A stretch of DNA of 37,443 nucleotides. Source: a virus. This document shows positions 1 through 37,443 of the stretch, in pieces; the first letter of the stretch is position 1; the number at the start of each line of letters is the position of its first letter. The notes under the pieces were generated by a model. That model was not told the DNA's origin, did not search any database, and worked only from the letters and a program-made list of their open reading frames with translations. The stretch lies in IMG/VR virus record IMGVR_UViG_3300033141_003149, positions 1 through 37,443 of that record, one strand, 5' to 3'. The translations under genes and the position numbers were made by a program.

Positions 1-15
1 GCATATCTCAGAGAG

Positions 16-441
16 ATGGGCTTGAGGGCAGAACAAGAACTTGGTCCCTATAAAGTTCCGCCTCCCGGATCGGACATGGGATTGCCCGCAGGGGCATTGA
101 TTACAAGAGGAGTATCAACAGCGCCTTATCTGAAAAAAGAAACACGAGATTTAATCAAAGGCGATTTTCCTGTTGAAAAACTACCACCAGAGATTCAGAG
201 ATTTATTAAGAATACATTAGAAAGACCGAAAACGTTTTTTGATCTTAGCGGCGGTCGTAGAGCTGGAGCGAAAGGCGAAAAGGGCGAAAAGAAAGAAACT
301 TTCAATTTACTCAAGCTTCTTATGGGTTTGCTTGGTTTACCGTTTAAGGCGCTTGGTTTAGATGTAGGCCAAGGCGAAGGCAGCGAAAGACAACCTCGTA
401 GAGCTATGCCCTTATCTCAAAGATCCATAACAGGAGGATAA
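16..441 (+). CDS. Small phage protein, probably cut by the left edge
   Basis: I do not recognise a family. The frame is open back to base 1, so the true start may lie outside the window; the ATG at 16 is only the first one available. The protein is rich in Gly and Pro with a Lys/Glu-rich stretch near residues 84-92. It then has a hydrophobic amphipathic segment, FNLLKLLMGLLGLPFKALG, at about 95-113. A near copy of that segment occurs in the next gene, so the two look like diverged paralogues. Position upstream of a very large virion-type protein suggests a minor virion or virion-assembly role; this is inference. Confidence 0.6.
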   Translation: MGLRAEQELGPYKVPPPGSDMGLPAGALITRGVSTAPYLKKETRDLIKGDFPVEKLPPEIQRFIKNTLERPKTFFDLSGGRRAGAKGEKGEKKETFNLLKLLMGLLGLPFKALGLDVGQGEGSERQPRRAMPLSQRSITGG

Positions 442-445
442 ACAA

Positions 446-889
446 ATGCCAAACGGAACAGTTCCTACCGGAAGTCCTACAAATCTTGGTGGAAGAGGAG
501 TGTATAATTTAGGCGGGGGCGAATTCCGCAGATGTGGGGATTTGACCAGTCCTGCGTATGGACCACAGCCAGGGGGTGGCCATGTAGCTAAAATAAATCC
601 TATTCGGATGCTAACTCCCGGAGATCCCGGCTTTGTGGGCAGACCACAACAAGCAGAACAATCAGGACAGCCAGGACTGGGCAGCGTTTTTAATTTGCTT
701 GATATGTTGAAGGGAATAATAAATTTGCCCTTTCAGTTATTGGGGGGGCCAGGCAAAGATGCGGGAGGAACGCCAAGCAAAAACACGGGAGTAGTGCCAA
801 GCCGAGCGGGGGGTGCAGCATGGGGTGATCCTGAAGCTGTAAGGGCAATGGATAGAGGGGAACCGCCACTATGGCAGCGCATGGGATAA
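446..889 (+). CDS. Small phage protein, paralogue of its upstream neighbour
   Basis: Function unknown. The start is well supported by a strong ribosome binding site (ggagg, about 8 bases before the ATG) and lies 4 bases after the previous stop. The protein is Gly/Pro-rich and low in complexity. Near residues 78-96 it carries FNLLDMLKGIINLPFQLLG, which matches the hydrophobic segment of the previous protein in spacing and in most residues. The segment could be an amphipathic membrane- or capsid-binding helix. The two genes and the next two are tightly spaced and presumably co-transcribed. Confidence 0.65.
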   Translation: MPNGTVPTGSPTNLGGRGVYNLGGGEFRRCGDLTSPAYGPQPGGGHVAKINPIRMLTPGDPGFVGRPQQAEQSGQPGLGSVFNLLDMLKGIINLPFQLLGGPGKDAGGTPSKNTGVVPSRAGGAAWGDPEAVRAMDRGEPPLWQRMG

Positions 890-918
890 ACATTTGTTGA
901 TTATAAAAGGCCAAGAAA

Positions 919-1995
919 ATGAATAACCGCATGTCTCCTTTTGTGAGATTTCCTGAACATGAATTGGATTCGGGGCCGGAACAGTTTCGTTCAAGAGGAC
1001 TTGTTCCCATGGGACAGGTAATGGATGGTGACATAGATCCTTTCCGGGGGGATATGCCGACGCCAGCCATAACACCGCAGCAACAATATGACAGGGGCCA
1101 GCCAGGCAAAAAAATACTTGGTATGCCTAAAGATCAGTTTATCGCCTTAATGGGAACGATTGCTCAGGCATTTGGGGGCGATTCAGCCAGCGGCAGGATG
1201 GGCGCGGGGCTGGTCAACATGGCTGGCATGTTGCGCGAAGAGAGGCTTGGCCGGGCTAAGGCTCAAGCGGATGAAGCGGCTGCGAAGCGTAAGGCGGCGG
1301 CTGGAACTGCAAAAGAGAAGCGTGAAGCAGCGGCCAAGGAACGCGAGAGGTTAGAAAAGAAAAAAGGGAAAGCTCCTACGGTCAGGACATTTAGGGTAAA
1401 AAATGAAGAAGGTGTTGACATGGATGTCCAGCATTCCTTCAATTACGATACTCGCAAATGGGAGCCGATTCCCGGTATGACTGGCAAGGAAATTAAAGAG
1501 GCAAAGGAAGGAAAGGAGTCTCCCATAGTCAGGACATTTAGGGTAAAAAATGAAGAAGGTGTTGACATGGATGTCCAGCACGCATGGGATACTGATGCCG
1601 GAAAGTGGACGCTAATTCCTGGAATGCCTGGCAAGAAAGTAAAACCTCCTGCCGGAGAAAAGCCAAAGGAAAAGTCATGGGCTGAAAAGAGAGCCCGCGC
1701 GAAAGAGAAAAGAGGTCTTGAAGCTTCTATACTTGATCCTGAGAATTTAGAGAATCCTGCAATTCAGGTAAATATTGATGCTTTTAACGAATTACCTGAT
1801 ACTACCTATGTGTATCATCGGACACCTGGTACGCCTGCTGAAGAAACGGGTTGGTTTGATCTTAAGCGAGACGTTCCGGCAGTTCCGTCAACTATTGAAA
1901 AGGTGGATGTTTCAACGCCCGAGAAAGTCAAAGATTCGAGTTTACCGGTTGAAGTGAAACTGAAATTATTAAGAACACGATTCGGATATGACTAA
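919..1995 (+). CDS. 358-aa phage protein with internal duplication
   Basis: Function unknown. The N-terminal part has short helices, then an Ala/Lys/Glu-rich probable coiled coil at about residues 100-150. Next comes a duplicated module: VRTFRVKNEEGVDMDVQH occurs near residues 155-172 and again about 49 residues later, each followed by a W-x-x-IPGM motif (EPIPGM, TLIPGM). The underlying DNA copies are identical over 53 bases, so the duplication is recent or kept uniform by recombination. The stop overlaps the ATG of the next gene (TAATG), implying translational coupling to the polyvalent protein. A minor virion role is likely from context only. Confidence 0.7.
   Translation: MNNRMSPFVRFPEHELDSGPEQFRSRGLVPMGQVMDGDIDPFRGDMPTPAITPQQQYDRGQPGKKILGMPKDQFIALMGTIAQAFGGDSASGRMGAGLVNMAGMLREERLGRAKAQADEAAAKRKAAAGTAKEKREAAAKERERLEKKKGKAPTVRTFRVKNEEGVDMDVQHSFNYDTRKWEPIPGMTGKEIKEAKEGKESPIVRTFRVKNEEGVDMDVQHAWDTDAGKWTLIPGMPGKKVKPPAGEKPKEKSWAEKRARAKEKRGLEASILDPENLENPAIQVNIDAFNELPDTTYVYHRTPGTPAEETGWFDLKRDVPAVPSTIEKVDVSTPEKVKDSSLPVEVKLKLLRTRFGYD
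1381..1580 (+). repeat. 53-bp direct repeat inside the 358-aa gene
   Basis: Bases 1381-1433 and 1528-1580 are identical over 53 bp and lie 147 bp (49 codons) apart, in the same reading frame. They encode two copies of a short module in the 358-aa protein. The sequence between them is more diverged, so identity is confined to the N-terminal half of each module. Confidence 0.95.
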
Positions 1996-4900
1996 TGAAA
2001 GCTGAAGATTTTTTAAACCAGGAAACTAAACCTGTAGGCGAAAAGATTACTTCAAAGGGTATGTCTGCTGAAGCTTTTCTTGATATGCCTACAGAGGAGC
2101 CTATCGGAGAAACAGTAATTCCGGATATTGCACAAGAACGACCTCCTACCATGTTTGAACGTGGCAAAGAAGCGGCCACGGAGTTCTTTCGCCCATCTTT
2201 TGCACCTGAACCTGCTGTCCCGTCTGGCATGGAGGGAATGCCGGAGTCTGCTATTCCGGCTGGCATGTCAATGGATATCCCTGCCCGTAGGGCTGAGATT
2301 GACGAAAGGTTTAGTCAAATTGATGCCGAGGTCACAACGGGAAACATAGAAGGCCTACAGGCCCAAATTGAAGAGCTATCCTCTCAGGCGGTTGATGGGG
2401 CATTACCTCCAGACCTGTATAAGCAATATACTGCATTACGCCCACAATACGAAAAAGCCGTTGAAGATTATAACGCCGGGATAACTGAGGCCCAGGGATT
2501 GACAGGCGAGCTACAGGACCTGGAACAACAAGAATACGGGATGGCTATGGCACGTCCCGTTTCAACCGTTACAGGTAAACCAGTTCCTACTCCCGAAGAA
2601 AGAATGCTTGGTGGCATCACCGAACCAGGAAAGTTTGATTTCATGGACCGGGCCCGGGAGATCAAGGAAGAGGGCGTTGTTCCATTCATCCCGTTTGTGT
2701 CAGGTGCAAAGGAAGTTAAAGACATAGCCCAGGTTTCCGCGGCTGCTTACAAATTGAAAGAGGGGACCGCTACCCCTGAAGAAAAAGTAGACCTTTTGGA
2801 ATTTGTCGAAAAGGCAAGCAGGGACACCACCTTCGGGTACAAGGTCATTAATACAGTTGCGGCCATGCCTGCCTTTATGGGTGAATTCCTTCTTACCAGT
2901 GGACTGTATTCTGCTGGTCGAAAAGTCGGTACAAGGGCTGCGACGAAAACTCTTGAAGGCTATCTAGGCAAAGTTGGCAGAAAACTACTTGAAAAGGATT
3001 TGGGCAAAATAGGGGTAGGGATTGCCGGGGGAGTGGCCGGAGGTACATTGCAGGCCCCGATAATGGGCGCTCCTCGTATAGTGAGTGGGACCATAGAGCG
3101 GTCCATGCCAAAGCTGAAACTTTCCAGGAATGAGCAAGGTGAAATCAATGCGGTGATAGCCGGTGAAGGAGAAGACCTTCTCGTGGCGTCCACAATGGCG
3201 CTCGGGGATCAATGGGCTGAAACCGTATCAGAACATAGTGGCGGTTTGTTCAGGATGCTCAATGGATCTGCGAAAAATGCTGCAATCAGGGCCGGATTGT
3301 TCTCTGCCACCATGAAAGCCAATCCGGGCATGTCACCGAACAAAGTCAATACCCTTTTCAATAAAATGGCATATCACGGTGTCATTAATGAAATACTGGA
3401 AGAGCGGGTAGGTGAAGGCTTGCGGGCTGGCCTGGGTCTGCAAGAATATAAGATACCTACGGCTGAACAGTTAGCGGTTGAGTTGGTATCTTTTTCAGTT
3501 CCCGGTGTGATCCAAGTTCTTGGGGCGAGAGCTTTCAGGGGACCTAAACCTACGGAAGCTCCCCCAAAGGCTCTCCCCTTGGCAGCGCCAGACCTATCTG
3601 AAACACAAAGAGAGCTTGCCAAAGAGGTCATTCGTGAAAAAATGGCGGAACGGCCTCTTCCTCCTGCTATACCAGAAAGGCAAATACCGCTTGCCCCTCC
3701 CGGAATGCCTTCCCCCGGGATACCTCCGGTAACGCCTGAACCAATGGCCGAACTTCCACCAGGTCAAGGATTTGGACTTATAGAGCCTACACCTGAAATA
3801 AGGTTGCGTCCGGGCCCTGAGAGAATAGAAGGGCCTGAGTATCCTGAGGGGGCTGAATATGTGGCTGGCAGGCCTGCACCTGAAGAGCTTGAGGTTGAAT
3901 ACAAACCTATCCTTGGTTCACATGGTTTACCCTGGAAAGAGGAAGAAAGGGCTTTAAAAGCTTTTGAATCCAAAAGACTGATTGAGGCAGGAATTACTGA
4001 AGAGACACACGAAGTCGTACCGATTAAGAATGGATTTGGGATCATAAGAAAAACGGCTGTTGAGAAGGAAATTGTTGAACCTGAAGTTGTGCCGGAAGTT
4101 GAGAAGCCGGAAGTCGAAGTTTCTCCGGCTAAAGAAGAGGTTCCCGTTGAACCCGTTAAGCCTGAAGTAATCAAAATCCCCGAACTAAAAAATACCGAAG
4201 AAGCCTTAGCCTTTGGCAAAACGGCTACCCCTGAGCAGATCAAGGCCCTGAAAGCCAAAAGAGATGAAAGCCTGTCAAAAGCGGATGCCTTGAAAGATAA
4301 GGACGATCTACAAGGTGCCATGGATGAGGCTGTCAGGGGGCAGCTTTTCAGGGAGGCTATTGAGTCTGCTGAGGGAAAAGTTGTTGAGGTGAAGAAACCC
4401 AAAGAGCCTGTTGTTTTTGACATGCCAAAATTTCCTAAAGATGATTTTGATAATGAGATAAAAGCTCTTAACCAATACTTGGTTGAACACGATTCCAAGA
4501 AGGGGCGAGTCCCTGCCAAAAAACCATATCTCAAAACAAGAGACGAGGAATTTGCTAAAATTGTAGGTGATACTGATTATCAGGATTCTAATATTGCTGG
4601 CGGCGTAGAAGATGTGCGCCAAGCAATTTGGACAGGTGAAAAGCTTGGGTATCATCCAGATGACATAGCTAAATATCTTGAACAAAATTACGTAGAAGGC
4701 GTATCAGGTGGGGGGAAGATAATTTCTCAGATTGAAAGACCTAAAGAACCTGTTGCCGAAGTCCCGGCGAAAGAACCTTGGGAGACAAAACAAGAAGAAT
4801 ATATTGATAATATTAATAAAGAGTATCAAGCGAAGAAGGAAGAAATAGAAACTAAAGAAAAGAATACTCTTTCTGAAATTGATGCTAAGCAATCACGGGA

Positions 4901-7900
4901 CATAACACCTAAACGCGGAAGACAAATAAGTAATCAGTACGAAGAAGCAAAAAAGAAATTTTATGAAAAACGAATGCGACTTGATGAAGTTTATCATGAA
5001 CTCAGATATAAAGATGGAAAATTTGTAACAAAACATCAAGATGTTATCAAAAAAGCCCTAAAATCCGGCCAACTAACCCCCGAAGCCTACACCAAACTCC
5101 ACGAAAAGGATTATGGGCCTCTTGCGGAGTTTATGCCTGAAGTGGTTGAGAAAGCCAAGCCTGAAGCTAAGGTTGAAAAATTTGAAGAAATATACCGTGG
5201 AGAGGGAGGTCCATCAGTAAAAGAGGGACGTTATTGGTCCCCTGATAAAGAATGGGCTGCACAATTTACGCAGACAGGAAGATTGTCAGAAGTAAAATCA
5301 GGACGAATAAAATCTTCTGATATATATGAGGCGTCACCCTTAACGGAAGCTACAGACCCCGATGCCATAGACGCTGCGGCCAAACTCGCAAAGAAAGAGG
5401 GATTCAAGGCTATTCGTTTAGATGAAGGAAAGCGTGAACCTGATTCGGTTTATATCTTTGACAGGACTGCAATTAAGCCTGAGAAGATTAAGAAAGAACC
5501 CCTCTCCGAAACCAAGTCCCGCCTACTCGCTAACATAAAATCCGAAAAGGGTTCATCTGAACTCATAAACGATCTGTCTCGCCTCGGGGCCGATGCGATG
5601 CGCAGGGGCCATACCACCTACAAAGCTTTTACGGCAGAGATGAAAAGTGAGTTGAGTAGTGTCTGGGAGAAAATCAAATCGTTGATACGCAAGGCTTATT
5701 TTGCGGCTAAAAAGGTTGTTGCCACAGTCAAAAAATGGAATGAAAAGCCGGATACTTGGGAAATTTACGACAAAAAAAGCGGTGATATCGTCGATGTGCT
5801 TAAACCTGGAGAAAATAAAATAGAGTATGCCGACATTGATATACTTTTGGGAGTTGACAAAAAATATGGAATAAGAAAAGCCAAAAAGATCCCAGTTGAA
5901 ATGCTTCCAAGAATAATCAAGAGTGAACGAGGAGCGGTTGAAATTGGGAAACCCAAGCCAAAACCTGAAGTTGGCCGTGAAGTCATAAGCAAGGACGGAA
6001 CCACTGTTGATTGGGATAGGTCAAGAGTCATTACAAAAGAAAAGGTAACTCATAAGTGCTATGCGACCTACAACAAAGACGGCTCTTTTAAAAAATGGAG
6101 AACCAGGGAGGCGATAAACAAGATCAGGGCACTCAAGAAAGCTGACGTGAAATATAAGGAACGATTAGGAAAAGCCAAGGATAAATTTGATGTCCGGGTA
6201 GAGAAAATCAAAACTGCCAAGGAAATTCTCAAAAGGCGTCGGGAAAAAATCCGGGCTGTCAAAGAGCATTTCCTGTTGTCGGATAGTGATTTAAGGAAAA
6301 TTACAAAAAGAGATATCCGCTTGATGTCTGACTTTGAATTTAAACAGTTTATTGATGACATAAGAGTAAAAGCTGAAAAGTTTGCCGAAAGACGGCAAGC
6401 TGTAAATGAGCTGGAATTACTTAAAAAGGAAAAAGCTTTTATAGGTGAAGAGAATATTCGGAAATTTTACAAATTACCGACTGTCAAAAATATGACTCAC
6501 AAGCAGTTAGAGGAATATGCAGAAATTTTGAGCGGATATGAAAAGGGCGATCAGTTTTTAACTCCAAAAAGGATAGGTGGAATAGAAAATACACTATGGG
6601 CGGGCTCAAGAACTGTGCGTGAAGTATTGGAAAAAGCCTCAAAAGAATTTGATGTCCCATTGTCAGAGCTTAGAAAAGTCAAGGTGTCGGAGATTGATAG
6701 GTTCAGATATGACACGTCTCTTGCAAGACAAAATCCTTTTTACAATTTCATGGTTGACACGATAAGAACGGCAGAAATCAAAAGTCAGTTCAAATATTTT
6801 AAGGAGAGAGAAAAGCTTTACCGGCTTGCTAAGGCAGCACTGAAATCAAGAAAAAGAGGGATACTCGGAAGGTTGGTTCCGCGCCAAAAAGACTTGATGA
6901 ACTATCTGGAGGCGGAGGGCGATGCAAAAATAGAAATGGCTGAAAAATTGACCGTAGAAGAGATAGCTCTTGCGGAAGGAATAGAAGATTTTTACCGCAG
7001 AGCCTACAACTGGTTACTTATAAGTCAGGAATTAAAAACCTCTCGTTTCGAAGATAAGTATGTCATGCATGCCAAGCGGCCTATAAGCGAACTGCTGATT
7101 GATTTAAAGGATACCGGGATCAAGAGTGCTGTAAAGGATCTGTTAAACAGGTGGCGGCTTGATGAGGCTCAATTCAAGATACTTGACAGCAAGACCGGCG
7201 AAATTCTCAGGATGAAAAAGTTCTTCCGGCAGACGCTATACCGGACAGGGGAGCTGACTCCTACTAAAAACATCGTCAAGGCCACTGATATTTACATGCA
7301 GCAATTTTTCCAGAAAATGGCACTCGATGAATCTGTCCCCGCAATAGAAACCCTTGCCATGGCTTTGAGGCCGAAAGAAAAAACAAGAACAGGGATATTC
7401 TTGAACGATAGTCTGATGACATTTGTTAAAGAATACCTGAATACTAAGAAAGGAAGGGCAATTAATATTGGAATACAGCAAGGTGGGAAAGTAGATACTG
7501 TAATAAGATTCACAAACCAGATTATTTCCCTCAGATACATTGCTCTTAACATCCCGCTTGAGCTTGCGGCCATTGTCGGTGAGACAACTGCAAAGTTGCC
7601 AGCGCTGGGGAACAGGAAGCTTATACTTGCGAACATAAGAAGGCACACACCGCGAGGCAGGCGGATACTAAAAAAATACAAGGCATATACCGGGGAGGGA
7701 GTTCTTGAAGAGGCTCTTCAGCCAGCAAGAAACATAGGTGAAAATATAAACCTGCTTTTATATGGATTATTCAAATGGAGTAGAAGAGTTACAAAGCAAG
7801 ATATTCTTCTCGGAAATATGACAAAGGCAGAATTTGAGGCGGAGACAATTAGCTCTGAAAAATTAGCTGAAGCTACAAAAATGACCGGGAGGTGGCTTGA

Positions 7901-8471
7901 TATTGAAGGTGCAAAAAGCATCATGGGAACTACGTCAAGCGGAGCGGCTATTACAAAATTCAAGGGGTGGGCGATACCCATTGTCAGCTCTACTGCACAA
8001 AACGCAGCTTCGCTGGCAAGAACATTGACAAGAGTGGGAAATCCCAAGAAACGGCTTACCCGGCAACAATTTCAAGAGCTTTATCGGATTGCAGAAATGG
8101 GAGCGATCGTAGCGGCTGTTGCGTCCTTGAATGTCGATGACGACGATAAAGATACGTTTGTCGGACGGTTAAAGTATTATGTGATAAGAGAATTGGGAAC
8201 TATCTACAATGCCCTAAGTCCAAGAACTATGTTGACCTTTGGTGTTACCATAGCTTTCCTGGAAAAGCTTTCACAGAATCTTTATACACTTATGACTCTT
8301 GAAAAATATAAGACCAAAGATGAGCTCAAGGGAGTGAGGGCGCTGAAAAAACAACTTACACCAGCGGCCATAAGTCAGTTTAAGGAAAAAAAGAAACCGG
8401 AGCCCAAAAAGAAGAAAGGTCGTTTAACCGGGGGTCTTTCTGGCGGCGGGCTAAAGAGTAGATTGAAATAA
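1995..8471 (+). CDS. Giant phage polyvalent protein with ART-like domain (2158 aa)
   Basis: Very long multi-domain protein of the kind called phage polyvalent proteins, thought to be packaged in the virion and delivered with the DNA. Seen in the sequence: a Pro/Glu-rich N-terminus; a hydrophobic Gly-rich segment at about residues 335-365; long Pro/Glu/Val-rich linkers at about 510-760; a charged helical part at about 940-1040. Near 1065-1165 there is a compact domain beginning IYRGEGG, followed by RYWSPDKEWAAQF and ending VYIFDRTAIKPEKI; this layout resembles ADP-ribosyltransferase-like domains of polyvalent proteins, but catalytic residues cannot be confirmed by eye. A basic coiled-coil region (about 1370-1500) and a C-terminal helical domain with hydrophobic segments follow, with a Lys/Gly-rich tail. 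Other assignments for the sub-domains are possible. Confidence 0.75.
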   Translation: MKAEDFLNQETKPVGEKITSKGMSAEAFLDMPTEEPIGETVIPDIAQERPPTMFERGKEAATEFFRPSFAPEPAVPSGMEGMPESAIPAGMSMDIPARRAEIDERFSQIDAEVTTGNIEGLQAQIEELSSQAVDGALPPDLYKQYTALRPQYEKAVEDYNAGITEAQGLTGELQDLEQQEYGMAMARPVSTVTGKPVPTPEERMLGGITEPGKFDFMDRAREIKEEGVVPFIPFVSGAKEVKDIAQVSAAAYKLKEGTATPEEKVDLLEFVEKASRDTTFGYKVINTVAAMPAFMGEFLLTSGLYSAGRKVGTRAATKTLEGYLGKVGRKLLEKDLGKIGVGIAGGVAGGTLQAPIMGAPRIVSGTIERSMPKLKLSRNEQGEINAVIAGEGEDLLVASTMALGDQWAETVSEHSGGLFRMLNGSAKNAAIRAGLFSATMKANPGMSPNKVNTLFNKMAYHGVINEILEERVGEGLRAGLGLQEYKIPTAEQLAVELVSFSVPGVIQVLGARAFRGPKPTEAPPKALPLAAPDLSETQRELAKEVIREKMAERPLPPAIPERQIPLAPPGMPSPGIPPVTPEPMAELPPGQGFGLIEPTPEIRLRPGPERIEGPEYPEGAEYVAGRPAPEELEVEYKPILGSHGLPWKEEERALKAFESKRLIEAGITEETHEVVPIKNGFGIIRKTAVEKEIVEPEVVPEVEKPEVEVSPAKEEVPVEPVKPEVIKIPELKNTEEALAFGKTATPEQIKALKAKRDESLSKADALKDKDDLQGAMDEAVRGQLFREAIESAEGKVVEVKKPKEPVVFDMPKFPKDDFDNEIKALNQYLVEHDSKKGRVPAKKPYLKTRDEEFAKIVGDTDYQDSNIAGGVEDVRQAIWTGEKLGYHPDDIAKYLEQNYVEGVSGGGKIISQIERPKEPVAEVPAKEPWETKQEEYIDNINKEYQAKKEEIETKEKNTLSEIDAKQSRDITPKRGRQISNQYEEAKKKFYEKRMRLDEVYHELRYKDGKFVTKHQDVIKKALKSGQLTPEAYTKLHEKDYGPLAEFMPEVVEKAKPEAKVEKFEEIYRGEGGPSVKEGRYWSPDKEWAAQFTQTGRLSEVKSGRIKSSDIYEASPLTEATDPDAIDAAAKLAKKEGFKAIRLDEGKREPDSVYIFDRTAIKPEKIKKEPLSETKSRLLANIKSEKGSSELINDLSRLGADAMRRGHTTYKAFTAEMKSELSSVWEKIKSLIRKAYFAAKKVVATVKKWNEKPDTWEIYDKKSGDIVDVLKPGENKIEYADIDILLGVDKKYGIRKAKKIPVEMLPRIIKSERGAVEIGKPKPKPEVGREVISKDGTTVDWDRSRVITKEKVTHKCYATYNKDGSFKKWRTREAINKIRALKKADVKYKERLGKAKDKFDVRVEKIKTAKEILKRRREKIRAVKEHFLLSDSDLRKITKRDIRLMSDFEFKQFIDDIRVKAEKFAERRQAVNELELLKKEKAFIGEENIRKFYKLPTVKNMTHKQLEEYAEILSGYEKGDQFLTPKRIGGIENTLWAGSRTVREVLEKASKEFDVPLSELRKVKVSEIDRFRYDTSLARQNPFYNFMVDTIRTAEIKSQFKYFKEREKLYRLAKAALKSRKRGILGRLVPRQKDLMNYLEAEGDAKIEMAEKLTVEEIALAEGIEDFYRRAYNWLLISQELKTSRFEDKYVMHAKRPISELLIDLKDTGIKSAVKDLLNRWRLDEAQFKILDSKTGEILRMKKFFRQTLYRTGELTPTKNIVKATDIYMQQFFQKMALDESVPAIETLAMALRPKEKTRTGIFLNDSLMTFVKEYLNTKKGRAINIGIQQGGKVDTVIRFTNQIISLRYIALNIPLELAAIVGETTAKLPALGNRKLILANIRRHTPRGRRILKKYKAYTGEGVLEEALQPARNIGENINLLLYGLFKWSRRVTKQDILLGNMTKAEFEAETISSEKLAEATKMTGRWLDIEGAKSIMGTTSSGAAITKFKGWAIPIVSSTAQNAASLARTLTRVGNPKKRLTRQQFQELYRIAEMGAIVAAVASLNVDDDDKDTFVGRLKYYVIRELGTIYNALSPRTMLTFGVTIAFLEKLSQNLYTLMTLEKYKTKDELKGVRALKKQLTPAAISQFKEKKKPEPKKKKGRLTGGLSGGGLKSRLK

Positions 8472-8501
8472 TTTATTATCATATTATGGAGTAACTATAT
8501 T

Positions 8502-8723
8502 ATGCTTACTATTGGAGATGCCGTAGCCTTTGCCAGTATATGTATCGTAATAGTTATAGCTGTTTTCCGGTTTAGTGACGGGGAAAGCGTTAAAGAAAAA
8601 GAATGTTTATTACGATCCAAAAATATTTGTAATAAACTTGAAACTCTCAAGGAAAATGTTAATGAGTTGTTTAATCAATTTAATGATTTGAATAAACATT
8701 TAAGGGATGGCGACAATAAGTAA
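8502..8723 (+). CDS. Small membrane-anchored protein with coiled coil
   Basis: 73 aa. One transmembrane segment lies near the N-terminus (about residues 8-24, ASICIVIVIAVF core), followed by a charged heptad-like helix with regularly spaced Leu/Ile/Phe (about 35-68). An N-terminal anchor plus a soluble coiled coil is typical of spanin-like or holin-accessory proteins, and the gene lies upstream of an endolysin, but no family is recognised. A ribosome binding site (ggag) precedes the ATG. A stop-to-start gap of 48 bases separates it from the next gene. Confidence 0.6.
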   Translation: MLTIGDAVAFASICIVIVIAVFRFSDGESVKEKECLLRSKNICNKLETLKENVNELFNQFNDLNKHLRDGDNK

Positions 8724-8771
8724 AAAAAATGCTGAGTCCAAAGGGCACGGCTTCTAATCGGGAATATTGAA

Positions 8772-9140
8772 ATGAAAAAAATTATTTCATTGTGCATGAT
8801 TTTGTTGTTATATGCCATGGTTTCACCAACGCGAGCCGTTGATGTCAATGCTACGTGGGAGCATTCTGACCCGTCTTCTGTTGATGGTTTTAAAATGTAT
8901 TGGGGCGAAATACGAAATGGGCCTTATTCCAATCAGCTTTTTGAAGTGAACGCAACGACAATAGAATACAACATGACATTAGAAGAAGATCATGAATATT
9001 TTTTGGTACTTCGAGCCTTCAACGCAAGCGAAGAAAGTGACGACTCCAGTGAAGTTCATTGGTATTGCAAAGATAGCATTGTTACAGCCAGGGGCATGTT
9101 TTCAGGTCAATCAACAATATGTGGAGGTTTTATACAATGA
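8772..9140 (+). CDS. Exported fibronectin type III-like protein
   Basis: 122 aa. A Sec signal peptide is visible at residues 1-22 (MKKIISLCMILLLYAM, then a small-residue cleavage region near TRA-VD). The mature part reads as one fibronectin type III-like beta sandwich: VNATWEHSD at the start, VDGFKMYWGE in the middle and YFLVLRAFNASEES towards the end. The stop overlaps the next start as ATGA. Its neighbours also carry signal peptides, so this looks like part of a surface-exposed or secreted set. Whether it becomes a virion protein is unknown. Confidence 0.65.
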   Translation: MKKIISLCMILLLYAMVSPTRAVDVNATWEHSDPSSVDGFKMYWGEIRNGPYSNQLFEVNATTIEYNMTLEEDHEYFLVLRAFNASEESDDSSEVHWYCKDSIVTARGMFSGQSTICGGFIQ

Positions 9141-10012
9141 AAAAGAATTTGTTTTTACTAATTATTTTATGCCTGATTCCATGCATAGCTTCTGCTGGAT
9201 ATTATGGATCATGGAAAATAAACGATTACCTGACATTTGCTGTCAATACCCATAACTCGGGTACTGGTGAAGCCACAGATGCCGATAGCGTACCTTCCTA
9301 CAGAGTATATGAAAATGAAATAGCAACTCCCATTATGACAGGGACCATGACATTTCTGGATACTGTCAATACTATTGGTTTTTATTCTGAGCGGATTGAC
9401 CTGAGCGCAGCAAACGGATTTGAGAAGGGAAAATCTTATACCATATACATTGTAGGATTAGTCAATTCCGTAACTGGAACTACCAGCCATAATTTTCAAA
9501 TAGAGGCCGAAACTGACAGCAATGTCGTATCGGATAAGACCGGCTATAGCTTGGCTTCTTCGCAAACCTTTAACGTAACAGGAAACAGGACGGGCAGCGT
9601 GTCCGGCAGTGTCGCTTCAGTCACCGGGGCCGTAGGGAGCGTTACCGGATCGGTTGCGAGTGTTTCCGGCAATGTGAATGGCTCCGTAGCTTCGGTATCT
9701 GGCAGTGTCGCTTCAGTTACCGGGGCCGTAGGGAGCGTTACTGGCAATGTGGGCGGGAATTTGGTAGGGACAGTCGGCGCTCTTTCTGCGGCCGCCATTA
9801 ATGATATTTTTGGTGAAGAAGTGGATAACGATGGAACGGCCATTACCTTAAAGGGTGGACTGAAGTTGATGCTTTCAACCTTGACAGGAAAATCAAGTGG
9901 TGGGGGAACAACTACTGTGATATTCAGGGATTTGGCAGATTCAAAAAGTAGAGTTACCGCCACAGTTACCAGTACAGGAAACCGTACTGCAGTTACACGT
10001 GATGCTGAATAA
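9137..10012 (+). CDS. Exported appendage-like protein with Gly-Ser-Val repeats
   Basis: 291 aa when started at 9137, the ATG that overlaps the upstream stop (ATGA) and follows a GGAGG box; an in-frame ATG at 9119 would put six residues before the signal peptide. The signal peptide is MKKNLFLLIILCLIPCIASA. An N-terminal beta-rich domain is followed at about residues 153-213 by a repetitive stretch of V-[ST]-G-[SN]-V units. The C-terminal part (AAAINDIFGEE, LMLSTLTGKSSGGG, RVTATVTSTGNRTAV) resembles the conserved end of many phage appendage proteins with such repeats. A role in a fibre or appendage is likely; the signal peptide is unusual for that. Confidence 0.6.
   Translation: MKKNLFLLIILCLIPCIASAGYYGSWKINDYLTFAVNTHNSGTGEATDADSVPSYRVYENEIATPIMTGTMTFLDTVNTIGFYSERIDLSAANGFEKGKSYTIYIVGLVNSVTGTTSHNFQIEAETDSNVVSDKTGYSLASSQTFNVTGNRTGSVSGSVASVTGAVGSVTGSVASVSGNVNGSVASVSGSVASVTGAVGSVTGNVGGNLVGTVGALSAAAINDIFGEEVDNDGTAITLKGGLKLMLSTLTGKSSGGGTTTVIFRDLADSKSRVTATVTSTGNRTAVTRDAE
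9602..9744 (+). repeat. Near-identical 47-bp repeats encoding Gly-Ser-Val units
   Basis: Bases 9602-9648 and 9698-9744 match at all but three positions, and the segment between them is a more diverged version of the same theme. They encode the V-S-G-S-V units of the appendage-like protein. Confidence 0.9.
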
Positions 10013-11466
10013 TGAAAAATTCTAAACACAATCTGTTAAAAATAATCGCGCTATCTTTCGCTCTAGCGTTGTTTTCGCCTGGTGTTGCCAATGCGGATTT
10101 TCCAACAAGTCCGCATTATGGACATTGGGTATTTATGGGTGGAGACATTACCTCAACTGTAACCCTTATCAAAAATAATCCAGACTTCATCGGGATAAAA
10201 AAAGTTTATCACTGGAAATATCTCGAAACATCTGAGGGAGTTTATGACTTTTCAGAAATAACAAGCGACTTGGCAGAGTTACAGGCAGAAGGGAAAAGGT
10301 TGTGGGTTCAAGTTTCGACAACTACCTGGTCTTCCGGCGGTTCACCTCGTACGCCAGAATATATGTGGACTGATTCAAAGTATGGAGGGACACTCCCTTA
10401 TTATAGCGTTTATGAAAGATCGGTTGGATATGGAGGATGGGTTCCTATTTTTTGGAACACAGAACTTCAGGATCGCTTCAGGGCGCTAAATACTGCTCTG
10501 GGCGCAAGCTTTAATGGTGAAGCATATTTTGAGGGAGTAACATTAGGCGAAACTTCTATAGGACGACCGCCTGGTGCTCAATTTGGCTACACTGTTGCTG
10601 GTGCTTTAGCAGGATTTAAGACAATAGCATCCGCAATGAAAACCGCATTCCCGGACAAGGCGTTTATTCACAATGTCAACTATGCGCCTTTTGACAGGGC
10701 AGACTTTTGCGCGTGGTGCGTGTCAAACAATATTGGAATTGGCTGTCCTGATTTTCGTATAAATAGTGTGACCAACTCTATTTATACTCTAATTTATCCA
10801 ATAATGTTGCAATATCATGATGATATACCTATTGCTCCTGATGTCCAGTGGGAGGATTACGAGTACGTAAATCCCGAAACAGGCGTTTATGGTACAGCAG
10901 CCGAATTATTGATAGCATCTCATGACATTACAGATCCGCATTACTTCTCCTGGGAGCGCAGAGAACCATATTTTACCAACGATGTTATTCCCGCTGTAAA
11001 TGAATATCCAACACTTCCTATTACAAGAATTGCATCAGGTCCGGGGGTTGTCGATAACGGTGACGCAGGAACATCGAGTACTGGTAGTTGGTATGTTTCA
11101 TCAGGGCCTAGTCCGTATGGGAGTGGATCACTTTATTGCCAGGGCGGTATCTATACTTACGAGAAAGTGTTAAGTGGGAATTATGAAGTGTCTCTTTGGT
11201 GGACATCCCTGTCTCGCCGTCCTTCTTCGGCAATAATTAGGATTTATAACAACGTAAATTTAATTGATACAGTAGTAGTTAATCAAAAAATTAATGGAGG
11301 TCAGTGGAATTTATTGGGAACATATGATTTTACCGGCACCGCCAAAATAGAAGTTTTGTCCGCTGGCAGTAGTGACCGCACCAATGCGGACGCGGTAAAG
11401 TTTAGTTCAGGAGAAAGCGAAAAACCCTTATCACCAACAAATGTTAGAATGAAGATTATTCCATAA
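10012..11466 (+). CDS. Exported glycoside-hydrolase-like protein with golvesin-like C-terminal domain
   Basis: 484 aa with a Sec signal peptide (about residues 1-29, ending GVANA). The main domain looks like a TIM-barrel glycosidase: VYHWKYLETSEGVYDFSEI followed by LQAEGKRLWVQVS is the usual second-strand layout of GH42-like enzymes, and EGVTLGETS contains a candidate acid/base Glu. The last ~130 residues (VVDNGDAGTSSTGSWYVSSG, later WNLLGTYDF and ADAVKFS) match the golvesin or xanthan-lyase-type carbohydrate-binding domain. It starts with a TAATG overlap on the previous gene. A role in degrading host surface polysaccharide or biofilm is inferred. Substrate and exact GH family are not determined. 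Confidence 0.65.
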   Translation: MKNSKHNLLKIIALSFALALFSPGVANADFPTSPHYGHWVFMGGDITSTVTLIKNNPDFIGIKKVYHWKYLETSEGVYDFSEITSDLAELQAEGKRLWVQVSTTTWSSGGSPRTPEYMWTDSKYGGTLPYYSVYERSVGYGGWVPIFWNTELQDRFRALNTALGASFNGEAYFEGVTLGETSIGRPPGAQFGYTVAGALAGFKTIASAMKTAFPDKAFIHNVNYAPFDRADFCAWCVSNNIGIGCPDFRINSVTNSIYTLIYPIMLQYHDDIPIAPDVQWEDYEYVNPETGVYGTAAELLIASHDITDPHYFSWERREPYFTNDVIPAVNEYPTLPITRIASGPGVVDNGDAGTSSTGSWYVSSGPSPYGSGSLYCQGGIYTYEKVLSGNYEVSLWWTSLSRRPSSAIIRIYNNVNLIDTVVVNQKINGGQWNLLGTYDFTGTAKIEVLSAGSSDRTNADAVKFSSGESEKPLSPTNVRMKIIP

Positions 11467-11492
11467 TGCGGCATGAATAGGAGGAACCTAAA

Positions 11493-11681
11493 ATGAAAAT
11501 AGCATTAATAATCAAAATAGCTGGATTACTTTATAACTATGGATTGCGAGCCCTTCTCATTAAATATATTGATGATCCGGACAATGAATGGGATGATAAG
11601 CTAATTGCGGCGCTGGACAGTTTTTTTGGATATAAGAAGAAGTCTGTGGATGTCAGCAGGGCCGAGAGCACCAGTCAATAG
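11493..11681 (+). CDS. Small conserved-looking phage protein near the lysis gene
   Basis: 62 aa, preceded by a strong ribosome binding site (aggagg). It has a moderately hydrophobic N-terminal helix (residues 1-24) and an acidic segment DDPDNEWDDKLIAALDSFFGY. No signal peptide or clear membrane span. I recognise no family. An intrinsic terminator begins inside its last codons and follows the stop, so the upstream secretory gene run probably ends transcriptionally here. Confidence 0.6.
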   Translation: MKIALIIKIAGLLYNYGLRALLIKYIDDPDNEWDDKLIAALDSFFGYKKKSVDVSRAESTSQ

Positions 11682-11718
11682 CTCACAGGGATGGCTGTTG
11701 GTCTGGTGCTCTTTTTTT
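11666..11718 (+). terminator. Intrinsic terminator
   Basis: GAGCACCAG at 11666-11674 pairs perfectly with CTGGTGCTC at 11703-11711, directly followed by seven T residues. The loop is 28 bases. The stem overlaps the 3' end of the 62-aa gene. Confidence 0.85.
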
Positions 11719-11766
11719 ATTTAATGTATGGAGTAAACACAGAAAAGAAAAACTGGAGAGTGTAAA

Positions 11767-12210
11767 ATGAAAAAACTATTTTTAATTCTTGTTTTGGCTG
11801 TTTTTTTGGTTTTCCCTATATCGGCACTTGCTCAAGAATGGGTGACTGCGAACCAGGTAACGGTTACATGGGATGCTGTGATAGCATTTCAAAACGGAGA
11901 TCCGATACCCGCAACTGACATAATCGAATATGGGGTCTATTTGGCAGACGAGGTTGATACCGATAAAATAAACCACATCCCTCTTGGCGTGACTACTGAC
12001 ACCCTATATACAATAACTTTGGATAAAAATTTACCGGAGGGCAAATATTTTGCCGGACTTAAAACGATAAGAAAACTTGCGAATGGAACCACTGTGGCTG
12101 AATCGATTGTCGTGTGGTCAGATAATCCGGATATTGTTCTCGATGGAAAAACCTTTGGGGTAAGCCATTATTTTATTCCTATGGTGGTGAATGGAATTAG
12201 TCACGAATAG
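11767..12210 (+). CDS. Exported fibronectin type III-like protein
   Basis: 147 aa with a clear signal peptide (MKKLFLILVLAVFLVF, cleavage near ALA-QE). The mature part, VTVTWDAVIA then IIEYGVYLAD and YFAGLKTIRKLANG, reads as a single fibronectin type III-like fold, similar in plan to the product at 8772-9140. A ribosome binding site (ggagag) precedes the ATG. It sits after the terminator and directly before the endolysin. Host-surface interaction is possible but not shown. Confidence 0.6.
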   Translation: MKKLFLILVLAVFLVFPISALAQEWVTANQVTVTWDAVIAFQNGDPIPATDIIEYGVYLADEVDTDKINHIPLGVTTDTLYTITLDKNLPEGKYFAGLKTIRKLANGTTVAESIVVWSDNPDIVLDGKTFGVSHYFIPMVVNGISHE

Positions 12211-12241
12211 CCAATAACTGGGCATGGAATCAGAGGGAATT

Positions 12242-12823
12242 ATGGCTAGCCTCAACAAAGCGTTAAAGCCATTGCTGGGTATTGAAGGCAAATATGTCGA
12301 TGACTCAGTTGATGTTGGAGGGGAAACATATTGCGGAATATCTCGTCGGTATCATCCAGACTGGTCAGGATGGATCATAATTGATGCCAGAAAATCAGAT
12401 CCTCTTTTTCCTGCTTGCTTAGAACAAGAGGATGCGCTTCATTTCAGCATCAAGTCTTTTTACAAATATCGTTATTGGGATTTCTTTTGGGGTGATGCTA
12501 TGCCAAGCGATAGACTTGCCCAAAAAATGTTAAATGTTGCCGTAAATCCTGGACCTGCTTTGGCTGTCATGTATTTACAGCGAGCCCTGAATGTGCTTAA
12601 TCGCAATACGGTCCTCTATATGGATATTCTTGTTGATGGAGTTTACGGGCCAAGGACACACAAGGCCCTTAAACAATATTTGCAGAAAGACGCAGTTACC
12701 TACTTGTTGAAAACCATTTTGATTCAGCAGGGAATGCACTATCTTGATTATATGAAGCGATCTCCCGAACAAGAGAAATACGCACGAGGTTGGTTCAATC
12801 GGTTAGAGATTGAGATAAAATAA
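12242..12823 (+). CDS. Endolysin, GH108-type N-acetylmuramidase
   Basis: 193 aa from the ATG at 12242, which follows a GAGGG box; an in-frame ATG at 12224 has no ribosome binding site. The N-terminal part shows the GH108 signature with the likely catalytic Glu15 in GIEGKYVDD, then VGGETYCGISRR. The C-terminal half has the peptidoglycan-binding type 3 pattern LQRALN...LVDGVYGPRTHKAL. Enzymes of this family cut the glycan backbone of peptidoglycan at the end of infection. No signal peptide or membrane anchor is seen, so a holin or other export help is expected. The stop codon overlaps an attC-like site. Confidence 0.85.
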   Translation: MASLNKALKPLLGIEGKYVDDSVDVGGETYCGISRRYHPDWSGWIIIDARKSDPLFPACLEQEDALHFSIKSFYKYRYWDFFWGDAMPSDRLAQKMLNVAVNPGPALAVMYLQRALNVLNRNTVLYMDILVDGVYGPRTHKALKQYLQKDAVTYLLKTILIQQGMHYLDYMKRSPEQEKYARGWFNRLEIEIK

Positions 12824-12876
12824 CGATTTAGTTCAGGGGCACGGCTTTTTGTGTCCGCTGAAACGACTGGTTATAC
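12818..12876 (-). other. attC-like recombination site A (59 bp)
   Basis: Read on the minus strand it begins GTATAAC and ends GTTATTT, matching the imperfect inverse-core and core (GTTRRRY) boxes of integron attC sites. Between them, GTTTCAG and CTGAAC form the inner arms with one unpaired base, the expected extrahelical base. GGACAC pairs with GTGCCC around a short loop, allowing one G-T pair. Length is 59 bp, the classical size. As in real cassettes, the stop codon of the 64-aa ORF lies in the first core box. Its outer end also overlaps the endolysin stop. Confidence 0.7.
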
Positions 12877-13095
12877 GTTTATTTGTTTTAAATCTTTTTT
12901 TAACATATAAATTTGCCTATCTTTCTGAGCTAAAACAAGTCTGACAAGTTCTGCTGGCGGGGTTCCCATCGGCCCATGATCTTCAATAGCAACAGTAGAT
13001 AAATCAAGTTCGTTGACTACATCCTCAAGCATATTTTCGAGTTCATCTTTATTCCAACAACTCATAACTTTATCACCTTTCTGGTTGACGTATAA
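12824..13095 (-). mobile_element. Integron-like gene cassette (272 bp)
   Basis: If the two attC-like sites are cut at the usual G/TT position, the excisable unit is 12824-13095. It holds one ORF with a short leader, its own ribosome binding site and an attC at its 3' end, all in the same orientation. This is the textbook layout of an integron cassette. No integron integrase gene is present in the window, so any insertion would have used an integrase supplied by the host. Confidence 0.6.
12871..13065 (-). CDS. Cassette-borne 64-aa hypothetical protein
   Basis: No family recognised. The protein is mostly helical by composition, with an acidic N-terminal half (ELENMLEDVVNELDL) and a basic C-terminus (KKDLKQINV); PMGTPPAELVRLVLAQKDR lies in the middle. 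A ribosome binding site (AAAGGTG) stands before the ATG. Its stop is embedded in the core box of attC-like site A and its leader starts at the core box of site B. Cassette proteins of this size are often toxins, antitoxins or regulators, but nothing in the sequence shows that here. Confidence 0.65.
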   Translation of the reverse strand: MSCWNKDELENMLEDVVNELDLSTVAIEDHGPMGTPPAELVRLVLAQKDRQIYMLKKDLKQINV

Positions 13096-13147
13096 CGCCT
13101 GAGTTCAGCGGCGCGGGTTTAGGCTCCGCTGGAACTATTTGTTAGAG
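13090..13147 (-). other. attC-like recombination site B (58 bp)
   Basis: On the minus strand it begins CTCTAAC and ends GTTATAC. Internal arms GTTCCAGCGGA and CCGCTGAACTC pair with one or two unpaired bases, as in L'' and L' of attC. The loop is GC-rich. It ends where the leader of the 64-aa ORF begins. It would be the attC of a preceding cassette whose gene is no longer recognisable; an HNH-like gene now lies there. Confidence 0.75.
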
Positions 13148-13158
13148 AGTATTAAGGT

Positions 13159-13196
13159 GGCCTGCGTTTCTAATCCCAGGGCAGGCCAGCGCTGGG
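13159..13196 (-). ncRNA. Predicted H-type pseudoknot, copy 1
   Basis: On the minus strand CCCAG (13196-13192) pairs with CTGGG (13179-13175), and GGCCTGC (13187-13181) pairs with GCAGGCC (13165-13159), giving an H-type pseudoknot. Loop 1 is 4 bases and loop 3 is ATTAGAAAC. A second copy at 23589-23624 has different stems but the same loop. It lies 35 bases after the stop of an HNH-like gene. Function unknown. Confidence 0.55.
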
Positions 13197-13231
13197 TATC
13201 AAGGAGACACTTATGGCATAATGAAAATTTA

Positions 13232-13729
13232 TTAAGTTCCAAATTCCTGTTGAGCCGATTTCAGACGTCGGAATGTCCAGCCTTTTACAGATTTACATCC
13301 GTATCTTTCACATAAACAATTTGAAATATTGCTATTGCTTAAATTGTGCTGTCTTGCAAATTTATGTTGATTGTTTGAAAAAATTATTTCTCCGCTTGGG
13401 CTAAATGCCTGGAACCAGCGTTGCTTCATTGGTCCACAAGACAAAGGTCGACAATTAAGATTTTGTTCATGACGTATTGCCCACTTGCAATTCCCTGGTT
13501 CATAGTTGCCATCATTGTCGATACGCTCTAAAGTGAGTTCAGGTTTTGGCTTTTCTCCTATGTCGGCAAGAAAATTCTCAAACGAGTGCCAGCGCTCACA
13601 AACCGTAATGCCGCGACCACCGTAATTTTTAAAGTCCTTAACCCTTGGATTTTGACAACGCTGTCTCATGTGTTTCCATGCTACATATTCCGATGTTATT
13701 TTATTTCTTCGTGCATGTCCATGTTTCAT
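13232..13729 (-). CDS. HNH-like homing-type protein, family member 1
   Basis: 165 aa, one of five paralogues in the window. Shared blocks: HGHARRNKITSEYVAWKHM, RCQNP, YGGRGITVCERWHSFENF, then [18 protein letters not shown], a short linker and a C-terminal SNNQHKFARQH...ISNCL...KGWTF module that resembles the helix-turn-helix (NUMOD1-like) DNA-binding repeats of homing endonucleases. The central block looks like an HNH fold, but the usual D-H pair reads E-R here, so cleavage activity is uncertain. It starts 4 bases after the RusA-like gene stop and is followed by a pseudoknot and an attC-like site. Confidence 0.7.
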   Translation of the reverse strand: MKHGHARRNKITSEYVAWKHMRQRCQNPRVKDFKNYGGRGITVCERWHSFENFLADIGEKPKPELTLERIDNDGNYEPGNCKWAIRHEQNLNCRPLSCGPMKQRWFQAFSPSGEIIFSNNQHKFARQHNLSNSNISNCLCERYGCKSVKGWTFRRLKSAQQEFGT

Positions 13730-13733
13730 AGCG

Positions 13734-14156
13734 TTAATCTTTTTCTATCGTCCATATTTTGATTTCAGTTCTGGGATTATTTGAATAAATTTTTTGAGCC
13801 ATGCTTTCAACAATTTGGCTATCATCTTTCCAAACAACATGATTTAGACAATCATACACAAATTTTTCTAAATTATCCAAATCTTTCTTCTTTGTATGAA
13901 AAACTGGAGCATTAGGTTTCAATATTTTTGCATTTTTACCAGTTCCATAATGGCTTTTAGGCCGTGGCATATAAAAAATGCAAGCTATTTTAATAGGCCC
14001 TTCAAGGAGAGGACATTTTATTTGTTGCTTTACTTCCCATAAGAATCGACCTTCTTCGGTTTCTTGATCATTATAAGTGATTACAAATTTACCCCGCCTG
14101 GAAAACCTAGGCCTAGTTTTTGCGATCGGATTACCGGGAATTACAAGATGTTGCAT
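13734..14156 (-). CDS. RusA-like Holliday junction resolvase
   Basis: 140 aa from the ATG at 14156; a TTG three codons upstream is an alternative. RusA enzymes cut four-way DNA junctions during recombination and genome processing. The N-terminal block HLVIPGNPIAKTRPRFSRRG and the acidic signature KKDLDNLEKFVYDCLNHVVWKDDSQIV contain the Asp residues that bind metal in this family. It is the last conserved gene of the minus-strand recombination operon, 46 bases after the deoxyribosyltransferase-like gene. Confidence 0.85.
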   Translation of the reverse strand: MQHLVIPGNPIAKTRPRFSRRGKFVITYNDQETEEGRFLWEVKQQIKCPLLEGPIKIACIFYMPRPKSHYGTGKNAKILKPNAPVFHTKKKDLDNLEKFVYDCLNHVVWKDDSQIVESMAQKIYSNNPRTEIKIWTIEKD

Positions 14157-14202
14157 TACGCCCAACCGGTCTTCGTGCCGAAGTCAAGTGCCGGGATTTT
14201 CA

Positions 14203-14811
14203 TTATTCCTCCATTGGGGCTAAACAACAGTCTGATACAGCTTCTCCCCAATTGCTGGGATAGTGAATACCTGGCAGGCCATGGGTGCAATGTGTTCCGA
14301 CGTATGAGAATTCATTCAAAAGCGGCACAATCTGACACAGCTCCCCACACTCAGGACAACAAGTATCGGGGGGCGTTTGGTATTCAGGCGCAACTTTTTT
14401 CGAATTCATCTTTATCTTCATTTTTTCGACCTTATCTCCAACAAGATCATGAGTATACCATCTGATATCTTTCTTGCTCGCCTGAGCATACTTGATTTCT
14501 CTCATGGTATCCTCTCCAATGTAATCGTCTTTATTAATTACAAAAATTCCAGATGATATATCAATCTTTCGAAGATGCAGTTTATTCAATATGTCGGCTA
14601 CGCCTTCATGCTCTGCAAGGTGATCTGGAATTTCTTCTTTCGTGGCATACCACCATGGCAACAAATGCAGGCCCATTGTGATAACTTGTTCATCACGTTC
14701 GAGAATCCAGGCGCATACAGCCATGATATCTACAAAACGGGAGGATCCGCATAGTGTTATTATTTTGGGTTTCATCCCTCGCTTAACCTCCGGTACATTG
14801 CCTTCATTCAT
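14203..14811 (-). CDS. Nucleoside 2-deoxyribosyltransferase-like protein
   Basis: 202 aa if started at 14811, where the ATG overlaps the end of the upstream gene by 8 bases; a later Met before KPKIITLCGSSRF is possible. The core KIITLCGSSRFVD, ILERDEQVITMGLH, HLRKIDISSGIFVINKDDYIG and EIKYAQASKKDIRW follows the nucleoside 2-deoxyribosyltransferase/DUF4406 plan, which handles nucleotide bases or sugars. The C-terminal ~65 residues are extra and carry Cys pairs (CCPECGELC, later THCTHG and DCC), a probable zinc site. Activity on modified or salvage nucleosides is inferred. Confidence 0.65.
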   Translation of the reverse strand: MNEGNVPEVKRGMKPKIITLCGSSRFVDIMAVCAWILERDEQVITMGLHLLPWWYATKEEIPDHLAEHEGVADILNKLHLRKIDISSGIFVINKDDYIGEDTMREIKYAQASKKDIRWYTHDLVGDKVEKMKIKMNSKKVAPEYQTPPDTCCPECGELCQIVPLLNEFSYVGTHCTHGLPGIHYPSNWGEAVSDCCLAPMEE

Positions 14812-15196
14812 TTTGTGATTGCTCTTGAACCTTTTTTGCCAGCTCGGCAACCGCAGGCCAGCTAATCTCGATATCTGTGTAACTTGCCATTTTACTATGC
14901 GGGATATATTTTTTGTTTTTCCATATCCCATGCTTCCGCAACGTGTAAACACACCTTCTCAGATAGCGGGAATCTATAAAGGGAAAAAGATCAAAATAGT
15001 CCTGCATTTCTAAATTCAAAGGCTTTATCTTGGCTGTCATGTGGGCGATTTTTTGAACAATTATAGCCAAAGACATGGCACTATAACCCCTTTCCCTTAA
15101 ATTAAGAAAAAGATGGATGAGGTCCGGATCAATTACCAAAAGCCTTTGATTCATTCCCTCAAATTTTTTGAGCTTTTTTCTTAGTTTGGGAGCCAT
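14804..15196 (-). CDS. Conserved-looking hypothetical protein
   Basis: 130 aa, no family recognised. The N-terminus is strongly basic (MAPKLRKKLKKFEGM). The middle has hydrophobic helices (LIHLFLNLRERGYSAMSLAIIVQKIAHM) and the third quarter reads like a winged-helix segment (DSRYLRRCVYTLRKHGIWKNKK). It lies 5 bases after the SbcC-like ATPase gene and overlaps the next gene by 8 bases, so it belongs to the recombination operon. A DNA-binding accessory role is plausible but unproven. Confidence 0.6.
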   Translation of the reverse strand: MAPKLRKKLKKFEGMNQRLLVIDPDLIHLFLNLRERGYSAMSLAIIVQKIAHMTAKIKPLNLEMQDYFDLFPFIDSRYLRRCVYTLRKHGIWKNKKYIPHSKMASYTDIEISWPAVAELAKKVQEQSQNE

Positions 15197-15201
15197 TATT
15201 T

Positions 15202-17067
15202 TTAGAGTCTCTTTATGTATCCACCTTCAACCCAAAATATACGAATAGGTGAATTCTCTGGCACGCTGGGAGGCCCTGCTGCGTTGGTAGCGGCTGCGGC
15301 TACGACTTGGGTAGTCTGGCCTATGTCAACGAGCCACTTGCGAACACGGGTACTGTCAGCGGCTACACTGATGTTCAATTCGTCCAATAGTAGCAGACCC
15401 ACTCCGGTTACGTGGCTGATAGCCTCTGCAACTGCCATTCTTACGCGCGAGGTTTCAGCGCCTCCAAGTGTCCATAGCTGTTTTTTGTCGGCCTGTACGA
15501 GGCTCAAGTCATCCAGGAAGAGGATATCAACTCCCATCATCGGCGCATGTTCTTTTAACCGGGCATTCAGGGTCCCCAGCTTTTCCGCCACAAGCTCACC
15601 GGGGATTCCGTCTGGGGCAAGCAGCGTACATAGCGCGTTATAATGTTCACGCCTTGTCTCTGTTTCTTCAATCTTTGCCCGAGTTGCATCCAATGTTGCC
15701 TTGGTTGCCTGGTTCCAGGTAATCGCTGATTGTGCGATTTTGAGATATTTGACCTTTTCTTCGATTGCTTCTATTGAAATTTCAAGAGCTTCTTTTTTCT
15801 CACCTGCTTCAGGCGCGGCATTTTCCAGCTTTTCCTCAATCTCCTTGATTTCTTTTTCCAAATCGGCAATGTCGTCTTTTGTTTTCATGCAGCCTGCAGC
15901 CTTTTTCGAGAGATCATCCCATTTTTCTTGTTCGGGGAACTCTTTTTCCTCGACTGCTTTGATCCTCTCTGATATTTTGTCAATCTCTTTTTGCTGTTCG
16001 GACCAATCCGGCTCAATAGCTGGACACATTTTATGTCCAGATGCTCCAGGTATGGGACATGCAAGATTGCTTTTCCAGTTCTTTTTATTTTCTGCCAAGA
16101 GGTCTTCGGTTGTCGCTAGCAAATTTTCAAGGGCTGCAACGTCCTCTTTGACTTTGGTGTCAAACTTTTTCTTTGCTTCCTTCAGCTCAGTGGCCTCAGC
16201 GGTATCCTCTTTTGTCCACTTTTCCGCTTTTGCGAGTTCAGCCTTTTCTGTCTGGTATTCTGACAGTTGTTTCTCTGCCTCCTTCTTGTCTGCGTCTGAC
16301 AGGGCCTTGATTCCCCCAAGCTCCTTGTAGAGTTCCTTGAGGCGTTTCTTGTGGGTTGCTTCTTGTTTTTCAAGGGGTTTTTTCTTATGGGTTGCCATGA
16401 TGGTATCCATGAGGACTTGCGTGTTTCCTAGGGCAACCTGGGTGATCAATTTGGGCTTATCGCCCTCAAGGGCCTTAATTCTTTGCCCTGCTTCGCGGCG
16501 TGAATTGTAGGCTATGCTATAGCCGGCATCCCATCCGAGGTGATCAATTTCTTTAATGACTTCTTCATTCCATAATTCTTGACAGACATTTTCGGCATAT
16601 CCTTTTTCGTAGAGGGCGATAAAGGCGTCTTTCAGGGTGGGCTTTAGTCCCAGGGCCTTGATGATGAGCTTTTTTTGATGTGCAGGGTCCAAATCAAAAT
16701 AGTAATTTGCACTGAGGCATGCTGACAGAATATGCGGGTCAACGCCCAACTGAGCACCAATTTGGACAGGGGAGGGCCCGGACCTATTTGTTTTGGCCAG
16801 GGTACGCTTGATGTTGAAAGGAGATGTCCCTGCTTGGCCGGTAATCGTCACCGAGGCTGTTTTGCACTGGTCGTTAATTGCCTCGATGAAAGCTCCCTTG
16901 GACTGGCCTTGGATACTATCAGTCAGGGCGTAGATTGTTGCGTCCAGCAGAGATGTTTTGCCGGTTTCGTTGTGGCCAAGGAAAAGGTTACACTTGGATG
17001 ATAACTCTATTTCTGCTGCCCGAATTCTTTTAAACCCTTTTATTTTAACGTTATTGATGCGAATCAT
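15202..17067 (-). CDS. SbcC/Rad50-like coiled-coil ATPase
   Basis: 621 aa ABC-type ATPase of the SMC/SbcC/RecF group, which organises or processes DNA ends. Walker A is GHNETGKTS (residues 31-39). The ABC signature region is LGGAETSRVRMAVAEAI (about 530-546) and Walker B is GLLLLDELN (557-565). Between them is a long Lys/Glu/Ala-rich coiled coil (about 200-480). A hook-like turn near residues 333-347 reads CPIPGASGHKMCP, with two Cys 11 residues apart instead of the usual CxxC. The protein is shorter than bacterial SbcC, as expected for phage versions. The ATG overlaps the stop of an HNH-like gene (ATGA). No SbcD partner is seen in this window. Confidence 0.85.
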   Translation of the reverse strand: MIRINNVKIKGFKRIRAAEIELSSKCNLFLGHNETGKTSLLDATIYALTDSIQGQSKGAFIEAINDQCKTASVTITGQAGTSPFNIKRTLAKTNRSGPSPVQIGAQLGVDPHILSACLSANYYFDLDPAHQKKLIIKALGLKPTLKDAFIALYEKGYAENVCQELWNEEVIKEIDHLGWDAGYSIAYNSRREAGQRIKALEGDKPKLITQVALGNTQVLMDTIMATHKKKPLEKQEATHKKRLKELYKELGGIKALSDADKKEAEKQLSEYQTEKAELAKAEKWTKEDTAEATELKEAKKKFDTKVKEDVAALENLLATTEDLLAENKKNWKSNLACPIPGASGHKMCPAIEPDWSEQQKEIDKISERIKAVEEKEFPEQEKWDDLSKKAAGCMKTKDDIADLEKEIKEIEEKLENAAPEAGEKKEALEISIEAIEEKVKYLKIAQSAITWNQATKATLDATRAKIEETETRREHYNALCTLLAPDGIPGELVAEKLGTLNARLKEHAPMMGVDILFLDDLSLVQADKKQLWTLGGAETSRVRMAVAEAISHVTGVGLLLLDELNISVAADSTRVRKWLVDIGQTTQVVAAAATNAAGPPSVPENSPIRIFWVEGGYIKRL

Positions 17068-17549
17068 ATTATTTTTTCCTCAATTCGTGTGAATGTCCAG
17101 CCCTGGCAGGTTTTGCGACGGCCTGCAAGACAACTAGAAATATCGCCCTGACGTAATCCATGCTCTTTAGCGAACTGATGCTGGTTATTAGAACAGAATA
17201 TTTCTTCTTTAGGGCTTATAGCTTGAAACCGTTTTTGTTTATTGGGGCCGCAAGATTTAGGTCTTGAATTAATTTGCTGTTCATGTTTTGTACTCCATTG
17301 GCAATTACTAGGTTCGTAATTGCCATCATTATCTGTGCGATCTATAGAATATTCAGGTCCTAATCGTTCGCCCATATCCGCAAAGAAATTCTCGAACGAA
17401 CACAACCAGCGCCTGCAAACAATGATTCCACGACCGCCGTAGTCTTTGTATTGTGAATGGTTCGGATTTTGGCATCTGGCTTTCATGTTAGCCCAGCTTC
17501 GATGTTCTAACGATTCCCCACCCCTTCTACAATGTCCGTGTATTAACAT
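17064..17549 (-). CDS. HNH-like homing-type protein, family member 2
   Basis: 161 aa. It carries the same blocks as its paralogues: HGHCRRGGESLEHRSWANM, RCQNP, YGGRGIIVCRRW, SIDRTDNDGNYEPSNCQW, KRFQAISPKEEIFCSNNQH and a GWTF ending. The gene is wedged between the Gp3-like gene (3 bases upstream) and the SbcC-like gene, whose start codon overlaps its stop as ATGA. The neighbouring genes are intact, so the insertion created no visible damage. Confidence 0.7.
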   Translation of the reverse strand: MLIHGHCRRGGESLEHRSWANMKARCQNPNHSQYKDYGGRGIIVCRRWLCSFENFFADMGERLGPEYSIDRTDNDGNYEPSNCQWSTKHEQQINSRPKSCGPNKQKRFQAISPKEEIFCSNNQHQFAKEHGLRQGDISSCLAGRRKTCQGWTFTRIEEKII

Positions 17550-17552
17550 GAA

Positions 17553-18707
17553 CTAGACCCAACCAAAGTTATCATCAGATACCGGTTCATCCAAAACCTC
17601 TCCCTCTTCGACGGGGGGTTCCTCGCCGGGAGGTATTTCGCCGGAAATATCCTCTGTTTGTTCTGCTTCGGGCGTTTTTTCTGCGGCTAAAGCGGCGGCT
17701 TTGGTTTCTTCCTCTTCCTTCTTCTTTTTCCTTTTGGCAGCGGCGGCTTTAGCCTTTTCCTGTTTCTCTTTCAATTTATCAGCATCCGCTCTAGCCAATT
17801 CCGCGGCCGTAGGTTCCTGCTCTTCGGCCTTTTCCTCTTTGGCGGGTCCCTCGGGCTCCTTTTTCGTCTCCCGGGTCTTTTCGGTCATGGCGCCGGCGTC
17901 GGCCTTAGCTCTTTCGGTTTCTGTCTCAGGGGGAAAAAATTCTTCAGCGATCTCTTTTTCCTCTTCGGCCGCTATCTCCTGATCCGGGACTAAGTCCTCA
18001 TCATGTCCGATCATGGGACACTGTTTAGCTGTTTCGGCCAAAGCTATGGCGGACCCTGCAAAGATAAGGCTAACGGTATATACAGTGACAGGACCTCGCG
18101 GCAACTGTGTCGTTTTTGGAAACAGTTTCATCATTAAGGGAATGCCGGATAGCCTGCCGGCTACTCTCTTGATAAGCATAAGGCTTCCGAGGATGTCCTG
18201 TACGGAATTCCAACCAGTGGTACGGTAAACCCAAGATCCTCCGATCATGTCCATACTCTGCAAAACCACATTAAGCCGGCCATAAGGCTTACAGGGCGTA
18301 TTACCTTTATAGTCCTGGTCGAGCCTTGGGCAGGGGCAAGTGGTTTCTTCACCACTCTTGAGAACAATGGCCTTCTCGCCGTCACCGGTGCAAATCCGGG
18401 TTTTTCCCTGGTAGCAGTTGTATGTAGTGTAAAAATTGCTGTCAATGTCGTCAAACAACAGATATACCGGAATCGTGGTCAGGTGATCGGCAGGCTCGTT
18501 GACTATTTCCGCAATTTGTTCCATGAGCGGAATATTGGGAATGAAGTTTCCGGTATTGTCCCTTTCTGTGGTCGTTATCAAAAAGTGGTCTAACTTGGCC
18601 GGGAGTCGGTAGGTACTTTTTTCGTCTTTTGTTTTGCGTAGTTCACCGAGCCTGCCGATCTTGATTTTTCCTTGCTCACAAAGCTTGGGTTGCAATCCTT
18701 TTATCAT
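17553..18707 (-). CDS. Gp3-like recombination protein with acidic/basic tail
   Basis: 384 aa. The N-terminal ~230 residues match the phage Gp3-like family (named after the phiC31 recombination directionality factor, often annotated as hydrolase or metal-binding). They start IKGLQPKLCEQGKIKIGRLGE, then YRLPAKLDHFLITTTERD. A Cys-rich block follows with Cys in CTGDG, in TTCPCPRL and in NTPCKPYGRL, a likely zinc site. From about residue 235 the sequence is a long Glu/Lys/Ala/Pro-rich low-complexity tail ending DDNFGWV; an acidic tail with a hydrophobic tip recalls ssDNA-binding proteins. Since it lies between RecE-like and SbcC-like genes and no integrase is seen, a role in recombination or ssDNA handling seems likelier than excision control. 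Confidence 0.6.
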   Translation of the reverse strand: MIKGLQPKLCEQGKIKIGRLGELRKTKDEKSTYRLPAKLDHFLITTTERDNTGNFIPNIPLMEQIAEIVNEPADHLTTIPVYLLFDDIDSNFYTTYNCYQGKTRICTGDGEKAIVLKSGEETTCPCPRLDQDYKGNTPCKPYGRLNVVLQSMDMIGGSWVYRTTGWNSVQDILGSLMLIKRVAGRLSGIPLMMKLFPKTTQLPRGPVTVYTVSLIFAGSAIALAETAKQCPMIGHDEDLVPDQEIAAEEEKEIAEEFFPPETETERAKADAGAMTEKTRETKKEPEGPAKEEKAEEQEPTAAELARADADKLKEKQEKAKAAAAKRKKKKEEEETKAAALAAEKTPEAEQTEDISGEIPPGEEPPVEEGEVLDEPVSDDNFGWV

Positions 18708-18719
18708 AATTTTTCTCCT

Positions 18720-19496
18720 TTATGTTAGAAAATCAAATATCCAGTTTTTTGTAGTTTTTCGTTTTTTATATAAACAAGCAGATATGTTTGAAGAGTAAAG
18801 TTCATGCTTTCTCGCAAATTCACTCTGGTTATTATCTTCAAACCATTCACCCGTATTTTGATTGAATGCCCAAAACCAATGTTGTTTCGTGGGACCACGA
18901 GATCTGGATCTACGGTTATTTGCTTGTTCTTGACGAGATGCCCAGCGAAAATTATTAGGTTCATAGTTTCCGTCATTATCAGGCCAGCGGTCTATGGTCA
19001 TTCCTTTAGGCGGATTTCCTACGTCAGCATAGAAATTCTCAAACGAATGCCAGCGTTTACAAACTTTGATTCCCCGACCACCGTAATCTTTATAGGCTGG
19101 ATTTCTTGGATTAATACAGCGCTGAATTATGCCTTTCCAAATTTTATGTATTGGAGTTCCAGACATTCCGTGTGTTGTAAAATGTTTTTTAGCTAATTCT
19201 TTTACAAGACATCCACAACTTTGGGTGTGACCTGATCTAAGATGATAAGAATTTATTTCACAAACTTTCCCACAGCTACACAAGCACAGCCAAGCAATTG
19301 ATCTTCTTTGTCTTTTCTCTGTAGGCTCAATAGCCACCAGTCGCCCGAATCTCTGTCCTGAAATGTCTTTCGCGTTGCTATGTAATTTCATGCTAATTTT
19401 ATGGAAGAACTCCTGATGCTGCTTAGGACCTGCCGCGAGAGGAGGTTCCGGTTTCCCGGACATCAGGAGTTCAAATTTTAGATTTCGGGGTTTCAC
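18720..19496 (-). CDS. HNH-like homing-type protein with zinc domain, family member 3
   Basis: 258 aa from a GTG at 19496; a Met 35 codons downstream (19391) fits the usual family start better but has no ribosome binding site. After the extension comes DISGQRFGRLVAIEP, then a zinc-ribbon-like block CLCSCGKVCE...SGHTQSCGC. The shared blocks follow: [37 protein letters not shown] and a C-terminal [10 protein letters not shown] module. The N-terminal 35 codons contain a 12-bp inverted repeat. It lies between the RecE-like and Gp3-like genes; the latter starts 12 bases after its stop with its own AAAGGAG box. Confidence 0.7.
   Translation of the reverse strand: MKPRNLKFELLMSGKPEPPLAAGPKQHQEFFHKISMKLHSNAKDISGQRFGRLVAIEPTEKRQRRSIAWLCLCSCGKVCEINSYHLRSGHTQSCGCLVKELAKKHFTTHGMSGTPIHKIWKGIIQRCINPRNPAYKDYGGRGIKVCKRWHSFENFYADVGNPPKGMTIDRWPDNDGNYEPNNFRWASRQEQANNRRSRSRGPTKQHWFWAFNQNTGEWFEDNNQSEFARKHELYSSNISACLYKKRKTTKNWIFDFLT
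19407..19472 (-). other. Stem-loop with GAAA-capped inner hairpin
   Basis: GAACTCCTGATG (19407-19418) is the exact reverse complement of CATCAGGAGTTC (19461-19472). On the minus strand the 42-base interior contains TCCGG-GAAA-CCGGA, a hairpin with a GNRA-type tetraloop, and a possible ACCT/AGGT stem, giving a three-way-junction shape. It lies in the N-terminal extension of the HNH-like ORF. It may be a structured RNA or regulatory hairpin. Confidence 0.55.
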
Positions 19497-19547
19497 GGTA
19501 AATCCTAAGCATATTTTTATACTACTAAATTTTAAGAAAAAGTCAAG

Positions 19548-20357
19548 TTAATCATCCGCTCCAAGGATAACTATTTCATTCATATATCCCGGCCAAACGT
19601 TATTTTTTATACACTCGATATATTTTTCAAGATCAATGTCAATCTGTTGCCGTGCTGCTTCTATTATTTCATCAGAGAGCATATAAATCGCAGTTTCATA
19701 GGGACTGAAATTTTCCACAACTATGAAAATAAAAGCTTCCGTGCGTCTGTTTACTCCGGCCGCTTGATACGCAGCATTTAATCCGCGCTCGTACCATGCT
19801 GCCTGTCTATCGTATCCCCAGCGTTTCACTTCGCGCAAAAAACCTTGAGGGCTGCCTGCTTGAGAACTTTTCAAATCTATTATAATATCGTCTGTACGAA
19901 TATAATCTGGTCTGATTTTACAGCGTAAACCTGAGGCTGGATCATCCCAAAAAATGGACATTTCTGGGGTTCCCCCTGTAAGCAGTTCATGCGCTACTGA
20001 ACAAGATGTATTTTTAAAGGCATCTGCCATGTTTATTACATTATTATATTGACTAGGTGTTAATGCTATGGCCTTCGGATTCGCTTTGTCCCACTTAACA
20101 CGTCCAGCAGATCCTACACGCGGGGCAGAGCCTTTGCCGAATTGAGCTTCAAAAAGTTCTGGTTGCAGGATGGAGCAATGCAAAGCACTTCCTTCTGTTT
20201 GCGTCCCGGTTGCCGGCCTGTCGTTGTCGCGCCAGTAGGCAAATTTTTTAGCCGATTGGCTGAAGATTTTGAGACCGGAATTATTGATGGCGGAATCAGC
20301 GAGGTACTCGTGAAAAGGGATGTCCTGGAAAAAACCGGGGCTGAATGTTTTGGTCAT
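19548..20357 (-). CDS. RecE-like PD-(D/E)XK exonuclease
   Basis: 269 aa. It belongs to the PD-(D/E)XK nuclease superfamily close to exodeoxyribonuclease VIII/DUF3799, which resects double-stranded ends for phage recombination. Seen: an N-terminal YLADSAINNSGLKIF segment, GSALH near 57-60, IRPD with Asp151, DLK with Asp161 and Lys163 as the catalytic core, and YDRQAAWY with Gln185 as the downstream Q motif. The ATG overlaps the stop of the HNH-AP2 gene (ATGA). It is the first conserved gene of the minus-strand recombination operon. Confidence 0.8.
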   Translation of the reverse strand: MTKTFSPGFFQDIPFHEYLADSAINNSGLKIFSQSAKKFAYWRDNDRPATGTQTEGSALHCSILQPELFEAQFGKGSAPRVGSAGRVKWDKANPKAIALTPSQYNNVINMADAFKNTSCSVAHELLTGGTPEMSIFWDDPASGLRCKIRPDYIRTDDIIIDLKSSQAGSPQGFLREVKRWGYDRQAAWYERGLNAAYQAAGVNRRTEAFIFIVVENFSPYETAIYMLSDEIIEAARQQIDIDLEKYIECIKNNVWPGYMNEIVILGADD

Positions 20358-20899
20358 ATCTCATACCCCATGGTTTTTAGCTTAACCCGGTTTACGTTTA
20401 AGTGATTACAGGTCCAGTCTGAACATTTATCCTCAAATTTGCAACGGGCTAAGGCTGCTTCTTCACTGGTATCATGACAACCGAGGTAAATCGTTTTCCC
20501 ACGAATGGTAATATATGCTTGCCATTTTTTAGCACATTTATTTCGATAAACACCCGTGAATCCACTGGTTGATGCTGAATTAACCCCGTAATTTTGCATA
20601 TTGCATGATCTGGTAACGTGTCTTAAATTTTTCCAACGGTTATCGTCTCGGATGCCATTTAAATGATCAACATCATTTTCAGGTAAGTAGCCTTCCATAT
20701 ACAAGAATGCAAGTCGGTGAGCCTGATATCTTTTGTTGTCAATTGAGATTGTGACATAGCCACAACTATTATGAGATTTAGCGATATCGCCGATTTTTAC
20801 ACGACGAGACAGGCTGACCCTCCAAACAAAAATCCCTGTTTTGGGTGAATACTCAAGAACTTTGCACAACCTTTCTTGTGTCAGTAATTTTGTTTCCAT
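20354..20899 (-). CDS. HNH homing endonuclease with AP2 domain
   Basis: 181 aa from the ATG at 20899, which has an AAGAGG box in front; an upstream in-frame ATG at 20917 contains that box and is less likely. A canonical HNH_3 nuclease block is visible: YQAHRLAFLYMEGYLP, then VDHLNGIRDDNRWKNLRHV with the catalytic D-H pair and later N residues. An AP2-type DNA-binding domain follows (GFTGVYRNKCAKKWQAYI, then KTIYLGCHDTSEEAALA). It is a free-standing homing endonuclease at the head of the recombination operon, immediately downstream of the divergent control region. It overlaps the RecE-like start by four bases. Confidence 0.9.
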   Translation of the reverse strand: METKLLTQERLCKVLEYSPKTGIFVWRVSLSRRVKIGDIAKSHNSCGYVTISIDNKRYQAHRLAFLYMEGYLPENDVDHLNGIRDDNRWKNLRHVTRSCNMQNYGVNSASTSGFTGVYRNKCAKKWQAYITIRGKTIYLGCHDTSEEAALARCKFEDKCSDWTCNHLNVNRVKLKTMGYEI

Positions 20900-20910
20900 T
20901 TTTAAGCCTC

Positions 20911-20967
20911 TTGACATTCAAAAAAATACGATTATTATTTATAATAATTATTTATAATAATTAGTCA
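20911..20967. promoter_or_regulatory. Divergent control region with tandem dyads
   Basis: A 13-bp unit ATTATTTATAATA occurs twice in tandem (20934-20946, 20947-20959); each unit with its flank forms a dyad ATTAT-TTATA-ATAAT. On the plus strand TTGACA at 20911-20916 is a strong -35, with AT-rich -10 candidates in the repeats. On the minus strand TTGACT at 20967-20962 has ATTATA 17 bases away. The layout suits overlapping divergent promoters with operator sites, probably bound by the Cro-like protein encoded next door. Confidence 0.65.
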
Positions 20968-20999
20968 AGAAAAATCTTAAAAATAAAAAGGAAAAATTG

Positions 21000-21218
21000 A
21001 TGAAGCTTTCAAAGTGGATAAAAGGTACAACCTCTGAAGAAATTCGGAAATTAGCGGAAAGGGTTGGTTGCCACCATCTTTACCTTTATCAGGTAGCAAA
21101 AGATAGATGTTCTGCCGGCTTGGCCAAGAAGATCGAAAAGGCCACAAAAGCAATGAATCCTCGTCGGGTTGTCCAGAAACATGAATTACGGCCAGACATT
21201 TGGTCAAAAAGCGAATAA
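21000..21218 (+). CDS. Cro/YdaS-like helix-turn-helix repressor
   Basis: 72 aa from the ATG at 21000, preceded by AAGGA; a TTG one codon upstream is unlikely. The sequence MKLSKWIKG, then EEIRKLAERVGCHHLYLYQVA (helix-turn-helix), GLAKKIEKAT and VVQKHELRPDIW matches the YdaS/Cro-like family, whose C-terminal motif includes elRPDiW. Such proteins bind dyads in divergent phage promoters and switch early transcription. The repeats just upstream are the obvious target. It is transcribed away from the recombination operon. Confidence 0.85.
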   Translation: MKLSKWIKGTTSEEIRKLAERVGCHHLYLYQVAKDRCSAGLAKKIEKATKAMNPRRVVQKHELRPDIWSKSE

Positions 21219-21236
21219 AACCAGCGGGTTGGCTTT

Positions 21237-21860
21237 ATGATTATTGCAAAACAAAGATTTGGCAGATTGACCACAATCAAATCTTTCAAAAAATTCAAAA
21301 ATGGGCAGAAAAGGCTTGTTTGGTATTGTTCGTGTAGTTGTGGAAAATTTTGTGAGGTTCGTGAAGATAGTCTCAAAAGCGGTTATACGGAAAGTTGTGG
21401 CTGTTTCCAAAAAGAAAGAGTTACAACACATGGCATGAAAAATACTTCAATTTATAAAATTTGGGTATGCATGATCCAACGCTGCGAAAATCCGAACGAT
21501 TCAGCATATAAGTGGTATGGTGGTCGAGGCATAAAAGTCTGTGAGCGTTGGCGTAATTCCTTCGAAACTTTTTATGCTGACGTCGGAGATCCACCCGATG
21601 GAATGACTCTTGACAGGTGGCCGGACAACGACGGAGACTATGGACCTACAAACTGGAGATGGGCGACAAGGAGAGAGCAGGCAGGCAATACAAGAAATTT
21701 GCGTTGGTTCCGTGCATGGCATAAAGACAGCATGGCTCAACATATGAGCAATAATCAACACGAGTTTGCGAGAAAATATGGATTAAACAATACAAATATT
21801 TGTGCTTGTCTTCATGGTAGACAAAGTGTCCATAGGGGTTGGACATTTCAGAGGATATAA
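21237..21860 (+). CDS. HNH-like homing-type protein with zinc domain, family member 4
   Basis: 207 aa and the only plus-strand member of the five-copy family. It begins AKQRFGRLTTIKS, then a zinc-ribbon-like block CSCSCGKFCE...SGYTESCGC, closest to the member at 18720-19496. The shared blocks follow: [42 protein letters not shown] and SNNQHEFARKYGL...HRGWTF. The start has only a weak ribosome binding site. It follows the Cro-like gene by 18 bases and precedes a structured intergenic stretch and a methyltransferase remnant, so it may have landed with loss of neighbouring DNA. Confidence 0.7.
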   Translation: MIIAKQRFGRLTTIKSFKKFKNGQKRLVWYCSCSCGKFCEVREDSLKSGYTESCGCFQKERVTTHGMKNTSIYKIWVCMIQRCENPNDSAYKWYGGRGIKVCERWRNSFETFYADVGDPPDGMTLDRWPDNDGDYGPTNWRWATRREQAGNTRNLRWFRAWHKDSMAQHMSNNQHEFARKYGLNNTNICACLHGRQSVHRGWTFQRI

Positions 21861-21865
21861 ACCTT

Positions 21866-21969
21866 ACATCCCATGTCTATGTTTCGCCTCCGCCAAGGGT
21901 GAGGACCAATAGGATAAGGTGGCGGCTGCCTGGAAGTGTCAGCCATAAAAGGAAATGGACATGGGGTGT
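21866..21969. repeat. Structured intergenic stretch bounded by inverted repeats
   Basis: ACATCCCATGTC (21866-21877) and GACATGGGGTGT (21958-21969) are inverted repeats with one mismatch. Inside, CCGCCA (21890-21895 region) can pair with TGGCGG (21920-21925), and GGCTG pairs with CAGCC slightly downstream. The compact nested pairing suggests a folded RNA or a leftover of insertion. I see no gene in it. Confidence 0.45.
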
Positions 21970-21981
21970 ATTTAATTTCAC

Positions 21982-22113
21982 ATGAAAAAAATAGAGTGTC
22001 CTGAATTTTGTTTGCTGAACAAGCGTCTGCCTACAAGCGAAGGGGTCTGTGCCCACTGCAGACGTGATTGTCCGTTTGCGGGTAAGCGTAGAAGCTATCG
22101 GAAGAAAAAATAA
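21982..22113 (+). CDS. Small Cys-rich zinc-binding-type protein
   Basis: 43 aa. The sequence begins MKKIECPEFCLLNKRLP, continues GVCAHCRRDCPFAGK and ends in a basic tail RRSYRKKK. Five Cys residues arranged C-x3-C then C-x2-C-x3-C suggest one zinc site, and the basic tail suggests nucleic-acid binding. The ribosome binding site is poor, so expression is uncertain. It lies between the HNH-like gene and the methyltransferase remnant. Confidence 0.5.
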   Translation: MKKIECPEFCLLNKRLPTSEGVCAHCRRDCPFAGKRRSYRKKK

Positions 22114-22214
22114 AACTTGGGCGGTCCGGAGTGGGTCTGGATCTGTCTGCGGAGTATTTGTGGGATATGGCCAAGGAAAAGATTGAGGCGCCAATGCAAA
22201 GGGAGATGTTCTAA
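22092..22214 (+). pseudogene. C-terminal remnant of a beta-class DNA methyltransferase
   Basis: The open frame from 22092 encodes KLSEEKIKLGRSGVGLDLS and then AEYLWDMAKEKIEAPMQREMF before a stop at 22212-22214. The pattern K-L-G-R-x-x-x-G-x-D-L-S-x-E-Y-x-x-x-A-x-x-x-I is the usual C-terminal end of N6-adenine or N4-cytosine methyltransferases of the beta type (the region after the FxGSGTT motif). The catalytic DPPY motif and the rest of the enzyme are absent. A short product from the GTG at 22131 could still be made but would lack activity. Confidence 0.6.
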
Positions 22215-22215
22215 A

Positions 22216-22920
22216 ATGAGTAAAGCAAAATTCAACAAGACGAACAGTAACATAGGTTGGGCAGCATGGTCCTGGAATCCAGTAACCGGATGTCTCGGGC
22301 CTGCTGGGAACGGAAAACATTGCCCATATTGCTATGCCAAAGCCATGGCCGATAGGTTCCAACAAGATTTCACGCCGATCTTTCATCCTGAACGCCTAGA
22401 GGCTCCAAAGAATACACCACTTCCCAAAAAGGGAAATGCTCGAGTATTTGTCTGCTCCATGGGTGAGCTTTTTGGTCCCTGGGTCCCGGATGAATGGATT
22501 GAGCGGATACTTAAAGTAGTCCGGGCGAATCCTCAATGGACCTTCTTGTTTTTGACGAAGTTTCCCGAGAGACTGCCTGAATTGGATTGGCCTGATAATG
22601 CATGGATAGGAGCCACCATTGATCGACAAGAGAGGATACATAAAACAATAGATGCTTTCATGTCTCTCAAAAAATATGGTACAGAAATAAAGAACAAACT
22701 ATTTCTTTCTTGTGAGCCTATGCTGGAAGAAATCAAAATTCCCATGCTGGGATGGTTGAATATTGATTGGTTAATAGTGGGGGCCCTGTCTAAAGGCGCA
22801 AAAAAGGTACAACCGGATCCGGCATGGGTTGAATCTTTATTTTTTAATGCCCGTCAATACGATGTGCCTGTTTGGTTTAAGGATAATCTGGTCTTTAGGC
22901 CCCAGGAGGTCCCTAAATGA
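22216..22920 (+). CDS. Phage Gp37/Gp68-like (DUF5131) protein
   Basis: 234 aa from the ATG at 22216, which follows a GGGAGA box; longer in-frame starts run into the methyltransferase remnant. It begins NIGWAAWSWNPVTGC and has HCPYCYAKAMADR, a Cys pattern (GC...C-x2-C) like that of radical-SAM-type TIM barrels. VFVCSMGELFGPWVPDEW, FLFLTKFPERL and WIGATIDRQE follow, then LFLSCEPML. This is the known phage Gp37/Gp68 family, whose reaction is unknown; a DNA or nucleotide modification has been suggested only by context. It overlaps the next gene by ATGA. Confidence 0.8.
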   Translation: MSKAKFNKTNSNIGWAAWSWNPVTGCLGPAGNGKHCPYCYAKAMADRFQQDFTPIFHPERLEAPKNTPLPKKGNARVFVCSMGELFGPWVPDEWIERILKVVRANPQWTFLFLTKFPERLPELDWPDNAWIGATIDRQERIHKTIDAFMSLKKYGTEIKNKLFLSCEPMLEEIKIPMLGWLNIDWLIVGALSKGAKKVQPDPAWVESLFFNARQYDVPVWFKDNLVFRPQEVPK

Positions 22921-23135
22921 TTGAACCTAATATTGCTGATATTAACGATCTAAATGAACGGCTTTCTGGTGAAGAGTTGCGGTCTCTTAAACAAGTGGAT
23001 GTTTATCTCAATCGGGGTGGGCGGATCGAAAAAAGGCACGGCCTAATTTGTTTGGCTGACGAGAATGCTGAATACATAGTTGGTGGAAAAACGACACAAG
23101 AAATGTTGGAAAGATTAGATTCTTTAATGACCTAA
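22917..23135 (+). CDS. Small hypothetical protein coupled to the Gp37/Gp68-like gene
   Basis: 72 aa, function unknown. It starts at an ATGA overlap with the upstream stop. The sequence is acidic and helical at both ends (INDLNERLSGEELRSLKQVDVYL and TTQEMLERLDSLM) with a short beta-like centre (HGLICLADENAEYIVGG). The stop lies at the foot of a terminator that serves the opposite strand. Confidence 0.6.
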   Translation: MIEPNIADINDLNERLSGEELRSLKQVDVYLNRGGRIEKRHGLICLADENAEYIVGGKTTQEMLERLDSLMT

Positions 23136-23170
23136 AAAATCCGCCACTGGCTAAACTTAACCAATGGCGG
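23134..23170 (-). terminator. Intrinsic terminator of the small-gene operon
   Basis: CCGCCACTGG (23141-23150) and CCAATGGCGG (23161-23170) form a stem with one mismatch. On the minus strand it is followed by a run of six T residues (23139-23134). It ends the minus-strand transcription unit that includes 23193-25762. Confidence 0.8.
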
Positions 23171-23192
23171 GAACACGAGGAGAAGTGGAAAT

Positions 23193-23441
23193 TTATTTCT
23201 TCTTACTTAGTTGACAAGTTTTTCCATTACGTTCGAAAACCCATTGCCCGTCCTTTACATATACTACCTTTACATCATGAAAGGACATTAGATCCAGGGC
23301 CTCTTCTTTGCTCATGTTCGGAGATCCAAGACCCTGGACCTGGTGTTCTGGTAAATCGATTAGAAGGAAATGCCAGGCTGCAAAACTAAGACAGACTGCG
23401 ATTGCTAGACTGACACATGCCTTGCCTATTTTTTTTATCAT
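23193..23441 (-). CDS. Small single-span membrane protein
   Basis: 82 aa. A hydrophobic N-terminal segment (CVSLAIAVCLSFAAWHFLLI, residues 9-28) serves as membrane anchor or uncleaved signal. The rest is soluble: SKEEALDLMSFHDVKVVY, then VKDGQWVFERNGKTCQLS, a short beta hairpin with one Cys. No family recognised. A GGAGG box stands before the ATG, inside the end of the upstream gene. It is the last gene before the terminator. An inner-membrane or periplasmic early phage function is plausible. Confidence 0.65.
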   Translation of the reverse strand: MIKKIGKACVSLAIAVCLSFAAWHFLLIDLPEHQVQGLGSPNMSKEEALDLMSFHDVKVVYVKDGQWVFERNGKTCQLSKKK

Positions 23442-23442
23442 T

Positions 23443-23574
23443 TCAAAAACCTCCGATTAGCGAATACCACAGGCCACAATCGGGACACTTCCATAGCCGG
23501 AACATACTTATTTCCAGGTCGGTAGGATTTTGATTCTTATACGGCCGGTAGGCATGATTACAGGTTACAGACAT
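23443..23574 (-). CDS. 43-aa zinc-finger-like protein
   Basis: The sequence starts MSVTCNHAYRPYKNQNP and ends FRLWKCPDCGLWYSLIGGF. Cys5 and His7 together with CPDC near residues 30-33 make a plausible single zinc site, as in small zinc-ribbon phage proteins. The 3' end supplies the GGAGG box of the next gene, and the stop is one base from that gene's start, supporting a real gene. The predicted pseudoknot copy 2 ends about 15 bases upstream of its start codon. Confidence 0.6.
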   Translation of the reverse strand: MSVTCNHAYRPYKNQNPTDLEISMFRLWKCPDCGLWYSLIGGF

Positions 23575-23588
23575 TTTTATCTCAAGTT

Positions 23589-23624
23589 GCCCGGCGTTCT
23601 AATCCCTGGGCCGGGCGTCCAGGG
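23589..23624 (-). ncRNA. Predicted H-type pseudoknot, copy 2
   Basis: On the minus strand CCCTGG (23624-23619) pairs with CCAGGG (23609-23604), and GCCCGGC (23616-23610) pairs with GCCGGGC (23595-23589). Loop 1 is AC and loop 3 is ATTAGAAC. Only the minus strand has loop lengths compatible with a normal H-type pseudoknot. Both stems differ from copy 1 by compensatory changes while loop 3 is kept. Confidence 0.6.
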
Positions 23625-23643
23625 TTAAGGAGGAGATGGAAAA

Positions 23644-24126
23644 TTAATTAGCATATTCAAATTTCCAACCTTTTACAGATTTAAAGTGTGGTGTTTTACG
23701 CAGACAAGCTGAAATATTGCTCGGATTTAATCCATACCGTCTTGCAAATTCACTCTGATTATTAGAAATAATTTGCTTGCCATTTAACTTCCAAGCCATA
23801 AATCGGCGTTGTTTAGCTGGACCACAGGATTGAGATCGACAATTGTTCCGCTGTTCCTTGCGAGTAGCCCATCGACAATTTCCTGGCTCATAATTACCAT
23901 TGTTGTCAATTCTCTCTAAGGTAAGACCAGAACTTGGTTTTAGTTCCATATCTTCAAGAAAGTTCTCAAACCTTTTCCAGCGTTCACATACTTTTATTCC
24001 ACGGCCACCATAGCGATGGTAGGACTTGCAATTTTGGTTTAAACAGCGACGCTTCATGTCATACCAGGCTTGATATTCTGGTGTTCGTTTGCCTTTTTTG
24101 CAATGGCCGTGCTTTATTTTTCCCAT
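23644..24126 (-). CDS. HNH-like homing-type protein, family member 5
   Basis: 160 aa from the ATG at 24126; a longer start at 24150 would overlap the upstream gene. Blocks: [87 protein letters not shown] and VKGWKF. It is most like the member at 13232-13729 and, like it, is followed on the same strand by a pseudoknot element. It sits between small genes of an operon without breaking them. Confidence 0.7.
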
Positions 24127-24131
24127 ATTAA

Positions 24132-24353
24132 TTATTGGCTCCACTCCCATCTGTCTTCCATAAAATTGTATTTGAGTTCACTGTCAGGATCTTCATAGCT
24201 CCAGTGATCTTCCATGGGATTGTATTTAAGGTCATTCTGTGAGGATTCATAGCTCCAACTGTCTTCCATGTAATTATAGCGGAGTTCGGAATCATCAGCA
24301 AAGGCAGGGCCAGACAAGATAAGGATAAGGGCCATGGTCATTAAAATTTTCAT
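24132..24353 (-). CDS. Exported protein with three YN-MED-W repeats
   Basis: 73 aa with a signal peptide ([19 protein letters not shown], cleavage near AFA-DD). The mature part is only three copies of an 18-residue unit: [28 protein letters not shown] and [14 protein letters not shown]. The consensus is [ED]-L-[RK]-Y-N-x-M-E-D-x-W. Short tyrosine/tryptophan repeats with this YN...W pattern occur in exported proteins of unknown role. A ribosome binding site (agagga) is present. It presumably acts in the periplasm or envelope of the infected cell. Confidence 0.65.
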
Positions 24354-24357
24354 AGGA

Positions 24358-24564
24358 TTATTCCTCTCTTAAAAAATTGGACAAAATTTCAATGCTGATA
24401 CTCACGCCGGCGGCTACTGTAGGTAATTTGCTATTCATTAGTATACCGTATTCTTTTTTCAGTTCTTTGATGGCTGTTTCTGTTGCGCCTTTCCATACAT
24501 CATTTTTGCACAATGCAGCCTTTTCGTCGCCTGGTAGTGCCTCGTGCCATTCGCTGAATGTCAT
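24358..24564 (-). CDS. Small hypothetical protein
   Basis: 68 aa, not recognised. Helical by composition: FSEWHEALPGDEKAALCKND, TETAIKELKKEYGIL, then a hydrophobic C-terminal helix VAAGVSISIEILSNFL. No signal or membrane span is certain. It is closely packed between neighbours in the minus-strand small-gene operon. Confidence 0.55.
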   Translation of the reverse strand: MTFSEWHEALPGDEKAALCKNDVWKGATETAIKELKKEYGILMNSKLPTVAAGVSISIEILSNFLREE

Positions 24565-24566
24565 AA

Positions 24567-24746
24567 TTAGCCTCCCAAAGCTTCTACAATCCGCTCAAGG
24601 CCGGACAGGTGATTCAGGATAGCACTTACATCCGGCAGGCGTCCGGTGACATAGTACATAATCGCGGCCAGGTAAAAGATGCCCATGCCAAACCCAAACA
24701 AGATTGCGGCCGGCAACATGGTGAGTGTTTTGCTGATAGTCTTCAT
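24567..24746 (-). CDS. 59-aa membrane protein
   Basis: The sequence begins MKTISKTLTMLPAAILFGFG and continues MGIFYLAAIMYYVTG, giving one long transmembrane helix (about residues 11-33), then a soluble helix LPDVSAILNHLSGLERIVEAL. The ATG overlaps the upstream stop as ATGA and has a GGAG box inside that gene, so it is translated with it. Function unknown; a membrane-tethered coiled segment could act on a host envelope protein. Confidence 0.65.
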   Translation of the reverse strand: MKTISKTLTMLPAAILFGFGMGIFYLAAIMYYVTGRLPDVSAILNHLSGLERIVEALGG

Positions 24747-24976
24747 GGCTTTTTCTCCTCTTTGGGTTTATCGGCTTTAAGGTCTATTAATTCCTCTACA
24801 AAAGATATTTCTGTAACGGATCGCCAAAACTTATTTCCATGAATATTCATCAACTTTACCCAATTACCAGATGGTGATATTTCTAACACTTTAAACTCAG
24901 CAACTGTTTGACTTTTGTATGGACCAACATCAAGTTTCAGCAAACACCTTTTTCTAAGTAAGTCTGTAATGTTCAT
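24743..24976 (-). CDS. Small hypothetical protein with beta-barrel-like core
   Basis: 77 aa. The centre VAEFKVLEISPSGNWVKLMN, then FWRSVTEISFVEEL, reads like a small beta barrel, and the C-terminus is a charged Lys/Glu tail. A GGAG box precedes the start, which overlaps the upstream stop by ATGA; its own stop overlaps the next start in the same way. No function assigned. Confidence 0.6.
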   Translation of the reverse strand: MNITDLLRKRCLLKLDVGPYKSQTVAEFKVLEISPSGNWVKLMNIHGNKFWRSVTEISFVEELIDLKADKPKEEKKP

Positions 24977-25191
24977 GGTTTTTTCTCCTCAAACTTTTTA
25001 AGATCATGTTTTTTTGGATTGCATTCTTCTTCAGGTGAGTAACCGGTTTCAATCCAACCAGTTTTATCAGTATCCAAGACACCAGTGTTTGTGAAAACCT
25101 GCAAGCCACAGTCCTCGCCCTCATAAGCTGTGACACGAATATCGTCAGGTAGGTTTTGAATCAGTTTTTTTAAGTTTTTAATGGTCAGCAT
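24973..25191 (-). CDS. Small phage protein with YEGE motif
   Basis: 72 aa: MLTIKNLKKLIQNLPDDIRV, then TAYEGEDCGLQVF and GWIETGYSPEEEC. The pattern (L-P-D-D-x-x-V-x-A-Y-E-G-E) recurs in small phage and prophage proteins I have seen described only as hypothetical. It has a strong AGGAGG box. The stop overlaps the next start (ATGA). Confidence 0.6.
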   Translation of the reverse strand: MLTIKNLKKLIQNLPDDIRVTAYEGEDCGLQVFTNTGVLDTDKTGWIETGYSPEEECNPKKHDLKKFEEKKP

Positions 25192-25196
25192 GGCTA

Positions 25197-25370
25197 TTAC
25201 CTCCTATTCCTGCGTTTCAACGCCTGGACCATTTGCCGGCGCTTCTTTCTCTCGGGAGTGGCTGGCTTGGGTTTTGGAAGATGGTGCTTTGCTTTTATTC
25301 CCCAGCGGGGAACACGCGGTTTCGCATGGAAAAGCGATTCCATTAATTCAGACAGGCCAAGTAATTTCAT
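25197..25370 (-). CDS. 57-aa highly basic protein
   Basis: The N-terminal half begins MKLLGLSELMESLFHAKPRV and is followed by a strongly basic C-terminal half (PERKKRRQMVQALKRRNRR). It is probably a nucleic-acid-binding or inhibitor-type early protein. An AAAGGGG box stands before the ATG, which overlaps the upstream stop (ATGA). The end of the gene carries the AGGAGG box of the next one. Confidence 0.6.
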   Translation of the reverse strand: MKLLGLSELMESLFHAKPRVPRWGIKAKHHLPKPKPATPERKKRRQMVQALKRRNRR

Positions 25371-25543
25371 GGTTTCCCCTTTACGTCAAATGCGAAAAAG
25401 TCTCTATCACTGACTTTCCAGCGAGATACGGACTCGCCTTCTCTTAAAAATCCCACTTCACGCAAGTAAGCGGTAAAGTCCTCGCGGGTGAATCCGAATT
25501 CGCTTATTGGGTTGGGTTCTGGTTGTGGATTAATTTCAGTCAT
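25367..25543 (-). CDS. 58-aa small hypothetical protein
   Basis: The sequence begins MTEINPQPEPNPISEFGF and continues EDFTAYLREVGFLREGESVS, ending RDFFAFDVKGKP. It has an acidic Pro-rich N-terminus and a compact helical core. A GGAGG box lies ahead of the ATG, and the stop overlaps the next start (ATGA). The tight coupling of the run from 25543 to 24567 argues that all are real genes. Function unknown. Confidence 0.6.
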   Translation of the reverse strand: MTEINPQPEPNPISEFGFTREDFTAYLREVGFLREGESVSRWKVSDRDFFAFDVKGKP

Positions 25544-25588
25544 CTTATTCCTCCGGGCCTTTTAGCGCCAATGCCCAGGGCATCAAGA

Positions 25589-25762
25589 TTAGGCTTTTTT
25601 GTAAACATTCGCGCCAAGGTAGATACCAGGGGCGATTTCCTTGTTGCCTCCGGTTGTGGCAATCACGATACTTTTGCCCGACTTGCTTGGTCCTTGAGAT
25701 TTGCTCAGGTCGATGGTGAGTGTGAGCGTGGTTCCCTGGGTCGTAATTTCAATGTTTTTCAT
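25589..25762 (-). CDS. 57-aa small conserved phage protein
   Basis: The sequence begins MKNIEITTQGTTLTLTIDLS, then KSQGPSKSGKSIVIATTGG, ending YLGANVYKKA. The layout (TLTLTIDLS, GPSKSGKS, IAxTxGN, NVYKK) recurs in short phage proteins of unknown function. The GPSKSGK stretch looks like a P-loop, but the protein is too small for an NTPase. It is the first gene of the minus-strand operon, with an AAGGAG box, and lies directly downstream of the promoter near 25820. Confidence 0.65.
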   Translation of the reverse strand: MKNIEITTQGTTLTLTIDLSKSQGPSKSGKSIVIATTGGNKEIAPGIYLGANVYKKA

Positions 25763-25806
25763 GGTTCTGTTCTCCTTGCTGTGGGTTATTATTAAGACTT
25801 ATTCTG

Positions 25807-25835
25807 AAAATACATCCATAGAGAGGAGAAGTCAA
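25807..25835 (-). promoter_or_regulatory. Sigma-70-type promoter for the minus-strand small-gene operon
   Basis: On the minus strand TTGACT (25835-25830) and TATTTT (25812-25807) are separated by 17 bases, and the first gene starts 45 bases further on. The spacing and position fit a constitutive early promoter. Confidence 0.65.
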
Positions 25836-25874
25836 GCATTAATTCAGAAAAAAGATGAAATAAGATTTTATTTG

Positions 25875-25903
25875 TTGACAAAATTCTGAAACTGGGCTAA
25901 GAA
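25875..25903 (+). promoter_or_regulatory. Possible promoter of the plus-strand replication operon
   Basis: A consensus TTGACA lies at 25875-25880. With 17-base spacing the -10 would be TAAGAA (25898-25903), which is weak. The next gene starts at 26041, leaving a ~130-base leader that holds a strong hairpin. The -35 is convincing but the promoter as a whole is not certain. Confidence 0.4.
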
Positions 25904-25950
25904 AAACTATGCTAGGGTATTGTTGTAAACTCCAATCAACCGCAGACAAT

Positions 25951-26026
25951 ATTTCTCCCTCGGCGCCGGGCAACTGGCATCCTCTTTTTACAATGGACCT
26001 TAGCAGGCTGAGGGAGAAATTTTTTA
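25951..26026 (+). terminator. Leader hairpin with U-tract, attenuator-like
   Basis: ATTTCTCCCTC (25951-25961) pairs perfectly with GAGGGAGAAAT (26010-26020); three more pairs, one a G-T, extend it inward, and T residues follow at once. The interior is about 40 bases. It has the form of an intrinsic terminator, yet it stands 15 bases before the first gene of the operon, so it may attenuate or insulate transcription. Confidence 0.6.
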
Positions 26027-26040
26027 TTTGAGGTCGTCGA

Positions 26041-26550
26041 ATGAAAGTTATTCAAACATCTTATAGTGGATACCTTTTCCGATCACGCCTTGAGGCAAGG
26101 TGGGCTGTTTTTTTTGATAGCTTAAACATTAACTGGGAATATGAAAAAGAGGGATTTGAGTTTAAAAATGGGAGGCGCTATCTTCCTGATTTTTGGTTAT
26201 TAGATGTGTATGCGCGAAACAATCAATGGCAAGGAATATGGATGGAAATAAAGGGGGTTAATCCGACAGAAATAGAAGAATATAAATGCCATTTACTTGA
26301 AGAGGCTACAGCACAACCGGTATTTTTAGCTGTTGGGATACCTCCGGGCAAGGGGGTAGATGGCTATGGAATTATAGATTTTCCTTGTATGTTTTCTGGT
26401 CAGACTTTTTGTAAATGTTACCATTGTGGAAGTATAAAAATTGATGATTCATTAGAAACAAATCCCTGCCAAAAATGTGGAAGTTTATCAGAAGATCAGC
26501 ATCCAGATATTCAACAAGCTATTGTTGCCGCAAAAAGAGCTGACTTCTAA
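26041..26550 (+). CDS. PD-(D/E)XK nuclease-like protein with zinc ribbon
   Basis: 169 aa. The block YSGYLFRSRLEARWAVFFDS, then WEYEKEGFEF, YLPDFWLLD and MEIKGV, has the order E...PD...E-x-K typical of a phage-encoded PD-(D/E)XK nuclease-like family (Glu in the RSRLEARWA helix, Asp in LPDF, Glu and Lys in EIKG). The C-terminal part has CYHCG and CQKCG, a probable zinc ribbon. The role could be a host- or phage-DNA nuclease in early infection. It has a GAGGT box and is the first gene after the leader hairpin. Confidence 0.7.
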   Translation: MKVIQTSYSGYLFRSRLEARWAVFFDSLNINWEYEKEGFEFKNGRRYLPDFWLLDVYARNNQWQGIWMEIKGVNPTEIEEYKCHLLEEATAQPVFLAVGIPPGKGVDGYGIIDFPCMFSGQTFCKCYHCGSIKIDDSLETNPCQKCGSLSEDQHPDIQQAIVAAKRADF

Positions 26551-26551
26551 A

Positions 26552-27448
26552 ATGAAGTGGTATAAGCATATAACTGACAGCTTGGATGATCCTTTTATTT
26601 TTGAACTTATGGAAAAACATGGATCAGCCGGATATGTGGCTTTTTTTGGTATTTTGGAAATATACGCTAGGGAATTTAAGGTCGCTGATGACTGGAAACT
26701 AGTTGTGAGATTGTCATATTTAAAGAAAAAACTTCGATTTTATCATAAAAAAATTCTCATAAATTGTCTTAAAACAATTGGGAGCCAACCAGAGATTGAC
26801 CAAAGATTAACCAAAGATAGAACAGAGATTGACCAAAGATTAACCAAAGATAGAACAGAGATTGACCAAAGATTAACCAAAGATCAAAAAAGATTAATAA
26901 AAGATAGTGGCAAATGGGAAATTGAATTTTACGAAGACAGGGTAAGTATTTTTATACCTAAATTCAGGGAGTTAATGGACGAAAGTACACTAAAAAAATT
27001 AAGAGCAATAGAGCAATCTTTCCGGAATTGTTCTGGAATCATTCCGAAAAGTGGTGCGACAGATGTAGATGTAGATGTAGATGTAGATAAAGAAAGAAAA
27101 GAAGTATTACATACTTCTTGCTCGGAGCCAGAAAAACCACTGGACTCCGAACAGCCTGTTTTAAAAATTTCTCTCGTAAAAAAAGATGGTGATTTTTTGA
27201 TTTTTCAAAAAGACATTGAACAATGGAAAGATACTTTTCCTGCTGTAAATATTTTGCAAACACTCAAAGAAATCCGTCAATGGAATTTAGATAATTCAAC
27301 AAAAAGAAAAACTAAATCTGGAATACGAAGACATATTTCATTTTGGATGGGAAAAGAACAAAACAAAGGTGGAAACAAAAAAAATGAATCTGAAGATATT
27401 CTTTCCCGCCTCAAAAGAAAAGAAAAGGAATTAAACAATGAAACCTGA
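26552..27448 (+). CDS. Replication initiator (lambda O-like) with iteron-like repeats
   Basis: 298 aa from the ATG at 26552, one base after the previous stop. The N-terminus MKWYKHITDSLDDPFIFELM, then GSAGYVAFFGILEIYAREF, is the winged-helix start typical of phage replication proteins of the O/DnaD type. Residues 81-111 are three EIDQRLTKD units encoded by 33-bp DNA repeats. A VDVDVDVD stretch follows, and the C-terminal region (DIEQWKDTFPAVNILQTLKEIRQWNLDN...SGIRRHISFWM) resembles a DnaD-like tail. It would open the origin and recruit the loader encoded by the next gene, which overlaps by 11 bases. Confidence 0.7.
   Translation: MKWYKHITDSLDDPFIFELMEKHGSAGYVAFFGILEIYAREFKVADDWKLVVRLSYLKKKLRFYHKKILINCLKTIGSQPEIDQRLTKDRTEIDQRLTKDRTEIDQRLTKDQKRLIKDSGKWEIEFYEDRVSIFIPKFRELMDESTLKKLRAIEQSFRNCSGIIPKSGATDVDVDVDVDKERKEVLHTSCSEPEKPLDSEQPVLKISLVKKDGDFLIFQKDIEQWKDTFPAVNILQTLKEIRQWNLDNSTKRKTKSGIRRHISFWMGKEQNKGGNKKNESEDILSRLKRKEKELNNET
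26792..26884 (+). repeat. 33-bp tandem repeats, iteron-like candidate origin
   Basis: Units at 26792-26824 and 26825-26857 are identical 33-mers, and 26858-26884 is a partial third. Each 33-mer consists of three 11-bp parts: GATTGACCAAA, GATTAACCAAA and GATAGAACAGA. The 11-bp phase keeps repeats on one face of the helix, as in replication iterons. The repeats lie inside the initiator gene, as in lambda. Confidence 0.7.
27062..27088 (+). repeat. GATGTA hexanucleotide repeat
   Basis: Four perfect GATGTA units and a partial fifth encode the Asp-Val repeat in the initiator. Being a multiple of three bases, slippage would change length but not frame. Confidence 0.9.
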
Positions 27449-27986
27449 AACTATTTTGGATGGTTTGCAATCTTTAAAAAAAGCAGGACTTTTTCGTACA
27501 CCTAAAAAGTTTGGGGAAATTGCTGAATTCTGGCTCCAAAAATTCAAAAATATGTCAGACAATCAATTTACTCATGCGATTGATGCAATTACTGACAATG
27601 AAGGAACGTGGCCAAGTATTTCAACAATTTACAAACATGCTTCTACCTGGGCAGAATCTAGAAAAGAAAAAGATGCCTGTCCTTATTGTGAAGATACGGG
27701 ATTCTTGTTGATTAGGTCAAAAGGAACAAGCACTGCTTATGCATGTAGGTGTAAAATGGGTCAAAAAATATGGAAAAATCAAAATATTGCATCTTATGAA
27801 TCATTAGGTATCCCATGGCCGGAGCCTATAGAAAAGCCAAGCCTTTCTAAGAAAATGAGCAAAAAAAATAGACGATTGATTGATACTTTTCTTGGAAGGA
27901 TTGGAGAAAAAATACCAGACGTGGAATTATTGGAAGAAGATCCGTTGCCAAGAATGATGGTGGATGGATCGCTAGAATCAGGATAA
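27438..27986 (+). CDS. Helicase-loader-like replication protein
   Basis: 182 aa. The N-terminal part (AEFWLQKFKNMSDNQFTHAID, then TWPSISTIYKHA) resembles the phage helicase-loader/replisome-organiser type that follows the initiator gene (lambda P-like position). A zinc-type block CPYCEDTGFLL...YACRCKMG comes next, then a charged tail. The overlap with the initiator gene and the order initiator, loader, SSB support the call. Primary sequence evidence alone is modest. Confidence 0.55.
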   Translation: MKPETILDGLQSLKKAGLFRTPKKFGEIAEFWLQKFKNMSDNQFTHAIDAITDNEGTWPSISTIYKHASTWAESRKEKDACPYCEDTGFLLIRSKGTSTAYACRCKMGQKIWKNQNIASYESLGIPWPEPIEKPSLSKKMSKKNRRLIDTFLGRIGEKIPDVELLEEDPLPRMMVDGSLESG

Positions 27987-28045
27987 ACATAAACCTATAC
28001 ACGCGCGAGGCAAAAGGCAAAATACAGGAAAAGAGGGTTTTTATA

Positions 28046-28318
28046 ATGATTCCACTTTCAGGTAAGCTCGGAGATGATCTGAGAAAAAAGTACGGCAATG
28101 CTCAAAACTTGCCAATTATTGAGCAAGAAAAGCCAAGTCTTTCGGAATGCTACGGGTGCGAGCGTTACGAGTGTGGGTCTGCTTTGCCTTATGTCGGTGT
28201 CATCCATTGGTGCAAATATGAGAAATTCGACCGGATCAAGAAGAGGTTTGTTACTCATTACGCAAATATTGACTTGCTTAAAACTTGCCCAAAAAAGAGC
28301 AAAAAAAGGCAGTTTTAG
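28046..28318 (+). CDS. Cys-containing small hypothetical protein
   Basis: 90 aa. The centre reads CYGCERYECGS...HWCKYEKFD, and the C-terminus is basic (KTCPKKSKKRQF). Four to five Cys suggest one zinc site. GAGGG boxes lie within 15 bases before the ATG. Function unknown; it lies in the replication operon. Confidence 0.6.
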   Translation: MIPLSGKLGDDLRKKYGNAQNLPIIEQEKPSLSECYGCERYECGSALPYVGVIHWCKYEKFDRIKKRFVTHYANIDLLKTCPKKSKKRQF

Positions 28319-28352
28319 TAATAGCCTATATATAATAGATAGTTAGATTCTA

Positions 28353-28544
28353 ATGAAAATCACAAACGAAAAAAACTGTTATTGCCACACCTGTAAAAGA
28401 AATTTCCATTATTTTGGAATCACGCGGCACAGGGCAATGCACCGAGATCGAAAAGAAGACTGTAAGATAACGTATACCCATGGAGATACTTACATTCATA
28501 GATTTTCTATTCAAAAGGAGGTTGATTTATGGCAAAAGGACTAA
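28353..28544 (+). CDS. C2H2-type zinc-finger-like protein
   Basis: 63 aa. CYCHTCKRNFHYFGITRHRAMH has the C-x2-C...H-x3-H spacing of a classical C2H2 finger with the conserved aromatic and hydrophobic core. A short tail follows. No good ribosome binding site is visible. Its 3' end overlaps the ssb 5' remnant. DNA or RNA binding is likely. Confidence 0.6.
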   Translation: MKITNEKNCYCHTCKRNFHYFGITRHRAMHRDRKEDCKITYTHGDTYIHRFSIQKEVDLWQKD

Positions 28545-28573
28545 ACAAGGCGGAAATTATCGGCAGGCCTTAG
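28529..28573 (+). pseudogene. Duplicated, truncated 5' end of ssb
   Basis: A strong AAGGAGG box and ATG start MAKGLNKAEIIGRP followed by TAG. The intact ssb 700 bases downstream begins MSKGLNRAELICRLGADVEL. Reading on past the stop gives V-D-V against A-D-V, so homology extends to about 28588. This is the original start of ssb, now cut off by an HNH gene. It may still be translated into a 14-residue peptide. Confidence 0.8.
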
Positions 28574-28595
28574 GTTGATGTTTTGTTTCAGTGTG

Positions 28596-28620
28596 GTATA
28601 TTGGGACACAACAAATATAC
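28596..28620 (+). other. Hairpin before the HNH gene in ssb
   Basis: GTATATT (28596-28602) and AATATAC (28614-28620) form a 7-bp stem with an 11-base loop, ending 3 bases before the GGAGG box of the HNH gene. It could limit translation of that gene. Confidence 0.5.
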
Positions 28621-28635
28621 AGTGGAGGTGTATAA

Positions 28636-29280
28636 ATGTTTTCAGAAAATGTTGTGGCCAGATATTGGAAATATGTAATAGTAAAAAATGGTTGCTGGGG
28701 TTGGAGTGGATCAAAATCATTAGGCTATGGGCAACTTGCAGTTACGAGAGGAATGGCTACTGCAAAAGCTCATAGAATATCTTGGTTTATTCATTATGGG
28801 CGCATTCCTAAAGGTCTAAGTGTTTGTCATAAGTGTGATAATCCTGAGTGTAGTAATCCTGAGCATCTTTTTCTTGGAACCCATAAAGAGAATATGGTTG
28901 ATGCACACAAAAAAGGACGGCTTCGTTTTTATAAACAAGGTTCAGGAGAAAAAAATAACGTAGCAAAATGTACCATGGAACAAATAAAAAAAATAAGAGA
29001 AGAATTCGCAGCAGGTGCAACATTGGCCGAATTATCTAATAAATATCAAAATACCAATATGATTAGGATAGTCAGAAATAAATCATATATTGATCCAGAT
29101 TTTAAACCAATAAATGGGAATGAAAAACCGAGACCATTTCGAAGAAAATTAACAAAAAAAACAATTAATTATATTATTGAGTCATCGTTATCATCAAGAA
29201 AAATAGCTAAAAAGCTTGGTGTGTCGAAGACTCTTATACTTTCAGCCAGAAAAGGAGATTTGTATGAGCAAGGGACTTAA
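28636..29280 (+). CDS. HNH homing endonuclease inserted at the 5' end of ssb
   Basis: 214 aa. A canonical HNH_3 block is visible: NGCWGWSGSKS, AHRISWFIHYGRIPKGL, VCHKCDNPECSNPEHLFLGT and ENMVDAHKKGRL, with the catalytic His pair and Cys residues of this subfamily. Two helix-turn-helix-like segments follow (MEQIKKIREEFAAGATLAEL and SSRKIAKKLGVSKTLILSA) that would recognise the target. A GGAGG box precedes the ATG. Its last codons overlap the start of the intact ssb by 17 bases, and a truncated copy of the ssb start lies just upstream. This is the arrangement expected from homing into ssb. Confidence 0.9.
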   Translation: MFSENVVARYWKYVIVKNGCWGWSGSKSLGYGQLAVTRGMATAKAHRISWFIHYGRIPKGLSVCHKCDNPECSNPEHLFLGTHKENMVDAHKKGRLRFYKQGSGEKNNVAKCTMEQIKKIREEFAAGATLAELSNKYQNTNMIRIVRNKSYIDPDFKPINGNEKPRPFRRKLTKKTINYIIESSLSSRKIAKKLGVSKTLILSARKGDLYEQGT

Positions 29281-29725
29281 TCGTGCTGAACTTATTTGTA
29301 GGCTTGGAGCAGATGTTGAACTCAAATACACACAATCCGGGACCGCTGTAGCCAATATGTCAGTGGCCACCAATCATTCAGTTAAGAGCGGCGATGATTG
29401 GGAAGAAAAAACCGAATGGCATCGTATCGTGGTCTGGAGCAAGATGGCAGAGGCTTGTGCTGAGTATCTTTCTAAGGGCAGCCAGGTTTATATTTCGGGG
29501 CGACTGCAGACGCGATCCTGGGATGATAAGGACGGCGTCAAGCGATGGGCAACGGAAATTGTGGCACAGGAGGTCCTCTTCCTGGACAGCAAAGGCCAGG
29601 GCCAGAAATCAGACCGGCCTCCGGCGCCTCCAGTGGATGAAGAGAAGGGCCAGGGCCAGCAGGCTGGTGGATATGATGCGAGTGAGGAAGATCCGGGGGG
29701 CATGGGAGCGGACGTCCCTTTCTAG
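29264..29725 (+). CDS. ssb: Single-stranded DNA-binding protein
   Basis: 153 aa from the ATG at 29264 with an AAAGGAG box located in the HNH gene. SSB protects single-stranded DNA during replication and recombination. The OB fold is clear: NRAELICRLGADVELKYTQS, then VANMSVATNHS, EWHRIVVWSKMAEACAEYL and GSQVYISGRLQTRSWDDKDG. A Gln/Gly-rich linker leads to the acidic tip GADVPF, the usual partner-binding tail. The first ~20 codons are a second version of the start found at 28529. An intrinsic terminator follows the stop. Confidence 0.92.
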   Translation: MSKGLNRAELICRLGADVELKYTQSGTAVANMSVATNHSVKSGDDWEEKTEWHRIVVWSKMAEACAEYLSKGSQVYISGRLQTRSWDDKDGVKRWATEIVAQEVLFLDSKGQGQKSDRPPAPPVDEEKGQGQQAGGYDASEEDPGGMGADVPF

Positions 29726-29727
29726 CC

Positions 29728-29753
29728 ACACTGCTTATTTAAGCAGTGTTTTT
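29728..29753 (+). terminator. Intrinsic terminator after ssb
   Basis: ACACTGCTT (29728-29736) pairs perfectly with AAGCAGTGT (29741-29749) around a four-base loop, followed by a T run. It closes the replication transcript after ssb. Confidence 0.85.
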
Positions 29754-29760
29754 AAAACCA

Positions 29761-29776
29761 CTATACATTTGTATAG
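29761..29776. promoter_or_regulatory. Short dyad between terminator and next gene
   Basis: CTATAC-ATTT-GTATAG is a perfect 6-bp dyad placed between the ssb terminator and the next ribosome binding site. It could be an operator or a small RNA hairpin. No clear promoter consensus overlaps it. Confidence 0.4.
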
Positions 29777-29795
29777 CAGCCAAAGGAGCTTAGAG

Positions 29796-30104
29796 ATGAT
29801 CACAAAAGAGACAGCGGAAAAGATTGTGTCCTGTTACCAGGAAATTGAGACCGGTGAGGGGTTGCTGGAAAAGCTGGAAAAACCAATAGAAGGTACTGTA
29901 AATCTTCTTCTTGATTTGGGTGTTCTGGTTGGCGATCGCTCCCGCTGGCTTTGCAAGATACGGCCAGGGCTGGCCTTGTGTATAACACGGGCATACACAG
30001 CCGAGAAAAAGAAAGAACTTATCGAGGCCGGCGAAAAGGCGAAAGATGAACTGGGGTTGGGGGGCGTTCGCATAGTCATCCCAGGACAGATACCGCCAGG
30101 ATAA
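29796..30104 (+). CDS. Small hypothetical protein
   Basis: 102 aa from the ATG at 29796 with an AAAGGAG box; longer in-frame starts would overlap ssb and are discounted. The sequence is mostly helical: ETAEKIVSCYQEIETGEGLL, then TVNLLLDLGVL, RPGLALCITRAY and EKAKDELGLG. No family recognised. It is 4 bases before the helicase gene and probably co-transcribed with it. Confidence 0.6.
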   Translation: MITKETAEKIVSCYQEIETGEGLLEKLEKPIEGTVNLLLDLGVLVGDRSRWLCKIRPGLALCITRAYTAEKKKELIEAGEKAKDELGLGGVRIVIPGQIPPG

Positions 30105-30108
30105 ACCC

Positions 30109-31485
30109 ATGAAGCTGACACTTGATAACCAATGCAGCCTCTTTGGTGCGGACAAGAGTATTACAAACCGGGTTAAACAAGCTTTAACCATGTTAAACCC
30201 GGCTTACCTTGAGGCTGTGAAGCATGATCGCTGGACGGGGAACCTTGACAAGGAGCTCACCTTCTATGAAGAGCTCGATCCCTGGCCCGGACTTTCTTTT
30301 CCTCGTGGATTCATTAGGCAGGCATTAGATATCACCGGCAAGGGTTTTACCTTTCAGGATAATCGGCGGGTTTTGCCGCCTGTCAATTTCCAATTTACCG
30401 GCAAGTTGCGGCCATACCAAGATAAGGCTAAACAAGCTCTTCTTAAAAAGGACTTTGGTGTCTTAGAGGCTCTTATGGGGTCCGGCAAGACCGTAATTGC
30501 CCTGGCCGTGATTGCAGCCAGGAAGCAGCCGACCCTAATCCTGGTTCATAATAAGGAGTTGCTTTATCAGTGGCGGGACCGGATTGCCGAGTTTACAGGG
30601 ATTTGTGCTGGTTTGGTTGGTGATAGTAAATTCGGCATTCAGTCGATTACAGTGGCAATCATTAATACGGCCAAAACACGCCTGGCTGAGTTGTCTGAAC
30701 ATTTTGGTCAGATTATCGTGGATGAGTGTCACCGGACCCCGGCCACGATGTTTAGTGAGGTTGTCCGGGCCTTTGATTGCAAGTATATGCTGGGCCTGTC
30801 AGCAACTCCCTATCGGCGTGATGGGCTTACGGACCTGATTCATTGGTTTGTCGGTCCCTGTGTCCACAGGGTTGATCCCAAAGAACTTGAGGATGTGGGG
30901 GCCGTTCTGGTTCCCGAGATACAGACCCGTGAGACCGGGTTCAATTATCAAAAGCTTTTGTCGTTGATTGTTGTGGACGAGGACCGTAACAACATGATTG
31001 CTCAGGACGTTCTTTTTGAGGCCAGGAATCATTCGGGGACCGTGTTGATCGTCTCTGACAGAATTGAGCACTGTGAAATATTGTTTAATTTGCTAAAACT
31101 GGCGCCCCGTATAGGTTACGAGATAGAAATGCTCACAGGACAAATAAAATCAAGGGAGCGTACGTCCCTTGTCGAAAATATCCGGGCAGGCAAGGTCAAG
31201 GTCGTGATTGCCACTGTTCAACTGATTGGAGAAGGCTTTGACTGTCCTGGGCTGTCCTCGCTATTCCTTGCGACGCCCATTAAGTTCTCAGGTCGATTGA
31301 TTCAGGTCATTGGCCGGATACTGCGGCCGGCAGACGGTAAAAAGCCAAGAGTTTATGATTATCGAGATCCGGTGGGGCCTCTGTTTGCATCGGCAAGGTC
31401 AAGGCAAAAAACATATAAGGACATGGGGTGGATAGAAGATGAAGAAGATAGAGAAAGTGGATCCAAGCAGACAACAAAAGACTGA
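30109..31485 (+). CDS. UvsW/SSL2-like superfamily 2 helicase
   Basis: 458 aa. Motif I is MGSGKTV (123-129), motif II DECH (205-208) and motif III SAT (231-233), with LILVHNKELLYQW as motif Ia. The second domain has VKVVIATVQLIGEGFDCPGL (motif V) and QVIGRILRPADG (motif VI). This set is typical of phage UvsW-like helicases, which remodel recombination intermediates and R-loops. The N-terminal ~95 residues are a separate substrate-binding part. It overlaps the next gene by 47 bases. Confidence 0.88.
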   Translation: MKLTLDNQCSLFGADKSITNRVKQALTMLNPAYLEAVKHDRWTGNLDKELTFYEELDPWPGLSFPRGFIRQALDITGKGFTFQDNRRVLPPVNFQFTGKLRPYQDKAKQALLKKDFGVLEALMGSGKTVIALAVIAARKQPTLILVHNKELLYQWRDRIAEFTGICAGLVGDSKFGIQSITVAIINTAKTRLAELSEHFGQIIVDECHRTPATMFSEVVRAFDCKYMLGLSATPYRRDGLTDLIHWFVGPCVHRVDPKELEDVGAVLVPEIQTRETGFNYQKLLSLIVVDEDRNNMIAQDVLFEARNHSGTVLIVSDRIEHCEILFNLLKLAPRIGYEIEMLTGQIKSRERTSLVENIRAGKVKVVIATVQLIGEGFDCPGLSSLFLATPIKFSGRLIQVIGRILRPADGKKPRVYDYRDPVGPLFASARSRQKTYKDMGWIEDEEDRESGSKQTTKD

Positions 31486-31705
31486 AGAGCTTTTGAACTA
31501 TTTGGGTAAAATCATTCAGGACGCAATAAATCAGTTTTTCCAGGGTTGGGGTTTCACTCTTGTAATTTTCAAGTTCAACGAAAAGGGTGTCAGCAGCTAT
31601 GTAACAAGCGCTGAGCGCGAAACAATGATTGAATCTCTTAAAGAAATGGTTGAGAAGCTTGAAGAAAATAAAGACTTTCCTGTAAATCCGGGGACTCTCC
31701 ATTGA
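31439..31705 (+). CDS. Small conserved phage protein
   Basis: 88 aa. The centre QFFQGWGFTLVIFKFNEKG, then SSYVTSAERETMIESLKEMV, follows a layout seen in small phage proteins (a hydrophobic strand ending in F-N, then Y-V-[ST]-N/S-A-x-R-E-x-M-I). Function unknown. It begins inside the end of the helicase gene. Confidence 0.65.
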   Translation: MKKIEKVDPSRQQKTEELLNYLGKIIQDAINQFFQGWGFTLVIFKFNEKGVSSYVTSAERETMIESLKEMVEKLEENKDFPVNPGTLH

Positions 31706-31720
31706 AAGAGATGGTGTGAG

Positions 31721-32335
31721 ATGAAATTACTTGACTTGTTTTGCGGAGCAGGTGGAGCAGCTATGGGGTATCATCGGGCGGGGTTTGATGTTACGGGTGT
31801 TGACATTAACCCTCAACCCAACTTTCCTTTTAAATTTATTCAAGCGGATGCCCTTACTTTTTCTTTAGATGGTTTCGATGTGGTTCATGCCAGTCCTCCA
31901 TGTCAATATTACTCAAAATGTACGGCCATAAATCACCGCAATAATCATCCGCGGCTGATATCAATTACCAGGAATATGTTAGAAAAAACAGGATTACCTT
32001 ATGTTATTGAAAATGTTGAAGGCGCAAGATATCGGTTGATAAATCCTATTGTGTTGTGTGGGTCAATGTTTGGTTTACCAATTAGGAGGCATCGTTATTT
32101 TGAGATATGGCCGCCTGTTTTGTTTTTAACGCCCCAATGTAACCATAAACCAAATCCGGTTTATATCACAGGTACTCCAAGACCTAAAAATGGTCCAAGG
32201 AAAGACCCTTCGGCGGCTGTTAAGCGAGAGGCTCTTGGTACACCTTGGATGACAATTAAAAATATGGACGAAGCAATCCCGCCAGCGTATACCGAATGGA
32301 TTGGTAAACAAATCATTAACATTCTTGACAAATAA
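31721..32335 (+). CDS. Phage C5-cytosine DNA methyltransferase
   Basis: 204 aa. Motif I is LDLFCGAGGAA (residues 4-14), the catalytic motif IV is SPPCQ (58-62, Cys61) and motif VI is ENVEG (97-101). FGLPIRRHRYFEI is motif VIII. The target-recognition part is very short, ending IPPAYTEWIGKQI as in small phage Dcm-like enzymes, which are about half the usual length. It methylates cytosine at C5, probably to protect phage DNA from restriction. No cognate restriction gene is present. Confidence 0.88.
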   Translation: MKLLDLFCGAGGAAMGYHRAGFDVTGVDINPQPNFPFKFIQADALTFSLDGFDVVHASPPCQYYSKCTAINHRNNHPRLISITRNMLEKTGLPYVIENVEGARYRLINPIVLCGSMFGLPIRRHRYFEIWPPVLFLTPQCNHKPNPVYITGTPRPKNGPRKDPSAAVKREALGTPWMTIKNMDEAIPPAYTEWIGKQIINILDK

Positions 32336-32383
32336 CTGCCTTTCAGGTATGGAAAAACCATTCCACTCCTAAAAGGACAGAAA

Positions 32384-32650
32384 ATGACAGAGACTTCAAA
32401 AGTAACTCGCATGTCTGCCCATACTGATAATTGTCTGTTTATCAGTCCAGAGCAAGCAATTTCTGACCTTCAAGAATTCCTCAAAGACAATCCAGAATTT
32501 GACAAAGTATTCCTGATTGCAGCCAATAAAAAAGGCGGACTTTTTAATTACGCCTGGTTTAAGGGACGTATGTTATGTTCAGAATCTATCACGGTCTTGC
32601 ATTTGTCTTTAAATGATCAGGTTCAGGCGCTTCAGGGTGGGAATGTTTAA
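32384..32650 (+). CDS. Small hypothetical protein
   Basis: 88 aa, not recognised. SPEQAISDLQEFLKDNPEFD is helical, and KVFLIAANKKGGLFNYAWFK, then SESITVLHLSLNDQVQAL, forms a short alpha/beta-like core. An AAAAGGA box precedes the ATG. It lies in a cluster of small zinc proteins before terminase. Confidence 0.6.
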   Translation: MTETSKVTRMSAHTDNCLFISPEQAISDLQEFLKDNPEFDKVFLIAANKKGGLFNYAWFKGRMLCSESITVLHLSLNDQVQALQGGNV

Positions 32651-32651
32651 T

Positions 32652-32870
32652 ATGGCTCGTATTGAGAAGCGAAGAAAATGTAAAATATGTGGGACTACAT
32701 TATCCAGATACAACTATTCTGATATTTGTTTTCATCATCAAGTAAATACTGCTGAAGGAGTTGAATTTTCACATTTAAGTGAAACAAAGTGTTCTAGCAG
32801 AAGAGATCATGGTCTTATAACAGAAATGCAATATGAAGGACGTGGAATTTTTGGAGAAAAACATAGATAA
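32652..32870 (+). CDS. Small zinc-ribbon protein
   Basis: 72 aa from the ATG at 32652 behind a GGTGGG box. The N-terminus ARIEKRRKCKICGTTLSRYN, then DICFHH, is the C-x2-C...C-x2-H zinc ribbon with the LSRYN turn found in small DNA-binding phage regulators. The second half is less ordered. It might be a late-gene regulator. The stop overlaps the next start (TAATG). Confidence 0.65.
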   Translation: MARIEKRRKCKICGTTLSRYNYSDICFHHQVNTAEGVEFSHLSETKCSSRRDHGLITEMQYEGRGIFGEKHR

Positions 32871-33064
32871 TGTATCAAAAATGTCCTATATGCGGCGGAA
32901 CCGGCTTAGTCGGTAAACCTCCCTGGGTAGCAGGGGATCAAGACTCCTGGACTTGTTCGGGTTCTGGTCCTTATACTTGTCGGGCCTGCAATGGGACCGG
33001 TTTGCTTTGGCTCAATATTCAACTGCTTGATCCTTGTGGCCTGTTGACTCTGCGAGCTGATTGA
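32870..33064 (+). CDS. DnaJ-type zinc-binding small protein
   Basis: 64 aa. CPICGGTGLVGK and CRACNGTGLL are two CxxCxGxG motifs of the DnaJ cysteine-rich type, so one zinc ion is expected. No J domain is present. Such short proteins are common near phage terminase genes and their role is unknown. Confidence 0.7.
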   Translation: MYQKCPICGGTGLVGKPPWVAGDQDSWTCSGSGPYTCRACNGTGLLWLNIQLLDPCGLLTLRAD

Positions 33065-33069
33065 TAGCC

Positions 33070-33573
33070 ATGGCTACTTGCAAAACCAAATACAAAGAAG
33101 ATTATCCTCAAATAGCTGAGGTCGTCTGCGAAGAGGGCGGGCTTTCCTTGCGTCAACTGGGCAAGGCCCTGGGGGGTGTCTGTGCTAAAACCATACTTGA
33201 CTGGAAGAAAAAGTATCCGGAATTCGAAGAGGCTGTGAACCGAGGCACTGCGGCATTCGATAAATCAACGGCTAAAAACTCCCTTCAGAAACGATTACAG
33301 GGCTATTTTTACAACGAGACTACCTCTACCCTGGTCACCGATCCAAAAACAAAAATAGCCAAAATGACAGTCACTCGAATAGTCAAGAAGCACATGCCGG
33401 CTGACGTTCATGCCCTGACTCTCTTCTTGATTAACAGGGACGCCGAAAACTGGAAATATCGTCAGCAGATAGATGTTAATGTCCTGCAAAAACTTTCCGA
33501 TAAGGAAATTGATAAGCGGATTTCCTTGATTGTGGACAATACCAAAAAAAGGAAGAAGCGTGCAACGGGCTGA
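33070..33573 (+). CDS. terS: Terminase small subunit
   Basis: 167 aa from the ATG at 33070; a TTG three codons earlier is possible. It recognises the packaging site and brings DNA to the large subunit. The N-terminal CEEGGLSLRQLGKALGG, then CAKTILDWKKKYPEFEEAVN, is a helix-turn-helix like that of Terminase_2-type small subunits. A central helical oligomerisation part and a basic C-terminus (DNTKKRKKRATG) follow. It overlaps the large-subunit gene by 14 bases, the usual arrangement. Confidence 0.8.
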   Translation: MATCKTKYKEDYPQIAEVVCEEGGLSLRQLGKALGGVCAKTILDWKKKYPEFEEAVNRGTAAFDKSTAKNSLQKRLQGYFYNETTSTLVTDPKTKIAKMTVTRIVKKHMPADVHALTLFLINRDAENWKYRQQIDVNVLQKLSDKEIDKRISLIVDNTKKRKKRATG

Positions 33574-36001
33574 CAATACAGCTTTAGACTTGGGCTATGG
33601 CCAGTATAGCCGTATCCAAAAAGAGAACCTTTTGGCGCTCCTCCAGGAGAAAGAGAGGCGTGTCAATTCAAGGAAAATTCTATCTTTGTATCCTGATAAT
33701 GGGCCATTAAGGCGTGAATTATACCGGCCGCATGTGACCTTTTTCGAAGCTGGGGCCAAGTTTCGTCAACGTTGTTTCATGGCAGCTAACCGGGTTGGGA
33801 AGACTGAGGGCGTCGGCGGCTATGAACTGACTTTGCATCTTACCGGTCAATACCCTAAATGGTGGAAAGGTAAAAGATTTAATCGACCAATAAGGGCCTG
33901 GGCAGCAGGCACGACCGGCCAAACAACCAGGGATATCGTGCAGCGTAAATTGTTGGGTCCTATAAATAATATCGGGACCGGCCTAATTCCTGGTGATTGT
34001 ATAGCCGACTATAAAAAGAAGGCTGGTAATGTCCCGGATGCCATAGAGACCGTTTATGTCAAGCATATAACAGGTGGAATTTCAAGTTTGGGTCTCAAGT
34101 CCTACGAACAGGGGCGTAAGGCCTTTGAGGGCGATGAGCAAGACGTTGTTTTGCTTGACGAAGAATCGCCCATTGATATTTATACTGAGTGCCTAACGCG
34201 GACCATGACCACTCAGGGCATTGTGATGCTTCTGTTCACTCCCTTGCAGGGCCTATCTGATACTGTTCTCATGTTCATGCCTGGTGGCCAGATACCGGCA
34301 GAGATGGGCAAGCGTTTTGTGATTCAGGCCTCGTGGGATGACGCGCCTCACCTTTCGGAACAAGACAAGCAGGATATCATTGATTCTTATTTACCTCACG
34401 AGCGGGATGCTCGGTCGAAAGGTATCCCTCAGCTTGGATCCGGTCGAATATATCCAGTTTCAGAGGATGATCTGCTTGTCGATGACTTTGTGATTCCCGA
34501 TCATTGGATACAGGCTTATGGCTTTGACGTTGGGTGGAAAGCAACGGCTGCGGTCTGGGGGGCCCTGAACCGCGAATCCGATGTGCTTTATTTCCATTCA
34601 TGTTACAAGCAGGGCCAGGAAAAACCGTTAATACATGCCGAGGCCGTTAAAGCCCGTGGGGAGTGGGTGCCGGGATTATCCGATCCGGCCGCTCTTGGTC
34701 GAGGTCAGAAGGATGGGAGCCAGCTCATGGTTGAGTATAATGACCTGGGCTTAAAACTGGTCCCTGCAGAAAATCCGGTCGAAGCTGGAATCTTGAAGCT
34801 GTATAAACGAATGACTACAGGACGGCTCAAGGTGTTCCGGTCAATGGTCCAATGGCTTGAAGAGTTCAGAATTTACCGACGTGATGAAAAAGGCAGGGTA
34901 ATCAAAGAATTTGATCATCTCATGGACTGCCTACACCCAGATACTCTTGTTATTACCAATCAGGGAAAAATCAGAATAAAAGACTTGGTGGGTACAGAGG
35001 GCCTGGTTTTGAGTACAGACGGAAAGTGGTTGCCTTATGAAAATTGTAAGCGATATGGGCAAAATAAGTCTGTAGTGGAGATTTTGTTTAACGATGGAAG
35101 CAAAGTTGTTTGTACGCCGGACCATAAGTTTTTGACGTCTAGGGGATGGGTTGAGGCTATTGATTTGCAAGACACGGATTGTTATAGTGCCGTATCTTAT
35201 ACAATTTCGGAGACAAATAAATGCAAATCATTGAACTGTCTGAAAAGAAGCAAGAATTTAAGGGAAAGGTTTATTGTCTGTACGGAAAATATTTCCGAAA
35301 AAATGGGGTTAGCCTGCACCGTGAGGTGTGGAAAAGCCAAAACGGGGAAATTCCTGAAGGATATGTGGTCCACCATATTGATGAAAATAGATCAAACAAC
35401 GACATTTCTAATCTGGACTTATTGTTACTCGCTGAACATACTTCGCTTCACCAAAAAGGACATGATCGACCAGTTTCTCCCGAAGCTCTCACTGCAGCCG
35501 CAAAATGGCATGGTAGCACAGATGGAATTGAATGGCACAAACAGCACTACGAAGACTTTAAAGACAGACTTCACCAAAAGGCCAAATTTGTTTGCGAGGT
35601 TTGCGGAAAGAAATTTATTACACAAATTACAGGGCAAAATAGATTCTGTTCAAACAGCTGTAAATCAGCTTGGAGACGTAAAGCGGGACTCGATAATATT
35701 GAAAGAACCTGTTCAGAATGTGGGAAAAAATTTATCTCGAATAAATACAATAAGACACAAACATGTTCAAGGGAATGCGGTGCTAAAATGTCTGGCCGTA
35801 AAAGACGCGGGAAAAAGCGACGTATATTGTCTTGAAGTACCAGAATCACATGCCTTCGCAGTTGAAAGCGGAGCAATAGTCCATAATTGTTCCCGATATC
35901 TCAATAATTCAATCGTGGAAATAGGAATAACCCGGCCAGAAGACGAGCTCGTAATCGTTCCTGGCTCAAGTAGTAAGTTGGCCTCGGGATGGGCAAGATG
36001 A
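33560..36001 (+). CDS. terL: Terminase large subunit interrupted by an intein
   Basis: 813 aa precursor from the GTG at 33560, which has a GGAAG box; a TTG at 33530 is an alternative. After removal of a 320-aa intein the mature protein is 493 aa, normal for a large terminase. It packages DNA with an N-terminal ATPase and cuts it with a C-terminal RNase H-like nuclease. Walker A is AANRVGKT (residues 75-82), Walker B is VVLLDEES (about 196-203), and the first nuclease Asp is in GFDVGW (Asp323). The intein sits directly after DHLMD, the motif holding a nuclease metal ligand, and before CSRYLNN, so nuclease activity must depend on splicing. Confidence 0.9.
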   Translation: MQRADNTALDLGYGQYSRIQKENLLALLQEKERRVNSRKILSLYPDNGPLRRELYRPHVTFFEAGAKFRQRCFMAANRVGKTEGVGGYELTLHLTGQYPKWWKGKRFNRPIRAWAAGTTGQTTRDIVQRKLLGPINNIGTGLIPGDCIADYKKKAGNVPDAIETVYVKHITGGISSLGLKSYEQGRKAFEGDEQDVVLLDEESPIDIYTECLTRTMTTQGIVMLLFTPLQGLSDTVLMFMPGGQIPAEMGKRFVIQASWDDAPHLSEQDKQDIIDSYLPHERDARSKGIPQLGSGRIYPVSEDDLLVDDFVIPDHWIQAYGFDVGWKATAAVWGALNRESDVLYFHSCYKQGQEKPLIHAEAVKARGEWVPGLSDPAALGRGQKDGSQLMVEYNDLGLKLVPAENPVEAGILKLYKRMTTGRLKVFRSMVQWLEEFRIYRRDEKGRVIKEFDHLMDCLHPDTLVITNQGKIRIKDLVGTEGLVLSTDGKWLPYENCKRYGQNKSVVEILFNDGSKVVCTPDHKFLTSRGWVEAIDLQDTDCYSAVSYTISETNKCKSLNCLKRSKNLRERFIVCTENISEKMGLACTVRCGKAKTGKFLKDMWSTILMKIDQTTTFLIWTYCYSLNILRFTKKDMIDQFLPKLSLQPQNGMVAQMELNGTNSTTKTLKTDFTKRPNLFARFAERNLLHKLQGKIDSVQTAVNQLGDVKRDSIILKEPVQNVGKNLSRINTIRHKHVQGNAVLKCLAVKDAGKSDVYCLEVPESHAFAVESGAIVHNCSRYLNNSIVEIGITRPEDELVIVPGSSSKLASGWAR
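34928..35887 (+). mobile_element. Intein in terL (320 aa)
   Basis: It starts at Cys in CLHPDTLVI (block A) and has CTPDHKFLTSRGW (block B with the TPDH motif) near residues 60-72. It ends with VYCLEVPESHAFAVESG (block F) and VHN followed by Cys (block G and the +1 residue). All residues needed for protein splicing are present. Residues about 98-302 have no recognisable endonuclease in the terminase frame; that stretch also encodes an HNH protein in another frame. Confidence 0.92.
35221..35835 (+). CDS. HNH homing endonuclease nested out of frame in the intein
   Basis: 204 aa, read in a different frame from terL over the same DNA. A canonical HNH_3 block is present: KYFRKNGVSLHREVWKSQNG, IPEGYVVHHIDENRSNNDIS and LDLLLLAEHTSLHQKGH, with the His pair and Asn of the active site. 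The C-terminal part has two zinc-ribbon-like CxxC units (CEVCGKKFI and CSECGKKFI, with CSNSC and CSREC partners). GGAG at 35209-35212 stands 8 bases before the ATG, so it can be translated independently. The stop falls at the start of intein block F. It would spread the intein by cutting intein-free terL genes. Confidence 0.88.
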   Translation: MQIIELSEKKQEFKGKVYCLYGKYFRKNGVSLHREVWKSQNGEIPEGYVVHHIDENRSNNDISNLDLLLLAEHTSLHQKGHDRPVSPEALTAAAKWHGSTDGIEWHKQHYEDFKDRLHQKAKFVCEVCGKKFITQITGQNRFCSNSCKSAWRRKAGLDNIERTCSECGKKFISNKYNKTQTCSRECGAKMSGRKRRGKKRRILS

Positions 36002-36144
36002 CAATATTACGAAAAATACGAGCTATGATAGCAGAATATGTAAGTGTCGTAGGTGTGGGTCCAGCTATTTTTGTCTTAATATTATTAATTTTTGTTTTGG
36101 TATTATTAGGTTTTTGCCTTTTAGAGTGGCTGGGATTAAGATAA
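35998..36144 (+). CDS. 48-aa single-span membrane protein coupled to terL
   Basis: The sequence begins MTILRKIRAMIAEYVSVVGV and then has a strongly hydrophobic stretch PAIFVLILLIFVLVLLGF, one transmembrane helix, ending LLEWLGLR. The ATG overlaps the terL stop as ATGA. Short basic N-terminus and single span suggest an inner-membrane peptide; function unknown. Confidence 0.6.
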   Translation: MTILRKIRAMIAEYVSVVGVGPAIFVLILLIFVLVLLGFCLLEWLGLR

Positions 36145-36177
36145 TGCCAATATGATAGATAAAGTGAGGAAAAAATT

Positions 36178-36534
36178 ATGATAACCAATAAGATTTTCGA
36201 TGCGATTACAATTGCAGCTAGCGGCGTAGCCAACTCAGTTCCCATAGAATTACCTCACCACTTAGAGGGATTCTTTTCGCTACAGATCGAACTGACCGGT
36301 AATGGCACAGCTAAGTTTGAATATGAAGTTTCGAACGACGGCGAGACCTATATAACCCAGACGGCAACTGCTGACCAGATTGTTTCCGGCTTTACAAAAA
36401 CATCCGGGCCGGGATCAGACGGAAAGGACCTCATCAGTTTCGAGCCGGAACCTGCAAAAATGATGAAAATAGTGTGTACTGAGACAGGCACATCTGATTC
36501 TGTGACAATTACCGTGACAGCAGTAATAAGGTAA
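36178..36534 (+). CDS. Small beta-rich virion-type protein
   Basis: 118 aa. The sequence reads as a beta sandwich: FFSLQIELTGNGTAKFEYEV, then SNDGETYI, KDLISFEPEPAKMMKIVCT and SVTITVTAVIR. Proteins with this layout are common among phage head or tail decoration and appendage proteins, but no family name is certain. It has a GTGAGGA box and begins the late structural run after terminase. Confidence 0.6.
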   Translation: MITNKIFDAITIAASGVANSVPIELPHHLEGFFSLQIELTGNGTAKFEYEVSNDGETYITQTATADQIVSGFTKTSGPGSDGKDLISFEPEPAKMMKIVCTETGTSDSVTITVTAVIR

Positions 36535-36546
36535 CGGGGGAATATC

Positions 36547-36780
36547 ATGAGAAAATTATTATTGACTATACTCGTCTTGCTTTTTCTTAATGGACAGGCT
36601 TACGGCTGGGGCGGGTGGGATACAATAAAAAAATTGCTTTCTCAGGCGAATACTTGGACAGGAGAACAAACATTCACGGATCTCAAAACGACGAATGATC
36701 CTACGGATGGCGATGGAGTAGGCAACCGAGACTTCAACGACAATCGCTACAATCGAGACATTGAAAAGCATGACACATAA
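36547..36780 (+). CDS. Short exported appendage-like protein
   Basis: 77 aa with a signal peptide (MRKLLLTILVLLFLNGQAYG). The mature part contains SQANTWTGEQTFTDLKTTND, a motif that often introduces tail-fibre beta regions, then an Asp/Asn-rich tail. A GGGGGA box is present. The next gene starts inside its end (11-base overlap). Confidence 0.6.
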   Translation: MRKLLLTILVLLFLNGQAYGWGGWDTIKKLLSQANTWTGEQTFTDLKTTNDPTDGDGVGNRDFNDNRYNRDIEKHDT

Positions 36781-37084
36781 ATATATTTCAAATCAAGGCG
36801 AAACGGTTGAAGTAGATATCATATTAGTCGCTGTAAGTTATCCTATTCAAGTCATATTCTCCGTTGAAGAGGCTCTGATTATGGAGATAGCCCCGCCTGC
36901 TGGTGAGCTATTTGACCTTGATGGTACGGCACTCGATGCAAATGATTGCGTAGATTCGCCTGCTGTGGTCGGTAGCAAATTAGCAGCTACACGTCTACAG
37001 ATAGCCGATGCTTCTTGGCGGTGGTCTTTGGACACGGTTAGAGGGGCCTGGGTCGATACTGGATGCCCTTTTGGTTATGGGTAG
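36770..37084 (+). CDS. Hypothetical structural-region protein
   Basis: 104 aa from the ATG at 36770; a TTG at 36761 would add three residues. The sequence has beta-rich stretches (VEVDIILVAVSYPIQVIFSV) and an acidic region (GELFDLDGTALDANDC), ending WRWSLDTVRGAWVDTGCPFG. No family recognised. Placement in the run of appendage-like genes suggests a tail or virion role. Confidence 0.55.
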   Translation: MTHKYISNQGETVEVDIILVAVSYPIQVIFSVEEALIMEIAPPAGELFDLDGTALDANDCVDSPAVVGSKLAATRLQIADASWRWSLDTVRGAWVDTGCPFGYG

Positions 37085-37443
37085 GATCTCAGGCGTGGGG
37101 AACAACTTATTACATGCGAGCCGATGGCACGGCTGCCAATGCGACCGTTGCTACTGGCCCCTGTGCGATTGCTGCAAATTGTATGTCCATTGCCACCCAT
37201 GATGTGGCCTCTTTCAGTGGTGACGATATTATCAAGCTCTGTGACGATGGAGGAATCTTTCGTGATCAGATGGATATTCCTTCTTCTGGCACAGACGGGC
37301 ATCCTATTACTTATCAGGCAGAGACAGGTGATAGTCCCGTAATTAGTGGGGCTAATTTGGTAATCCCTGGAACAAATTGGTCTGAGGTTGCAGTAGCTCC
37401 ATTAGTAAATGATACTTTTGAGGGTGGATCTGTTGATGGTTGG
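37063..37443 (+). CDS. Beta-helix appendage protein, cut by the right edge
   Basis: Open from an ATG at 37063 (MPFWLWVGSQAWGTTYYMR) to the window end. TTYYMRADGTAANATVATGP, then FSGDDIIKLCDDGGIFRDQM and IPSSGTDGHPITYQAETGD, is the usual N-terminal cap and first turns of a parallel beta-helix such as pectate-lyase-like tail spikes. It overlaps the previous gene by 22 bases. The start is uncertain because no good ribosome binding site is visible. Confidence 0.6.
   Translation, partial: MPFWLWVGSQAWGTTYYMRADGTAANATVATGPCAIAANCMSIATHDVASFSGDDIIKLCDDGGIFRDQMDIPSSGTDGHPITYQAETGDSPVISGANLVIPGTNWSEVAVAPLVNDTFEGGSVDGW

Follow-up and report, generated by a model that had tools for sequence, protein, structure and literature searches.

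Qi et al. (2023, PMC9892861) described integron components in 21 phages, and recombination by IntI1 of attC sites from phages H101 and TJE1 was shown in the same work (Qi et al., PMC9892861). Insertion of cassettes outside integrons, termed attG insertion, has also been reported, according to the account in PMC12901181 (Loot et al. 2024, Nat Microbiol). The locus described here is a well-formed added case in an unclassified phage, with a cassette gene from a phage family.

The locus lies in IMG/VR record IMGVR_UViG_3300033141_003149, a linear metagenomic contig of an unclassified phage, which was analysed over its whole length of 37,443 bases and is called the window below. The phage identity of the record is given by genes for terminase, endolysin, RusA and helicase (Pfam, PHROG); several HNH endonucleases are also present. 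The rightward genes stop with the endolysin at 12823, leftward RusA and HNH genes converge from the other side, and the gap between the two gene sets is filled by two imperfect palindromes and one 64-aa ORF. This arrangement is very probably a CALIN (cluster of attC sites lacking an integrase) in the genome of a tailed phage, made up of two attC sites and one complete cassette, into which a host IntI acting in trans would have brought a phage accessory gene. The direct basis for this reading is a pair of attC sites of the same polarity, complementary core and R'' boxes, one conserved coding ORF in the usual orientation and a junction at the endolysin stop codon. The features of the locus are:

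12224..12823, plus strand: endolysin gene, GH108 muramidase with PG_binding_3 (PF05838, E = 8e-15; PF09374, E = 1e-14; PHROG endolysin, E = 6e-33).
12818..12876, minus strand: attC of the 64-aa cassette, R'' GTATAAC (12876-12870) and R' GTTATTT (12824-12818).
12824..13095, minus strand: the cassette itself (272 bp), which starts with TTATAC, ends in the G of the outer R' box and has complementary core boxes.
12871..13065, minus strand: 64-aa ORF of an unnamed phage protein family, with RBS-like AAAGGTGA upstream and the TAA stop inside R'' GTATAAC.
13090..13147, minus strand: upstream attC, R'' CTCTAAC and R' GTTATAC.
13232..13729, minus strand: HNH endonuclease gene (PHROG HNH, E = 2e-40), the upstream neighbour in the leftward operon, listed as context with no claim of cassette membership.
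13734..14165, minus strand: RusA-like Holliday junction resolvase (PF05866, E = 1e-31), context.

The HNH gene is one of four related HNH/NUMOD-type endonuclease regions in the window (13232-13729, 17064-17549, 18720-19496 and 23644-24150), the copies having 66-68% DNA identity to the one at 13232; their spread through the window suggests that homing endonucleases multiplied in this phage. Elsewhere, a perfect 33-bp tandem repeat of about 3 copies, with 11-bp units (ACCAAAGATTG), occupies 26787-26905 within an ORF at 26477-27448.

A preliminary description of the window, made from its letters, had reported two palindromes of 59 and 58 bp with attC architecture and core boxes GTTATAC and GTTATTT. 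Both palindromes are present with these lengths, and with both sites taken in minus-strand orientation the two core boxes correspond to R'. Read in this way, the upstream site (13147-13090) is CTCTAAC AAATAGT TCCAGCGGA gcctaaacccgcg CCGCTGAACT CAGGC GTTATAC, and the cassette's own site (12876-12818) is GTATAAC CAGTCGT TTCAGCGGA cacaaaaagccgtg CCCCTGAACT AAATC GTTATTT. The inner arms are arranged in the canonical way, R''-7 nt-TC(N)AGCGGA ... CTGAACT-5 nt-R', and the single extrahelical base of the original claim is found in the L box.

The attC covariance-model search that had been proposed was run with a model made from ten attC sites cut from annotated resistance plasmids, which covers the sequence motifs of the L and R boxes. 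On the minus strand, the upstream site scored 36.4 bits (E = 1.1e-7) and the cassette's site 30.4 bits (E = 4.6e-6); the E-values come from a short calibration. These are the only strong matches in the window, where the third-best place reached 10.2 bits with filters off. Sites in phages H101 and TJE1 gave 20-23 bits with the same model, and a control set of 80 viral loci (838 kb), consisting of loci of RusA relatives with other contexts, gave convincing matches in one record only. For the site at 12818..12876, the bottom strand (the plus strand of the window) folds better than the top strand (z = -2.5 versus -0.9). A search of the window against Rfam returned zero matches and is hence neutral on attC identity. 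Judged by sequence and model score, both palindromes qualify as recognisable attC sites, with R'', L'', L' and R' boxes and unpaired bases.

The start of the cassette, GTTATAC (13096-13090), is the exact complement, at 7 of 7 positions, of the R'' box of its own attC, GTATAAC (12876-12870). Complementarity between the box at a cassette start and the cassette's own R'' is expected of a recombined cassette, since excision and insertion of a circle produce it. At the other border, the endolysin stop codon TAA (12821-12823) lies within the outer core box (AAATAAC on the plus strand). Since TAA followed by C is G/TTA on the opposite strand, where the slash marks the crossover, the outer crossover would fall directly behind the endolysin stop (TAA/C), in line with the proposal that the outer core box overlaps this stop codon and is the insertion point. 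Two stop codons converge on the outer attC from its two sides, each of them part of a core box. An integron-type cassette with two attC sites beside the endolysin, and with its crossover at the endolysin stop, is supported.

The palindromes could instead be transcription terminators, or other intergenic phage hairpins that resemble attC, with the 64-aa gene an ordinary phage gene. The outer palindrome does lie between converging genes, where a two-way terminator is expected, and no attC is detected for most relatives of the gene. However, a model that contains the L and R box motifs gives E-values of 1e-7 and 5e-6, and a terminator has no need of cassette ends that are exact complements. A scan of 12600-13800 detected no stem and T run of the terminator type, and the terminator reading, which was rejected on this ground, is in our view highly improbable.

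The upstream attC belongs to a preceding cassette with an unrecognisable other end: a search upstream as far as 25,000 found no exact GTTAGAG on the minus strand. Since the start of that cassette is not recognisable, the array may be an old remnant. On the plus strand, GTTAGAG occurs at 12802, which is 16 bp short of the endolysin stop region, and at 13141, the end of the upstream attC; as the bases that follow differ, these copies flanking the element were taken as chance.

As the preliminary description had also held, the record has no IntI-like gene, and the integron integrase profile TIGR02249 has no match in it. The record is a linear metagenomic contig, possibly a fragment, so an integrase could lie outside it. 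With two attC sites 213 bp apart and no TIGR02249 match in the record, the locus falls under the CALIN definition (at least two close attC sites, no integron integrase) and not under that of a complete integron (intI and attI beside the array). No promoter-like site was found inside the cassette. The search for an empty site found none: the endolysin and its upstream neighbour had no close relative in IMG/VR, and the terminase relatives, which were also searched, gave no close relative or unrelated contexts only.

For the insertion, we envisage a host-encoded IntI that would act in trans during infection or lysogeny. It would join the folded bottom strand of the attC of a circular cassette to a G/TTA target, namely the complement, on the opposite strand, of the endolysin stop TAA plus C; this target may have been a secondary one of the attG type or a cassette junction of earlier date. 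With the cassette at this position, the endolysin would stay intact and the 64-aa gene would be the last of a leftward operon (RusA, HNH, 64-aa). The gene would then be a phage accessory gene packaged as a cassette, and not a typical host integron gene.

The 64-aa ORF itself (13065..12871, minus strand) is as first described, in cassette orientation and with its TAA stop inside GTATAAC. Compared with its relatives, it shows 29-52% identity at third codon positions, which are near saturation, and 67-86% at first and second positions. Because third positions diverge so much more, the ORF is a coding gene, and one on which purifying selection acts. Searches with the protein against Pfam, PHROG, NCBIfam and the PDB (by profile) gave no match, and its predicted structure, of moderate confidence (pLDDT 69, a level too low for fold comparison), consists of three helices. 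In L026, L030, L038 and L040, the family sequence makes up the C-terminal part of longer ORFs. Our guess is that the product is small and helical, has an early or accessory role and binds another protein.

Some 50 metagenomic viral contigs, drawn from many different samples and varied in base composition, carry relatives of the gene; one of these contigs is 362 kb long. There was no match in cultured phage records or plasmids, and a search of 84,980 bacterial and archaeal genomes with peptide patterns found relatives in 3 short MAG contigs only, none with a detected attC. Within these genomes, as searched by peptide patterns, and within the plasmids, no copy was found beside a bacterial intI. 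No relatives of the protein were found inside other viral attC arrays.

These distributions bear on the origin of the cassette rather than its identity. Capture from a host integron had been implied at first; the whole cassette, gene included, would then come from a chromosomal or mobile integron of the bacterial host. The attC sequences do resemble those of proteobacterial mobile integrons, for example the dfrB1 attC, and the gene-to-attC polarity is the ordinary one, as in bacterial integrons and unlike most phage arrays. Against such an origin, the family is present in some 50 viral contigs, in no plasmids and, among bacteria and archaea, in just the 3 short MAG contigs. Since the gene is of a phage family and in several phages is again framed by matching core boxes, capture of the gene from a host integron is not supported, and we regard it as unlikely. 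The preliminary description had named the same ORF recurring with these palindromes across phages, and never in integrons, as an outcome that would speak against it. For the origin of the gene, this is partly what was found; the attC identity of the palindromes is not undone by it, since attC is absent around the gene in most relatives and the sites in the window match the attC of resistance integrons.

A GTTNNNN box 26-35 nt before the ATG, with its exact complement at the stop codon (NNNTAA/C), is present in 4 of 47 relatives (L020, L031, L037 and L055) as well as in the window; any such core-box signature was seen in 2% of 782 background ORFs. By sequence, the gene is flanked on either side by attC-like palindromes in L037 and L055; of these, the attC model detected one flank in L037 and neither in L055, where the arms are longer. 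In L020 and L031, the match is limited to the core boxes, and no attC is detected at the gene by the model. L085 has the gene inside a larger cassette with complementary boxes. Model-detected attC sites (E < 0.01) are present in 6 of 43 family records versus 1 of 80 control loci (Fisher p = 0.007), and most family members sit outside recognisable cassettes. The long-armed palindromes that frame the gene in L055 (2850-2990 and 3190-3320, with AAGCTG-A-CTGG arms), missed by the short-attC model, are possibly another attC class. The facts of recurrence favour conversion of a phage gene to a cassette over acquisition of a host gene by a phage, though they are not proof.

The cassette may have been made inside a phage, by recombination of a nearby attC with G/TTA at the stop codon of the gene, the resulting circle then moving between phages. 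The family is phage-specific, unrelated phages share the position of the cassette ends relative to the gene, stop codons are inside the core boxes, and there are terminase-bearing phage arrays in which successive core boxes are complementary; all of this favours such an origin. On the other side, none of its steps has been observed. Moreover, the polarity of attC to gene in L037 and L085 is opposite to the ordinary one in the window, which would call for two or more independent cassette formations, or else an inversion. We give formation inside a phage somewhat less than an even chance.

In bacterial integrons, cassette genes run with the attC polarity. A DNA pattern scan of IMG/VR gave 64 stretches with strict attC sites, around which the model added many further sites. 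In the multi-attC viral loci among these, genes run against the attC polarity in 28 and with it in 7, a count made with simple gene calls from a sample chosen by one pattern and including some near-duplicate loci, which we treat as a lead whose p value is of limited weight. Reversed arrays are found in L225, L037, L230, L250, L234, L220, L085, L222, L223, L246 and others, and several reversed records carry a terminase; examples of ordinary polarity, which is that of arrays with bacterial-type intI, are L241/L247, a record with a full integron integrase, and L200. Successive core boxes of the reversed arrays are often exact complements, which argues that these are true cassettes. In the published phages MW202573 and H101, the annotated genes also run against attC; H101 was counted among the 7 by the simple gene caller, yet is reversed by its annotation. 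Stretches with reversed genes in phage records lie at 2069-3738 of MW202573 and 76529-77987 of KR534323. The cassette of the window has ordinary polarity. We found no paper in the open-access literature that describes reversed gene polarity in phage arrays.

One temperate phage (L259/L260) has genes for terminase, portal, capsid and tape measure and, beside a phage integrase, an integron integrase of its own (E = 5e-130). In L259, intI is at 5357-6412 on the minus strand and attC sites are at 7422, 8257 and 8666 on the plus strand, in normal geometry to intI, with the cassette genes on the opposite strand.

A broader proposal would be that phages keep a cassette pool of their own, in which phage genes such as those of the 64-aa family become cassettes at stop codons (TAA/C being G/TTA on the other strand) and most arrays have their genes against the attC polarity, with the window as an ordinary-polarity member. 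Taken together, the pool and the place of the window in it are put forward tentatively, as a possibility that we doubt more than we favour. If the proposal is true, transcription of reversed cassettes would start at phage promoters, and an integron Pc would leave them silent; if the reversed polarity holds up, phage cassettes are not simply borrowed integron cassettes. The recurrent phage cassette gene and the reversed polarity in phage arrays are the two leads from this analysis, and a cassette gene of a phage family suggests that phages can supply cassettes besides carrying them.

Among known systems, the CALINs of Pseudoalteromonas phage H101 and Tetrasphaera phage TJE1 (PMC9892861) likewise consist of attC sites and cassettes with no integrase in the phage record. 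Compared with these, the attC sites of the window score higher with the same model, and the locus is a single recognisable cassette at the end of an endolysin gene, with a gene family that recurs in metagenomic viruses. The genes of H101 and MW202573 run against attC, whereas the cassette gene of the window runs with it. The attC sites of class 1 mobile integron cassettes (dfrB1, aadA5, aadA and cmlA1) share the R''-7-L''-VTS-L'-5-R' layout and complementary core boxes, and the motif TCCAGCGGA ... GCTGAACTCAGGCGTTA is common to them and the sites of the window; the dfrB1 attC, GCCCAAC TTGTCGC TCCAGCGGA ... CCGCTGAGCT AATTC GTTGGGC, is laid out in the same way. Unlike class 1 cassettes, the window has no nearby intI, attI or Pc, and a phage gene takes the place of the resistance gene. 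In attG insertion, as far as the account in PMC12901181 describes it, a cassette is likewise placed at a G/TT site in a non-integron location, which in the window is inferred from sequence; the second complete attC upstream would be unexpected from a single attC x attG event as described there. The reverse integrons of Treponema (PMC3607928, PMC7691350) are likewise an unusual orientation within an integron system. In Treponema, it is intI whose orientation differs relative to the genes; in the phage arrays seen here, the genes are turned relative to attC; and in the cassette of the window neither is the case.

Follow-up and report, generated by a model that had tools for sequence, protein, structure and literature searches.

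The window analyzed here is the whole of the IMG/VR viral record IMGVR_UViG_3300033141_003149 (37,443 bases). The features of its ssb locus lie on the + strand, downstream of a conserved gene (28046-28318, +) that shares 59% identity with positions 3047-3316 of a related contig, L097, and served as a marker of synteny between the two. The start of ssb is present twice. The left copy, MAKGLNKAEIIGRP, runs for 14 codons to a TAG stop at 28571-28573 (28529-28573; supported by the sequence, by alignment, and by profile and general tests) and has its own ribosome-binding site, AAAAGGAGGT (28513-28522). Immediately 3' of it is a promoter-like site, TTGATG-16-TATATT (28575-28602), recognized by consensus match only, as is a similar site at the equivalent position in Escherichia coli phage HC6. 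A ribosome-binding site, GGAGGTG (28624-28630), then leads into an HNH_3 endonuclease gene of 214 amino acids (28636-29280). The complete ssb (29264-29725; 153 amino acids; Pfam SSB E 8.8e-36; 63% identity to the L097 ssb) begins within this gene: its start, MSKGLNRAELICRLGADV (29264-29317; sequence and alignment), overlaps the HNH gene by 17 bp, and its ribosome-binding site, AAAAGGAGAT (29250-29259), lies wholly inside it. This layout confirms the sequence-only reading, which had described a truncated ssb start with an excellent ribosome-binding site, then an HNH gene, and a downstream ssb whose own ribosome-binding site is embedded in that gene. A 63-codon ORF of unknown family (28353-28544) is also found between the upstream conserved gene and the left copy, and no counterpart of it was seen in L097.

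The HNH protein matches Pfam HNH_3 with an E-value of 9e-15 (54.4 bits, against a cut-off of 24.8). The conserved HNH residues are present in the alignment, and the C-terminal part is helix-turn-helix-like. Comparison by sequence with solved structures revealed no convincing resemblance. No group I or II intron was detected at the locus: Rfam searches of window positions 28400-29800 and of L168 2300-3500 gave no intron RNA match up to E = 1, and ssb reads without splicing. An intein at ssb was ruled out, as the HNH gene and ssb each have a start and a reading frame of their own.

The left copy and the start at 29264 align without gaps over 18 codons, with identity at 34/54 nucleotides and 11/18 residues, in agreement with the proposal that the downstream ssb opens with a diverged second copy. 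With the ribosome-binding sites included, the alignment scored 51.5, and none of 1191 other segments of the window exceeded 36; with the coding part alone, 3 of 3000 dinucleotide shuffles reached the observed score. The left copy scored 17.6 against an ssb-start profile (maximum 14.1 across 1758 control regions) and 52 in a general peptide test (null maximum 40). Chance similarity of the two starts is thus excluded by three controls. The 3' limit of the left copy is less certain. Homology had been proposed to continue to ~28588, and the coding remnant was borne out, but the similarity beyond its stop (28574-28582, VDV in the gap-free alignment) depends on GATGTT, which falls within the promoter-like site. 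Because this site occupies 28575-28602, the extension is doubtful; VDV is either a continuation of the remnant or part of the element's promoter, and the end of the remnant may lie near 28570 rather than at 28588.

The closest relative of the window is L097 (contig JAGLZA010000023.1), which comes from a WOR-3 genome bin, belongs to the same phage group and is collinear with the window (63% identity in ssb, 69% in the helicase, and 82% in a small terminase-like protein). L097 has a single ssb start, a different HNH gene lies upstream of its ssb, and a search of its genome for the window's HNH gene gave no match. An attempt to polarize the window's two starts by L097 failed (31 versus 35 of 54 nucleotides), as L097 is too distant. 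Searching phage records at the nucleotide level with the window returned just a 50-bp ssb match. No close viral relative came up when the helicase alone or an alignment of the small terminase-like protein served as query, nor did a degenerate pattern written for the left start lead to one. In the absence of a close uninterrupted relative, we infer only by analogy that the left start is the resident one and the right start imported.

Some further features of these two genomes were observed. The window's large terminase ORF (33530-36001) contains an intein (Pfam Intein_splicing, 34927-35891) that is absent from the collinear L097, and a 204-codon HNH_3 reading frame (35221-35835) overlaps this intein on the same strand in a different frame. 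HNH genes of another family (phrog_374/3377-like) are scattered over window positions 13232-24150, five of them detected with the L097 HNH query, and about a dozen copies of that family occur on the 54-kb L097 contig, partly at different places. At the 3' end of the L097 helicase gene, the sequence coding for the helicase C-terminus (DMGW...) is present twice, at 6605-6636 and 7089-7120, with an HNH gene in between, mirroring the arrangement at ssb.

A search for further ssb-HNH junctions of equal layout found many. Among viral contigs carrying this HNH family, nearly all full-length relatives sit directly upstream of ssb, and under a fixed profile test 28 of the 56 HNH-ssb pairs had a remnant scoring above the 99% threshold set by the controls; this test misses yong1-type remnants with just 5-6 codons left. 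Some remnants are short peptides ended by a stop (e.g., MASRGVNKVILIGGDYG, MASVNKVILM, and MLNKVMLIGH), and others continue in frame into the HNH protein, as in Pasteurella phage Pmp11 and its relatives (MAGVNKVII-DEFELYL) and in Hafnia phage yong1 (MASRG-VIDLY). L341 and L295 have HNH genes of the same subfamily as the window's (phrog_1872), again arranged in this way at ssb. No remnant was visible in L044, Pocitis76, and L281, in which a window-type HNH gene precedes ssb, or in Flavonifractor phage Chenonceau, in which an unrelated small HNH gene does.

The most direct evidence on how this layout arises comes from enterobacterial phages in which filled and empty sites can be compared. In E. 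coli phages HC6 and ZCEC08 and Klebsiella phages BUCT541 and KlebP_265, a resident start (MARGVNKVI or similar, then a stop) is followed by the HNH gene and by a new start, MSSIGINKCIILGRV, in frame with the ssb body. Salmonella phage VSt472, with flanks as in the filled phages, has the empty site ATGGCACGCGGCGTAAATAAGGTAATTATTGTCGGC...GGTAACGACCC; the filled site of HC6 reads ATGGCACGCGGCGTAAATAAAGTAATTA, HNH gene, and a new start joining at GGTAACGACCC. A single ssb start was likewise found in the other uninterrupted relatives checked (Seszw_1, DS8, ZX4, VR6602, KpV2811, and SCNJ1-C). At 98.7-99.8% identity, the four filled phages share a 594-bp unit made up of the HNH gene and codons 1-15 of the new ssb start; their upstream 600 bp are 47-93% identical and their ssb bodies 75-91%. 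Their flanks match different empty relatives (e.g., VSt472, ZX4, Seszw_1, and VR6602). Since the element is nearly identical across phages with differing flanks, the replacement 5' end has travelled with the nuclease gene, and a similar contrast between element and flanks was seen in other phage groups. It is mainly these relatives, with their shared unit and differing flanks, that support the earlier suggestion that the element carries a replacement 5' end and so keeps ssb functional.

The replacement start is identical at 45/45 nucleotides in the four filled phages, yet only about 50% like the resident starts, which themselves differ. It is therefore element-borne and derived from another ssb lineage. 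For these four phages, this upholds the proposal that the replacement came from a different lineage; for the window itself the matter remains unsettled, L097 being roughly as distant from one copy as from the other. Apart from about 110 bp 5' and 60-90 bp 3' of the element, BUCT541 resembles ZX4, a conversion-like pattern that, judged from the sequences, would be expected for short conversion tracts. The HC6-type element is also polymorphic in presence and absence, with 7 filled records and most of >100 close relatives matching the uninterrupted ssb over its whole length; a search for the HC6 cassette in plasmids and E. coli genomes found none that carries it. Two criteria applied to free-standing phage homing endonucleases are satisfied: presence/absence polymorphism at one site between related genomes, and movement independent of flanks with co-conversion, the latter for HC6-type elements rather than for the insertion in the window.

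The remnants and replacements differ in a consistent manner at the first strand of the OB fold. Asn-Lys is present there in 27/28 scored remnants, while N-K-[VAIMST] is kept in 0/28 replacements, which have NR, NKC, CK or NQC instead. The Asn-Lys-Val motif thus differs between remnant and replacement in all 28 scored pairs, usually by a change of K to R; in the window, NK has become NR. Across clusters, an intact N-K-[VAIMST] occurs in 1/29 clusters of ssb located behind these HNH genes, compared with 30/49 other ssb clusters (Fisher p 1.5e-7), although this p-value overstates independence, given that the cassettes share ancestry; the comparison ssb set is also partly bacterial. The change of the motif in 28/28 pairs suggests that the new copy escapes cleavage. 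The simplest reading, in which both cleavage and resistance are inferred, is that the nuclease recognizes the Asn-Lys-Val codons and that the replacement has been altered accordingly.

Taken together, these results make it highly likely that a single mobile homing cassette comprises the HNH gene plus the opening codons of the ssb that follows it, and that the window carries one such insertion, with cleavage and homing being inferred. Support for the class is strong; the window's own case is well supported, by analogy. In cassette-free phages, the HNH protein would cut ssb at its 5' coding end, and repair of the break from a cassette-bearing genome would copy in the HNH gene together with the altered ssb start; both steps are inferences. 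As the comparison of filled and empty enterobacterial sites shows, the new start joins the recipient's ssb body in frame, and the recipient's own first codons remain upstream as a dead remnant; the new start restores ssb. The changed Asn-Lys-Val codons probably make the new start resistant to the nuclease, an inference from a change that is itself recurrent. The HNH gene may be expressed from a small putative promoter 3' of the remnant or, where the two are fused, through the remnant.

An alternative is that an HNH-ssb module was swapped in at ssb by ordinary phage recombination, with the nuclease as a passenger and no homing. Phage genomes are mosaic, the Erf-type recombinase gene that adjoins in the enterobacterial phages could join short homologies, and the remnant is absent from some HNH-ssb pairs. 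We nevertheless regard a module swap as improbable: just ~15 ssb codons move with the HNH gene in the enterobacterial set while the ssb body stays resident, the insertion recurs within the first ~5-17 ssb codons with several HNH types, and no scored pair keeps the conserved motif unaltered. Still less credible is a role for the left copy as a functional leader peptide, coupling or regulating translation of the HNH gene and ssb. Its excellent ribosome-binding site would fit such a role, but remnants vary in length and ending (about 5 to 17 codons at ssb and about 36 at a uracil-DNA glycosylase gene), with chance stops closing some and others running on into the HNH protein, and in uninterrupted relatives the same sequence is the real start of ssb. 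An ancestral tandem duplication of ssb, followed by loss of most of the upstream copy and arrival of an HNH gene in between, would account for the presence of two starts. We give this the least credence of all, in view of the single copy in L097 and the empty enterobacterial relatives and of an empty site that is continuous across both junctions.

Beyond ssb, a gene-end duplication scan of all fetched HNH loci placed 22/158 downstream-gene cases above the 99% null threshold. A window-type HNH gene accompanies a duplicated uracil-DNA glycosylase gene start in L019 (~2820-3550; remnant of about 36 codons) and, with a weaker signal, a duplicated helicase gene start in L267 (~2260-3000). Matches in L263 and L264 were discarded as spurious, reflecting chance similarity inside the HNH gene itself. 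In a mirror image of this layout, the 3' end of the upstream gene is replaced and the native remnant lies downstream in L053 (2661-3617), L072 (1314-3515), L210 (3425-4369), and L329 (1791-2968). The non-ssb and 3' cases are single genomes without an empty-site comparison; scattered as they are, they suggest a general strategy. We think it likely, though with less assurance than for the ssb cassette itself, that gene-rebuilding HNH cassettes are widespread in phages as natural counterparts of home-and-rescue drives, homing into conserved gene ends (ssb above all, but uracil-DNA glycosylase, helicase, terminase, and other genes as well) and supplying a cleavage-resistant 5' or 3' replacement, which makes essential genes safe homing sites.

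Such cassettes show how an endonuclease gene with neither intron nor intein can inhabit an essential gene, namely by bringing a repaired, altered gene end, and they account for the many phage ssb genes that start inside an HNH gene. They also indicate that homing gives rise to chimeric replication genes in phages. The nuclease target is predicted to cover the Asn-Lys-Val codons, and the filled and empty pairs of enterobacterial phages make the mechanism directly testable in culture.

In the literature, of which few subscription journals and preprints were covered, we found no description of this layout in phages. Free-standing phage homing endonucleases are known, including T4 segG beside gene 32, mobE in Aeh1 nrdA, and mobA in T4 gene 60 (PMC2988022). 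Like the present cassettes, these are intronless HNH or GIY-YIG genes located beside or inside conserved DNA-metabolism genes, and some contain signals that serve the gene downstream; unlike them, they lie between genes or split a gene into two working pieces, and a replacement gene end is not described there (PMC2988022). Mobile elements described as introns also bring a homologous stretch of the host gene, but no intron was detected at the phage locus. Engineered HomeR home-and-rescue drives similarly home into an essential gene with a re-coded gene end, although they are man-made, Cas9-based, and deployed in insects, so that the likeness is one of logic only (PMC7968924). The closest known case is that of fungal mitochondrial mobile endonuclease ORFs that replace the C-terminus of a gene, as in atp6, atp9, cox2, and nad3 of Glomus sp. 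(PMC3630166) and, as cited there, in atp6 of Allomyces macrogynus (Paquin et al., 1994). There too, a conserved gene has received an endonuclease gene and a diverged replacement end, and its native end persists as a remnant, which close relatives match better than they match the inserted copy (PMC3630166). The fungal ORFs encode LAGLIDADG or GIY-YIG nucleases in mitochondrial DNA and act at the 3' end; the phage cassettes, with HNH_3 nucleases in phage genomes, do not meet that part of the definition and carry altered codons at the presumed target, but they do share its central feature, a diverged replacement end with a native remnant, at the 5' instead of the 3' end.

Follow-up and report, generated by a model that had tools for sequence, protein, structure and literature searches.

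The window, which is the whole stretch of DNA analysed here, is an IMG/VR virus record of 37,443 bases. It carries terL as an uninterrupted open reading frame at 33530-36001, with a TTG start, a length of 823 amino acids and a stop codon ending at 36001. Searches with Pfam identified Terminase_6N, Terminase_6C and Intein_splicing in its product, the last above the Pfam cut-off, and among the NCBIfam models intein_Nterm begins at residue 467 of TerL and intein_Cterm ends at residue 787. The features of the locus are as follows.

33530..34927, + strand: TerL N-extein, 466 codons, ending in DHLMD (Terminase_6N/6C; 57% identity to EBPR podovirus 1 TerL)
34928..35887, + strand: intein, 320 codons, stop-free in the terL frame (PF14890, TIGR01445, TIGR01443; C1, TPDH, HN, C+1; empty site in L134)
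34928..35206, + strand: IntN half of the Hint fold, residues 1-93 (AlphaFold2 pLDDT about 97)
35207..35770, + strand: overlapped intein-frame linker, residues 94-281, predicted to be disordered (pLDDT mostly <50; nested pairs without amino-acid constraint)
35209..35212, + strand: GGAG Shine-Dalgarno-like box, 8 nt 5' of the HNH ATG (from the sequence; enriched across the class)
35218..35220, + strand: TAA stop in the HNH frame, abutting the HNH ATG (from the sequence; bars upstream frameshift fusion)
35221..35835, + strand: nested HNH_3 endonuclease gene, 204 amino acids, in frame -1 of the intein (PF13392 E=1e-14; phrog_15471 E=2e-49; AlphaFold2 pLDDT 92.6)
35771..35887, + strand: IntC half of the Hint fold, residues about 282-320 (TIGR01443; AlphaFold2 pLDDT about 97)
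35888..36001, + strand: TerL C-extein, CSRYLNN..., 37 codons and the stop (aligned to ASRYL..., which follows DHLMD in L134, the TerL of which is uninterrupted)

The inserted segment has the sequence features and predicted fold expected of an intein. It lies in frame in a host protein with a known empty site, which is observed in the TerL of EBPR podovirus 1, where DHLMD is followed directly by ASRYL; in the window, the intein stands between DHLMD and CSRYL. The splicing residues are present, comprising Cys1, the block B motif TPDH (TxxH), the C-terminal HN and the +1 Cys, and canonical splicing motifs are also present in nearly all inteins of the nested class described below. Both halves of the Hint fold were predicted confidently by AlphaFold2, and a Foldseek search with the intein-frame model matched the NpuDnaE, gp41-1 and NrdJ-1 inteins. 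The statement of a first-pass annotation, made from the sequence alone, that terL runs open through a complete intein is thereby confirmed. The arrangement is not that of a split intein, in which IntN and IntC are located on separate genes, since the window contains a single open ORF. A group I intron around the HNH ORF was also considered and was rejected because an Rfam search of 34500-36300 at E<=1 gave no match, so that no group I intron core RNA was found there.

The same annotation had proposed that a 204-residue HNH_3 protein with its own GGAG box and ATG is encoded in an overlapping frame, and this also proved correct. The gene does lie under a stop-free intein frame, but the extent of the overlap had been understated at about 195 codons; all 205 HNH codons, including the stop, are overlapped. 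The protein combines the HNH_3 domain with two zinc-ribbon-like Cys clusters (a double zinc ribbon). Residues H51, H52, D54, N60, H73 and H77 are conserved in the family together with eight Cys residues, of which seven are invariant and C167 is nearly so; the protein therefore possesses the HNH motif and conserved zinc-binding Cys residues by which a homing endonuclease is recognized. Among solved structures its best match is the HNH homing endonuclease I-HmuI (PDB 1u3e), although the match is weak and partial (profile E=0.007; Foldseek probability 0.96, E=0.01, rmsd 14.5) and I-HmuI, unlike the HNH of the window, is intron-encoded.

One stretch of DNA thus appears to encode two different proteins. 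The AlphaFold2 outcomes for the same DNA differ, with a pLDDT of 92.6 for the HNH frame and values mostly <50 for residues 94-281 of the intein frame. Judging from these models and from the substitution patterns discussed below, the part of the intein frame under the overlap acts as a disordered linker, for which staying open may be the only requirement. The 3' end of the HNH gene, about 65 nt at 35771-35835, is also part of the IntC coding sequence, and this stretch therefore serves both products. Two protein families, phrog_30251 and phrog_35162, match the intein frame across the HNH overlap (window 35345-35866), and phrog_35162, the function of which is unknown, may have been built from a frame that serves mainly as a linker.

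Elsewhere in the window, four more HNH-family endonuclease genes are located at 17064-17549 (-), 18720-19496 (-), 20354-20917 (-) and 28636-29280 (+), an unusually heavy load of such genes for this 37-kb phage record. A 2158-residue ORF at 1995-8471 (+) had no PHROG match at E<=1e-5, and the same was true of the neighbouring ORFs at 919, 9119 and 10012.

Related loci were gathered by scans with the HNH family and phage records. With the intein-frame protein as the query, no relatives were found among viral contigs, probably because the linker diverges freely, and the queries that worked were the HNH protein and the HNH alignment. Profiles of IntN, HNH and IntC were then used to sort 120 non-redundant representatives, the IntC matches being taken from the last valid iterated profile. 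The nested layout, in which IntN and IntC both occupy the +1 frame of the HNH gene and this frame is stop-free throughout, was observed in 58 representatives including the window, with the HNH gene in the -1 frame of the intein in every case. A further 27 contained IntN and IntC without a continuous frame, 31 contained the HNH without a detectable intein and four were partial. The search for the same layout in related terL inteins, which the first-pass annotation had suggested, thus yielded 57 other non-redundant viral or bacterial loci with the same frame offset, and the arrangement is no isolated case but that of a widespread class. No in-frame fusion of this HNH with an intein, as in a conventional homing intein, was seen among the loci sorted.

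The nested class is found in metagenomes and in the genomes of isolated phages, namely Tetrasphaera phage TJE1, Acinetobacter phage Highwayman and LS06, a Rhodobacteraceae phage; the annotations of these three give terL as one long gene, with no HNH gene annotated there. In nearly all nested loci the host protein is TerL and the site is the DHxxDALRY motif. The N-exteins of 54 loci were scanned for domains, giving Terminase_6N in 28 and Terminase_3 in 23. Four neighbouring positions in or adjoining the motif account for the assigned insertion sites of 55 of 57 loci, a count that includes one locus (L127, WHRAW^CDEVAAW) with only a loose fit to the motif.

The start of the HNH gene was characterized across the class. 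Shine-Dalgarno boxes of >=4 nt were found at 69% of nested HNH starts and at 22% of background starts, and boxes of >=5 nt at 40% and 5%, respectively. This count used whichever of a few candidate starts scored best, which somewhat favours the HNH genes, and the remaining 31% of nested loci have a box of <4 nt, i.e. none that is recognizable. The enrichment supports internal initiation at the HNH start, a process that is inferred from these sequences. Alternatively, ribosomes might slip from IntN into the HNH frame by programmed frameshifting, producing an IntN-HNH fusion and no free HNH, as might be suspected from the invariable -1 position of the HNH relative to the intein and from the 12 of 57 nested loci in which the HNH frame is open upstream into IntN. 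However, a stop near or after the end of IntN closes the HNH frame in the other 45, and the boxes are enriched at the internal start. The fixed offset, moreover, needs no special mechanism because +1 is the low-stop frame of the HNH family (143 stops in free HNHs compared with 415 in +2); it is also possible that it reflects a single origin. Frameshifting is thus very unlikely for the class, and in the window an upstream frameshift fusion was rejected since the TAA codon directly before the HNH ATG bars it.

A comparison of substitutions in the two frames, also suggested at first pass, was restricted to comparable nested pairs. HNH-changing substitutions amounted to 0.27 per site when silent in the intein frame and 0.24 when intein-changing, compared with 0.69 for HNH-silent, intein-changing substitutions and 0.66 for those silent in both frames. 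HNH-changing substitutions are thus suppressed about 2.5-fold irrespective of the intein frame, a pattern indicative of purifying selection on the HNH frame and of none on the overlapped intein frame beyond its openness; it is only indicative because the pairs are few and partly overlapping. This suppression bears on the possibility that the nested HNH is a decaying relic that is no longer made, the intein being a mere splicing parasite with a long linker. Loss of the HNH does occur in the family, as in Brochothrix phage BL3, which retains a fragment, and in the mini-intein of Podoviridae sp. ctRVW222, which has no HNH. In the nested pairs, however, the HNH sequence is being preserved to the extent described, the catalytic and zinc-binding residues are conserved, and the HNH ORF of the window is complete at 204 residues with a Shine-Dalgarno box, all of which makes a relic very improbable.

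It is also conceivable that the HNH protein is a packaging partner of the terminase rather than a homing enzyme. HNH proteins encoded beside terL are known packaging components (Kala 2014, as cited in PMC10448857), and free homologues of the HNH considered here likewise adjoin terL. However, the HNH gene of the window sits within an intein at a site in terL, the HNH travels with the intein halves in both the nested and the split layouts, it is absent from the site in close uninterrupted TerL relatives, and the solved structure that it resembles most is that of the homing enzyme I-HmuI. A packaging role can therefore be given very little weight.

The openness of the intein frame over the HNH gene was compared with chance expectation in 65 non-redundant loci in which IntN and IntC share the +1 frame of the HNH. 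This frame contained zero stops in 57 loci and 4 to 13 in eight, with none containing 1-3, whereas about one zero-stop locus was expected from the GC-matched rate in non-nested homologues; in the subset with GC<0.45, 21 of 28 were stop-free against 0.02 expected. Within-gene synonymous shuffling predicted 98 stops for the nested class, of which none was seen, while split homologues (202 seen, 194.5 expected) and free HNH homologues (143 seen, 141.2 expected) matched the shuffle expectation. Avoidance of stops is confined to the nested class. The shuffle test is partly circular because openness helped to define this class, and the weight consequently rests on the bimodal stop counts and the two control classes. 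The constraint also reaches the HNH protein itself: Met followed by Lys, Asn, Thr, Ile or Met forces TGA in the other frame, and the count of such pairs is 0 of 78 for nested HNHs, compared with 25/73 and 24/70 for the others.

For the window alone, the first-pass estimate that chance would leave the frame open about once in ten thousand in random DNA relied on the wrong null. When the codons of the HNH gene are shuffled without changing its protein, a stop-free second frame arises with P=0.13; judged by non-nested homologues of equal GC, the expected number of stops is 7.2 (P=7e-4). The window thus provides only modest evidence against chance, and recurrence is the decisive evidence. That the terL frame is open by luck, or through indels hiding an in-frame fusion, is barely tenable: the shuffle result for the window and the single indel of locus L005, which shows that such errors do occur in these contigs, are set against the bimodal counts and control classes, by which luck was rejected, and against the recurrence of the layout, including in the isolate genomes of TJE1, Highwayman and LS06, by which an artefact was rejected. 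An indel restoring the HNH to the intein frame, which had been named as a potential refutation, need not be invoked at any of the 58 loci.

The locus is best explained as a dual-coding homing intein, consisting of a cis-splicing TerL precursor and a separately initiated, homing HNH endonuclease, with a probability of about 0.82; splicing, internal initiation, HNH expression, cleavage and homing are all inferred. Ribosomes on terL would read through IntN, the unstructured linker of ~190 residues and IntC to give one precursor, the Hint domain of which would splice in cis to release intact TerL. Translation of the HNH gene in the -1 frame would be a separate event, with ribosomes initiating internally at the Shine-Dalgarno box and ATG of this gene, and its product may cut intein-free terL at the conserved DHxxDALRY nuclease motif, after which repair would copy the intein across. 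Selection on the essential terL would hold the intein frame stop-free, and selection on mobility would preserve the HNH sequence. The dual-coding interpretation put forward in the first-pass annotation is supported by the recurrence with a fixed offset, the nested-specific stop avoidance, the selection on the HNH, the Shine-Dalgarno enrichment and the structure predictions. Insertion at neighbouring positions of one TerL motif favours a homing intein, while the weak resemblance of the HNH to a solved homing enzyme counts against it.

Of the 27 loci that lack a continuous frame, most resemble split inteins: a stop closes the TerL-IntN frame shortly past IntN, the HNH is provided with a separate start, and a further start may be available to IntC. 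This description does not fit L005, which is a nested locus carrying one indel, or BL3 (L011), where only a remnant of the HNH is left. Relatives in which the terL frame is closed by stops, also regarded at first pass as a potential refutation, do therefore exist, but most of them have this distinct layout and are not broken copies. At the TerL DHxxDALRY motif, L010:1670-2774 (Lactobacillus phage CL2), L105, L107, L052, L054, L058 and others are candidates for new split inteins, with a member of the same HNH family flanked by one ORF for TerL-IntN and another for IntC and the TerL tail; the annotation of CL2 contains only a terminase and an HNH gene there. In PAE1 and SN1, the HNH lies beside terL with no intein. 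In Podoviridae sp. ctRVW222 (L018:2501-2926), a TerL mini-intein related to that of the window has only a short linker and no HNH, and thus represents the class in an empty form. The layouts are interspersed in the HNH tree, with >=23 state changes for three layouts, of which strongly supported branches force only two; the tree is too weak and does not resolve the order of events or whether nesting arose once or repeatedly.

Inteins are usually described as having an in-frame endonuclease or as having lost it. Fractured genes with split inteins and free-standing endonucleases were reportedly described by Dassa and coworkers (Dassa et al.) in 2009. As in those genes, the endonuclease gene of the window is separate from the splicing domain and is placed between the two halves of the intein. 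The best matches of the window intein include gp41-1 and NrdJ-1, and close HNH relatives lie between separate IntN and IntC ORFs; the intein of the window, however, is a single uninterrupted ORF, with the endonuclease gene overlapping it. In the dCTP deaminase of cyanophage CL131, an in-frame HNH intein has been described for which the splicing product was seen experimentally (PMC6293099); it shares the association of a Hint domain with an HNH_3 endonuclease, but its HNH is fused in frame with the intein, whereas that of the window is in another frame.

The closest precedent found is the DNA methylase of phage ShiLan, which carries an out-of-frame 195-residue HNH with zinc fingers in an insertion (Arsenault, Gosselin & Gogarten, 2025; PMC11855218); that study detected neither a splicing domain nor an intron in the insertion, and its authors found no ribosome-binding site. 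In both cases the HNH is out of frame, in the same relative frame, and the insertion leaves the host frame open, and the ShiLan HNH is a distant sequence relative of that of the window (family HMM E=6e-10). The window differs in that a splicing element is present: a true, canonical Hint intein, in TerL, surrounds the out-of-frame HNH, and the class, known from 58 loci, usually has a Shine-Dalgarno box. In Mycobacterium phage ShiLan gp65 (L137:6786-9668) a separate Hint N-domain may be present at residue 177, a long way from the out-of-frame HNH at ~597-761. No description of an out-of-frame HNH within a true intein was found in the literature searched, but priority remains uncertain because subscription papers were mostly not covered.

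A whole class of inteins thus keeps its endonuclease in another frame, and surveys of the host frame alone would overlook the nuclease and record only an intein whose linker makes no sense. The presence of hidden HNH genes within TerL entries of phage databases is suggested, none being annotated in TJE1, Highwayman and LS06. The class is also a replicated natural example of DNA in which selection makes very different demands on two frames, a folded enzyme in one and an open linker in the other, and it may be a source of new inteins, both contiguous and split, for use in protein engineering. It is probable, in our judgement, that dual-coding inteins are an unrecognized, widespread class of phage homing elements concentrated at the TerL nuclease motif and form a continuum with split inteins and with free HNHs beside terL. 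They may bridge free endonucleases into inteins, or contiguous inteins into split ones, and they offer a testable route between the contiguous and split forms.
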